From Ridgeia piscesae (lineage: Eukaryota > Annelida > Polychaeta > Sabellida > Siboglinidae): a DNA stretch of 64,000 nt. Under the pieces are notes generated by a model. It made no database searches. It was not told where the DNA came from and worked only from the letters and a program-made list of their open reading frames with translations. This document shows positions 1 through 64,000 of this stretch, piece after piece. The stretch spans positions 47,501 to 111,500 of the forward strand of contig JAODUO010001059.1 of assembly GCA_025642075.2 (NCBI GenBank), in the 5' to 3' direction. Positions within the stretch are counted from its first letter, which is position 1; each line of letters begins with the position of its first letter. The position numbers and the translations under genes were made by a program.

Positions 1-87
1 CCTCTCCCTCTCCCTCTCCCTCTGCCTCTCCCTCTCTCCCTCTCCCTCTCTCCATCTCTCCCTCTCTCCCTCTCTCTCTCTCTCTCA
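1..87. repeat. CT-rich microsatellite
   Basis: Imperfect (CCTCTC)n and (CT)n pyrimidine tract that begins at the window edge, so its true left boundary is not visible. Confidence 0.95.
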
Positions 88-318
88 GTGTGCACATCGA
101 TGACCGAGTAAATGTCCGAATCGATAAGCCAAGTGTGGGATTCGGAAGAATTCGGTCATTAATGTGGAAATGCAAAGAAGTGTGTTTCACAACTAGGCGG
201 AATGTCTGCTGAGCTATTATCCTCTCTATCCTACTCTGTGCATGCGAGATCTGGACTGACACGAAAAGAAACGGAATCATTTTTATATGTGCTGTGTTTA
301 GAAGAGGCTAAACGTTAA

Positions 319-560
319 GTGCACGACAAAATCCTGGAGTGGTGCCAATTCCGCTGGGCTGGTCAAATCACTACAATGCCAAATGAGCGTCTCCCAAAGC
401 TCATCTTCTATGCTGAATTACAGACTGGCATACACTCCCAAGGTGCTCAAAAGAAAGGCTTTTAAGACAACTTAAAATTCTCCATGAAGGACTTTGACAT
501 CGAGCCGGCTTCATGAGAGACCCATTTTCATGATAGATTAGGTTGGTGCTCGGTAATCTC
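319..560 (+). pseudogene. decayed LINE fragment, C-terminal end of ORF2
   Basis: The plus strand reads ILEWCQFRWAGQ, then NERLPKLIFYAELQTG and QGAQKKGF, followed by an in-frame TAA and further relics of the same reading (KDFDIEP). This is the tail typical of one class of non-LTR retrotransposon ORF2 proteins, where an RWAGH...RLPK...GxRSxGxxxxR block follows the reverse transcriptase. No RT domain precedes it, so this is a 5'-truncated relic carrying stops. The intact-looking relative at 8199-9745 has the same tail (RWTGHLMRMSPDRLPKQVFY), so they may be one family. Confidence 0.6.
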
Positions 561-984
561 AAAAGGAGGCACCACCTACGAGCAGCCAAAACCAAGCGGA
601 TATTGCGCAGAAGTTCAAATTGTTGTAATGTTATTGTAATAGAATATCCTGTTTCTCTGTCAGCGTTCTAATAGCATTCTACACAAAAGTTCTCTCGGTC
701 CGATTTTTGGATGTGTGTGTGTCTTCGTTCGACTGGAAAACCTAACATAGTGTTTCCAACAGCACAAAAGCAAGTGTTGCTTTGCCAGATAAACTCACCT
801 TCCATGGCGAATGCGAAGACCAACACCAACCAGAACATGACGGAAGCTTCACGCACCACGTCCATTGCTGCAGAAGTCTGTCACAACAGTGAATGTCGCT
901 AACGGAGACTACAATGTCATTGTTGTTTAGGTCACCTTAGTGATATAAATATTAGAGCACATGCAAGTTGCTTACCAACATCCC

Positions 985-2326
985 GGGTTCAATACCCGTT
1001 CATGGCAGTCATGTTGATTTTAGCTATGCTTTTAACACAATTATCCCATCAACACTTTTTGATAAGATACAGAGGCTCGGTGTTCCACAATCCATGTGTC
1101 TCTGGATCCTCGATTTTCTTTTAAACTGGCCGCAGGTTGTAAAAAATAGGTGACAACGTCTCATCATCAGTTACGTTATCTACTGGCACGCCTCAGGGCT
1201 GTGTTCTGTCACCAATGTTATATTCTCTTTCTACACATGATTGTTTATCTTGTCACGTACGTACTAAAATACTTAAATTTGCCGATGACACTACAGTGAC
1301 AGGGCTAGTACAAAATTCTGATGAATCTGAATCTCGGGATCAAGTAAACAAACTCATCAGTTGGTGCAACGATAACAATCTGGAACTTAAAGTATCTAAA
1401 ACGAAAGAAATGATTGTGGACTTTAGGAGAAAGACATTTTCTCCTCCCTCGCCTCTTGTGATCGATGGCAGGACAGTTGAAATCGTCCAACATTTCCAAT
1501 TTCTCGGTTCAACAAATCTCCAGTAATCTTAAATGGGAGCTAAATGTTGTTAACATTGTCAAAAAGGCACAACTTTTTAAGAAGGTTAAGATCGTTTGGT
1601 TTGACCACACAGGTCATGCTCAACTTTTACAGAGCTGTAATCGAGAGTGTTCTGATATTTTCTATCACAGTATGGTTTCGGTCGATTACACACAAGGAAC
1701 AGTTCAGAGTAATCAGAGGGGGGAAATGCTTCCCGAATCATCGGCAGAGACCTTCCCAGTCTTGAAATATTGTATCAACAGCGCCTGTTAGGAAGAGCCA
1801 CTCTCATCTCTCAAGATTCATCCCAACCTGCCCATGACCTGTTTGTACCTCTTCCATCTAGCCGCCGATTCAGATCCATCAAAACCAGGACCAACCGCTT
1901 TAGTACTTGCTTTTTCCTTAGCCGTTCAAGTCCTGTCAAACAGAAGTGATTTTTCTCCCACCCGCAGCAAACACATATTCCACTTTCCGATTAGTTTTTG
2001 GTGTGTGTATATTTTATCATAATTTATTATATATTATTTTATTTAATATTTTACATTTTAAGCTAATATATTTCTACTAGATCGTATCAACTATTTATCG
2101 ATGTTATAAAGAACAATTTTTTATTCGGACCTTTTTATGTTATTGTTCTTATATATTTATTTATTTTATTTAAAGTAGACGTATATTTTATCATCATCGT
2201 TTGGCGCATGTGAATGTATTATCATGTGAATGTACTAGTACGACGACCAATATCATTACACATTCCAATGTTTGTGTAACTACAATGTGAACACATAGCA
2301 ATAAAGCTATCTTATCTTATCTTATA
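985..2326 (+). mobile_element. 5'-truncated CR1/L2/Rex1-like LINE, RT palm to 3' terminus
   Basis: Broken reading frames give reverse transcriptase blocks in order. Motif A with its finger/palm context is at about 1015-1150 (DFSYAFNTIIPSTLFDKI, then SMCLWILDFLLNWPQVV). Motif B is at about 1185 (STGTPQGCVLSPMLYSL) and motif C at about 1278 (KFADDTTVTGL, catalytic DD present). Thumb and C-terminal blocks follow (WCNDNNLELKVSKTKEMIVDF; LNFYRAVIESVLIFSITVWF at about 1625-1680). The C-terminus is at about 1770-1960 (LYQQRLLGRATLISQD, LPSSRRFRSIKTRTNRF). Motif A has lost one expected residue context and there are several frameshifts. The 3' UTR ends at an AATAAA (about 2300) followed by a short TTATC repeat, the usual 3' tail of CR1/L2-group LINEs. 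Family assignment rests on motif resemblance, not on a search. Confidence 0.8.
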
Positions 2327-2385
2327 GAAAATGTGAACTTTTCTAAATGCGAAAGATGTGGGCGACTGGCGGTGGCCGGGAAAGA

Positions 2386-2785
<400 letters not shown>

Positions 2786-3590
2786 TGCCATAAGTATGTT
2801 GAACCTTCGACTGATAAGATGAACAATCAATATATAACCTGATTTGTAGCAGTTCATGAAACGCCTAGCTATCACAATCAATCAATCGGTCATTCGGCCA
2901 TGACAGCCATCGTTCTATCATTCGATCATGTTCTCATACATATTATGATGATGTAAATGGATGGCGCTGATGAGTATCGCAATTGGCATAAAGGTATCTA
3001 TTTGATGATCGAACTGTTTAATAGATTTGAGATAGATCATAAGTAACGACCGCTAGACCAGGGCTACAACATAAATTATGCAGCCTTGATTATCAGCTTT
3101 TTCGCGATGATGGTTTGAACGACTTTTTGTGGCAGACAAAATGGCCATACTTGTCAAATACAAGTAGCCATGCATAGCGTTACCATTGCACTCCCGTGCC
3201 TGTCTTCATGATGTCGCAGCTCGAGATAGGTCACAATAGAACACGTCCTAAAGTCAAAACAACAGAATTAACCAGCAGTCGGACCGACCCGGCAGCTATG
3301 CAGACATTGTGTTCCACACCGCGTTGAAATGACGGGAAGGTCCGCGGAACAACGCAAGCTGAAACTGTGGCTGCAGAACGCGAGAAACTTAAGCGAGGCG
3401 AACTGAAGCGAAGTGAAGCGGCAGCGCAATACGGTTCTGCACGCAATGCGCCTGACATATCGGATAACGCTTCAGCGAGACTAGACAGGCTGGCGTCTGA
3501 CGCCGAGTGTGAAATAAAGAGGAAGGCGATTGCCAAACGATCCACGACGGCGCAGGACGAGTGATATTCAGAGCAGTCAAAGTGAATTCG
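2786..3590. other. interval without recognised gene
   Basis: The first part (2786-3225) shows no coding signal. From about 3300 to 3565 the plus strand reads a charged stretch (REKLKRGELKRSEAAAQY, then NASARLDRLASDAECEIKRK). It may be part of the LINE that starts next to it, but I do not recognise it. Confidence 0.5.
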
Positions 3591-4137
3591 CGCGCCACGG
3601 ATCACTTTACCAGCCAGTTCAGCAACTCATCCGTAGAACAGCTGCCTGTCTGTATCACAAACGAAAAGGTTAAGCGAACAGTTGGCAAATTGAACAGCGG
3701 CCGAGACAGCGTGCACTATGACATATCGGTGATGTTTTCAAATGCGCGGCTGACCTGCTAGTACACACGACTACCAGCATCTACGACGATGCGTTGAAAG
3801 ACCGTGAATTGTACAACCCAGGCATGTTCGTGCTAATATAGAAACCGGGCAAACGGGTTGAACCTTGGCGACTTTACGTCCACTTTAAGTACTCATCGCC
3901 GTCACAATCGGGATTCCGCATCACTGCGGACGTCGTCTTCGGGTATGACTGGCAATGTGCGAAAACGCAGCGCATGTCGATTGAGTTCCTCGGCATCAAC
4001 CTTGAGTCTGGCTTCGACACCATACGTTGCGACAAGCCGTTTGACACCCTACAAACGTTCCTCGGAATTGCGAATGATTCCTTACTACGCACTGTTCTGT
4101 CGCTCGAGCCATGTCTATCAACCATTTTGCGAAAGAC
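3590..4137 (+). pseudogene. LINE A, N-terminal half of reverse transcriptase (broken)
   Basis: With one frameshift near 3735 and an in-frame stop near 3840, the plus strand reads ITNEKVKRTVGKLNSGRDS, then CAADLLVHTTTSIYDDALKD, then LYNPGMFVLI-stop-KPGKRVEPW. This is the start of a non-LTR reverse transcriptase (LNxGKxxGxD block, then a KPGK block). It continues with SPSQSGFR, ADVVFGYDWQCAKTQR and a motif A equivalent, EFLGINLESGFDTIR, where the expected aspartates are present but the context has changed. The sequence then leaves this family abruptly at about 4137, where another LINE begins. The C-terminus of the same family reappears at about 5538, so LINE A is interrupted and lacks RT motifs B to E. 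Confidence 0.65.
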
Positions 4138-5537
4138 AGACAGGACATTAAGCAAAGGAGAAGACGTTGTTGTTTGTCTTCCGGGGGCTAGGATAGAGCA
4201 TGTGACTGAACGGGTAGAGAACGTATTGGGGCATGGCCAAGGGGGGTCTATATTAGTACATGTAGGGACGAACAATGCAGACAGGGATGGAACAACCAGG
4301 ATAGTAAAGAGATACAGAGAGTTGGTAGAGACACTGAAGAAGACGAGAGTTGAACAGTGATGAGGGGAAGGGGAACAACATTTAGAAATTGCAAGAGGAT
4401 GGCAATTAACGGACTATTAGAGCAGATGTGTGAAGAAGAAGGAGTTGGATTTGTAGATTTGTGGGGATATTTTGTTGGTAAAGAAGACATGTTTATGAGA
4501 GATGGCCTCCATCTAAGCGGAAAGGGCGCAGCAGTGTTCTCCGAGAACCTTCTTCGATCGATGAATAATGGAACAGGTTGCAACTTTTTAAACTAGTTTC
4601 GCAGGGGGGATACACAGAGAAGCCAAATACTAGAGGCATGGATAAAGATAGCAAAAAGACATCAGCAAAGAACAGCCTGGAAAGCCCTACGGAATTTGGT
4701 TATAAATGTGTTTGTTTAAATGCAAGGAGCATAGTAAACAAAAGAAATGAACTAAACATTATGGTAGAAGATATTGACCCTCACATAATAGGTATAACTG
4801 AATCTTGGGCCACACCCGATATATCAGATGCCGAATGAGGAATGACAGGGTATGTAATGTTTAGGAAAGATAGATTAGGAAGAAGGGGAGGCGGAGTTAT
4901 TTTATATATTAAAGAATCCATCCAAGCTTATGAAATCAACTTAGAAAAAGAAGCAGAATGTGAAGAAGCTGTCTGGTGTAACATAGTTACAGGAAACTCA
5001 ACATTAACTGTTGGGTTAGTGTATCGGAGTCCAAACATAAGCATGGAAGAGAATGAAAAAATACATAACGCTATCAAAGAAGTGAGTAAACGGGACTGTA
5101 TTATTATGGGGGATTTTAACCATGGGCATATACAGTGGACATCTCTACAGAGTACCGGGAGAGAGGATCAAGAGTTTTTAAATTTAGTACAAGATAGTTT
5201 CCTTTCTCAACATGTGTTAGAAGCAACCAGGGGCAAGAACGTGTTAGACATAGTATTGAGCTCACAGAAGGAATTTGTTGATAATGTCAAGATATGTGAG
5301 CCACTGGGGTGTAGTGATCACAACCAGATACATTTTATCATCAAAGTAAAGGGAGAACGGAATAGAAAAATAAGGTACAGGAACAAATTTCACAAAGGAA
5401 GATATAAGGACATGAGGGAATATTTAGCAAAAATAGACTGGAATAACACACTGAAGAATAAGACAGCAACAGAATGCTGGAATATTTTAAAGAGTGAATT
5501 TTCATTTTCACAAAGAACAGTAAACGAATGGAACAGA
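4138..5537 (+). mobile_element. LINE B: CR1-like element inserted in LINE A
   Basis: The segment has a truncated ORF1 with an SGNH-esterase domain (4138-4594), an ORF2 with an apurinic-type endonuclease (4600-5490), and only a few residues of the ORF2 C-terminus (FSQRTVNEWNRLS, about 5500-5540). The reverse transcriptase between endonuclease and tail is absent. Coding strand and order agree with an autonomous CR1-group LINE that has lost its 5' end and its RT. It is embedded between two parts of LINE A in the same orientation. Confidence 0.65.
4150..4596 (+). pseudogene. CR1-type ORF1 fragment with SGNH-esterase motifs
   Basis: The frame reads VVVCLPGARIEHVTERVENV, then the block III-like SILVHVGTNNADRDG and RIVKRYRELVETLKKTRVEQ. 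It then breaks by a small deletion/frameshift at about 4357 and resumes as MRGRGTTFRNCKRMAINGLL, GVGFVDLWGYF and DGLHLSGKGAAVFSENLLRS, ending at a TAG. The DGLHL block supplies the Asp and His of an SGNH hydrolase, and GTNN matches block III. The block I GDS serine segment is missing because the element is 5'-truncated. SGNH-type ORF1 proteins are known in CR1-group LINEs, where they are thought to act with the retrotransposition RNP. The copy is not functional. Confidence 0.7.
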
Positions 5538-5540
5538 TTA
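4635..5540 (+). pseudogene. LINE B ORF2: endonuclease domain, RT deleted
   Basis: From the Met at 4638 the frame reads YKCVCLNARSIVNKRNELNI and HIIGITESWATPDISDAE, then a TGA at 4836. It continues in the same frame with GYVMFRKDRLGRRGGGVILY, VGLVYRSPN, CIIMGDFNHGHIQW and PLGCSDHNQIHFII. These are the core blocks of an APE-type LINE endonuclease: N of LNARS, E of ITES, D/N of GDFN, and SDH near the end. After NNTLKNKTATECWNILKSEF it jumps to FSQRTVNEWNRLS, which in intact relatives lies at the far C-terminus after the RT. One nonsense codon and one large internal deletion make it inactive. Confidence 0.75.
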
Positions 5541-5972
5541 TCCTGGCCAACGTCGCATACCGCAAGCTGTGGACACTGCGTGTCAGGAGATCACTGGTCT
5601 CGCTACATCCGCGGCTATGATATTACGCATCCTTTGTCGTGCCAGTATTGATGTATAACGTAGGTATGAGGACTTACGTTAGCAGAACTACAGCGCCTGG
5701 AAAGGATACCAGCATTGTCATCTATGCCAAATCATCGGCATCTATTAGCCACATCGCATATCGAACGAGGCACTGTACATGCGGTGCCGATGCTGCCCCA
5801 CAAGCAAAACCGTCGTAACAGCAAGATGGAACCTGTTCGAGCACGTCTTCACATGACGTCAGACGCAGCTACGCAGAGAGCGACAGATAACTACATCGAC
5901 GTAGGGGTCACGACGTGCAAGGGCCGACCGCGGACATCTCTGTCAACGGCGCTGAACGCTGACCAGCATTTA
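5538..5972 (+). pseudogene. LINE A, C-terminal end of ORF2 (broken)
   Basis: Frameshifted plus-strand readings include ILANVAYRKLW, RRSLVSL, then YYASFVVPVLMYNVG, LTLAELQRLERI, PHRISNEALYMRC, TARWNLFEHVF, and NYIDVGVTTCKGRPRTSLST with ALNADQHLT. These blocks are ordered as in the post-RT region of one non-LTR ORF2 family and match the RT fragment at 3590-4137 in style. It stops abruptly at about 5972, where a third LINE begins. At least four frameshifts or stops. Confidence 0.6.
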
Positions 5973-7862
5973 ACAGTAACTTAAAAAACACGTGGAAAAT
6001 ATTAAAGGGTATTATTGGAAAGAAAGAAGAAGTTACAACTATAGACCAGTTACTAATTGAAGACAAATTAACAAAAAACAAGCAACACATACTGACATAG
6101 CAGATAAATGTAATGAATATTTTACGAATATAGGTCCACAGTTGGCTGAGGAGATACCATTTGTACAAGGGAGTCCTAATCAGTATCTTAAAGAAGTGTC
6201 AAGAAATTCAATGTTTCTACTGCCAGCCACACCAGGTGAGATGAGAGGAATCATAAATAATTAAAAAAATTCTAGTCCTGGATGGGATGGAATAACACCT
6301 TTCACTCTTAAGCAGGCCTTCTCCAACTTACTTGACCCACCATGTCATATTGTAAATTTATCATTTGATCAAGGATGTGTTACAGATCAACTAAAAATAC
6401 AATGACCTTCAGTAAAAAATACAATGACCTTCAGTAATATGAAAAGTATAAGAGAGAGAAAAAATGACATTTATGATAGACGACATAAACATTGACACTG
6501 TAAACAAGATAAATAATTGGGTTTAATTATAAATAACACATTGAATTGGAGTGCTCACATTAAATATATAATAAATGTAATAAAATATCTAAGAATATTG
6601 GCATTATGAAAAAGGTGATGAACAAATTTGAAAAAATAGTATTGCTAAATCTATATTATATGCTTATCTACCCGTATATTACTTACTGTAATACTATTTG
6701 GGGAAGGGCCCCGAATGTATATCTAGATAAAACATATATATTGCAAAAACAAATTGTGCGCATAATTAGTCATGTAGGATTCTTTGACCACACAGAGCCT
6801 TTATTTTCAACATTGCAGATAATGAATATCTATCAGATAAAGAAACATATGTGCTGCATATTAATCTACATGCATAATAAGGCTATGTTACCTACCTTAT
6901 TTAATGACGTGTTTGTATTGTCACACATGACACATAAATATAGCACAAGGCAGAAATTCGCATATAAAATACCGTTCTCCAGAACAAAGTGAAGACAATT
7001 ATCGTTGGCATATGTCGGACCAAAAATATGGAACACCCTTATCTTTGACAACAGTCTTCAATATTCTGCCACTTTACAGATCTTTAAAAAGTGTCAAATA
7101 TCTGCATCTGAAAAATCAGTAATATGCTGTTTCTGTTCTGAATGGACTGTTATTAAACGCTGCTTTTCTATAATTATATTAAACATTTATTTAAATACAA
7201 CGTTTCTTATCTTAAATGTCCGATTTAATATTTAGTTTACCACATTATCATAGGCACATAGCGATTTACGTAGTGCAGATAATCGACACGATGCTAGGCT
7301 GTATGTGTCTTTTACGGGATTTGCGTTTTACATTGCTGTACGTTGTGGTTTCGATAAGCACTTATATCTGACAAGTTGTCTAAATGCCCATAATCATAGC
7401 ACATGTATACGTTTGGCCCAAACAGGTCGTATTGCGCGAAAACTGGCACTCTTCATTATTAGTCAAGATCGCCAAACACAAGTACTTGCCGCTATTGCCA
7501 TGGCAACCACCATAATAATCGATTAAAATTCATGATTTCCGTGATCATTGTCACCTGCAAAATGTTCCACTGCTTCTGCTTGTAATAATCCTTCGGACAA
7601 TATAACTGAAATACGCTATTTCGGGACAGTTCGATTATTACGACCAAAACAAAACAAAGTCCTATATGTTAACATGGAGTATATGGACCTCCTGCCCCCA
7701 ACTGCCCCCAGCCTCGTTTTCGCGCGCGAGACTTGCACGCCCTATTCCAATTATTACATTATAAAATGTATTTAGACATGTAATTATTACTTCACTGTTG
7801 CTGATTATTATATGTACACCACATTATGTAACAATAAAGCTATTATTGTTATCATTATTAGT
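5973..7862 (+). mobile_element. LINE C: third non-LTR fragment with 3' terminus
   Basis: The plus strand reads NTWKILKGIIGKKEEVTTI and LLIEDKLTKNKQ, then after a frameshift CNEYFTNIGPQLAEEIP, FLLPATPGEMRGIINN-stop-KNSSPGWDGITPF and HIVNLSFDQGCVTDQLKIQ. This is the pre-RT and first RT block of another non-LTR family. The catalytic core is missing between about 6410 and 6515. The thumb and C-terminus follow at 6520-7090: GLIINNTLNWSAHIKYI, LIYPYITYCNTIWGRAPNVY, KQIVRIISHVGFFDHTEPLF, AYVGPKIWNTLIF. A long 3' UTR ends with AATAAAGC and a (TTAT)-rich tail at 7831-7862. Confidence 0.7.
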
Positions 7863-8195
7863 ATTTGTTTAACTGCAGTGCCTATTTGTATGTATATCGA
7901 TTGTGTGCACAATTGTGATTTTACATCCCATTTAAATACAGAATTATTGTAAAAAGAAGTCAGGAAGTTTGTAACTTGATTCAAGGCATCAACGAAGAAG
8001 ACGAAGACGATGTAAGCGAAGACCAGAGAAACATTTTGTACATGGAAAAGCGGATGTGTGTGCTTAGGTTAGCAGTAGCCAGGTAAATGTTCCAGTGGAC
8101 ACGCGACAGGAAGACTCGATTTGGCGAAATAAATGTCTATAATGACGGGGTCAATCATCATCATGTTGTCGGTCGCGATGTGACAAATATTGATT
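7863..8195. other. interval without recognised gene
   Basis: This lies between the 3' ends of two convergent LINEs (LINE C on plus, LINE D on minus), so it probably contains the LINE D 3' UTR. No coding signal or RNA gene was recognised. Confidence 0.4.
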
Positions 8196-8198
8196 CTA

Positions 8199-9745
8199 CC
8201 ACTTGACTATTGCTCTCCATTTATCTCTTTGCTGTGAGAGTGATGTCCATGAGTCGGTCTTTATGTCTGTCAGCTTCAGGTTTCTCTTCATGGTATCCTT
8301 GAACCGGAGACGAGGGCGCCCTCTCTTTCTGTGACCAGAAGACAGTTGAGAGTAGAAAACCTGTTTTGGTAGCCTGTCTGGTGACATCCTCATAAGGTGT
8401 CCAGTCCACCGGAGATTCTTTCTGATCAGAAGATCTTCCATAGATGGCAGCCGTTTTAGTATTTCCTTTGTTTGTCACTTTGTCCATCCAGGTTATCCTC
8501 ATGATCGAACGCAGATGTCGCATCATGAAGGCATGCAGCTTTTTCACCTGTCGTCTGTACATCGTCCAGGCGTTCTCTCTGTATATGAGGGTGGACAACA
8601 CGATTACACGGTATTTCTTGCCTTGGTGGTTGTTCCAGAGTCTCTGGCGTAGTCGGCCGAAAGATGCACTAAATGTGGCCATCATCCTCTGTATTTCATC
8701 TTCAATGCATCCATTACTTGATATAGTGCTTCCGAAGTAGGTGAATACCAGAACAGAGTTCAGCTTGTTTCCATCAACCATGATATCCTCATCTCGGGTT
8801 CTTGTAGAGTTGGGTTGGTACAGCACCTCGGTCTTCTTGGTGTTAATCTCCAGGCCGATCTTCTTTGACACATCGGAGAAAGCATCCACTATTTTCTGCA
8901 TCTCTTCAGCAGAGTGTGTAACCAGTGCATTGTCATGTGCGAATAACAGCTATCTCATCAGTATCCGAGTAGTCTTGGTCTTCGCCATGAAGTGTGCGAC
9001 GTGGAATAGGTCAGCGCTCTGTCTGGACTGTATGTATACCCCATTCCCCATGTCTCGGAAAGCTTCGTCGAGCATTGCTGATAGGAAGATGGAGAAGAGG
9101 GTGGCGGCCAGTACACAACCTTGCTTGACCCCATTTGTAACACTGAACGATTCCGAGACTTCCCCTCCAACACTAACATTCGCCATCATTCCGGTATGTA
9201 GAGCCTCGATCATTGTTGTGAACTTCTTTGGGCATCCATACTTCCTCGGTAGCTGCCATAGCCCGGTCCTCCCAACTGTATCGAACACCTTACTGAAGAC
9301 GACATATACCATGTACTGTGGTCGGTACTGCTCAATGCATATTTTTTGTAGCTGTCGGAGACAAAATATCATATCCACGGTGCTCCGGTTATCTCTGAAG
9401 CCACATTGTGTCTCCGGAACTACCTCTGGTGTTATGTGGGTAGATAGTCTGGCGAACATCTTGCCTGCTATGGCAAAAGAGAGATTCCTCTATAGTTCCC
9501 ACAGTCTGTTCGATTACCTTTCTTGCAGATGATTACAATGCTGGCATCCTTCCATGCTTGTGGTACAGAACCCATCTCCCAGGCATTGGTGATTAGTTGG
9601 TCCAGTCTGCTGAACAGATTGCCTCCTCCGTGCTTCCATACTTCAGCAGGAATTCCATCTCCCCCAGGTGCTTTGCCATCTTTCAGGCCGGCGATTGCTC
9701 TAGCCATCTCACATTTCATGCCAGCAAAAATGATGAAGTGCCGCT
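8199..9745 (-). mobile_element. LINE D: reverse transcriptase ORF2 relic
   Basis: This is the best-preserved LINE coding region. Reading from 9719 downward: [68 protein letters not shown] (finger), motif A as VYVVFSKVFDTVGR, motif B as VTNGVKQGCVLAATLFSIF, and motif C as LLFAHDNALVTHS. Then come INTKKTEVLYQP, VFTYFGSTISSNG, TLIYRENAWTMYRRQVKKL, and after a frameshift LRWTGHLMRMSPDRLPKQVF and RPRLRFKDTMKRNLK. The catalytic aspartates are damaged: motif A has V in place of the first D, and motif C reads FAHD instead of FADD. A TAG lies just before motif C and several frames change. It is 5'-truncated at about 9745, before the RT. Confidence 0.85.
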
Positions 9746-10357
9746 AGCCTTTGCAAGTTACTAGCGGCTTTCTCTCGGGGAGCAAATAGAGGTCTCACAC
9801 CGACAAGAACATGTCAAGACAGGCGCAAACTATTTGTCCCTGCAGTGGCTGGTCGAGAGATGTTGAGAGTTCCATACATCAACCGCCCTTGATGCTGCCA
9901 CAGTTACATGGTTTTCTGGTTAGGGTTTGATTCCTTAGCCTTTTGTTCTGTCAAGAATCTATACCACAAGGCAGTGGTTTACAACTCTGCATGACAGGCG
10001 CGTCAAACTCCCTGAGGTATTGAAATACCTGAGGTACTGCAATGCACGCATACCTGCATACGGAGTCAATACGTTTAAACAAACCACAGAGTGACAGTGA
10101 TATCCGATTTTCGTTTCCTATTTCACACTCTCCGCAGTATATTTGTTGTGCCCTTGTTAATAACTTCATTTGCAGGATGCAGGTAATGATAATTTATTAT
10201 ATACACTGGCGTGTTTTCGGGACGACAGTATACGACCCATCACGAGGGTGGAGAGGCTCACCAGACCCGCTGGAGGACAGATCCAGTCGTGTAGAGGTGT
10301 TCCATGCTACAGCAAGCATCAGTGAGAAGCATTGCCGCGAGAACGGCGCTTTCGGTT

Positions 10358-10423
10358 GATGCGTGGGACACTGCCTGCTGACATGGGACACTGCCTGCTG
10401 ACATGGGACACTGCCTGCTGACG
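10358..10423. repeat. short tandem repeat, 20-bp unit x3
   Basis: Three adjacent copies of a 20-bp unit (CATGGGACACTGCCTGCTGA). The first copy starts CGTGGG instead of CATGGG. Confidence 0.9.
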
Positions 10424-11715
10424 AGGAAGGACTGATTCTAATGATGATCCTATCTTGAGGAACTATTACAACAAATTATTTCGAAGTGTACTGTTTTATG
10501 ATAGTCCGGTTCAGTGCGTACGCGTAATATGTATGGGCTGTGTACTATGTCATCGGGACACGAAAAGTCGCGTTGTACATCATCCGTTCTCGCCGGTTTG
10601 AAGCACAAGTAACCCACCCGAGATGGGGCTAATATTCACTTGGTTTTAGTTTATTATTGCAAAACAAACAATGTGTCTGTCAAGAAACTAGACCCTATAT
10701 ATTGATGACATCACTGACACAGAAGTAGGGTCAAGCTGGAAATGAGGTCTAACTGTATTGAACCAGAAAGAGACTATGGCTATGCCATGGCTATGTTCAT
10801 TAAAATGTTCAATTGTTCACCCTTGTTGAGGCTTATAAAATGCATAGCCCTCCATAACATTCCATCCACTCATTTTCTGTCTGTTCTACCAGATCCATCG
10901 TATGCGTCTAAAATGACTCTATGAAAAATGTTGTTTTCGACACTCGTCTCGTACTGTTGTGCGTAGCAAGATGCTTATCCGATTAGCGACCTTTACGAAG
11001 TAGGGAATGAACCAAACGGCGGCGCCATCTGTTGACTTACATTCAAATTAGCCTCGATTACCCATTATCCGCGCAGTGGCGCCACGATGGAATCAAACGC
11101 GCGCACAGATGTCGCTCCATCTCGGACGTCTCGGAGCAGACAACCAATCAACTCTACATTCTGTTATGAGTACACTTGTCTGAGCGTATAAAATTTAATA
11201 ACTCTCCAAAGAGGAATCAAGCAAAAATTCGCAAAACTTTTATTTCTGTTTATTTTATTTCTAGTTATTCATCTGGACATGCGTGGTTTTCTTTCTTGTA
11301 ACAGCTAGATACAAGACTGAGAGTTAATAAGTGGATTAAGCTACTAATTAGGCCTAAACGACTTGGACCCTATCTCGCTGTGCGAAGAATTATGGTTGAT
11401 AATAAAATCTTCATTGTTGATAGTCTCAGACATCTTCACAGTTCCTTTCCCACTCACACAAGATAATTAAATAAGCATCAAAATAAAATAAACTTGCATC
11501 TACAGAAAATGTAGTTTCGAAGATACAGCTTTATTAAAATCTGCAGATACTACTGCCACTGGCCTGCCACAGGTAGAATGCCAATGACTGCTTTTTAGGC
11601 AGGCCACTGGTCATCAGGGTATGGTAGTGGGGCAGTCTGCAAACATACAGGCACTGTCATGGTTCCAAACACCTAGCCTTCAGTGAGGCAATAATATTGT
11701 CTCCCAACTTGTCCA

Positions 11716-11812
11716 AGTAAAATGTGGTCATGTAGGTTTTTGGGGAAGCCCAGCGGTGCCGTTTGAAACATTCAATCAAATACGAATTTCTTGTGTACTA
11801 CCTATCTATCAT
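11716..11812. repeat. dispersed repeat R2, copy 1
   Basis: The segment around TTTTTGGGGAAGCCCAGCGG, with GAAACATTCAATCAAATACG and a CTACCTAT end, is clearly related to 46920-47008 in the same orientation. The copies share a graded match of about 90 bp with small indels. The family is not identified. Confidence 0.65.
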
Positions 11813-13522
11813 ATTAAATAAAAAATTACCTTACAGTTTTAACTATTTTGGAACCTTCTGAATGATCCAATCTAGTACAAATGTCTTGTGCATAGTAGCA
11901 AACCAAAGAAATGTCTATGCCAAATAAACAAGTTAATACTCAACAGTTTCTGAGATATGGGAGCTAACAGTGCCCAGCACAAACAAAGGTATGCCCATAA
12001 GTCCATTGGACCTTCAGCCCAAAGAATTAAAAACCACGTTCACATGAAGTACAGCTCACCAGAACCACATATCACAACGAGAAATGGCTGAGCTTACATT
12101 TAACACTTTCCAAATCTACACACAACAGTGAATAAATGAAACGTTCAATAAACAAAACAACCAAACTGTCAATGTTATATTTATTTAATATGAAAACATT
12201 TCATAGACGCTTTCTTAAAGCACATACAAACACATTTCAAAGTGACACATACTGTACTATTATAAAACTTAGGAGGTGCATAGATAATTCGAACATGACA
12301 CTCGTAGATAAAACGCGATATAATACAAAGCATGATATGCGGTATATCATTAATGCAGACCTAATTTCAATATTATGTACACGTAACACTATAGCAATAA
12401 ATAAGACTTTTATTAAAATATCCTATCAACACTGAAGCTTCTATTTACAGTTGGGTCTCCCGCATCAAAACATATGCCAAACATCTTTAAAAAGAAAATA
12501 AACCCAATAATTTTGGCCATCTCTAGTCTTTTCCAAAGTACCTGTGCAAATTGGCTATGCGAGCATTTGGTTATTACATATACTCCCAATTTCACTTTTC
12601 TGGTGCAGTTTAACCATGCAGAAAGTATCCCATGGCATTCTTCGTGAAAAATATCTTTCAACAATTCACCTTCATACGACACGTGAACCAAATCCCCCAC
12701 AAAAAACTGCGAGTGCTTCTGACTGATCACATGGGATAATCATCACGAGCCAAACTACACAGAATACATTAGAACACATGTTGTTCTTTTATAACTCCTG
12801 TGACGTACATGCGTGACATAACATTTATTATATGTCATGCCCATTGGCCAATTTATAACAACGGGTTCAAGCAATCAAATCGCATGAATTTCATACTACT
12901 CCAGCAGTCATGAACGCTAAATTCATTTATCAGTCATTATCCATTGATATTTACAAAATGTTTCCTCCACAAGTTGTGTGTTGGCCTTGCTCACATTCAC
13001 CCTGTTACATGTTTGAGGTAGCATCTATATTCTACAAGTATAAATACACGAAATGTCTCCAACCTCAACTGCTGCCTGCCAGACTTCTCCAATACTAATC
13101 AGGTTATTACAGTTCTGTTGGGTCAGCTTAATGGGGGGAGGGAAACTATAGGGCAATTTTTGAAGATTGATTGTGACATTCCGTTTGAGTTTCCATCGTA
13201 CACAACAATTTCTCAGATCAGCAGTCATGGAGATATATAAGCACATCAATTTGAAATAAGGCATATTACTATCTATGTGTTGTAACATTCTTTATGACAC
13301 TGCCATCTGTTTTTGAAAACACAGTAGCTACAAAACGATTAAAAACTGAACTGGTTGTGTACAAAATGTGATGAAAATACCAAGAATAATTCCAATATTC
13401 ACAACTGGTTATAAAACGGATTGTTGTCATTATATTTCTTGATCAATTACCTTTAATTTTAAGCTGGCTTCACGAGTTCCAATACAGGCATTGACACATT
13501 AGATAGGTAGCTAGTACCTTGG

Positions 13523-13848
13523 TTGTCTGACTGTACTTGCTGTAATGTATGCCGTCTAACTGTACTTGCTGTGATGTATGTTGTCTTACTGTACTTGCTG
13601 TAATGTATGTTGTCTTACTGTACTTATGTAATGTATGTTGTCTTACTGTACTTACTGTAATGTATGTTGTCTTACTGTACTTACTGTAATGTATGTTGTC
13701 TTATTGTACTTGCTGTAATGTATGTTGTCTTATTGTACTTGCTGTAATGTATGTTGTCTTACTGTACTTGCTGTAATATATGTTGTCTTACTGTACTTGC
13801 TGTAATGTATATTGTCTTACTGTACTTGCTGAAATGTATGTTGTCTTT
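13523..13848. repeat. minisatellite, 29-bp unit, about 11 copies
   Basis: Tandem copies of a 29-bp unit containing CTGTACTTGCTGTAATGTAT and GTTGTCTTA, with single-base variants and one copy short by two bases (near 13622). It lies about 0.5 kb beyond the BMPR1 stop codon and could be inside the 3' UTR. Confidence 0.95.
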
Positions 13849-14094
13849 GATGAGCATTGACAGTTTCTCTGTTTCAATTAACACGACCAGACGCCACAGT
13901 CGATCTGTGAGGTGTACATAGACTTTCAATACAAATATAACTCGTTATTTCAATAGCTTAACAATAATTATGCCACCTCCCTCGGCCTGGAAGCATGTGC
14001 TGCCTGGCCTTGAGTATTTGCCACTGTGTTTGCTCCGTAGATTTTCAACAGAGTCAACGGTCGCTTGTGAACAATGTCGTTCAATTGGCGACAA

Positions 14095-14111
14095 GGACAC
14101 ATCATGTGTCC
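14095..14111. promoter_or_regulatory. palindrome in presumed BMPR1 3' UTR (1)
   Basis: GGACACAT and ATGTGTCC form a perfect 8-bp inverted repeat around one central base, about 250 bp past the receptor stop codon. It could fold in RNA or bind a dimeric protein in DNA. No function is shown. Confidence 0.5.
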
Positions 14112-14172
14112 CTTACTGCACTTTGTGCACGAAACTGCCCTGTTCCACAGCATATCTGATCCCTCTCGCTGA

Positions 14173-14196
14173 GTCATGTGACACTAGTCACATGAC
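14173..14196. promoter_or_regulatory. palindrome in presumed BMPR1 3' UTR (2)
   Basis: The arms GTCATGTGAC and GTCACATGAC are perfect 10-bp inverted repeats around a 4-base loop (ACTA). The arm contains the E-box-like TCATGTGAC. It sits about 170 bp after the receptor stop codon. Confidence 0.5.
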
Positions 14197-14291
14197 CTGC
14201 CACTCTCTGTCCATCATACAATGCTTAGCGACCAGCTACACGACTTCTTCAGTCTGACAGAAACCTGTCGGCCGGCCGTGGGATCTGCAGT

Positions 14292-14313
14292 GTGATTGAC
14301 AGCTGTCAATCAC
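14292..14313. promoter_or_regulatory. palindrome in presumed BMPR1 3' UTR (3)
   Basis: This is a perfect 22-base palindrome: arm GTGATTGAC, core AGCT, arm GTCAATCAC. It begins about 50 bp after the receptor stop codon. Confidence 0.55.
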
Positions 14314-14363
14314 TGCACACTGCTGTATACTGTCTGTATTCACCGGTGGTGGTGTCTGTCCAC

Positions 14364-14489
14364 TCAGACCTTCAGCTGGACACTCTCCTGGAGTTTGGCC
14401 ACTGACTTCTGCACTCGTAGAGATGTGAGTCGTGCGGCAGGGTTGCCTGTCCAACACTCCTGCATCAACTTGCCCATGTTCTGTAGATA
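14364..14489 (-). CDS. BMPR1: BMPR1 coding exon 11, kinase C-terminus and stop
   Basis: The acceptor CACTGTTGCAG precedes [20 protein letters not shown], then [21 protein letters not shown] and TGA (residues 475-515). This is the last helix of the kinase C-lobe, with the conserved MxECW and ARLT(A/S)LR motifs of type I receptors. Phase 0 entry. Confidence 0.95.
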
Positions 14490-17400
14490 CTGCAACAGTG
14501 ACACGACAGTGACACGACACAACACAACACAACAATGCCAACGAGAGAGTCAGTCACAGGTACATATGGCTGGTGTTTTAGTGCAATCCTAACAAGTCAT
14601 AATATGTGTCTTCACAGTGAGAGAGTTGCTGCATATTTTCAGTACAGGACAAAGGAAATGGTTGAACACTCTTTACAGAGTACATGTTACCACACACCCG
14701 AGACAGACATGGAGTCAAATGCATTTGCATTTAAATGCAGCTTATCCAGTAACTACATTTGTAAATTTACGGTAAGACATATTTGCATTTACATACATTT
14801 TAAAAGTACTCGAAATATGAAATACTTTTAAAATCCTTTTTCAAACATACTTCTCTCATTTCTGTTTCATATGTCATTTTGGGTTTTAATGGACTGTATT
14901 CCACTTGCTTGTTTAATAAGAAATTATTTTATCGTATATAATTAGTTTGTTGTTATTAATTGTGCACGGACATGAGGACGTCAACAAGAATTAGAAACGT
15001 ATTTGAAATGTATTGGAAATACTTTTTAAGGCATTTGCCAAAAACAAATATATTTGCATTTAAATTCTATTCAATGTTTTTGACTCTGTGTCAGGCCTGC
15101 ACGGGCCATGAGATGACATACCTCGTCATTACTCCACCGGTTCGGTATGGCCGGACGACGTCTCTCTATGCACACCACTTTACGCATCTCCTCAAAGCTT
15201 GGGTCGTTGCCAACAGCGTCGTAGTACGGTACCTCGTAGTCTTCCACAATGCCTACAAACACCACGATTCACTCCAGCATATCTTACAAACATTTGATCA
15301 AATATTCATCAGTCTTGAATTGTAGTTGCACGTGGCATTTGCGGACAAACCCTGCTTTACACATCATAATAATGGTCACCGGTGTACAGTCCAATACTTA
15401 TTTCAATAACAGCAAAAGACATCCAATTACCCAGGGTAATACTGTCCCAATTCCAACAGTTATGATCATAAAATGATGACAGTCCAAATGAGATGAATTA
15501 ACCATAACATTAAAGTTATTTTCTCAATTTATGTTATGTGTTTACACGGCATGCTGAACGAAAAAATGTACACACCTGACAACATAATTTCAAAATAAAA
15601 TGAGACACTCAAAAGTTACATGATGCACTCACCTCCGATGCTACACCTGCGTGCTATCTCCCAGAGCACGAGTCCGAAGGCGTACATGTCGGCCTGTTTG
15701 TACGCCTCAAAGTGGTAGCAGTGGAGACTCTCATCCAGCACCTCAGGTGCCATGTAGCGCTTTGTGCCCTGCCGCGTGTTTGGGGCAATGTCTACCTCAC
15801 TCGTCTCACTGACAACAACACAGTCCACATTACAACTGCGGGTGACCAATAGGGTATAACTATTAAGTGCTGTAGTATTGCCAGTGTCTAGTTACTATGA
15901 CGGTCACATGACAGCGTTAGAATTGAAGAAACCCAGCTTTAAAGTCCTAAACAATAATGTAGAGATACACGATTCCCAAAATGGTGAATCCCTGAATAGT
16001 CAACAACTGTTGGTGCTAGTCCACTAATTAAGTTAAAATTACAAAGATAACATTGAAGAAGCATGTTAATGAACATTATTTTGTGTGACACCGTTACCAG
16101 GGCAGTTAACTGTTTGCCAACTATTTTTACATCAACGGTTAAAAGAACTGTTGGATGCAATTATCCGGTTACATTTACAATAAATTGTACATTTTCGTCA
16201 CATCGACCATTGCATCAGTAATTTCATGTATTGTTACACCTATAATTATATTGTGCCTTGCTTACTGCTAAAAAAACTAAATTCATGAAAACACCATATG
16301 CAATCAGAGCAATTAGAAATGTGCTGAAGAAAGCTGCACAATTCAACTGGAGAAAGATTATAAAAAGCCCCCAAAATTTACTTTCTTTGTAGACAAACAT
16401 ACCTGATATATCTAACGGCAAGTCCCAAATCTGCTATACAGCAACATCCGTTCTTTTTCACCAATATATTCTTGCTCTTGATGTCTCTGTGTGCTATGGC
16501 TGGTTTTCCTGCAAGCAGAGAAACATAGACCATTAAATCACAGCAACTGATGCATCCACCAAACACTACACTGACATAAATGGTCCTGAGTTCGGGAAGA
16601 TGGCACTATTAACTAGCCACAAGCCAATACATCGCCTTAGGCACTACAGAAAGCCCCGACACTAAGGTCATTTCTGTCTAAGGTCATCTCGTCCCACTAA
16701 AATCAGCAATGCGTACTACTCCAGAACCTACCACGAATGAATGAATGATCTAGTGCAAATCAATGTGAAATTGATTCCAACCTGAAATCACCCTGCTAGA
16801 AAACATTACATCCTTCACGGCAGGGTACCTTCAGATAAACCCCACTGTAGTGTGACATTACTCCAGTAGCAGGGAGAATATTATCCTATTTATAACCTCC
16901 ACTGTAGAGTTTGTCTCCACCTAGATACCTGTGTCCACTAGCCTCTGTCCCTGTCCTATACATCGTTGGCCTCTCTAGACCTCATAGACCTTTTACTTTT
17001 TAAATCGAGAATTCGGGCGGTGAGTTATAAATTTAAGATCCTAGTGATGTAGCGATGATGACGGTTACTCTTGATGTGTTGTTAGTGAGCTAACACTGTG
17101 TGACTGTGATACTAGAGTTGTAAATAAACAGATCTTATTCTATAATAATAAACTTCTATATCCTGAGGAACAAGAGCTCAGAGAATAGATTAGTTTACAA
17201 TAACCAGTTGGTATAATCATGAATAGGGACATGCAGGAGACATCATTAGAGATTGTTGAAGGTCTATGGTGGTAATGTGATTTTAAACAAACAAGTCTCG
17301 AGTCTTTTCTGTGAAAAGTGTCAAGTTGAAGGAAGGATAAATTGTTGGGAAACAGAATCGGTCTAATATTCCTAGGAAAGTAACCGCATTAGAAGCCAGT

Positions 17401-20400
17401 TGATAAGCCAGTAGAAAAGATGCGGTGTGTAATAGTGTAATAATCCAAATCGCTACACTTGCCTCTTGTGCCGAAGATCTCTGTGTGTAGGTGTGAGAGA
17501 CCACAGGCAGCGGAGTGGGCGAGACGAAGCATGTCGACTGAGTCAAGGGTGTAGGTCTTCAGGTAGTCATAGAGCGAGCCATGCTCGTGGTAGTCAGTGA
17601 TGAGGAACAACTGTGTCCATGACCCAGTGCCCTTGATGTCAGCCGCAATGAAACCTGCACAACCAGGGCGACACAAAGATCAATTACAATAAATATATAT
17701 TCTTATTTGGCACCAAAACTAATTTTGAACAACCAAAGCCTGCAAAGGAGACTTATATTTAAAATAATAATAAGATGCTACTGTGCATACTACATTCAGG
17801 GTTAACATGAAATGGGGGCTTAATGGTGCTTGTAGAAGTATTTTTTACAGGAAAGTATTGATTAAACTAGCGTATCTTGCACAGTGTTCTGTTCATGTAT
17901 TGTTACATAATGGACCATCCAGGTGACTGTTATGTGGCCTGTAACATACCACTTCTAACGTCTTGTCAGACATAAGCTAGCACAGCCAACAGTAATGTAG
18001 CACTCTATAGCATAGTGGTGGACGACTATAAGGGGACTAACAACTGGTTTCTATACAGAGTAATGCATAATTACTAATCAAGTAGCTATCAGGGGTAGAC
18101 CAAATATCAAAAGGTACTCATATTTTACACAGAGCACAATAAATGACTCGAACAAATTATCTAATGACAGTGTAAATACAAACATCAATGTTTAACAATT
18201 TAAAATATCTCAACACTGAACTACTATTTCATTAATTCCACAATGATCATCAGGTGGCTCACTCTGTTTGACCCAGTATCCACCAGAGGGCAGCAGTGAG
18301 TATTTCACCCACCTAGAATGTTTTCGTGCCTCAGCAGGACTGTCTGGTAGAGTTCTGTTTCCCTGAACCAGCTCGCCTCCTCCGTGGTGAAGAAGATCTT
18401 GACAGCGATGTTCTCCCCACGCCATTTGCCCTTCCATACCTCTCCATAGCGCCCCTTGCCAATGCTCTTCACCAGGTGGATCTGCTTGGCGATGGTGCGT
18501 TGAACCTGCAAACACAAGGCACGTCTACTGTCACCTCAATCTCATCCTACGTGGAGCTCAGTAACTCAGCAGCCAGAGCATTTAGCACTGTGTAGAGTTT
18601 GAATCCTGTCTGTCATTTCAAACCTTGGCCAAGTGTATTCACTGCACAACGCTCCAGTACACTCAGTTGTAAGAATGAGTATATTGCTATAGACAGTAGT
18701 GAATACTTATGTATGAATTGTCTTGGTGCATTAATTGCAATCAAACATCGTCTCGACCTCTCTGGGAAGTTAAAACGATATCTGATTGAACAGGTCTGCC
18801 AGGGAGTAAAGAGTAAGGCACTTTGAGCAGACCTAACGACTGGGTGTGTGCTATGTGTATAGTTATTTACTCTGAACTTTTTAGTATCTACATGTATGTT
18901 TGAACTATGAATATTATGATTCTTTCTTATTAATATTTAACTTGTATCTTAACAAGCACTTTTTTTATCTATATGTTACTGACAATAATATACATTCCAT
19001 GTTTTAGCACTGTAATGCCTCAACTGGGCCATAGATATCAGATTTACAGCAGAAAAATGCTGAACATCTTACTTCTGGACTAAAGTAATATTCTACTATA
19101 CACACAGCAGCAGCAGGATGTTTTCCATTTGTTGTAATCCACAATAGTTTAATCAAACCATTCTTATTCCACACAAGACCAACAGGAATATTTCATTAGT
19201 ACAGATGAAACGAATATAAATAATGTGCCACAACAGATGGTTCACATTACGATTTCACATGCGTACGAGTTAGTGCATTATCAAATTTCAGAAACGTTTT
19301 GATTAACATCCACATTATCAGAGATTTCACAACTTCATCATGCATGATTTCATGCAAATTGTTAGCATATATGCTTCATCACGTAATAGGCTGGAACTAG
19401 ATCCTGGCCAAGGAGCTTCCATGTATCCGTCGGGACAGACAGCAAATTTTTCATCAACGATCTGATTTCCCAATCACGTTATCCGCATCTGGCAAATTGC
19501 TCGCACAGGCTCCACACTACCACACAAATGTTCACATCAGGAACTGGGTAGGAATTACATAACAGGGAAAAAATGACCAGCTGCCTCACACATGCTGGGA
19601 CAGGCACACATTGGTAGACTGGCTACCACCCAGGTAGTTCCTATGCAGAAAGGCCTGGCTGTTCCATCGACCATTCCCACCCCCTGCATACATGAATGCT
19701 ACAGATCTAGCAGCCTGACTGGAGTAATCACTTCCAATTAACCACAGCGCTTTGAAGACAAAGTTCTGCAATAGCATACCCACTCTGGTCAATGGCCTCT
19801 GGCAAACTACAAACACTCTAGTTTTCCCACATTTCTAAGCTGACTAATTTCCCTACAGGGAATCAGGCAACATGAAGCCCTTTCTCTCTCTCTGTTGGAG
19901 ACATCCCCATTCAATTTTGCCTGCAGCTCTGCTAAAAAAACAGTGCCTTAACAAAGTGAAGCTGTTCAACTCCAACAACACAGCTTCTTACCTTCAACAG
20001 AGGGTGTGGTCGGTTTGTCAGTCAGGATATTTTTAGGCAAGATAAACTTTTTGTTTCAAACAATGACAAGTAGTTCAAAGTTTCAAACAGCAGAAAGTGA
20101 ACTATACAAATGCATTTCCCAATCTAATCTTGGAGCAGTTTCACAAAGGTTCGATGGCAATCGCCATGGAAACAGGTGCTGTTCCCATTCACAGGGCCAT
20201 AAACAAGAGCCATTGGGTATTTCAACCCAGAAGAAACATATCAGCCGTTAACTGCAGCCAGTGGTGGCTGGTGGAAACGCACTGATTAGAAAGGTGAACC
20301 AGGCGGGTGTGGGGGGGGTAGGGCGTCTGTCCAGTGTAATTGTTGGGCACTGTCAGGGAACTGTTAACTCCTCTCCACTGTCCGTGGCCACACTTGACAG

Positions 20401-23400
20401 CACCGGCGCCAAGGAGTATGTTTAAAGACCCCGACCAAAAAGGACATGTCAATCATCGCGACCAACGATGCGCGACATGCGTGCTGTGATACCACTGAAC
20501 TTGAACGATGGGAAAAAGGACTGGTGAATCCACCCTGGAATGCTTGCTGTGCACAGGCAGTTGTCTGTTAATGGAGCCGGCAAACTTGTTTAATTCACCT
20601 CAGCAATATCATTAATGAACCTGTCCACTTGTTGAATGTGGGGCTCTGTCAGTGTGCTCTCACTCTACCTGACTGGGCCCTGTCAGTGTGCTCTCACTCT
20701 ACCTGACTGGGGCTCTGTCAGTGTGCTCTCACTCTACCTGACTGGGCCCTGTCAGTGTGCTCTCACTCTACCTGACTGGGGCTCTGTCATTGTGCTCTCA
20801 CTCTACTGACTGCAGTGTGCTCTCACTCTACCTGACTGGGGCCTGTCAGTGTGCTCTCACTCTACCTGACTGGGGCTCTGTCAGTGTGCTCTCACTCTAC
20901 CTGACTGGGGCTCTGTCAGTGTGCTCTCACTCTACCTGACTGGAGGCTCTGTCAGTGTGCTCTCACTCTACCTGACTGGGCTCTGTCAGTGTGCTCTCAC
21001 TCTACCTGACTGGGCTCTGTCAGTGTGCTCTCACTCTACCTGACTGGGCTCTGTCAGTGTGCTCTCACTCTACCTGACTGGGGCTCTGTCAGTGTGCTCT
21101 CACTCTACCTGACTGGGGCTCTGTCAGTGTGCTCTCACTCTACCTGACTGGGGCTCTGTCAGTGTGCTCTCACTCTACCTGACTGGGGCCTGTCAGTGTG
21201 CTCTCACTCTACCTGACTGGGGCCTGTCAGTGTGCTCTCACTCTACCTGACTGGGCCCTGTCAGTGTGCTCTCACTCTACCTGACTGGGGCCTGTCAGTG
21301 TGCTCTCACTCTACCTGACTGGGCCCTGTCAGTGTGCCTCTCACTCTACCTGACTGGGGCTCTGTCAGTGTGCTCTCACTCTACCTGACTGGGCCCTGTC
21401 AGTGTGCTCTCACTCTACCTGACTGGGGCTCTGTCAGTGTGCTCTCACTCTACCTGACTGGGGCTCTGTCAGTGTGCTCTCACTCTACCTGACTGGGCTC
21501 TGTCAGTGTGCCTCTCACTCTACTTGACTGTGGCCCTGTCAGTGTGCCTCTCACTCTACTTGACTGGGCCCTGTCAGTGTGCCTCTCACTCTACTTGACT
21601 GGGCCCTGTCAGTGTGCCTCTCACTCTACTTGACTGGGGCCCTGTCAGTGTGCCTCTCACTCTACTTGACTGTGGCCCTGTCAGTGTGCCTCTCACTCTA
21701 CTTGACTGTGGCCCTGTCAGTGTGCCTCTCACTCTACCTGACTGGGCCCTGTCAGTGTGCCTCTCACTCTACTTGACTGGGGCCCTGTCAGTGTGCCTCT
21801 CACTCTACTTGACTGGGGCCCAGTCAGTGTGCCTCTCACTCTACTTGACTGGGGCCCTGTCAGTGTGCCTCTCACTCTACTTGACTGGGGCCCTGTCAGT
21901 GTGCCTCTCACTCTACTTGACTGTGGCCCTGTCAGTGTGCCTCTCACTCTACTTGACTGGGGCCCTGTCAGTGTGCCTCTCACTCTACCTGACTGGGCCC
22001 TGTCAGTGTGCCTCTCACTCTACTTGACTGGGCCCTGTCAGTGTGCCTCTCACTCTACTTGACTGTGGCCCTGTCAGTGTGCCTCTCACTCTACTTGACT
22101 GGGGCCCTGTCAGTGTGCCTCTCACTCTACTTGACTGGGGCCCTGTCAGTGTGCCTCTCACTCTACTTGACTGTGGCCCTGTCAGTGTGCCTCTCACTCT
22201 ACTTGACTGGGGCCCTGTCAGTGTGCCTCTCACTCTACTTGACTGGGCCCTGTCAGTGTGCCTCTCACTCTACTTGACTGGGCCCTGTCAGTGTGCCTCT
22301 CACTCTACTTGACTGGGGCCCTGTCAGTGTGCCTCTCACTCTACTTGACTGGGGCCCTGTCAGTGTGCCTCTCACTCTACTTGACTGGGGCCCTGTCAGT
22401 GTGCCTCTCACTCTACTTGACAGGGGCTCTGTCAGTGTGCCTCTCACTCTACTTGACTGGGGCCCTGTCAGTGTGCCTCTCACTCTACTTGACTGGGGCC
22501 CTGTCAGTGTGCCTCTCACTCTACTTGACTGGGGCCCTGTCAGTGTGCCTCTCACTTTACTTGACTGGGGCCCTGTCAGTGTGCCTCTCACTCTACTTGA
22601 CAGGGGCTCTGTCAGTGTGCCTCTCACTCTACTTGACTGGGGCCCTGTCAGTGTGCCTCTCACTCTACTTGACTGGGCCCTGTCAGTGTGCCTCTCACTC
22701 TACTTGACTGGGGCCCTGTCAGTGTGCCTCTCACTCTACTTGACTGGGGCCCTGTCAGTGTGCCTCTCACTCTACCTGACTGGGCCCTGTCAGTGTGCCT
22801 CTCACTCTACCTGACTGGGGCCCTGTCAGTGTGCCTCTCACTCTACTTGACTGGGCCCTGTCAGTGTGCCTCTCACTCTACTTGACGGGGCCCTGTCAGT
22901 GTGCCTCTCACTCTACTTGACTGGGGCCTGTCAGTGTGCCTCTCACTCTACTTGACTGGGGCCCTGTCAGTGTGCCTCTCACTCTACTTGACGGGGCCCT
23001 GTCAGTGTGCTCTCACTCTACCTGACTGGGGCCCTGTCAGTGTGCCTCTCACTCTACTTGACGGGGCCCAGTGTGCTCTCACTCTACTGACTGGGGCCCT
23101 GTCAGTGTGCCTCTCACTCTACTTGACTGGGGCCCTGTCAGTGTGCCTCTCACTCTACTTGACTGGGGCCCAGTTAGTGCATCTCACTCTACCTGACTGG
23201 GGCCCTGTCAGTGTGCCTCTCACTCTACTTGACTGGGGCCCTGTCAGTGTGCCTCTCACTCTAATTGACTGGGGCCCAGTTAGTGCATCTCACTCTACCT
23301 GACTGGGGCCCTGTCAGTGTGCCCCCCCTCCTTTACCCCTACTCTGACTGGGGCCCTGTCAGTGTGCCTCTCACTCTAATTGACTGGGGCCCAGTTAGTG

Positions 23401-24995
23401 CATCTCACTCTACCTGACTGGGGCCCTGTCAGTGTGCCTCTCACTCTACGTGACTGGGGCCCTGTCAGTGTGCCTCTCACTCTACCCGACTGGGGCATGT
23501 TGTTGGTGCATTTTAATGCACACCTGGCCAGTTGTGGCCTTTGATACTTCAGTATGTGATCATAGAAATCAGCTGCTTTAAAACGTTTCTAAGTGCATAT
23601 ACAGATTAGAGAATCAAAGAGAAACATTTGTGATAACATGTGCCAAGAAAATATAAATTTCAAACTGTGAAAGTTTGCCTCCCTCATTGACTACGTTCAA
23701 GATTATTCAGAAAATGCTACTCTCTTTGTAAAACGATATAATGGTTTTGTAGTGGAAGCCAAAGATGCTATCTATTTAAATAAAAATTAACATCACTCCT
23801 ATTGACCCCTATTCTAAAACAGTGAACTTTCCCAGTGAAATGCTGCACCACCATTAATTTGTCCTTGATGAAACTGGCATGAAGCACTTAAAGACGATGA
23901 GATAAAGCATTACAATGCCACATATTTTGTTATAACAATGTGTAGGAATTTAGATGCTGAAATTAAGTCTGATATCTAATTTCATGGAAAACAAATGCAG
24001 CACTTTGCATTCCATAGTTCGTCCTGATAAAGCCAGTTCCAAAGTCAGTGAGGTCATTTTTACCCACCTCTAAGTAAATATTTGCTGGTATATGCGCAAT
24101 ACACCTTGAAATTTCAACTGTTTTGACATTTTACTGATATTCTGTCAAGACCCCAAACAATATAGCTGTGAATTAAAGACAGCATCAAAACAGTGATTGT
24201 GTCTGAGTTGATGTGTCAGACATATATTTTCGTAGATGTAATTAATTTATAGTACATCAGATATACTGCCACACAAAAGCATGCGATTTAGCAAAACTGC
24301 CCACCATCTGGAGAACACTAAATGTACACAAATCAGAAAACAGTTTCACAGTTTGATATGTTAATTGTTTTTATGACACAAACATAACTGAGTTTTTATA
24401 ACAATGCCAATTCCCATGAATCAATGCTCCTTGAAACAATCGCACACACCAGTGTTTCCCCTGCTATACAACGAGCGAGGTGGGCCACCTCACTCTGTCT
24501 CTAAGCCACCATGCCAAAATATGCTTAAATTGACACCTCAGAGCTATTTTCTTAAGTTACTTTACAATTAATGCTACATGTTTACATGTAAATTTGAAAT
24601 TTCTTTCTCCACTATACATGAGGGAATAGATTAAAACACACTTCATAATGCCATTATATTTCTTGTATATCACCCAAGGATAGGGCCCAGATCACCATAG
24701 CACTGCATCATGCATTCAGCATTTGCTCAGCTCACGATATCACCTCACCCATAATTTTACCCAGGGAAACCACTGCAAACTATGTGTAACTTTATAAATA
24801 GCTGATTTATGGTACACACCCTAAACCCATTAAAATACCATTAAACATAAGGGGAATGTGAAAACATATCAAGGCAATACATAACTTCGAAGGGTGCATG
24901 TATTAATCACTGAAAGTGCAAGTCAAACCATTTAGGAAAATAAACACACACACACACACACAACGCACGCACGCATGCATGCACGCACGCACACA

Positions 24996-25027
<32 letters not shown>

Positions 25028-28000
25028 CACACAAATACATACACGTATTATACAAGTACGGTACCACAATTACACTAAGTTTAATCTGTGTGTTTTGAGA
25101 CGAGTCACATACATGTCACTAACTGTACCCATGCCCAGTGTATGACCAGCTGAATGTGAGTGAAGGGTGTCCGGTACTTACCAGCAAGGGCAGTCCGGAG
25201 CCACTGCCAGAGCTCTGTGACTGGTCAATGAGTTCTCGCAGTGATTCGCCATTGGGGATGTAAGTGTCACAGTGTTCCACTTCCTCCAAGTAGCCAGCCT
25301 GTCGCTCCTCTCGCTTCTTGTACCTACACAAATATCAGGTTTTTAAAACACCACGGATATAATAAAACTACTTTTCTTTTGAGGTATAAATTACATTATT
25401 TTTGCATTTAAAACTAACCAAATAAAATGTAATGGCATTACTCATTCACTTCACAAATGCTAATTTTATTTCTAATATGTCACTAAGCCAGCCAATTTCA
25501 GAAATGCAACATCTTGCACCATGGCTTAAATATGTAAATCGGCCCATTTACACTTGTATGCATGTGTACACACTCACAACATCATACACAACACATTATA
25601 CATTCCATTTTTGATATTAGCCATGTCAGTATATAAAACCCAGGTAATGCCCACTTCCACCTCAATAAACTACACCGTAATGTGACGTTTACTGCAGCAG
25701 CAGCAGCAATGCATGAACACTAAAGACAAACATAACTGTGCCGAAAGGAAAATATATCATGACATCAGTAACATAAAAGAAGAAGATTGGCAGCCATTAT
25801 CTAAGAATGATACGCATTTTCTTTGAACTATGAACTAGTCCAATATTGAAGATGCTTTGCCATTTAAATCGAAACATTTAAAATACATTTTGTGGTTCAT
25901 CAAATGCACAACAGTCAATTTACCAGTGTGTGTTTTATGCATTTGAAATTGCACTTGAGAGTGCACAGAAACTACAGAAAAAGAATGTAAACACATCAGC
26001 AAGCCATTTTATCATTCCTCTTTTTCATCATCATTGATCATCCACACAGACCTCCCTTAGGCATCATCTGATTAATCAAAAAGCATCAAGTCTAACAGTT
26101 TAGAACAGGACGAATGACATTACATCACAGCACAGTAAGAATGATGGGCACAAACAATCTTCATTATACCCTGTAGCAGGGTAATTTGCTTTGGTTGCAA
26201 TCTGACTTATTATGTGTACTTTGCACGTCAAATTAACCCACTCTAATGACAGTAGTCCATTGTTTTGGCATCAGGACAAACACCATTCACATGACAAGTA
26301 ACCATGCAGCACTTCTGATTTCACAACCATGCAAGCTTTCTACACATAGCTTCTAACTACCTTCTGTTATTCTAGGCACACTGTTGGCATTTTTCCCAGT
26401 GACAGGATGGGCTAGCAATTGTCCCTGGAACTCACCAGACACAGGTTAACCCTTCACTCGTCATGACCACCCCATGTGTAACCACAATAACTTATTTTTG
26501 CAGGTTAGAAATAAACTGCCACTACTATGACAATGAAGAGAACTACTGTGGGTCCCATTCAAACGTAATACAGAACAGAACAAGTGGTGAGATGGCTGCC
26601 TGACACCAACCAAATACTTAGCGGAGTGGACAAGGGTTAACAGCACCCACTACACAGGCAAGGATTCCCACTCAATCCTGCCTGTAATTCCTACGCAAAC
26701 TGTCTGCAGTACCCAACTGTGACTGACAACTGTAATCTGATTCTGAATGACTGTTACACTAAACAGTACATCTTTGCTGCATAATGCCATCCACGTGATG
26801 ACAATCAGTAGTAACATCTGAGGTGTTGCAAAAGAATGCCACATTCTCTTTATACTCCTGTCTACCCGTATCATTACACCCTGTCACATCCTAGGCTGTA
26901 TCATTACACCCTGTCACATCCTAGGCTGTATCATTACACCTTGTCACACCCTAGGCTGTATCATTACACCCTGTCACACCCTAGGCTGTATCATTACACC
27001 CTGTCACATCCTAGGCTGTATCATTACACCCTGTCACATCCTAGGCTGTATCATTACACCCTGTCACATCCTAGGCTGTATCATTACACCTTGTCACATC
27101 CTAGGCTGTATCATTACACCCTGTCACATCCTAGGCTGTATCATTACACTGTCACATCTAGGCTGTATCATTACACCCTGTCACATCCTAGGCTGTATCA
27201 TTACACCCTGTCACATCCTAGGCTGTATCATTACACCCTGTCACATCCTAGGCTGTATCATTACACCCTGTCACATCCTAGGCTGTATCATTACACCCTG
27301 TCACATCCTAGGCTGTATCATGACACCCTGTCACATCCTAGGCTGTATCATTACACCTTGTCACATCCTAGGCTGTATCATTACACCTTGTCACATCCTA
27401 GGCTGTATCATTACACCCTGTCACATCATAGGCTGAATCATTACACCCTGTCACATCCTAGGCTGTATCATTACACCTTGTCACATCCTAGGCTGTATCA
27501 TTACACCCTGTCACATCCTAGGCTGTATCATTACACCTTGTCACATCATAGGCTGTATCATTACACCTTGTCACATCCTAGGCTGTATCATTACACCTTG
27601 TCACATCCTAGGCTGTATCATTACACCTTGTCACATCCTAGGCTGTATCATTACACCCTGTCACATTCTAGGCTGTATCATTACACCTTGTCACATCCTA
27701 GGCCGTATCATTACACCTTGTCACATCCTAGGCTGTATCATTACACCCTGTCACATCCTAGGCCGTATCACTACACCTTGTCACATCCTAGGCTGTATCA
27801 TTACACCCTGTCACATCCTAGGCCGTATCACTACACCTTGTCACATCCTAGGCCGTATCATTACACCTTATCACATCCTAGGCTGTATCATTACACCTTG
27901 TCACATCCTAGGCTGTATCATTACACCTTGTCACATCCTAGGCTGTATCATTACACCTTGTCACATCCTAGGCTGTATCATTACACCTTGTCACATCCTA

Positions 28001-31000
28001 GGCTGTATCATTACACCCTGTCACATCCTAGGCTGTATCACTTTCACCTTGTCACATCCTAGGCTGTATCATTACACCCTGTCACATCCTAGGCTGTATC
28101 ACTACACCTTGTCACATCCTAGGCTGTATCATTACACCTTGTCACATCCTAGGCTGTATCATTACACCTTGTCACATCCTAGGCTGTATCATTACACCTT
28201 GTCACATCCTAGGCTGTATCATTACACCCTGTCACATCCTAGGCTGTATCATTACACCTTATCACATCCTAGGCTGTATCATTACACCTTGTCACATCCT
28301 AGGCTGTATCATTACAACTTGTCACATCCTAGGCTGTATCATTACACCCTGTCACATCCTAGGCTGCATCACTACACCTTGTCACATCCTAGGCTGTATC
28401 ATTACACCTTGTCACATCCTAGGCTGTATCATTACACCCTGTCACATCCTAGGCTGTATCATTACACCCTGTCACATCCTAGGCTTTATCATTACACCTT
28501 GTCACATGCTAGGCTGTATCATTACACCTTATCACATCCTAGGCTGTATCAAACCTCCTGTGTGTATATGTGTGTGTGCCCATTTCATTCCTGTGACCTG
28601 ATATTGCGAAAGTTGGATAATTGGTGAAGATATCAATACATACAGACCAGGGAGTACACCATACACACACAAGCACACACAACACAAGTTGCTTCTTCAC
28701 TCATTGTCTCTGTCACCACACACTAAATATGACTATGGGTAACAACAGTAGGAGATCCTAGATATGACTGGCTTTACAGACTCATACTTTACATATACCG
28801 TTGGCACAGAGTTTCACGTTTTGTGGCTGGCATAGAACGTGAGGCCAGAGAGCTAAAAACTGACTGAGTGATCACATATGCAGATGCATATCAGGAAACA
28901 AACAGCTCCCAGACAGACAAGAAATCAAACGCTGCTGACATCTCAAAGAAAACTGTTCTGAGAATTAAAACCAGCCGATAACTCCGGGAATGCAGTCGTC
29001 AACAATGTCACAAACACTGCAGAATCAGACACGGTAAAAAACGACGAAGACTGCTGAGAATTCAAAGTGAGAAATCAAAGAAATCCGGGAGTGAAAAGGT
29101 GGCGCCTGTGACTGTAGGCTGCTTTGAAGTGCGCTGCCTGTACATGTGACCCCCACAAGGCAGGCAGTCAGCAGTGGAAGTTGAATGGAGCAAACAGTGA
29201 AGTCTGGATGAAAGGTTTAGATATTAGCACCACACACAATCATCATGCGTGACTGAGCAAACTCATATTCACAAAAGCTGATGAAAGTGGCACTGGATAT
29301 GTGACACTTTACTGGCATAAAACACGTAGGCCTACACAAGCTAGCCTAGTTTTCCTATTTATTTGATGTTGACTGTTAAGACTTACTTATCTGAGACTGA
29401 TGAAGGAGATGATGATGATGATGTGCGAGACCCACATCAAATAGATGACGGATATTGTACTGACAAATGAGAGTAACCTCAGGTAGACAAAGGAGACTGT
29501 GGTAACATTCGAGACATACCTCAGGTATACAAAAGAGACTGTGGTGACATTCAAGTCTTACCTCAGGCAGACAAAGGAGACTGTGGTAACATTCAAGTCT
29601 TATCTCAGGCAAACAAAGGAGACTGTGATAACATTCAAGTTTTACCTCAGGTAGATAAAGGAGACTGTGATGACATTCAAGTCTTACCTCAAGTAGACGA
29701 TTGAGACTGTGGTGACATTCAAGTCTTACCTCAAGTAGACGAATGAGACTGTGGTAACATTCAAGTCTTACCTCAAGTAGACGAATGAGACTGTGGTAAC
29801 ATTCAAGTCTTACCTCAAGTAGACGAATGAGACTGTGGTAACATTCAAGTCTTACCTCAAGTAGACGAATGAGACTGTGGTAACATTCAAGTCTTATCTC
29901 AGATAGACAAAGGAGACTGTGGTGACATTCAAGTCTTACCTCAAGTAGACGAATGAGACTGTGGTAACATTCAAGTCTTACCTCATGTAGACGATTGAGA
30001 CTGTGGTAACATTCAAGTCTTACCTCAAGTAGACGAATGAGACTGTGGTGACATTCAAGTCTTACCTCAAGTAGACGAATGAGACTGTGGTAACATTCAA
30101 GTCTTACCTCAAGTAGACGAATGAGACTGTGGTAACATTCAAGTCTTATCTCAGGTAGACAAAGGAGACTGTGGTGACATTCAAGTCTTACCTCAAGTAG
30201 ACGAATGAGACTGTGGTAACATTCAAGTCTTACCTCAAGTAGACGAATGAGACTGTGGTGACATTCAAGTCTTACCTCAAGTAGACGAATGAGACTGTGG
30301 TAACATTCAAGTCTTATCTCAGGTAGACAAAGGAGACTGTGGTGACATTCAAGTCTTACCTCAAGTAGACGAATGAGACTGTGATGACCAGTATGATGAG
30401 GCACACACTGACAGAGACCAGGAGGACAATCTGAGTGACGTTGTCGCGGTAGAACTCACTGCCAGTGTAACCTACAACCACACAACAGAGTGCACTAACA
30501 GCACGGAAGACACAACCACTGTGGCTAAATCAACTGTACAATCATTAATTATAAAATCAAACATAAAGTATAAATATTCTAGCATCTTCAATGCCCAAAT
30601 GTGTTGTAATGAATCGTAATGTATTTATGTATAATTTAGCTACTAGTTGTCATTTGGTACATTTGTGAACAGCTGTCGACATATTTAATATACATTAGCA
30701 TTGTAGACAGTTGGGATGAGAATCTTGGAAGTGATTACCTCAGGTGAGGGGCAAATAACTAGAACTCACCAAAAAATACTAAGATTGTTTCTAATCGCAT
30801 GTAATGCAAACAAAAGCTATAGCATTTTTTAACTTATCTCCTTCTTTGAATTTAGTCTAGGTTAGTTAGACATTGTAATTCACTTAATTAACCAAACAAT
30901 ATCATTAATTTAAACAAATATGAGACACAAACATATGTCAACTTATGTATTCTAATAAGTGTATAAGAGTACCCCCATTTTCAATAGTTCCCAAAACGAC

Positions 31001-34000
31001 TTCACTGTTCGCACCAGATGGTTGTAGCTGTGTACAGTCGTTTACATTATCCTAATTATTAGAACAACTATGGTGTTATCGAATGCTTCCAACATCAGTA
31101 TGTTTATGAAAGCATATAATATTCAAAATTTCACATCTCTATATGTTATAATAAAAATGTTATCAGGATAAAATGTATATTTAGATTTTCTAATTGTAGC
31201 ATGTAACTTTCACACAAAAGTTCCCTGGCTGGGCCAAATGACATATTATTCTGGTGAGCGTTGGAGGAGGAATGAGCAGCCGGGACAAGGCAGTGACAGA
31301 TCTAAATGCAGGCTCAAACGACACAAGTAACTGAGTCCACCTGTCTCCTGTTACTGTAACCTTAAACTCAATCAGGCCACATGAATGACCCACTGAATGA
31401 TCGCACAGGAAACAGTCACGCAAACGATCTCACCACGGGGAAGGAGTTTGCCGCGATTAACAACACCTGAAATGTCACTCCCAACAAAATGCCCACGGCA
31501 GGGCACAGGCACATGTCTTGCCTTGCTGTCCGGGTAATCAAAAACCAACGGAACATTGCGAGATATCTGACGTTTGGAGATACTTATCATGTGTTTAGTG
31601 AATATAAGAAAGGGGCTGCTGCAGTGGACTGCTGGCAGGTCAGGGGCTAATGGTGCTGTGATAACAGTAAGTAGTGTTGATTGTAATGGAAGCCAGTATT
31701 TCTAGGTCAGCAACCAGCTGCCAGGACTCAGCAGCCAAGAGCTGCAGTCTCATCTCCTGTGTTTTATTTCCTGCATTTTTCCACAGCACTAACAAACAAG
31801 AACAAGCCCACTTGGCTGTATCAGGAAGTGCTTATATAAACTATATAATAGGTCTGTGCTTGTTTCCAGCTGCTGTGTGCCAGTCTGTCTGCACAGATGG
31901 CCGGATCACACCCAACATAAGCCAGCAGTCCACAACGTTCAATGCCAGAGCTTAGTTCTACTGAATAGAAGTCGGCTGTGTTTGTCTCACACATTGCATG
32001 TTCGCAGACAGGAAACGACACGATTGAAAGCCTAACTCGGATACTGGATTCTTTCAGTAGCGAGTAATGCTATAAAAACATCCTAGCAGATAAAAACGTG
32101 TGGAAATGTGGGTGCCGAAAAACATCAGGCAAATCGAAAACATATATATGGAGCTAGTCAGACATGTGTTTTAACAGAGCAAATGGAGACTACACAGCGT
32201 GTATCATCATTTTCACTCAGTTTTAATAAAAAACTATATTAGCTGAATGCCTGATGTAAATCTAGGCCATTAGTGTCTCTCTCACATGGGCTAAAAAAAT
32301 TTAAGTCAATTGATTACTCAGATTTTAGTATAATTTGAAAGAGTTGCTGTCGATGGTTAATTTGGTATACCTTAAAATGTACAAACCATCTCAACAATAT
32401 GTAGTCAAATGAAATAAAATAATTTTGAACAAAACACAACATTTAACAGACAGCTACAAAACACAACATTTAACAGACAGCTGGAAAGGGATTTAAGTAC
32501 ATGAAGTATTCTTGCCCTAATTGTACTTATACACAAATGTTGTTGGAAGCAACAAGCTACTAATATCAGAACTACAAAGCAAATTTGATGCGGAACCATT
32601 TCTAATACTCATCCAAGTACAGCTATATCCACGCCATTAATTATGCTCGTTGTGAACTACTGACAAACAATGTGCCTAAGTTCAGCAGCTCACACATATA
32701 CCTATTTACATATAGATATATTTTCAAAACAAAAGGTGATAACAGCTGAACTCTTCATCTGACTAACCAGTATGGTAGTACAGGCTGTATTCTAACTATA
32801 TACAAGTGTATATCTACGTGGATTTCAAACTAAACACATCAGTGGCATGGTAACCCAGTGTTATAGCTAGATAGTGCCTTTTTATCACCTGCACACACAG
32901 ACTCGAGCAGACAAAGACAAAAACCGCCCCTATATGTGGCGCACTACTTACATCAGATAACCACATACACTGTACAAAGCCAGATACGTATCACTTGCTT
33001 TGTACGGCGGCGTGCTTTTTCTGAGCCATTATTGGTCACCTCACCAGCGGTGGCGAATACGGTGCATTTAGACAATGCCCAGATACGTGCATGTGTATTT
33101 TTAGTGTAAATTTTCAATTTGTCACACAATCAACTTCCTGTGTTTCATTGTAGCAAGCCGAGTCTTCAACAATGGGCAAAATTCTCTGGGTTTCTCAATG
33201 AGCAGAGTTCAACTTTTACAGGGTGCCTTTTCGGCACGTCAATTAGACTTGACAGTCAGGTCGATGTGTGCATACAGTCGTGTTATTATAGGAGGCAGTG
33301 GCAATGTCCCCTGTGGTGCGAGACACAGACTCACTGGCTGACATGGCTTGAATGAAATAAACTGCAAGAGGTTTTACAAAACCATCCATAATATCTATCT
33401 ATCACTATTGTGCAAACATTCATTTTTACAAATGAATGAAAGCTTTCAACACAACTCAGATAACTGAAATGGTAACTACATTCCTGATTATATAATAATG
33501 ATGGAAGACATAAAATTAGGGATGGCACATTTCCACGAATAACTGGTTTTAGACAGGGCACTGGTAACAACAATATGGTATTTACTGGGACAAGTCCATA
33601 ATTTATATTACCTCTGGCCCCCATTTAGAATTTAGTTAATATTCGTCTAAAGCTAACAAGTTAACTAGTTGCTAGCTCAGGTGTATCCTTGTATTTGTCT
33701 AAAGCATGAGGTCAACAAGATATTCAAAAGAAAATTGATCAGTACTGGTAAAGAAATACTTTTAAATGATTTTAAGATAAAATGCCACAACAGTTTTAAA
33801 CAATATCCATGCAATGTAATTTGTTCCCAGCCATGGGTCCCATGTTCCTTCCCTGAGCCAGTCCCAGACAGCCCTTCCCTAGTCAGCCCCAGTCTTGTTG
33901 AGCCAGCTACACACACTTCCCTGGTGTTTAGAAGTAGAACCAGAACAGATGTTTCTGGTTCTGATACAGCTTGTGATTCCAAATAAATGCAGTTTGTAGC

Positions 34001-37000
34001 GCTCCTTGAAATTAATTCTCACCCAGACTTTCCCACTGCAGGAATTTTAATCATTCAATACCTGTCTCCCTGTATTGATTATCATGACGGAAACTTTGAT
34101 ACTTAGCTTATGGTGGATTAGAGAGCATTGTAGAGAAACACATTTGAAAACGATCCATAAATTAAGTGACATATTCTGTTTATTGATGAATTTTTGTGTG
34201 AAGTTAGTTAAATGATTACCTTAGTTCAATCCTCTGAGAGGAGATAATGTATTCTTAAAGAAGTCCACAAGTAAATAGAATCCACTCCTAAATTAAAAGA
34301 GTCTTTTATGAAATGCCTCTGCTTCAACTTGGCCAATATCCATAAAACACTGGTGAAAGTGTCATCATGGCAACTCCTGTCTTTTTAATTGTTTTTAAAA
34401 TCGATTTTAAAGTACAAAGTCTGGCTTATGACCTCATAGGAATGTTGGTGAAACAATCAGCAGGCCACAAAACGTAAGGCAAAAAAAGGTAGGTATGGTA
34501 CAAAATAATTATGATATATCTGGTATGTTTAACATGCAACACTGAAGGCCTGAAGCAGAGCAATTATACAAGTTAATTCTGCATTTTCCTATTACACACC
34601 TGCAGATGGTCACATGTACACACATATTCAAACACACTTACCAGGACGTAATGTTGGACTATCTCGCAGCACTGGCTGCAGCTTCAAGTTGCACTGGTCA
34701 AAGTTATCGCAGCAGAGAATGGTCTTGGGCGTCAGATGTGGCACCAAGTTACCTCGACACTGAAGACACAAACATTGCAACATCATGTCTCTGTGACATC
34801 TCACAAAATGCTACATTATCTTTTTAGAAATGCATGTGTGCCTCAGACTGTCATCTGTAATGGAATCAGAGGTGATCGTTCCACAGAAACATGGCTGATT
34901 CGAAGACCTCAATTTCAAGGTACAGGCATGTATACATGATATGGACAGTGTTAAGAATGATGAATGTAACTGTAAACAACAGATCATCCATTCACATACA
35001 TGCCAACTTTCCAAGGCAGTACCACAGGAAACTACTGCAACTGCAGCAAGTTATAAATTAGATAACAAATAAATACATGACACTCTACATTTGAGAATAT
35101 CTTGTTGATTTTATGTTGTTTTGGTTGTGGAATTTGGCTGATACGAAACCACATAAATGCATTCTTTGTACCAAGAAATTATCACAGTAATGTATGCCTG
35201 GTGGTGGAATGGTAACAATGTTTTTTTCAAATAATATACAGAACTTCAGGGAAACAGTGACGCAACTGAGTTGGCAACACTGCAAGAATGCCTTGTTTAT
35301 ACAAACATTTCTCACTGCACTGCGTTTCCACATCATCAACTTATGGGTATTTCTGGCTGAAACCCACGGTAAACGCACGCATTATTTGCATTTCACCACT
35401 GCTTCACGTCTGAATTAACCCTAAAAATTATTTGGGAAAACATCCCTTGAGCAGTGGAACAGAAAGAGTACCCTTGAGCAATTTCAGGATTTTTTTAAAA
35501 ATCTTTTAAGGCATTCCACAATGTGGCACCCCTTCCCTCCCTCTACACTGCAACTAATGTAAGCCCAACAATAATCTATGTAGACATTTTATATTCCCAT
35601 GCATGTCTACTGTGGCCGGCATGTCTCACAAGGACACTACTTCTGTTCTCAGTGGACACACCATATTCCCATCCGTGTGGCTTGGCCACATCCCTAAATC
35701 AAACAGTCGAAAAAGCGGCTGAGACGCTCAACAGCATGTATACGATCAAACAAGATAGATTTCTTCCCGCACAGAAATCGATGTGGGCAATTAATCTACA
35801 CTCCTCTAGAACGCGTCGCATCCAAATATAAGCTGAGACACAGATGCACAGTTTGGCAGAATCAACGAAAACGTTATTAAATAAACATACACAACCACGA
35901 CAAGGTCATGCTGATGGCGGTTCATTATCCGAGCGGCTGTGTTTGTGTGGTGTGGCTCCTGGTGATTTCTTACATGATTGGTCACTCTACTAACATTACA
36001 ACCCGTGCACACAACTGTGTCATTAGGGTAGCAGGTTTCTGCTCTGCTCATGTGCAAGTACCGATGTTATGGATTTTCGCTAAGCAACAGATATTTAGGT
36101 TGGTAGTTCTTATCTTAGAGTTGAAGAAACTCTGTAAGTCTCATCTTGGTGCAACCATCTGTGTAAGACCACTGGATAATTTGTCATCGTAATAGCAATA
36201 ATCATAAAATATTGAAGGGATATAATTCTTTAACTAAGAAATTATATATATTTGAGCATTTGTCCTGGAAATGTTGATAGTTGGTCACAAATCAAACTTT
36301 GATATTCACTATAAAAAAAGTTTACAAAATAAAAAAGTGATTACTCAAAATTATGCACCAGTGTAATTTACATTATAACATGATTTGCGCTGTCATCGAT
36401 CAGACATTGTGACTGTCAACATTCCAACATGACTGGTTGTCCAATCCATGGCCTGGAGTGGTAATCATTAACACTTAGTGTAATTGTTTGTCTTGAATGT
36501 AACCCACCTCATTGTTGTTCTATGCCCCCTCACTCTAAATATACCAACATTGTCACCTCGTAGCTAGTTCTTGCTATAAATTTGTTCAAATGCTGCTACC
36601 TTTTAGTTATGCATTTGTTTCCTCTCTATTTTCCAGGGGATACACCCTTCAGAATGCACCATTTTGAAGGTATTTTTTTTTAATACTTCTGGTTGGTAAT
36701 GCCCTGGATCCACATGTATATAAGATATGTGAGGAGTATTTTGGCGGTTGTATGTTGTCATTTTCGTAGTTAATTCAGAAAGTAAAACATCGCCCGATAC
36801 TGATTTTGCGGCAGAGGACATGAAGGAAAAATATTCGAGCGATATTCGTTTATATAGCTGCAAATTTTGAATACGAAACAAATTTCATCCCATCTTTAGT
36901 GGACTAATATGACTACTCTTGACATCAAAGAGCAGCTAAAATCAGCCAACAGATTTGTTTACAATACAATGTCATTTTTCATTTACTTTTCTCTGTAAAA

Positions 37001-39007
37001 TTTCAAATAGCAAACACTGTTTCTGGCTTATTAAATATGCAATATGGAAACATATGGAACATATCTATTCAAACCTTAAAATGATCACTTTTTTAAATAG
37101 GTACAACCAACCTACCTTCAAGTTTGCTGCCAGCAAGCAAGCCAGCAAGCCAGGGATATCGTCAAACGCAACCATGGCTTATGTGAATGTTTTATCAGAT
37201 ACAGCTCATACAGGACATCAAGAGAAAGACTGCCTTACCTGCAAGATGGAGCCCTCTTCAGGAGGGAGACAGCCATAGCTGCGCACCTCCACATCATCAG
37301 GGTCTAGTTCGACGGAGGTGAAGCACTTGCCCTCTGGCTTGAGCAGACACGTTGTGTTGCCACTGTACACCTCACAGTCACTGCAGTAGCAGTAGATGCC
37401 GTCCACTGCAAGCACACCAAGGATGACTTCAGTATGTCTTGTGTGTCTAAAGTTAAGGTTTTAGTGGGAAACTGTTGGGAGTCTTACTCTGCTCATATTT
37501 GGGAGTTCGCAGAAAAATGTAGGAGCCTGCATTTTTTTCTACAAATCAAATAACCTAAACCATTTAAGCTCATGTAATGCTTTACTTGTTAACTTTACAA
37601 TCTTCTTTCAGCAATCAACTACCATAATTAATGATTATTTTTGTACTGAATAATATGTACTTTGTAACTTAGTTTGTCAAATATATTACAGCACTCCAAT
37701 CTCCTGCATACATAATCCAATACTTTGATCAATCACATTCACAAGTGTAGACCTCTATCATATGTAGTCACAATCCAAGATGGCTGTGTCCATGCTGGAT
37801 CCATAAGCAACACAAAGCACAGTGCATACAAGTACTTTAGAACTGTGGTGCCAGCTGAACCCCTACTTTCCAAAAGCTAAGCAATATATTGGATGCCAGC
37901 CACATGTTCCAATATAACAGGTGTCTGCTCAGCCCTGTAACTAGTACTTTTGGTTCATAATGTTCATATATTGTTCCATAATTCTCTAAACATATTTGTA
38001 AAAAATATTAATATTATATACCCCTTAGAAGGGACATAAAAATGCTTTCTGCATTAAGCAGGTGTCCCCTCATTAAAGGGACATCAACTGGACAAAACAG
38101 TCTGTACATTGAGAAACTTTCTTGAGCTAACAGCTGTTCCCTCGTCTGGGAGTTACACGAAGGCAGGGACTACTGTACCATTTATTCTTTGTATTTCCCC
38201 AATAAAATTTCACACATCTTGTTTGTAACATAAGTATGAGGGATCAAGTAAATTAGCTTCCCAACCTCCATTTCTCACATCTTGGTACATGCTGTATAAT
38301 ACGACGATAACATCCACTGTAAGACTACTAGGTAGATGACTTCAGAACTTTGGTAAAGGTTCTATCTTGAAAAATAATTATGAACATTTCAGCTTCAAAA
38401 GCAGCTGTTTCTCAGAAAGGCATTATTAATTAAAATGCCCAATGAAATAGATCTGGTCAAGGAAGTACATGTGGATAAATTAGTTATTAATCACACAGAA
38501 AGTGCTGCTTTATGCTTAATAAATGGAATTTTATAAATGGAATTTGAACAACAACAATGTTTAAGCCAGTACCTCACTGTGTTGCTGTTTACAAGACTAT
38601 ACAACTGTGTTTTCACGACATAATTTTCACATACTGATTATATTTCAAGTACCACGTAGACATGATATTTCAGCATTACTATTCAGCACAAATGTAACTA
38701 TAGTATAATGTCACAACATCTACGTTGTATGCACAATGATTATAAAGACATTCCTTTGATCATAACAAATTACACACTAGGCTTACATAGGTCATAGGAT
38801 AATGATTATAGGACATGACCATGATAACTGATAATATCAGAAAAGACTAAGTACAACACTGTCATTTGATACAGCAGAACTAATGGTAATAATCAGAGAC
38901 TAACCAGTTATTATGTATGTGTGTGTGTGTGTGTGTATATATATACATATATATAATTATATGTATAATGTGTGTATATATATACAATATATATATATAT
39001 CATATAC

Positions 39008-39046
<39 letters not shown>

Positions 39047-39246
39047 CATATATATATATACATAATATATATACATATATACATATATATATATATATAT
39101 TCAAATATTATATAAAATTATGTAACATATACATCTACTAATTTCTTAACATTTTACTAATAAAACAACATGTCACTAATTTGAAGTAGGATGTTTGTTA
39201 CTAGCAGATAATTAACTGTTCCACACCATTTGTAATAAACATATGA

Positions 39247-39290
<44 letters not shown>

Positions 39291-40710
39291 CATTTGTCTT
39301 TGCCATGCTAAAAAGCTCTTGCAATACACAAGTTATTTATAGAATTCACAGAATTACCAGAATAATCAAATTTTTGAATCGCACTACAGATTGCGCCCAA
39401 AGAATTCAAGTGGGCATCGTCTCCTCATTGAAAGTTTTTGAAAACCGAATATAAACAAGATTTGTGAAGCTTTACCCAGGTGAAGTATCCCTGATAACTA
39501 TCAATGCTTATCAGCAGGCAGGCAGACATTGATAGGGCAGCCAAGCTGGAACAGAACACTGCAGACACAACAGGGAGGCAGACAGCCAAGCCACCAAGGT
39601 ACAATTGTGTCTACACCACTACAAGCTCCCAGCCAATGCTCCAGCCACAAGCAATTATGTCAGTGGAATTGTTTTGCTGCTTTTCTATCTCTGCAACAAG
39701 ATGTGGAGGCTGATACGGACCACTGAAGCAATTACCGAGCAGGGCAATGTTTGCCTTCGCCTGCAGCTGAATTCACACGCTGTAACCAGTCCTGTGGGTT
39801 TCTGGGAGCCAGCGCTGTGAGCTGGCCCTGAAATTAGCCCAAGTGGGGCATAACCCTGGAATACGAGTTAAAATTGTTGTGTTTCAATAAAACCATTGAG
39901 GTCTTCTCCCCATGGAGAGATCTTGACACTAGTTACCTCTCTGTCTTAATTCGCCGCCTTATCCTTCTGATTCCATGTTTTCTCTGTCAGTCTATCCACA
40001 CTCATTTTCATAATTCCCCAAACTTCCTTCAACATTCTTCTTCTTCTGACTCTATCTCTGTACCCAGTTGTTCTTGACTGCTGTGTGCTGTGAGTGCATA
40101 AACACCAACCATTTCTACCCCCCACCCCCACCACCACAGCGGTTCTGATAGTGTCACAATCTCAGCTCTTGAAAATAATAGGCTCCAGTTAAGTCCAATA
40201 ATGCAGAATAACCAAGCAGATCTAATCGTTCCAAACTCAATTGGGTGAAGTTAGAGAATCATCAATCACAGCGTGTGGAATAGCAGGGGGAGGCTGCCAG
40301 GGGCAAGCTGATACAATGTGCTGCAGATAAGGTGATCCTTCTGCCCACTCAACTACACACGGGTGTTTGGTGTTTACTATGTCTTTGTCCAAGGCATTCA
40401 CAGATAACTAGCATTATGGAACAATGACTCGATAATGGCCAGTACCATGTATGTTGTAGCAGAAATAGCCCAGCTGTCCATTACATGTGGAATGCCCATT
40501 GTACAATGTACAGTGTACAGTGTACAGTGTACAGTGTACAGCGTACAGCGTACAACGTACAGCGTACAGCGTACAGCGTACAGCGTACAGCGTACAGTGT
40601 ACAACATGACAAAAACATATCTGGCTTTGATCATAGAATATGTGCATTACCTACTGTCAAGTTACTGAATACTGATTGCGATTGGCTGAACTCAAACAGC
40701 CAGTTATTTT

Positions 40711-40761
<51 letters not shown>

Positions 40762-43700
40762 AATATAATGCCTTCTTCGTTATGTAATATTTCAGTGTCA
40801 ATCAAAATTACCATAATAATTTTGCTTTACAGGGCCATGTTATATTTTTATTTTACACAATGAATGAAGCAGTGGCATAACTAGCTTGAACTATTTAGTG
40901 TTCTACTAATTAATTATATTATATTATACCACTTACAAAATTGTTAATATACCTTATATTATGTGGTCATTAGTTGTACTTTATAATACAATAAATGCAT
41001 GCCTTTTACAACAATTATAATGAAATACCTAATATTCTAGATAGTTGGAAAGTCCTGATATATAGAAACAGTAAGTGATATTTAACAACTTAACTAATTT
41101 AACTGGGCAAACACTGACAACATATCAACTCTTCTGTGGTAAAGACAGAACACTGTATAGCGTAATCCAAAATGCAACTTATTTCCTCCTGTAGAATCGG
41201 TTCATTCAGATCAACTTTAATGTCTTTGTGTGTCGTAAACAAACATGTAGAAAGGCCAGTGGTGGGGAGAGTCACTGTGCTCTGTCCATAATTACATGGC
41301 ATAAAATCTTGGAGAATAACATACCTTGCCTGCAGTGACGACCAACTTGATGAAGATAATTACAGGAAAGATCAGCATGTAACTCACTAAACTTGTCTCG
41401 TGAATGAATTAAAGGTCAGAACACAGGTAGCAAGACATAACTAACAAGAACCCACGTCAAACAAGTTGAATTATACCATCATAATATGCGTAATCAACAT
41501 TTTATTTGCTACAACCTAACATCAGAGATAACGTATAGGTGTGTACGTGGGTATGTTAACATATTCCTCAAAGATGACTTACACTAGACATAAATTGTTT
41601 TTTTGCAATTACTACAGGTAACCTACAATATCTCATGACAAATGTAAGACCGTAATGTTTTAAATATTTAGTAAAGGCTCTTTTTACTGATCTTAGAGAT
41701 CATATCATCATATCATACATTAAACAAATTATATAGTTTACAAGGAATGTTTTAATCACTTTTCTATTCACAACCCTTCTCTTTAAAATTTACAGGAAAA
41801 ACATCCATTCTGAATTCTGATGACCTATTTAACCAATACAACACAGTAAATTCAGTGTTTTTATCCAGAAAATCCCCAGAAACAAAAAATATAGGCCACC
41901 ATGTTAAAAGTTAGCTCTCCAGACTGTTTAATTTACTAGCACCTGGAGATGGTGAACGATACGTCATGTTAGTTTTTGTTACCACAATGGCCAAGTGGCA
42001 CACCCAAAGATCACAACTTTCACACCACAGGTGGGTAAAAACACCCCACAGAGTGAGTGGGACATGTGTCATGGCACACATAAATCTCACAAACACAGCA
42101 TGATCACCTCTGTCTATACAAGACATTGGTGTGTGAAGGCTGTTCCATCAGTTGCTCCCACCCCAAGCTTGTTTTAATAAAAAGTCTGTAACTAGTGATT
42201 ATCATGCCTACAATTCCTGTGTTACCGTATGTTTATATCGGCTGATCAAACATATCTCAGCACAGGCCAGAAGTTAAGGGTGGAAAAGTTATCTTTTGTA
42301 TCCAGGTTGGTATATCAAGGTTAAGATAAAGGTGTCAGTCAGTCAGATAGGTTGTAGCACAGGTGAATGGCACCAGTAGGTTGCAGCAGAGGTCTGACAG
42401 AGGCATTGGAACAAACCCACAGCTGTATAGCAAGCAAGGAATATTGACCCAATAATTGAGGAGTTTATCAGAGAACACTGTCAAGTTCAACACCACCCCA
42501 AACGTGGTCCCACAGTGCTACACTGACAAGGTGTTCCTTACATGTTTACTCTCGACAGATAACACATGCAGGAGTGCATTCTTCTCAGAAACTGCATCTA
42601 AACAAAACTGCTAAATAATTTGCTTCCAATTTCTGAAACGTTATATATCATTTCTAATTTCTACAGCAGGTTTATTTAATCGATATCAAACATTATATTA
42701 CCGTTTTACTGTAATGTGTCTATAGATTTTCATTTATTTTATCTTTCAATAGTTGATGTTATCATTAAATATTACCCAGTGCACAAATCGATATTTATTT
42801 ATTCATTCAGATTCATCAGAATACCTTTTAATTTTATCTGAAGTCTTGGGTGCTTTTATCTAATCTTTGTATTGGTTTCTGTAATCAGCACAACTGTAAC
42901 TGAAGTGTGCTATAAAAACTATGGTGCCTTGATTAAATGATTGATTTTAATACAGTTCAATGACGAGGAGGGTGAACACAACTGTGTAATCTCACATAGT
43001 GCAATCTCTGAATGGAGTCGTTATCAACAGTATTATTTGTAAGTTCTGAAATATCTCATCATGTGGCTTCCTGTCCGAGGTCAAGCGGTGGTCACTTGTT
43101 TCAGTCAACTAGCACTTGCAGCATAACCTGCTGTATAAGCAGATCCTAAAACATTTATTTGACATGTCCTTCCCTCATAGCCATTTGGTTTTACAAACCT
43201 GCTCTGTTTAATGTAGATGATACAAATCAGACCTGGGGCAATTCCAACTCTGAAGCTGGAATCAAATGATTATTCCAACTCCGATACCGGAGTCAATTAA
43301 TTTATTGGACTTGGAATCAAAGTTGGAATTGAACTGAGGCTATCAGAAATGGAATCAGAATCGAAAGGTCTGGTGGAGTTGGAATCAGAGTTGGAATTTA
43401 ACTGAGAATATCAGAGTTGGAATCAGATTCAAAATCGTCTGCTGGATTTGAAATAATGTATGTGGAATCAACTCCAGTCTCCAGGTTAAATCATATTAAA
43501 AGATGCATGTAAATTATTGCAACTAGAGATACAATAGATACAATGCACTGGTGACAACAAAATAAACTCAGAACAGGTAAGCTGAGTGGTACCACTGGTA
43601 TGGATACAAATCACTATGTACAGTAATTACCATACCATACATTTTAAATACTGGCACTATGTTTAAGTCACTCAGATATCCAGACGTCACTGTTCACTGC

Positions 43701-45354
43701 TTTCTCTATTCATCAGGCCTAAAAACATTTACATGATACTGAATATCACATTATTTCCTATGCATTGTTAGAAAGGTTTATGCAATTATGATAATACCCA
43801 ACTTTGAGAAAATTAAATCTGAGAATTAAAGCCATTGCAACCTTTGCAAGACAGAAACACGATGCCATCTTACAGCTAACATACAAATAGCTGTTACCTA
43901 TAAAATATCTTCCTAGAGGCACCATTGGGTGTTACTTTATATTTTTAACATTTTAAAGCATGTGTTTACACCTGAAAATATTTCTATTCATTGTTTCACT
44001 TATGTAAAAGGTGGTGTGTGACTACACTGTATTAGGTAGTGCACTGCCCATATGACACACATCTTTAAGGAATAATCTGCTAAACCATAAATGGCACTAC
44101 TTAGAGAAGATAAATGCCAACAGCTAGAAACAGCATGCGTATGACATTACAATATTCAAAATGATCCTCAAGGCTGGCCCAGTCGCAAAGTGATTATGGG
44201 GCCAATCAATGACACTAATCCTCACACGTGTTCACCTCACATAACTGTCTGTGCGTTTAACGTGGCAGGACTCCAACTAACAAGCGAACGTATTGCACTA
44301 GGACACCAGATCACCACAACTGCTGTAAACATTGCTCCTGCTACAATAGTTTAACGACAACCGTTGTTACAAAGTCTGAACCGGCCAGTGATTGGAATAA
44401 CCACTCCCACCATGTTGTTTGCAAGTGCTATAGTTATAACAGTTCCACACTGTAACTGACATTTGACAGTATTGTGGCAGCCCACAAATTGCATTATATA
44501 AACGCCAGCTGTTACTCATGAAAATGCGATACCACAACTCTGGGACAACTATAATAAGGACATGAAAGACACAGTAGTGGTCTGAATCTGACTCTAGTGG
44601 ATGAAAGAATGCTTCTACAGGACACATAGTTCATGTCAGGTGTTTGACACTGATAGACAGACTTGATTCACACATAACTTATGCAATGATGAATGACAGC
44701 ACATGTTGTACCCATCAAACCAAGTAGGAGAACAGTAGGAATAGGATAGAACTTATCAAACAAGCATTGGGAAACAGAACTTTGGGACAGATTATAACTA
44801 CTTAACAATGCAACCCTGGTTGCGTTAATAACAACAAAGAAATTTTGGATTTGCTGTGTCATTTTTAATCTAGTTGTCTAGGACCAACTCAAACTTCTCT
44901 CCTCTGAGAAAGACATATAACTGCACATTGATTTAATGTACACCACAAGTACTCTAGTGGGAAGTGGGAACTGCACAACTCACAATAGCAACACACACAA
45001 CTTTCTTTCTGCAGGTGATTCATGCATGCGTTGTGTCAATGGCAGATATACTGAATGCATTTATCAAACTATAAGAGACACAACACAATTGCTTTATCGA
45101 CTGAAACAATTCTGAATATAAACACATAACATATACATACAAAGACCAGTGTTTAATTTCCACGAAGTAGTCAGAACACGGAGGCACAAATGTATTAAAC
45201 GTTAGTTTCTCCAGTAAAATAAATCCTATATTCTGTTTGTTCTACTGGCCAGGGAACAAAGAAGAACCTGATTTAAACTTGTTAAATGAAAACTTATTAA
45301 ATGTAAGAAAAATTTCAAATGACAGCCAACACTGAAGTATATGGCAGCCACATT

Positions 45355-45390
<36 letters not shown>

Positions 45391-47596
45391 CTTCATTTTT
45401 AAGGCAATCGCTTGCACAAATCACCCATCATATCTACAATATGCCATGGTCTCATGAAGCGACTAAGAATGTTCTTAACGCTAATAAGATGACTAAAATA
45501 AATTAGGCGTTTAGATGTACATACGTGACTATAGATGTTTACACAAACACAGGATGCTAAGTAACTGCATAATTTAGAAAATGGCTTTGCGAAACCAGCC
45601 ACATGACATGATTATATAGTGGCGCTGATACATGGATAACTTAGAACGCCACCTGGTGGGTAAAAACAAAAGTAAAAATCGCTCACATATTTAGGCGAGC
45701 AATTTATCACTCACCTGGGTTTTTTAAACGTGAAACACTGCATATAGGTCAACACAAATATTTTATAGCCGATTAGGTCCTTAGAAGACAACATTTGAAA
45801 GAGCCTTTGATTGCTGCTGCTGTTCATAGCTTTCTGCAGAGACTCGTCCACCCATCATCTGGATGGGTAAAACCCACTGTGGTCATTTGTGGATGGGTAC
45901 AAATAACACAGGATGGGTGGTGGAAGGGTAAAAAAATACAGGGTAAATAAAGATCTTCAAAAATAATAGATATGCCTTGAAAATGGCTGTCACATGTGTT
46001 TGTTTTCAGGTCATAAAACACATATCAACTGGTTTGTATGTATATATCAGTTAACTATAGCTATCGGCTACACCATCAAAAAAGTGTGACTGGCAAAAAT
46101 TGTATCCTTCGTAAAGCCCTGGTGCTGTTCATACTTATCCAACTCCAAGTGTTAACCAAGGTTCATCAAACGTATATATTGTCCATAAATAATTTGCAAC
46201 ATACATCGAATTTCTGGACGTATCCATATATCATGCGACTAAACCCAGACAATAGATTCATTCTGCGACAAGCTAAGATGTAAAGAAATGTCAATATAAT
46301 GCAGTTAATACGTGTCTGGCCCGGACAGACAGAAGAGGATCTACTTTGTATCTGCTGCATATAATTCACCAAATGGAGAACATAAATGTGTATGCATAGA
46401 ACTACGCACTTGCACATTTAAAAATGTTCTTCTTCATGTACAAAGGCAACAACTTGTGAGCTATTTCCCTACTGATTATGTTGGTACATGAGTTAACCAA
46501 GATTCAGTGAAACCAAATGACACAGATGGTCTGACTTGGCCACATACTCACATGGCACAATACAGAACATTGAGCAGATATCATGCATCACACTTGACAT
46601 ATTGGAAGAACAACAAAACTGCTAACAGTCAATAAGTACGGTAAACTCCCGCATAAATGCTCCTGAAGGATGTTTCAATTGGGAAAATCCTGAAGTGGGG
46701 TATGGACATTTACGTGAGCATGGGTGTTTAGAGGGGAGGGGGGTTTAAGAAAAGGGCTGACTCACAAACTGTGTATATCAATATGTTGCTGACATAAGTA
46801 TCAGCTAGCCACTAATAATAGATCAGTCAAAATGAGTGCACCAACAGTACAGTGTCCATAGCTGGAACTAAAACCCATAAAGCTGGCGAATACACAACTC
46901 ATGCTAGGCAGGGCCAAACAAATGTGAACATTTAGCTTTTTTGTGGGAGGCCCGGGGGTGCCCTTAGAAACATCCAATCAAATTTCTTATGTATTACCTA
47001 TTTACCCAAAGATATACATGTATATATGCAAAACTATAGATTTTTTAAAGGAACCTAAAAATGTGTTGGTTTGAGCTCTTGAAGGCCTTAGAGCACCTTT
47101 AGAACAATCCAAACAAATATAATTTTTTTCTTGCGAAGTGGTAGTGCCCCAATCTATGTCTAGGCGAAATTAAAAAAGATCTTGAATAATTTCTGGATCA
47201 CAATAACATGTTCGTACGCCATTACCTGATGAAAAATTTCCCAATAGAAATGGTGTTATGCAGGTTGTTTGAATATCTGTGGGAACTCGTTTAGTGTGGA
47301 GTAGAAATTATGTATTTGTGCAGCATGGTAAGGACAAATCTGGAATTTCATTCAAATATCCTCGAAATTTAGAATACAAATTGAATATCGAATCTGAATA
47401 TTCAATGGCTTCAAATTTTATTAGAATACTGAAGTGTCGAAAAGCATTGCCGGGATGCGGCATCATCCCATGGCCATAGGCACAAGTTACAAGAGTCGTC
47501 AGCTTCATGGCTATATCTCAATCTATTTTTTTTTACTTTCTGACCTAACCATGAAAACGAATTCTTATACCTGTTTACTTATCCTCACATATCTTA

Positions 47597-47632
<36 letters not shown>

Positions 47633-50355
47633 CACATGCTAGGTTACAAAATAAAATCATTTAGACATTTACATTCCTGTAAAGAATAAAATTAAGAAAA
47701 CTCGACGATCTACGGCGGCTATGCAGAGATCGGCGTTTACCATAGCATCGGTAATTTATAGCAGGCATCGCTAAATAAATGATTTCATAAATTCCGGTTT
47801 TACGCCAACCCTAAAGTAACTATAACCCCAACTACCCGGTAAGCCTAACTTTAATTAGTCCTAAATTTACCCAAAACCCTAACCTTAACCCGACACTGCT
47901 AACACAAGATCCCTCGACACAATACCAATATAATGGTAAGCTATGCATAGCCGCCACCGACGGCGATACCACCGCGTTGCTGGTGAGTTTGTTTTGTGAA
48001 GTAATGTTAATGATTTTGTAACCTAGTGTGTGTATAGACTATACATATGAGACTTGCGAGGAACAATTTGGCACCTGTAGTCTTTTTCATAGTTAAGTCA
48101 GAAAGTAAAAGATCGCCCGGACCGATTTTGTGGCGGAGGACATAAAGGAAAATATTTGAGTGATATTCATTGATATATATATGCTCTGCAAATTTCCAAA
48201 TCGAATAGCAGGAAAATGTTTATATTTAGAACATTAAAATAGACACGGCAGCTGAAATGACATAAAAAAGCTGCACTGTAGACAACAGCGACAGTGGTTC
48301 ACAAGAAATCCACAAGGGGTCGTTGTGACATGCTCAACACATTTTGTCTATTCGTTTTACACATGTATTAGATAGCGTCAATAGTAAGGGAGAATGCGAA
48401 ATTCAATGACATATTTTTTATTTTGGCACCACTAGGCTATTACAACAAAATCCGAAGCGTTATCTTAGCTATTTCACTAGGGAGGTGTCCAATCTTGCGT
48501 CTCCACCTCGCCAGTAGCAAAACCATGTGGTGTTATGGAGAACTTGTAAACAAGATGGTGACTAGTTTCGACTGATAACGCATGTCCATGGATTCTGCTG
48601 TCACAGATATTATATTTAATTGTTGTGTAGGCAGTGACAACTGATGGAAACTATCTAAAACAATGGTGAATAAATTGTTGAAACCAGTGGCCCATCAGGC
48701 CAGTAAAATGTGAAAGCTGGTGGCCAGAACTGGCCTGACACCCTCAAACCAGCACTATTGTCGACCCCTAAACTAGACTGATCTGTGCACAGCAGGAATG
48801 TTACAAGTTTACAACATCATAATTTGTTTTAATTATATAGCTGAGTCAAACTAGGCAATCGACTTCGCCAATCATTACTGCGCAGCCACAAGAACAGCGC
48901 AAATACCCACCTTAATTTGAAGAAGTCATTGCATAAGCAGGTTCCAAAAACTTATAATTTATGCTTAAAATAATTCTGTAATTGTAATATTTCATTTACC
49001 AACCACCAGCATATATTTACATATTCTGAATATGACACCAATTTAGATTGACTACCATAATGTTCAATGTGTGAAGAGTACCCACAACTTCTAGTTACTT
49101 AAAAACTTCTTTAAATATGATCCGAGAATTAAAATAAATTGTATGACTGCCAAATCTAAATAAAATTGACGCTGCAAAATACAGATTTGCTCACCAATGG
49201 CTGTTGTGGAGCTGACACTCAATGAATAATAGAGCTATATGTAGGTGCACTACGCATTTGATTAGGGAATGTTAATGCAGACACGAACGTTGACAGATAA
49301 CTAATCCTGACAAGTCACAAACATAATATGAATAAAATTGTAACGCGTGCTGTTATTAGATCATTAAATTTCTCCAAAACTGCCTACATTGCACGCGTCA
49401 CTATTCACTTTAATTGTTTACACGTCTAAGTGCTAGATAACCATGCAGAGTAATTTTACCTCAATATCAATACAGCAAATCAACTGAATGGATACCTACA
49501 ATATACACTAGAATTAAACTTGTTTGTTTGGGTGAAAAATGAATGGAAAATGGACATTGGTTTCCTAAACAACATCTTTTGTAATCCGATCATTCATCAA
49601 TTCACAACAAAGCTGTCCATCATTTCACAATAAAGTTGTCTCCGATGGAGTGATCACTAAGACTTCGTGATGCAATTTCACCTTGGCGCATTAAAAAAAT
49701 TATAATAGATGTAAACATCACTGACACTGTCTGTCAGACAGCGAATTGAGATTACAATCTAACGAATAAGCACATACATGCACACATACGGAGCCATCTG
49801 TGATTTTGTTAAAATCGGCTAAGGTCACTGACCAATGGTTCAACTGACATCTTCCACTTTGTGTCCCTGTAATTGTGGGAGAAGGGTAGCTAGCTACCCA
49901 ACAAAATAACACAGCACCCACTCGATGGCCCAGACCCAGGTTTCGCGGATCGTTTCGGTCCCCGCCCCTCCTCATGCTAACGATGTATAAACAGTTGTGT
50001 GAATAAATGACGACCAGTTACACGAATTTAATGCATTGCGTTTGACGGCTGACTCCATCATTCATACAAAGATATGAAGACGGCGAGTTGTGACGATTAA
50101 AAACCCAGTGAAAGACCGCCGAGTACGTAGGAATCATTCAGCCGTGCCGAAAAATGGCGTTTCGAAGTTAAATATATAGGGTAAAACAAGCCTTGTAACA
50201 GTCGCACTGACAGTCCACAGTGAGTGACAATTAACAAAACCAATAGTCACCTACGATGTGTCGGACTTACCTATTCTGGTGACGAGGGAGGCCGTAATTA
50301 TAACTGTAAACAGACACTTCGCCATAGAGTGCTTTCCCCAGCTAGCATCCGCCAT
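14364..50355 (-). CDS. BMPR1: BMP type I receptor kinase (ALK3/ALK6 class), complete, 11 coding exons
   Basis: Single-pass membrane Ser/Thr kinase that binds BMP ligands with a type II receptor and phosphorylates SMAD1/5/8. Exons in transcript order: 50355-50271, 37405-37239, 34759-34642, 30471-30360, 25323-25182, 18505-18313, 17654-17463, 16508-16403, 15808-15633, 15252-15122, 14489-14364. All phases join to give 515 residues plus TGA; human BMPR1A/B are about 500-530. Seen in the translation: signal peptide (~1-27), ten-Cys ectodomain (34-107), helix ~138-159, GS box SSGSGSG (198-204), P-loop GKGRYG (224-229), Lys244, Glu257, HRD Asp345, DLG Asp363, APE 392-394. The L45 loop DIKGTGSW (278-285) is the signature of BMP-class receptors that select SMAD1/5/8, not ALK4/5 or ALK2. 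Introns are GT-AG except intron 7 (GC-AG). A single gene of this class suggests an invertebrate, but other loci are not visible. Confidence 0.97.
14490..15121 (-). other. BMPR1 intron 10
   Basis: 632 bp, donor GAG|GTATGT at 15121 and acceptor TTGCAG at 14490. AT-rich, with nothing else recognised. Confidence 0.9.
15122..15252 (-). CDS. BMPR1: BMPR1 coding exon 10, kinase C-lobe
   Basis: Encodes [20 protein letters not shown], then [20 protein letters not shown] and SNDE (residues 431-474). IVEDY..PY.D.V..DPS.E.MR..VC...RP.IPNRW is the C-lobe signature of type I TGF-beta-superfamily receptors. Acceptor TTTGTAG at 15253. Confidence 0.96.
15633..15808 (-). CDS. BMPR1: BMPR1 coding exon 9, activation segment and APE
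   Basis: Encodes [40 protein letters not shown] and [18 protein letters not shown] (residues 373-430). The NTRxGTKRYM and DESL blocks resemble BMPR1, whereas IARRCSIGG is the wording more often seen in activin/TGF-beta type I receptors. The donor is GGAG|GTGAGT. Intron 9 (15253-15632) and intron 8 (15809-16402) flank it and contain nothing recognised. Confidence 0.97.
16403..16508 (-). CDS. BMPR1: BMPR1 coding exon 8, catalytic loop
   Basis: Encodes [20 protein letters not shown] and [15 protein letters not shown] (residues 337-371). It carries the catalytic HRD (Asp345), Lys347, Asn350 and the metal-binding DLG Asp363. DLG in place of DFG is normal for this receptor family. The final AG joins the T of the next exon to make Ser372. 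Confidence 0.97.
16509..17462 (-). other. BMPR1 intron 7, GC-AG type
   Basis: The donor reads AGAG|GCAAGTG at 17462-17456 and the acceptor TTGCAG|GAAAACC ends at 16509. Only this GC donor keeps the frame (GTR-G-KPAIAH). A (T)GT donor nearby, AA|GTGTAG, would break it. The flanking consensus AG|GCAAGT is what functional GC-AG introns show. Confidence 0.88.
17463..17654 (-). CDS. BMPR1: BMPR1 coding exon 7, hinge and L45 loop
   Basis: Encodes [60 protein letters not shown] and GTR (residues 274-336). DIKGTGSW is the BMPR1 L45 loop that contacts the SMAD L3 loop. The acceptor is TTGTGCAG. Confidence 0.97.
17655..18312 (-). other. BMPR1 intron 6
   Basis: 658 bp, donor CTAG|GTGGGT and acceptor TTGTGCAG. 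No element recognised. Confidence 0.9.
18313..18505 (-). CDS. BMPR1: BMPR1 coding exon 6, kinase N-lobe
   Basis: Encodes [60 protein letters not shown] and ENIL (residues 209-272). It holds the P-loop, the ATP-anchoring Lys244 (AVK) and the helix C Glu257 (WFRETE). VQRTIAKQI is the conserved end of the GS region. Confidence 0.97.
18545..18860 (+). mobile_element. tRNA-derived SINE, copy 1, in BMPR1 intron 5
   Basis: The head is tRNA-like, with an A-box-like CAGCAGCCAGAGCATT and a B-box-like GAGTTTGAATCC (about 18597). The body is shared with 63500-63815 (opposite strand): GCTCCAGTACACTCAG, then GCTATAGACAGTAGTG, TCTGATTGAACAGGTCTGCC, AGGGAGTAAA and a CACTTTGAGCAG tail. The copy ends about 40 bp upstream of the exon 6 acceptor in genome order, antisense to the receptor. 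Confidence 0.7.
18861..20640. other. BMPR1 intron 5, unique part
   Basis: Intron DNA between the SINE and the large minisatellite. No coding blocks or repeats were recognised. Confidence 0.5.
20641..23497. repeat. large minisatellite, 34-36-bp unit, about 80 copies
   Basis: The unit is TGTCAGTGTGC(C)TCTCACTCTA followed by C(C/T)TGACTGGGGC(C/T)C. The part before about 21500 uses GCTCTC...ACCTGACTGGGCTC-type units, and the rest is dominated by GCCTCTC...ACTTGACTGGGGCCC units, so two sub-blocks have homogenised separately. Near 23320 a unit is disrupted by a C-rich stretch. Open frames here are periodic artefacts, not genes. Located in BMPR1 intron 5. Confidence 0.97.
23498..25181. other. BMPR1 intron 5, remainder
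   Basis: Intron sequence between the minisatellite and the GS-box exon. Apart from the (CA)n tract below, nothing was recognised. Confidence 0.5.
24942..25034. repeat. (CA)n/(CGCA)n microsatellite
   Basis: (CA)n, then (GCAC)n with ATGC variants, then (CA)n again. It lies about 150 bp 3' of the GS-box exon in the transcript. Confidence 0.95.
25182..25323 (-). CDS. BMPR1: BMPR1 coding exon 5, juxtamembrane and GS box
   Basis: Encodes [40 protein letters not shown] and GSGLPLL (residues 162-208). SSGSGSG (198-204) is the cluster phosphorylated by the type II receptor, and the following LPLL is part of the FKBP12-binding switch in this family. Acceptor TGTGTAG, donor CTG|GTAAGT. Confidence 0.97.
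25324..26867. other. BMPR1 intron 4, 3' part
   Basis: Intron DNA between the GS-box exon and the 30-bp array. No element recognised. Confidence 0.5.
26868..28552. repeat. minisatellite, 30-bp unit, about 56 copies
   Basis: The unit is TATCATTACACCCTGTCACA followed by TCCTAGGCTG. The period is very regular, with mostly C/T changes (CCCTG/CCTTG), one 3-base contraction near 27150 and one insertion near 28041. Because 30 is a multiple of 3 and the unit lacks stops, a long frame repeating [10 protein letters not shown] is open on the plus strand. It lies inside BMPR1 intron 4 antisense and is not evidence of a protein. Confidence 0.97.
28553..29466. other. BMPR1 intron 4, middle part
   Basis: Unique-looking intron DNA between two minisatellites. 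No coding signal recognised. Confidence 0.5.
29467..30390. repeat. minisatellite, 42-bp unit, about 22 copies, duplicating an exon-intron junction
   Basis: On the minus strand each unit reads TCACCACAGTCTCATTCGTC, TACTTGAG, then GTAAGACTTGAATG. The first 28 bases match the end of BMPR1 exon 4 (30387-30360) and the last 14 match the start of intron 4. The first unit is therefore the real exon end. Units nearest the exon are nearly identical; those beyond about 29700 diverge (CTTTGTCTACCTGAG form). Most units keep GAG|GTAAG; four have GAG|ATAAG and lack the donor GT. A 342-codon open frame here is a consequence of the 42-bp period and is out of frame with the receptor. Confidence 0.95.
30360..30471 (-). 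CDS. BMPR1: BMPR1 coding exon 4, transmembrane helix
   Basis: Encodes [20 protein letters not shown], then [16 protein letters not shown] and the first two bases of Arg161 (residues 125-160). [20 protein letters not shown] is the single transmembrane helix. Acceptor GGTTGTAG at 30472. The donor is TTGAG|GTAAGA at 30359, but the same donor recurs about every 42 bp further into the intron. Confidence 0.94.
30472..34641. other. BMPR1 intron 3
   Basis: 4.2 kb with donor CCTG|GTAAGTG. No conserved coding block, RNA gene or recognisable transposon was found in it. Confidence 0.6.
34642..34759 (-). CDS. BMPR1: BMPR1 coding exon 3, membrane-proximal ectodomain
   Basis: Encodes [39 protein letters not shown] and the first base of Gly124 (residues 85-123). 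The CC...xxCN ending (Cys100, Cys101, Cys107) is the terminal box of three-finger-fold type I receptor ectodomains. Acceptor GTGTCTTCAG. Confidence 0.95.
34760..37238. other. BMPR1 intron 2
   Basis: 2.5 kb. It contains dispersed repeat R1 copy 1 (36720-36880); otherwise nothing recognised. Confidence 0.6.
36720..36880. repeat. dispersed repeat R1, copy 1
   Basis: Shares blocks with 48045-48210 in the same orientation: CAGAAAGTAAAACATCGCCC, GATTTTGCGGCAGAGGACAT, GAAGGAAAAATATTCGAG and GATATTC. The similarity runs about 140 bp. Family unknown. Confidence 0.75.
37239..37405 (-). CDS. BMPR1: BMPR1 coding exon 2, ligand-binding ectodomain
   Basis: Encodes [40 protein letters not shown] and [15 protein letters not shown] (residues 30-84). 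CYC, C, C, C and GC cysteines match the first seven of the ten in BMPR1 ectodomains when joined to exon 3. NTT at 45-47 is a potential N-glycosylation site. Acceptor TGCTTGCAG, donor TTGCAG|GTAAGG. Confidence 0.95.
38914..39108. repeat. (GT)n/(TA)n microsatellite
   Basis: (TG)n followed by long (TA)n with ACATA interruptions. Confidence 0.95.
39250..39289. repeat. (TA)n microsatellite
   Basis: Uninterrupted TA dinucleotides in BMPR1 intron 1. Confidence 0.95.
40501..40604. repeat. 7-bp tandem repeat (GTACAGT/GTACAGC)
   Basis: About 14 copies. The early units are GTACAGT and the later ones GTACAGC, ending with one GTACAGT unit. Confidence 0.95.
40714..40759. repeat. (TA)n microsatellite
   Basis: Uninterrupted TA dinucleotides about 110 bp after the 7-bp array. 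Confidence 0.95.
43228..43490. mobile_element. possible hAT-like MITE relic with internal GGAATC repeats
   Basis: It starts CAGACCTGGGGCAATTCC, nearly the same terminus as the element at 61019 (CAGACATGGGGCAG), and is filled with TTGGAATCAGAGTTGGAATT-like repeats in both orientations. I could not find the matching right terminus, so the right boundary is a guess. Confidence 0.4.
45356..45387. repeat. (TA)n microsatellite
   Basis: Uninterrupted TA dinucleotides in BMPR1 intron 1. Confidence 0.95.
46920..47008. repeat. dispersed repeat R2, copy 2
   Basis: Related to 11716-11812: TTTTTTGTGGGAGGCCCGGG, then TGCCCTTAGAAACATCCAAT and TTTCTTATGTATTACCTATT. It is the same orientation as copy 1. Confidence 0.65.
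47596..47633. repeat. (GT)n(TA)n microsatellite
   Basis: A short (TG)n run joined to (TA)n. Confidence 0.95.
48045..48210. repeat. dispersed repeat R1, copy 2
   Basis: Counterpart of 36720-36880: GTCAGAAAGTAAAAGATCGC, GATTTTGTGGCGGAGGACAT, AAAGGAAAATATTTGAGTGA and TATTCAT. Confidence 0.75.
50271..50355 (-). CDS. BMPR1: BMPR1 coding exon 1, start codon and signal peptide
   Basis: Encodes [20 protein letters not shown] and TASLVTRI plus the first base of Val29. The hydrophobic core [12 protein letters not shown] is a secretion signal. The first ATG (50355) has a strong context (AAAATGG); the second (codon 11, 50325) has a weaker one but begins right at the hydrophobic core, so either could start translation. 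The donor is AATAG|GTAAGT, and its one-base phase joins to TG of exon 2 to make Val. Confidence 0.85.
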
Positions 50356-51192
50356 TTTGATAAAGCACGGTGGGAATGACGTCACGCCATATATGGCTGT
50401 GCCATCAAATGAACGCACACCTCAGACGATTTTGTACACAAATTTGGGAAGGGCAAAAATATGGGCCAGCCAAAATAAGGTTCGATGGGGAAATCTACTT
50501 AGTTAGCTCCTCACTACTTCTTTTGTATACCATGGAAAAACGCACGGAAATCGTCACATGGTGTTGAAAATGTTACATCTTTCAGTAATCCTTTCGAAGA
50601 TATCTATAACACAAATTAATTTAGAGGGAATGTAAAGCACGTGGCGGCCTGTGTATGCTATGCTCATCTAAGATAATTAAAATAACAATTGGCAATGGTA
50701 ATATATATAAAATATAAATTGTTCAATTAGTTTATGAAAATCACCCTACTGAAGACACACAATGCATATTGCACGAGCGGGCCATTGTGGTGCAACGGTT
50801 GACGTCGCAATCTCACCAGGTAGTCGATAGTACTAAACTGGGACCGCACGTGCATGCATGCAGTAAAAAAATTGATTTTCAGTTAGTCTTTATTTGGATC
50901 TGTCAGTAATTCTGGCGTAGGATCGAGCAAACAAGACTTCTACGCACCACAGCCAATAATTGTGTTCATCAAGCTCTGCTCTTCGAATAATAATTACTCA
51001 ATCATCCAGGGCGCGTGTTCAAGTATAATATATGTCACTCTCAAGCTTCAATTCACCTCGGGAATTTATCACTCTGAGAACATACTCTGATTGAAGTTTT
51101 ATTATTGAAAATGGTTTGTTATATTATTAAATGTTTTAGGTGTGCATGTCAAAATAACAGTTGTTGATCAAGCTATTCTTTCGCTTTATTCA

Positions 51193-51194
<2 letters not shown>

Positions 51195-51269
<75 letters not shown>
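51195..51269. repeat. (TA)n microsatellite, about 37 units
   Basis: Uninterrupted TA dinucleotides. Confidence 0.95.
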
Positions 51270-51272
<3 letters not shown>

Positions 51273-52029
51273 AGAAAGACGAAGTAGACAAAGATAAAGA
51301 GGAAATTAAAACAAGATGAAATGAAGCATATATGGGGAGGAAGCTAACGCAAAATCAAACTCCGAGTCTGAGGTTAAGGCAAGGAACAGTCAGTCTAGAG
51401 GGGCTTTTGTGGCATTGAAGAACATTTTGAAGACCCATATATTAGATCAGCTACAGAACCATAATGCGTATGTTCAGGAGTAATGTCTTGATCGTGATAT
51501 ACTTTATGATGTAGAATCATGGAAAGTCACAAAGGCATACGTTATGCTGGAAGTTTTTGAAAATAATTATATGTTTCATGATGATTGAAAATTTGCGAAT
51601 ATACTGGCAGAACAATATTCCCAACAAGTATCTTCACGAAGATCTTACATGCAACCCATCTCTCTCGAGATTAAAAGTAGTCTTAACTTACTTTCGCTCG
51701 GCTGTGTAATATCATCGCCGAGAAGCTAGTCTGGCGAAACATGCGTGCTTTTGCTTATGTAACCTTGTGTCACTGCTCACGATCGAATATCTCAAAGTCA
51801 GGCGGGAAAAAGTTGTATAAAGTATAAACGAAAATGTATTATAATATTTAATTTTTATATAGTATATATGCTTTTGACATGATAACGAAGCTAAGTTCTA
51901 AAATGTCTATACACAAAACAAAAAGTACAAAATAAAAAACTAACAACGAATTTTTTTAATTTATGTTTATTTTGTGTGTGACATGTTGAATTTTGAATAG
52001 TTTGTTTTATAATATATTATCTCATAAAA

Positions 52030-52860
52030 TCTGTATCTCTTTTTTATTTCAATTTCAGCCTGAGTGCCAATCAGCGTTTCTAGCGGGTAAGGCCGACCTG
52101 GCGGTCGAGACCCCAGGCAGTAGTTACAAGCTCACAAGTGCTGCCAACGCACGGAGCCTGCGTGAAGATTGATAGTCTCGCTTAACCGACTGTCGGTCGG
52201 CTGCGGAACTACCATCTTGCCGTAGTTTAAATTTTGATAAACAACTGCAAATTTGTATTTCTATTTATTTTGTGTTAATATAAGTTAAATTTTGATTTTT
52301 TATAATACAACATTATTGAAAAAAAGGTATTATTTAATTTGTATGTTATTCGTGTTGGGCTAAACAATGCTGCCACCTCACGGATACTGACTAATCCTGC
52401 CGTAATTCTTATTTTATAAACAACTGTAAATTGGAATTTACTTATTTTTGTGTTAATATAACTTCAAAGTTGAATACTTTTCATAGGATATCATTATCTT
52501 GTAAAAAATATATCGTTATTATTATTTTTATTTCATGGTTGGCCTGAGAGCCAATCAGCGTCTCTACCCCACAGAGTTAGATAATTGATCTTTCCCCTAT
52601 AGTCCCTATAGACTACTGGTTCTACTGGTGTGTTCTGTTTATATTTATGCTCTATCCTAATCTGGGGTAAGGCCGTAACAAATGCAGAGCGTTTCTTTCC
52701 CCATGCAGAGTTGAGGGGCTTAAAAGTGCTGTCACCTCACGGAGCCTGGGTAACCGAGGCCTGGAGATTGATCGGACCAAAAGGTGCTGCCATCTCACGG
52801 CGTCGTAGTAACCGAGGCGAGGCTATTCCGAGAGTAGCTGTATGTACTAGAGCACTGCAG
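52030..52860. repeat. internally duplicated repeat region
   Basis: Several blocks occur two or three times in the same orientation. GCCTGAGTGCCAATCAGCGT (52058) recurs as GCCTGAGAGCCAATCAGCGT (52540). ATAAACAACTGCAAATT (52240) recurs as ATAAACAACTGTAAATT (52419), each followed by a TTTTGTGTTAATATAA block. GCTGCCACCTCACGGA (52369), GCTGTCACCTCACGGAGCCT (52728) and GCTGCCATCTCACGGC (52785) form a third set. This looks like a tandemly rearranged, unclassified transposon or satellite. Confidence 0.7.
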
Positions 52861-53476
52861 CACTAGCATGGGACAAGAAAGCGCGAGAAAGACCAAAGGA
52901 GACACGGAAACAATCAGTGGAGCGGGACTGCGGGAGATGAAAGCATTGTAAAAGTGATGCTTAGAGTGTTGTAACAATCATCTGACTCTGCGATATTGTC
53001 ATTGGGCCACATAATGGCACATACAGAACATATGGGGACCACTCTAATAAGAAGAACGTGAACGTACTGGCATGTCTGTATGTCTGGTGTCGTCCGGTTG
53101 TTACAGGAAGCACTGTGAAAATTACTTATACTTTAAACATTATTTATACTCTACAATATGCAATAGTTGTGCGAAATGGAAGTCTATGGAATTCTAACTA
53201 AAGCCATGTGCGAGTAAAGCTAAGATCTCATATGCGGATGCGGCATGCGGATACGGCTACAATTTGCGGATGCGTCATGCGTCTTGAGTGATTTCATACA
53301 TTGCGGAACGTAGTACATTTAACTCTACTATTGACAGCGCCACGAGATGGGAGCATTGTAGGATTCCCATATTTATTATTAGTTTATTTTTACAACAAGC
53401 ATTTCTAAGCGTCGTATCTCAGGGACCAGCCCGTTCATAGGCACGCAAAAACATAGTAAAATGTACATGGAATATA

Positions 53477-53482
<6 letters not shown>

Positions 53483-53551
<69 letters not shown>
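53483..53551. repeat. (TA)n microsatellite
   Basis: Uninterrupted TA dinucleotides directly before the 24-bp array, inside the TIR-bounded element. Confidence 0.95.
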
Positions 53552-53553
<2 letters not shown>

Positions 53554-53574
53554 CTAACGATACCGTATCACAAG

Positions 53575-55275
53575 ACCAGCAACCGTACCCGCACACAAAC
53601 CGCAACCGTACCCGCATCACAAGCCGCATCCGTACAACCGCAACCGTACCCGCATACACAAACCGCACCGTACCCGCAACACAAGCCGCATCCGTACCCG
53701 CAACACAAACCGCAACCGTACCCGCATCACAAACCGCAACCGTACCCGCAACACAAGCCGCATCCGTACCCGCATACAAAGCCGCAACCGTACCCGCAAC
53801 ACAAACCGCAACCGTACCCGCATCACAAACCGCAACCGTACCCACAACACAAGCCGCATCCGTACCCGCAACACAAGCCGCAACCGTACCCGCATCACAA
53901 ACCGCAACCGTACCCGCATCACAAGCCGCAACCGTACCCAATCACAACCGCATCCGTACCCGCAACACAAGCCGCATTTTCCGTACCGCAACAAACCGCA
54001 ATCCGTACCCGCAACACAAGCCGCATCCGTACCCGCAATCGATACAAGACCGCAACCGTACCCGCACACAAGCCGCAACCGTACCCGCATCACAAAGCCG
54101 CATCCGTACCCGCATCACAAGCCGCAACCGTACCCGCATCACAAGCCGCAACCGTACCCGCAACACAAGCCGCAACCGTACCCGCATCCGTACCCGCATA
54201 CACAAGCCGCAACCGTACCCGCATCACAAACCGCATCCGTACCCGCAACACAAGCCGCAACCGTACCCGCAACACAAGCCGCATCCGTACCCGCAACACA
54301 AGCCGCAACCGTACCCGCATCACAAACCGCATCCGTACCCGCATCACAAGCCGCAACCGTACCCGCAACCGTACCCGCATCACAAGCCGCAACCGTACCC
54401 GCAACACAACCGCAACCGTACCCGCATCACAAACCGCAACCGTACCCGCACACAAGCCGCAACCGTACCCGCAACACAAGCCGCAACCGTACCCGCAACC
54501 GTACCCGCAACCGTACCCGCATCACAAGCCCAACCGTACCCGCATCACAAGCCGCAACCGTACCCGCATCACAAGCGCAACCGTACCCGCACACAAGCCG
54601 CATCCGTACCCGCACACAAGCCGCATCCGTACCCGCAACACAAGCCGCACCGTACCCGCATCACAAACCGCAACCGTACCCGCAACACAAGCCGCATCCG
54701 TACCCGCAACACAAGCCGCATCCGTACCCGCAACACAAGCCGCAACCGTACCCGCATCACAAACCGCATCCGTACCCGCAACACAAGCCGCAACCGTACC
54801 CGCATCACAAACCGCATCCGTACCAGCAACACAAGCCGCATCCGTACCCGCAACACAAGCCGCAACCGTACCCGCATTACAAGCCGCAACCGTACCCACA
54901 TCACAAACCGCATCCGTACCCGCATCACAAACCGCATCCGTAACCGCAACACAACCGCAACCGTACCCGCAACACAAGCCGCATCCGTACCCGCATCACT
55001 AACCGCAACCATACCCGCAACGCAAGCCGCAACCGTACCACAAGCCGCAACCATACCCGCATCACAAGCCGCAATCGTACCCGCATCACAAGCCGCAACC
55101 GTACCCGCATCACAAGCCGCAACCGTACCCGCATCACAAACCGCAACCGTACCCGCATCACAAACCGCAACCGTACCCGCATCACAAGCCGCAACCGTAC
55201 CCGCAACACAAGCCGCAACCGTACCCGCATCACAAACCGCATCCGTACCCACACCACAAGCCGCAACACAAGTCG
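53575..55275. repeat. minisatellite, 24-bp unit, about 70 copies
   Basis: The unit is CCGCAACCGTACCCGCATCA followed by CAAG, with variants CCGCATCC and CGCAACACAAG and many one- or two-base slippages that change frame. Open frames on both strands (for example repeats of PYPQHK or AVCDAGTV) are artefacts of stop-free repeat units. Confidence 0.95.
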
Positions 55276-55380
55276 CATCCGCGTCTGCACATACGAAATC
55301 ACTCAATCACATAGTGTAGCCATTTGTTGCCGCATACCGCGTCCGAATGACGCATCCGTAAATATGGAATCCTAGCTTAA

Positions 55381-58111
55381 TCCATGCATTAATGGAGTAA
55401 CGTGTCATCTAATAGTGAATGCTGAGAATAGTAACGTCTTATGGATGTTCCTTCCCAGCTAACTGGATTGGTTTGTGACGGTCTGGAAATTAAAATCCGG
55501 TCTAGGGTGTCATCCCACGTATACATAACCTACGCGGTGACTGTGTTGCTTAATAATATTTGTTGCGCGCTGTAGCAATGACCTACTTTTTCCCTACCTT
55601 GCAGACTACAATTTCGTGCGCGCACATGTTCACGCCAGTAGACAGTTACATAAGTCCCAAACGGACAGAGATATGTAAGATGTTATGAAAAAAAATTAAG
55701 ATTTGTATATACAGCTGTACGATCTATGAACAGCGCGAGAACTACTGCTGTGGCGAAGCAATAAGATGCACAACGTTCTGAGACAAGGATGTTAAGACAA
55801 AAAAGTGACGCTAATGATGAGATTTTGTTATGTTTATTAATAATAATTGCAAGAAAGTAAGCTCATCAATATATTACTAACGTAAACTATAATAATCAGA
55901 CCTGCCACATTTTTGGGGTGGCAATCTGTATTTTTGACTTAAAATACAACATATAAGTCAAATAAACATCCAATAATATAATTTAATAGAGACATCGTTT
56001 AACCATGAAAGGAAAGCTGAACAAGTACGGAGAATTTTGCAAATACTCAAACATAATTAATGGGACAGCTTTCAGTTATTAAAGGCCAAATAACACCGAC
56101 TATTAATGCAATAAAAATTAAATTAACAATGCAAAAGTTGAAAGAGAAACTTGTATAATAAGGTCATATAATCCAGAACAATCTACTCTGCTTTTGTTGT
56201 TCTGCAATGATTCAAACATTGCATTAACTTAACCATTACCTATTTTAAAATGTCATTGAATTTTGTTTCAGTAACTGATTAATTGAATATAACAATTCTC
56301 CCAATATTGTTTATTTAGCTTATACTATAGATCGACTGAAATCCTAGCTTGGGTGATGCAGGTTGTAATGACTAAAACATGTTTTTGACATGCATCTTTC
56401 TATATGTAGTATGTTCTGCTGATGAGTCTTGTCAAATATACATCAAGCCTATGTTTGCATTGGGTTGAATACTTACCAGATGGCACATTGATTAACGCTG
56501 TCTTTACCTGTACAGAGCGATAATAGGGAATATGTCCGGTACGGCGTTGTACTTGTACCAAAATTATAACTGGTGTCAATATTAAGTCATGCAGGTCTTG
56601 TGTGTGAATTTTGATAATTGAAGGGATTAGTTACCTATCGTTTCACTGACTGCACGTCACGCTGACTGGTTTGATGTCCGATCGTTTAAGTAATTTCAAC
56701 GGAGGCAGGCAAGAAATACTGCAGTCATGTACGTCTGATAACGTCAATAATAACAACTAAAGTAACATTTCGCCAATTTGGCAGAGTTTTTATTTATTTT
56801 CGCCAAATAGCAAACTGTTTCGCCTATGGCGATGGGCAGCGCTACCTGAGAGATTGCACCATTTCCATCTGTTGAGCCACCTACCGCGGTTTTCAAAACT
56901 AAAATTTATGAGCGCGCCATCTTTTGCACGTTAAAATAAACTAATTGGTGGTTTAGTTCGTTCGTTTCGAATCGATTTACTTAGTCACTAACAATAGACG
57001 ATTATCCCATTATACTGTATAGTTTTGTGACGCATACAAGGAAATACAAATCCATATCAAAATGGAGTACGACCGTATCACTCAAAAAACGCCAACAACA
57101 TAATTACGGACATAATTTGATTTTATTCATGCACTTTGACATTATATACATAACTACATACAGCAGGATAAACTTTCATTGATTTCTGAACAGTGAGTTG
57201 CTCATAACGGAGATCCAACTGAATTTCCCATTACAGAGGAAGTTCCGTTAATTGGATTTTGTTGGTCAATTTATTACTGAACAGATACAACAGGGCAGTA
57301 CAATATATAAACGTGTTTGTTGGTGTGCTCTGTGATTTATTCATTTAGAAAATTTACGTGACACCTTATTATCGACAGCAATAAATAGCATAAGTTTACA
57401 AATGTGACAGTAAGTATTGGGCAGATGTGGTCTTAATTAGAAGGTTGGCTTGGTCTATTTGACTGTTTTATTTCATATTTATATTTCCGGTATATTTCAG
57501 ATACCCTGTAGAATATCACTAACGTGAATGTTTCGGTTGCATTTATTATAAAGTAACAGCTATGATGTCGAATGACTAGAAACTTAATGATTACTGATAT
57601 AAACTTACATCTCATTGACTGACGCAAATAGTCAGTTAAAATTATTACAAAGCTGGAACAGCTGACTGCAAAGAATGTTAATCAGTGTTAGCATAATTTA
57701 TACATGTAAACAAAATGCTTGTCACTGTGCATGTTAATGTTACTTACAGAAGAAATACTGTGTTTAACAAACAACTGATGCCTCCGTGAAGTTGAAACCT
57801 CAAAATTCTTTTCTTTTAAATAGTTACTCAGTATACAATTCTTATCATTAATCAAACAGCACCCGTCAGACAAAGAACCTTCTGAAACAATCACCTGTAT
57901 CTTTATAGTTACACTGTCTGCACTGACCCAACGTTACATGGCAAGTTTGATTAGTTTCACCACAAATGTGTCTGCACACTTGGTAAATATGTTGCAAATC
58001 GTCATCATGAGTTCAACATCAACGTACGAGTCATCCTCCTTGCACAGAACGTACGCACATACACAAATGTTACTGTAGACATGCATACACACATAAATAC
58101 ACTATAGGCCG
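55381..58111. other. intergenic region between LDAF1-like gene and BMPR1
   Basis: AT-rich DNA 3' of the LDAF1-like gene. I saw no coding homology. It should include that gene's 3' UTR and poly(A) site just below 58112, but several AATAAA candidates exist and none stands out. Confidence 0.45.
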
Positions 58112-58365
58112 TCAATCGTTCTTCTCAGAGACACTGTCTTTGATGCATTCGCCGTTGACGGCGCCAATGTCGTCCAGAACGCGTGCTTCAGCACGGTATG
58201 ACTTGAACTTCTCGGTGAGTTTTGTAACAGAGATCTCGAGCAGTCGTTGGCTCATGCCAATCACGAACCACGACACTCCCAGGAAAGTGCAGATCCCAAT
58301 GGAGAGAAAGCCGAGCACAAATAGTGAGCCAGACAGCACGAGGCAGCCACAGGTGAGAAGGAATC
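58112..58365 (-). CDS. LDAF1: LDAF1-like coding exon 2
   Basis: Second membrane hairpin and C-terminal tail (residues 88-170), ending ...KDSVSEKND then TGA. The tail EISVTKLTEKFKSYRAEARV is helical and charged. Confidence 0.8.
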
Positions 58366-59557
58366 CTGCAAACATTGCACATGTTTAAAGTGAGTGTGCC
58401 TCCTGATTTTACATTTTATTTTTATTGTGCAATTATGTTATACAGTATTAATTACATCTATTATAAGGTACTGAAAACCCAAGTATGTTTAACGAAATAG
58501 AACCAACTTTAGAATTTAATCTTAAATGATTATATTAATTACAGCAGTCATTCAAATTTTTGACAAATGAGTTCGAATAGTTCCGAGAACAACAAATGTC
58601 AGCGCGACGCCGTCAACGTGGCTTTCACTGTTCACGCCAACGATTCTTCTGAAGGTAAACAACTGATTCGTCATGAAGCAAGAAATTTCACCAACAAATA
58701 ATGGATTATCACGACATAATTTATTTGCTAATACGATACAACATATTTAAATTATATAGTATAACATTACTGTACAATAAAAAAACATGGGAGGCACAGT
58801 TCATTTAAATGGATTCTTTGTTCGCTTACCCGGGGTATTAGACATTCGAGATGTGCTTTTTCAAATAAATATAATTTCCCATAAATACTTTCTCTGCTAC
58901 TTTTGTCTTGCACATGTATGCATAACTTGGATGTTATCTGCATGAAAAGCTAATACATAACTGTGTTTAAGTGAATAATGTTGAGCTTGCTGCCTTGTGG
59001 ATGCCCATCACATTTGGAATGCTTAATGCTTTGTCGTGCCCCTGATTTACAGGGTACAGTACTAAAGAAGCCATTCCGTTAGTGTTATCATTATTATTCC
59101 TATTAATACCAGAATAAATATGTCACAGGTATGCAGCTCGTCAAAATGCAGTTATACTATTAAACACAAAAAGTATCACAATGTGAACATTGCAACCCTG
59201 AATTACATTCCAGTTACAGAAAAGTCAGAGAGCTGTTTTTGACATCTGACACTAATCACAAATTCAGATTGCAAAGCTACCGAGTTAGGTGACCTTACCT
59301 TCAATGCAGAGAAAGGTGGCAAATGTAAGCAGTGCACTTCCAACGGCAAACGCGACGAAGCACATTATCGGCACACAACACATGGTGGTGGTCAGTAGGA
59401 TGGAGAGTGTGATGACCGGGTGGTCAGAGGCGTACTTCTGACCGACGCAGAGTGTCTCCTTCAATTGCAGCCTCGACTGAGTGTCACGCATCACCTGGAG
59501 AATTCGCTGCCACGCCGCATCCATCAACTCTGTCACCAAGTCTGTCTCCCCCTCCAT
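58112..59557 (-). CDS. LDAF1: promethin/LDAF1-like lipid droplet assembly factor, two coding exons
   Basis: Coding exons 59557-59299 and 58365-58112 join at Gly87 (donor GAAG|GTAAGG, acceptor TTTGCAG) to give 170 residues; human LDAF1 is 161. The N-terminal 47 residues are amphipathic and charged (MEGETDLVTELMDAAWQRIL). Two long hydrophobic hairpins follow: SDHPVITLSILLTTTMCCVP with FVAFAVGSALLTFATFLCIE (48-86), and FLLTCGCLVLSGSLFVLGFL with SIGICTFLGVSWFVIG (88-125). A polar tail rich in K/E follows. This layout, the (S)xHP motif before the first hairpin and the IEG junction fit the promethin family, ER proteins that act with seipin in lipid droplet formation. Family membership comes from pattern recognition. 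The ATG at 59557 was chosen because a good acceptor (TTTTGTTTCAG) lies 12 bp upstream, making the ATG at 59584 intronic. Confidence 0.8.
58366..59298. other. LDAF1-like intron
   Basis: 933 bp GT-AG intron. Nothing recognised. Confidence 0.75.
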
Positions 59558-59569
59558 TGCTGCCGTCTG
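59299..59569 (-). CDS. LDAF1: LDAF1-like coding exon 1 with short 5' UTR
   Basis: The exon begins after the acceptor TTTTGTTTCAG at 59570 with 12 untranslated bases, then the ATG at 59557 and residues 1-86. The upstream non-coding exon and promoter must lie at higher coordinates and were not identified. Confidence 0.75.
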
Positions 59570-61018
59570 CTGAAACAAAACCATAATATAAATATTAAGA
59601 CAAAGACAAAATATTGCAATGCCTTAAATTATAATTTGTTACACATTATATTAATTCATATTTACAGTTTTATTTATTTATTTATTTTAATGTCATGAAT
59701 TGTTTTCCTAATACACTTAGGTGTAACTCCTGTAACTTAGTCAAATAATCACAGATAACATCTGTGATTAAAGTCTTAAATTATTTTATTTGTTATACAT
59801 AAATATTGCATATTGTCTAAATAATATATACACAAATGTACTGAATTACCTAGTATTTCATTCTAGTTTTAACAAAATTTACATGTACTTAGTCATGTTT
59901 TTATGTATCCATTTCAATATCTGGTTCCCCAGAGAGAAATAAACCATTACTAAAAACAAATTCTAAATCTGTATAGTCGTGTGCAATAAGAACACTTATA
60001 TATCCAGATAAAATCCATTTCGGGGTGCTGTGATTACATAAATATGTATACATGTATATATGTAATTTTTTTTATATTAAATCAGTTAAAGTAAATGACA
60101 GTACATAAAATATGTATAAAAATAATAAATGATATATAAATAAGTTACATCTAAATATGATTATTAAAATAAATGGTATATTGATCATAAATGAGTGAAG
60201 ACATTTGTATAAAAACATGTACAAGAAATTAAAAATAAATAGGTAAAAAAAGTATTTAAATAAAATAAAATGACACATACGAACACAACACATTGCAAAG
60301 GACATCACATCAACAAGAGAACCATCCTACACACTATGCAAAGAAAGACATGTTATAACTGTTTGACATACCCCAGAGTAATCATTATTTGTTATGCTTA
60401 TAGAAAATGTTGGTTTAGATACATTAAGTATGTTTTGCGGGTGGCTTCTGTGATAGCAGTCACTTTTAGTCTTAGTAGGAGTCACTCTTCCCAAACTCTT
60501 ACTTTTTGTTGAAAAATGCCTACTACCGGGTACTAGTACTGCTACTATTCTATTCTGCTGATTACATGTTTAATTGTATATTACACATTTCAGCACTACA
60601 TACAGAAGGATACCGCATTTATTCCACTAAGTGTACATGCCCTGATAAGTGTGTACATGCCCTAGTATGTGTACACCTCACCTTTGAACAGTGTCTAACA
60701 ATGCACCCTAATGCCATGCTATATGTATGTTGATTCCATAATTATAATTTCATTTGAACATTTATCACCTACCCGAGTGTGTGACCTCACATTAGAGTCA
60801 GAGATGAAAGAAGATCAAAAGTTACACCTAAATTATCAAACTGTAGCATCATAGTCATTCATATTAGCTTTTAGTCACGCTTGGGAACAAAATAAAATAA
60901 TTTATATGAAATGGGTGTACGCTTATTAGAACTTTACTATACTTTAGCATAGTTTGATCTTCTAAAACATTTGTTATGCTTAATAAAACGAATATGGTAT
61001 ATGTATGTCTATATACAC
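59570..61018. other. region upstream of LDAF1-like coding exon
   Basis: AT-rich. It is probably the intron between a non-coding first exon and the coding exon, or promoter. Nothing recognised. Confidence 0.4.
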
Positions 61019-61151
61019 CAGACATGGGGCAGAAGTACTCAGTACTCATAAAACTTATGGGCCATGTACTCGTACTCATTGTACTCATATTTTACGAGTT
61101 CATCTGAGTAATTTCTTAATAAATAATGGGAAAACTAAATTTATGGATAAC

Positions 61152-61237
61152 TTCTGAAATATTTCAATGTTACAAACATTAAATTCTATCTCAAATAACA
61201 AAGAATTTAATGTTTGTAACATTTAAATATTTCAGGA
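61152..61237. repeat. long inverted repeat (hairpin 1) inside the transposon
   Basis: 35-base arms at 61152-61186 and 61203-61237, with two mismatches, separated by a 16-base loop. Confidence 0.85.
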
Positions 61238-61260
61238 GTTTCATTTTATAGCTATAAATA

Positions 61261-61300
61261 AAGGTGGAATTCTACCTGAAATAACAAACAATTCCACCTT
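61261..61300. repeat. inverted repeat (hairpin 2) inside the transposon
   Basis: The perfect 11-base arms AAGGTGGAATT and AATTCCACCTT are separated by an 18-base loop. The loop (CTACCTGAAATAACAAAC) resembles the loop of hairpin 1 (TATCTCAAATAACAAA). Confidence 0.85.
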
Positions 61301-62347
61301 TCTATCTGTGATTAATGATAACTCAACTTTGTTAACAAATAACATAATTATATTCTGGATAGAATGCGTTTTGACTGCTTTGGCATTTGTGCTAATTCCC
61401 ATAAAAGGCAGTGCTTGGTCAAGTAAGAAAAATTTTAATGAACAGGAAACTGTTCATCATAAAATGATTCCATGAGCAACATGCAGTATAAGCAGATAAA
61501 CTGATGGGCAGCACCGCAGCAGAGTTACAGAAGTGCTCCCAAGCCAGAGGGAGGACTGAGGGAGCTACTGGTGAACAAAGGCTACCAGGACCAGTCAGCA
61601 ACTAAGACTAGCAGCAATGCCATGAGTTATGCAAAATAGCAGATACTGCAGCCTGGATACACATTATAACAGGGTATTCAGGCACAGAACAAACAAAACT
61701 CAGCAGAGACACATCCCAGTTCCCCCTTGAAATGAGATAAGGAACTCTGGGCTAGGGGTATTCACTGGCTGGTTGCCAACTCATTTGTGTTCATTAAAGA
61801 CACATCTCAATTAGATTGGCAAATGTTTTCTCAAATGTCAATCACACTTTATGATTGGTTTAATTTTCCTAATTGATATGTGCCTTAACTACTCTTAGAT
61901 ATATCAAGACAGTGATACCACATGCCCATATTGCAGAGAGGTCTACTACATTGTCAGATTAAGTTAACTGGAATATTGCTTGATGAACTTTGTTGTTGCA
62001 AGAGTTGAGGTATACAACTAGTAGAACTGTGCTTAGCCATTTTGTGGTACCACCTAACTCCAAAGGGAATGTGATAGTTTTTATAATTTGAATATTCCTA
62101 AAAAATTATCAATAATTACCATTATGTATACAGTTGTGTTGAGTTATATAAATTAGATTAATAAATAATGTTGTAGTTCAGTAATATTTAATATTTTTAA
62201 AGTGTACTTGTACTCGTACTTGTACTCATGAAAATGTACTTGTACTTGTACTCAGGTTTAGCAATGTACTTGTACTCATACTCGTATTCATCCACCAACA
62301 ATGTACTCATACTCATCAAAATGTACTCGGCCCCATGTCTGATACAC

Positions 62348-63495
62348 ATGCACACACATTATATATATATATATTTACACACATGTGTGTATATACATAA
62401 CTTATATTTCTTAATGTTGTTGGTAACATAAAAGTATTCATAACCATTCACTGCTTACCAGCTCCATGATCACGATTGTGCAAGTTTCCTGTATATAATA
62501 TTATGTTCTCGGTTGTATTTACCAGTTACACTTATGAAAAACCCGTTACACATGCACTGGTCATGGCCATGAGTTGTCTATTCAGGGGGCTAAAACCCTC
62601 CAAAGTTCTGTATCACCCCACCCAGACACTCATAAAATATACAAACTGCACTCATGGGCCTGCGTGACATTTCCACACTCATTCATAGTCAAAATTGTAG
62701 TTTCAATGGAATTGTTGAAAACAATATTTTGACTTTATGTTTACTGTCATTATGTTTACATTATCTATTTAACATGTAATCGATATCAAATTGATTCTCA
62801 CTTGTAATATTTCCATGAGCATGAATTTCATTTGTCGGTCTGAACAACTATTTCTGTTGCAAGTCCAGAATTTACAACAATATTGACCCAGCACAATTGC
62901 TCAGTTGATCAGACTGCATAAAGAGTGTACCCTGGTAGACTGCTGTTAGTGTTACATCAACCATGTTGATAGTATTTGTACGTTTATAGCTTTACATACT
63001 TAACTCACTGTTGTGAATCAAATGCATATTGCCATTAATTATAGGCTCAGAGCCAACATCTGAACAAATATCAGGTTATTAGGGGTCATAATCTCAACCA
63101 GATTTTATCTGCACCAGCTGTGTTTAACCTTCTTTTGGTAAACAAGTGTCATTTGTCTGAAGTAAATGCAGGCATGCACTGCAAGAACAACATAGAGCAA
63201 TTACAAATTAGCAATTTCCGGTTGCTTGAATGCTTGGCAATTTTTTTGGGAATGTATGTACAATGAAAATTTGCAGTAAGATTTGAATTCCCACAAATGG
63301 CATGCAAATCAGATGAAGTGGTTACCACCACTTCAAAAGAAGCGTTATAAGAGTGCATATCCATGTGTACTCAAGTTCTTTTATATTAATTTAAATATTT
63401 AACTGATAACTATGTAAAGCAGCAATATTTCTAAATGTCCTTGTATTATCATTATGGAAAGGCCGATTGATGTTTTGTCTGTTTATAAAAGTAAA
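62348..63495. other. interval without recognised gene
   Basis: AT-rich, with a short (TA)n at 62361-62372. No coding signal seen. Confidence 0.4.
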
Positions 63496-63499
63496 GGTA

Positions 63500-63815
63500 A
63501 GTTCTTATATTGCACAGTATCTAATCCTCAGGATTGCTCAAAGCGCTTGACATTTTACTTCCCTGACAGACCTATTCAATCAGACACCATCTCAACTTCT
63601 CTGGGAAGCATCCAGCCATATGCTACAACTAATGCATGAAGGCTGCTCGTACACATATCCACCACTGTCTATAACCAGGTACCAGGTACTCATTTATACA
63701 GCTGAGTGAACTGGAGCAATGTAGAGTAAAAAAAATAGGTTTTAACACCGCTGCATCATATTTTAACATGGGTCCTCTTAGTCCAAAGCTCTACCCCTGA
63801 GCCCCTGTGGGGAGA
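63500..63815 (-). mobile_element. tRNA-derived SINE, copy 2
   Basis: Minus-strand copy of the family at 18545-18860. The tRNA-like head GGGGCTCAGGGGTAGAGCTT lies at about 63800-63819. Shared body blocks are GCTCCAGTTCACTCAGCTGT, GGTTATAGACAGTGGTGG, TCTGATTGAATAGGTCTGTC, AGGGAAGTAAAATG and the tail CGCTTTGAGCAATCCTGAGG. A plus-strand open frame at 63454-63639 is only a shadow of this element. Confidence 0.75.
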
Positions 63816-64000
63816 GAGGCAACATAGTCCTTTACCCCAATAACTGATGTTCTCCCTCCACGTTTTTTCACATCACCCCAATTTTTCTGAAGGAAAATTG
63901 GAGGAAATCACAGTCATTGTGGAAAGGGTCTGGGCTAGTAGCTATTTTCCACTCGAGATCTGACATACGATTAATATGATAAATTAATTATGTTTCATCG

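Follow-up and report, generated by a model that had tools for sequence, protein, structure and literature searches.

Tandem copies of a 5' splice site at the transmembrane exon of an annelid BMPR1 gene, and donor arrays at further exon ends in its genome

Intron 7 of the human F7 gene carries repeats, the primary paper on which is that of Borensztajn (2006). According to a review, these repeats are 37 bp long and splicing in the normal condition takes only the donor lying furthest upstream, a preference for the first donor that has been shown in mammals (PMC6627357). A second system is known in the human CBS gene, where a 31-bp VNTR, c.1444_1467+7(16_21), joins 24 exonic to 7 intronic bases and is found in 16-21 copies (PMC2630376). 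The VNTR is polymorphic and its units may vary by single substitutions (PMC2630376, PMC5188458, PMC1395315); enzyme activity falls as repeats become more numerous (PMC5188458). The CBS duplication 844ins68 is described as giving preference to the more distal of two sites; the junction named for it, intron 7/exon 8, is by our own reading a 3' splice site. A screen of human genes in segmental duplications reported 162 alignments in which repeats at an exon-intron boundary vary, and 27 intron changes were left after inspection (PMC2812944). Intron gain by tandem duplication has also been described (PMC4974935).

The array analysed here is found in a BMPR1 gene of the annelid Ridgeia piscesae. The window, by which the whole analysed stretch of 64,000 nucleotides is meant, belongs to a contig of 160 kb; the genome totals 628 Mb.

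The BMPR1 gene and its 42-bp array

The gene had been recognized as BMPR1 in an earlier note made from the DNA letters, and all the receptor domains are indeed present. Ectodomain, transmembrane (TM) segment, GS motif and Ser/Thr kinase, the set distinguishing BMP type I receptors, are encoded by one gene. Ten coding exons have been placed on the minus strand, from 37405 to 14364, and when joined they stay open over 486 residues, starting at the second coding exon and ending at the C-terminus. The product features the Pfam domains Activin_recp (PF01064), TGF_beta_GS (PF08515) and kinase (PF07714); the TM segment was identified by reading the sequence directly. The closest solved structure is the BMPR1B kinase 3mdy (E 1.4e-179), and the top protein match is from Paralvinella palmiformis (72% identity), followed by nemertean and mollusc sequences. 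The gene is organized as follows:

37239..37405, minus strand: second coding exon, ectodomain (open-frame exon model)
34642..34759, minus strand: third coding exon, ectodomain (open-frame exon model)
30360..30471, minus strand: TM exon, 112 nt, ending in phase 2 (alignment with 18 relatives)
25324..30359, minus strand: TM-GS intron, 5036 nt, 51% of which is made up of two minisatellites
25182..25323, minus strand: GS-domain exon, next after the TM exon (exon model and Pfam)
14364..18505, minus strand: six kinase exons (18505-18313, 17654-17463, 16508-16403, 15808-15633, 15252-15122 and 14489-14364, the last including the stop)

One of the kinase introns has a GC donor (GAG/GCAAGT, window 17457-17465, minus strand). 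Elsewhere in the window, the open frames at 4839-5651 and 8221-9489 resemble, by eye, pieces of retrotransposon endonuclease/reverse transcriptase.

The array starts at the end of the TM exon and extends into the TM-GS intron:

29464..30387, minus strand: 42-bp tandem array, 22 units (TRF and cutting in register)
30346..30387, minus strand: unit 1, carrying the real TM exon end
30354..30362, minus strand: real 5' splice site (donor 1), GAG/GTAAGA
30356..30358, minus strand: TAA stop in the receptor frame, met by transcripts that retain the intron or use a distal donor
30304..30345, minus strand: unit 2, with the dead donor GAG/ATAAGA
30262..30303, minus strand: unit 3, first intact donor of the distal copies, 84 nt beyond donor 1
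29464..29673, minus strand: distal end of the array (units 18-22), where every unit belongs to family B

The array had been described in the earlier note as about 22 tandem copies of the BMPR1 donor. TRF detects it at 29476-30383 (period 42, 21.6 copies, 92% matches, score 1459), and cutting in register gives 22 units, followed by a decayed 23rd (25/42 identity). Each unit combines the last 28 bases of the TM exon with the first 14 of the intron, the real exon end being in unit 1, exactly as had been proposed. Most units have kept a strong donor: in 15 of the 22 (units 1, 3, 4, 5, 7, 8, 9, 10, 11, 13-17 and 20) it is identical to that of unit 1 (GAGGTAAGA). The donor GT is changed to AT, and the site is dead, in units 2, 6, 12 and 19, and units 18, 21 and 22 have weakened donors. 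Twelve distinct unit types are found among the 22, and nine units are mutually identical. The most diverged units are 18, 19, 21 and 22, which match the consensus at 32-35 of 42 positions; unit 20 matches at 38, and units outside the 18-22 group at 36-42. A trend of decay toward the distal end is suggestive only (Spearman -0.40, p=0.06). The 42-bp family was found nowhere else in the 628-Mb genome by a word search, which may miss common words. A 359-aa frame is open through the array, and was rejected as a candidate: it is expected, since the 42-bp unit happens to be stop-free in one frame, and it differs from the receptor frame.

Units fall into two families, A (14 units, exon included) and B (8 units, 2, 6, 12 and 18-22). 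Three sites separate A from B, and each of them is synonymous when read in the receptor frame; as 22 of the 84 possible changes in this stretch are synonymous, three out of three has a chance of about 0.02. Among all 13 variants, 8 are synonymous (binomial P 0.008). The only frequent nonsynonymous variant, Ile to Thr at -25, is found in 19 of the 21 intronic copies and is absent from the exon. These few sites suggest that the exon is constrained and the copies are not; on the simplest reading, units would have been seeded repeatedly from the exon, or exchanged with it, and selection would have maintained the exon while the copies varied freely. Among 18 aligned BMPR1 relatives, FVYLR is found in 9 and YLR in 13; the end of the TM exon is conserved, and the exon is therefore the source of the array. 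In the array itself no donor-specific conservation was detected, as the nine donor columns vary like nine random columns (P=0.37).

Each unit had also been thought to include an acceptor-like ACCACAG/TC site, which would make the array a series of repeated micro-exons. CAG/TCT is found in all 22 units; the preceding ACCACAG is complete in only 19. In the 21 intronic sites, pyrimidines occupy 9 of 20 positions (20 copies) or 11 of 20 (one copy), toward the lower end of what the ten acceptors of BMPR1 itself show (8-14 of 20). Only 23 nt separate a donor from the next acceptor-like site. This is below the minimum intron size, so neighbouring units could not be spliced to each other. Distant units may be, and the micro-exon reading is doubtful.

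Donor arrays elsewhere in the genome

Triplets of tandem donors spaced by 15-45 bases were searched for in the genome, and arrays were then read on their 5' side. Among the places listed, 28 arrays were examined: 5 found by AGGTRAGW (contigs C2-C3), 14 by CAGGTAAGT (C4-C158) and 9 by GAGGTAAGA (C21-C153), out of 4875 contigs. The search picks intact donors by design, which biases tests of donor conservation on these other arrays.

In 13 of the 28 a coding exon ends within the first unit. Eight of these are supported by direct homology (two weakly) and five by indirect evidence or by the reading frame. The exon ends, with match values in brackets, are:

L037: succinyl-CoA:3-ketoacid CoA transferase (2e-13)
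L039 (C11): poly(A) polymerase-like palm domain (4e-9)
L040: solved domain of KIAA1719, which we take to be a PDZ domain of GRIP (3e-12)
L041 (C37): C2H2 zinc finger (7e-13)
L047: guanylate cyclase (4e-8)
L051: CFAP46 (1e-15)
L048 (C104:211400-214100): IP3 receptor, weak (9e-4 overall, no single stretch passing)
L049: TPR, weak (0.0023, below the Pfam cut-off)
L033 (C3:990000-994500, minus strand): TM-like exon preceded by two sushi exons, indirect support
L042, L052, L056, L057: exon end by open frame and acceptor only; L056 has two open frames

No donor-edge exon was seen in the remaining 15 (L003, L006/L008, L034, L035, L038, L043, L044, L045, L046, L050, L053, L054, L055, L058 and L059). 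Among these, the L050 array lies about 140 nt beyond an exon-like frame, and in L035 and L044 all of the sequence retrieved is array, with no edge in it. The L043 array (C104:247800-250500) instead lies over the acceptor end of an exon on the opposite strand that matches IP3 receptors (7e-18). Two exons matching IP3 receptors, one of them (L048) weakly, are thus found on the same contig, each at a minisatellite, the former at its acceptor and the latter at its donor.

L033 is, after that of BMPR1, the second TM-like exon with a donor array in this genome; the exon ends in AALFLVWR/GTAAGT, and 49-bp units extend over more than 5 kb (C3:990000-994500 and C3:985028-990628). In L039 and L041 the periods are divisible by three and the coding frame is stop-free as far as it was read. 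Retention would repeat in frame a poly(A)-polymerase-like stretch (SDMDLCLMLCHSQ) in the former and part of a zinc finger in the latter.

When the reversed word TGAATGGAC was searched three times in tandem as a control, 5 arrays were found, versus 12 for the donor word CAGGTAAGT, in contigs C1-C132 (p=0.14). In four of the five, the 5' edge has no coding frame that convinces, as judged from frames alone. The fifth, L064 (C94:159950-162700, minus strand), is itself an exon-edge donor array. The exon ends in RRHDIRLNGQ and is followed by 36 or more copies that carry a donor; the 19 spacings read are of 50 or 49 bp, and unit 1 has CAG/GTGGGT. Its peptide has no Pfam match and no solved relative, and matches three database proteins (97, 66 and 90% identity). 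As L064 was found by a non-splice word, exon-edge arrays appear also when donor motifs are not chosen.

At the level of triplets the excess of donors is mixed: 17,820 versus 13,299 reversed for AGGTRAGW, 844 versus 404 for GAGGTAAGA, and only 689 versus 629 for CAGGTAAGT, all counts being dominated by long arrays. The acceptor word TTTTACAGG gave 100 triplets genome-wide, versus 154 reversed, in 10 contigs, and the 3' side was read for one array on each of 9 of these. One array (L067, C370:141740-144200) runs into the start of a RECQL1 helicase exon (5e-42), and another (L072) is found at a long open frame that has no Pfam match. Acceptor-edge arrays therefore exist, but look rarer than donor-edge ones by raw, unnormalised counts. 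An array of 46-bp units at C105:567954-568238 (L065), in which an acceptor-like TTTTACAG is followed by 18 bases and a donor-like GTAAGG, looks like a set of tandem micro-exon cassettes.

It is tempting to regard 5' splice sites as favoured birthplaces of minisatellites, with hundreds of genes or more featuring donor arrays that start exactly at coding exon ends, such arrays being more frequent than those at acceptor edges and than those at the same 9-mers in non-genic DNA. We hold this view only tentatively, and lean against it. Single CAGGTAAGT sites number 6723 versus 5252 for the reversed word, from which about 22% would be true donors, and the 7 or 8 of 14 CAGGTAAGT arrays found at exon ends exceed this fraction (p 0.019 or 0.004). 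If half of the CAGGTAAGT sites were real donors, there would be no excess (p 0.6 or 0.4). Were splice sites such hotspots, one genome would provide a large natural experiment on spliceosome choice among identical donors, and would inform also on how intronic arrays exchange sequence with the ends of exons.

The recurrence across genes is more interesting than the BMPR1 array alone. If first donors are nearly always used across the arrays, ordered 5' splice-site choice gets a strong test in vivo; if distal donors are used, these genes would produce an unusual series of isoforms.

Origin of the array and alternative readings

The array is best explained by the growth of an exon-edge minisatellite across the TM exon/intron junction, tolerated since the first donor would be the one used; we give this reading a probability of about 0.8. 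A tandem duplication across the junction would have started the array, and the usual unequal exchange or slippage would have expanded it within the intron to its 22 copies. The spliceosome would take the first donor, by the 'oriented scanning' reported for human F7, although some distal use is plausible, given that 14 distal copies carry exactly the sequence of the real donor. With the first donor expected in use, full-length receptor mRNA would still be made, and the copies would be tolerated as a neutral array. Transcripts stopping upstream of many junctions are expected targets of NMD. Those using a distal donor keep all the downstream junctions, and would therefore be expected among such targets; the occasional one, stopping after the TM helix, would be removed.

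Six minisatellites make up 12.3% of the window, and random placement hits at least one splice boundary in 68% of trials. Besides the 42-bp array, they include:

26868..28551, no strand assigned: second minisatellite of the TM-GS intron, 30-bp unit, 56 copies (TRF)
20639..23496: large minisatellite, 36-bp unit
53563..55267: large minisatellite, 24-bp unit

The array might alternatively exert a generic effect on splicing, the many U1 sites competing for U1 or holding it, slowing down splicing, causing partial retention or serving as spare donors. The pairing energy with U1 is -9.6 kcal/mol in 14 distal donors, the same as in the real one. The decrease of CBS activity with repeat number points in the same direction (PMC5188458), as does the exon skipping, with use of downstream intronic sites, described for mutation of the first F7 donor (PMC6627357). 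Such an effect is nevertheless improbable, as no signal of selection for donor maintenance is found in the array, and its RNA folds in an ordinary manner (z -0.17, 265 nt over six units). The same folding value ruled out the array as a structured RNA.

A regulated switch, in which distal donors are used on purpose to make a BMPR1 that sits in the membrane, lacks the kinase and, like BAMBI, dampens BMP signalling, is less probable still, and we consider it very unlikely. The earlier note, which had predicted a BAMBI-like product, was correct in that the receptor frame reads AGG TAA directly past the first donor, and any distal-donor product ends right after the TM helix. Such a product, put at about 161 residues in the note, comes to 132 when counted from the second coding exon up to the TAA stop (first coding exon excluded from the count); it would retain the Activin_recp domain and, by sequence, the TM helix, and 14 distal donors equal the real one. 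The stop, however, is automatic, because a GTAA donor in a phase-2 intron reads xxG TAA. The tabulation covers 14 exon-edge donor arrays, that of BMPR1 among them; 7 lie in phase 2, and all 7 meet an immediate stop; the unit period is divisible by three in 3 of the 14, which is near chance. The donor nearest to the real one, in unit 2, is dead, donor columns show no extra conservation, and arrays of this sort are found also in unrelated genes. The BMPR1 locus encodes a full kinase receptor, and the BAMBI-family gene is a separate one, at C747:63160-63423 (L036, E 1.4e-17), the sole such match in the genome. No kinase-less BMPR1 relative was found among the 15 candidates sharing words, a weak test. 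As NMD is also expected, a dedicated truncated receptor is unlikely.

Finally, an assembly artefact or a wrong copy number is hardly credible: tandem repeats are frequently mis-sized, but this one has 12 unit types among its 22 units, the diverged ones at the distal end, lies inside a 160-kb contig, and shares its exon-edge pattern with other genes, which can hardly be artefactual.

Comparison with known systems

BAMBI, as described in pearl oyster (PMC5569090), resembles the hypothetical BMPR1 product in having a type I-like ectodomain and a TM segment and no kinase. It differs because it is a separate gene, whereas the truncated product of BMPR1 is only predicted, and would probably be an NMD target. 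The duplications reported in PMC2812944 and PMC4974935 share with BMPR1 a recurrent, splice-site-bearing duplication at an exon border. There, new introns may arise and recent paralogues are involved, whereas the BMPR1 copies lie inside an old intron and their acceptors are doubtful. Since repeats occur at many human exon-intron boundaries (PMC2812944), recurrence as such has precedent. No other account of genome-wide donor arrays appears in the titles or abstract openings of the literature searched.

The BMPR1 array had been presented as having no known parallel among receptors. The arrangement itself is already present in human CBS and F7 and in other genes of this genome; in a signalling receptor, we know of no earlier exon-edge array.

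The CBS VNTR is close to the BMPR1 array, as its unit, judging from the VNTR name, spans the exon-intron junction and its copy number is similar. Gene and lineage differ, and the CBS repeat is polymorphic in people and reported to cut enzyme activity. F7 and BMPR1 both feature near-identical repeats with the real 5' splice site in the first and potential donors in the downstream copies; splicing has been tested in F7, whereas the BMPR1 array is read from DNA alone. The F7 copies are fewer than the 22 of BMPR1. With a junction-spanning unit that includes a donor, and copies running from the exon end into the intron, the BMPR1 array joins the exon-edge repeats of the CBS/F7 type.
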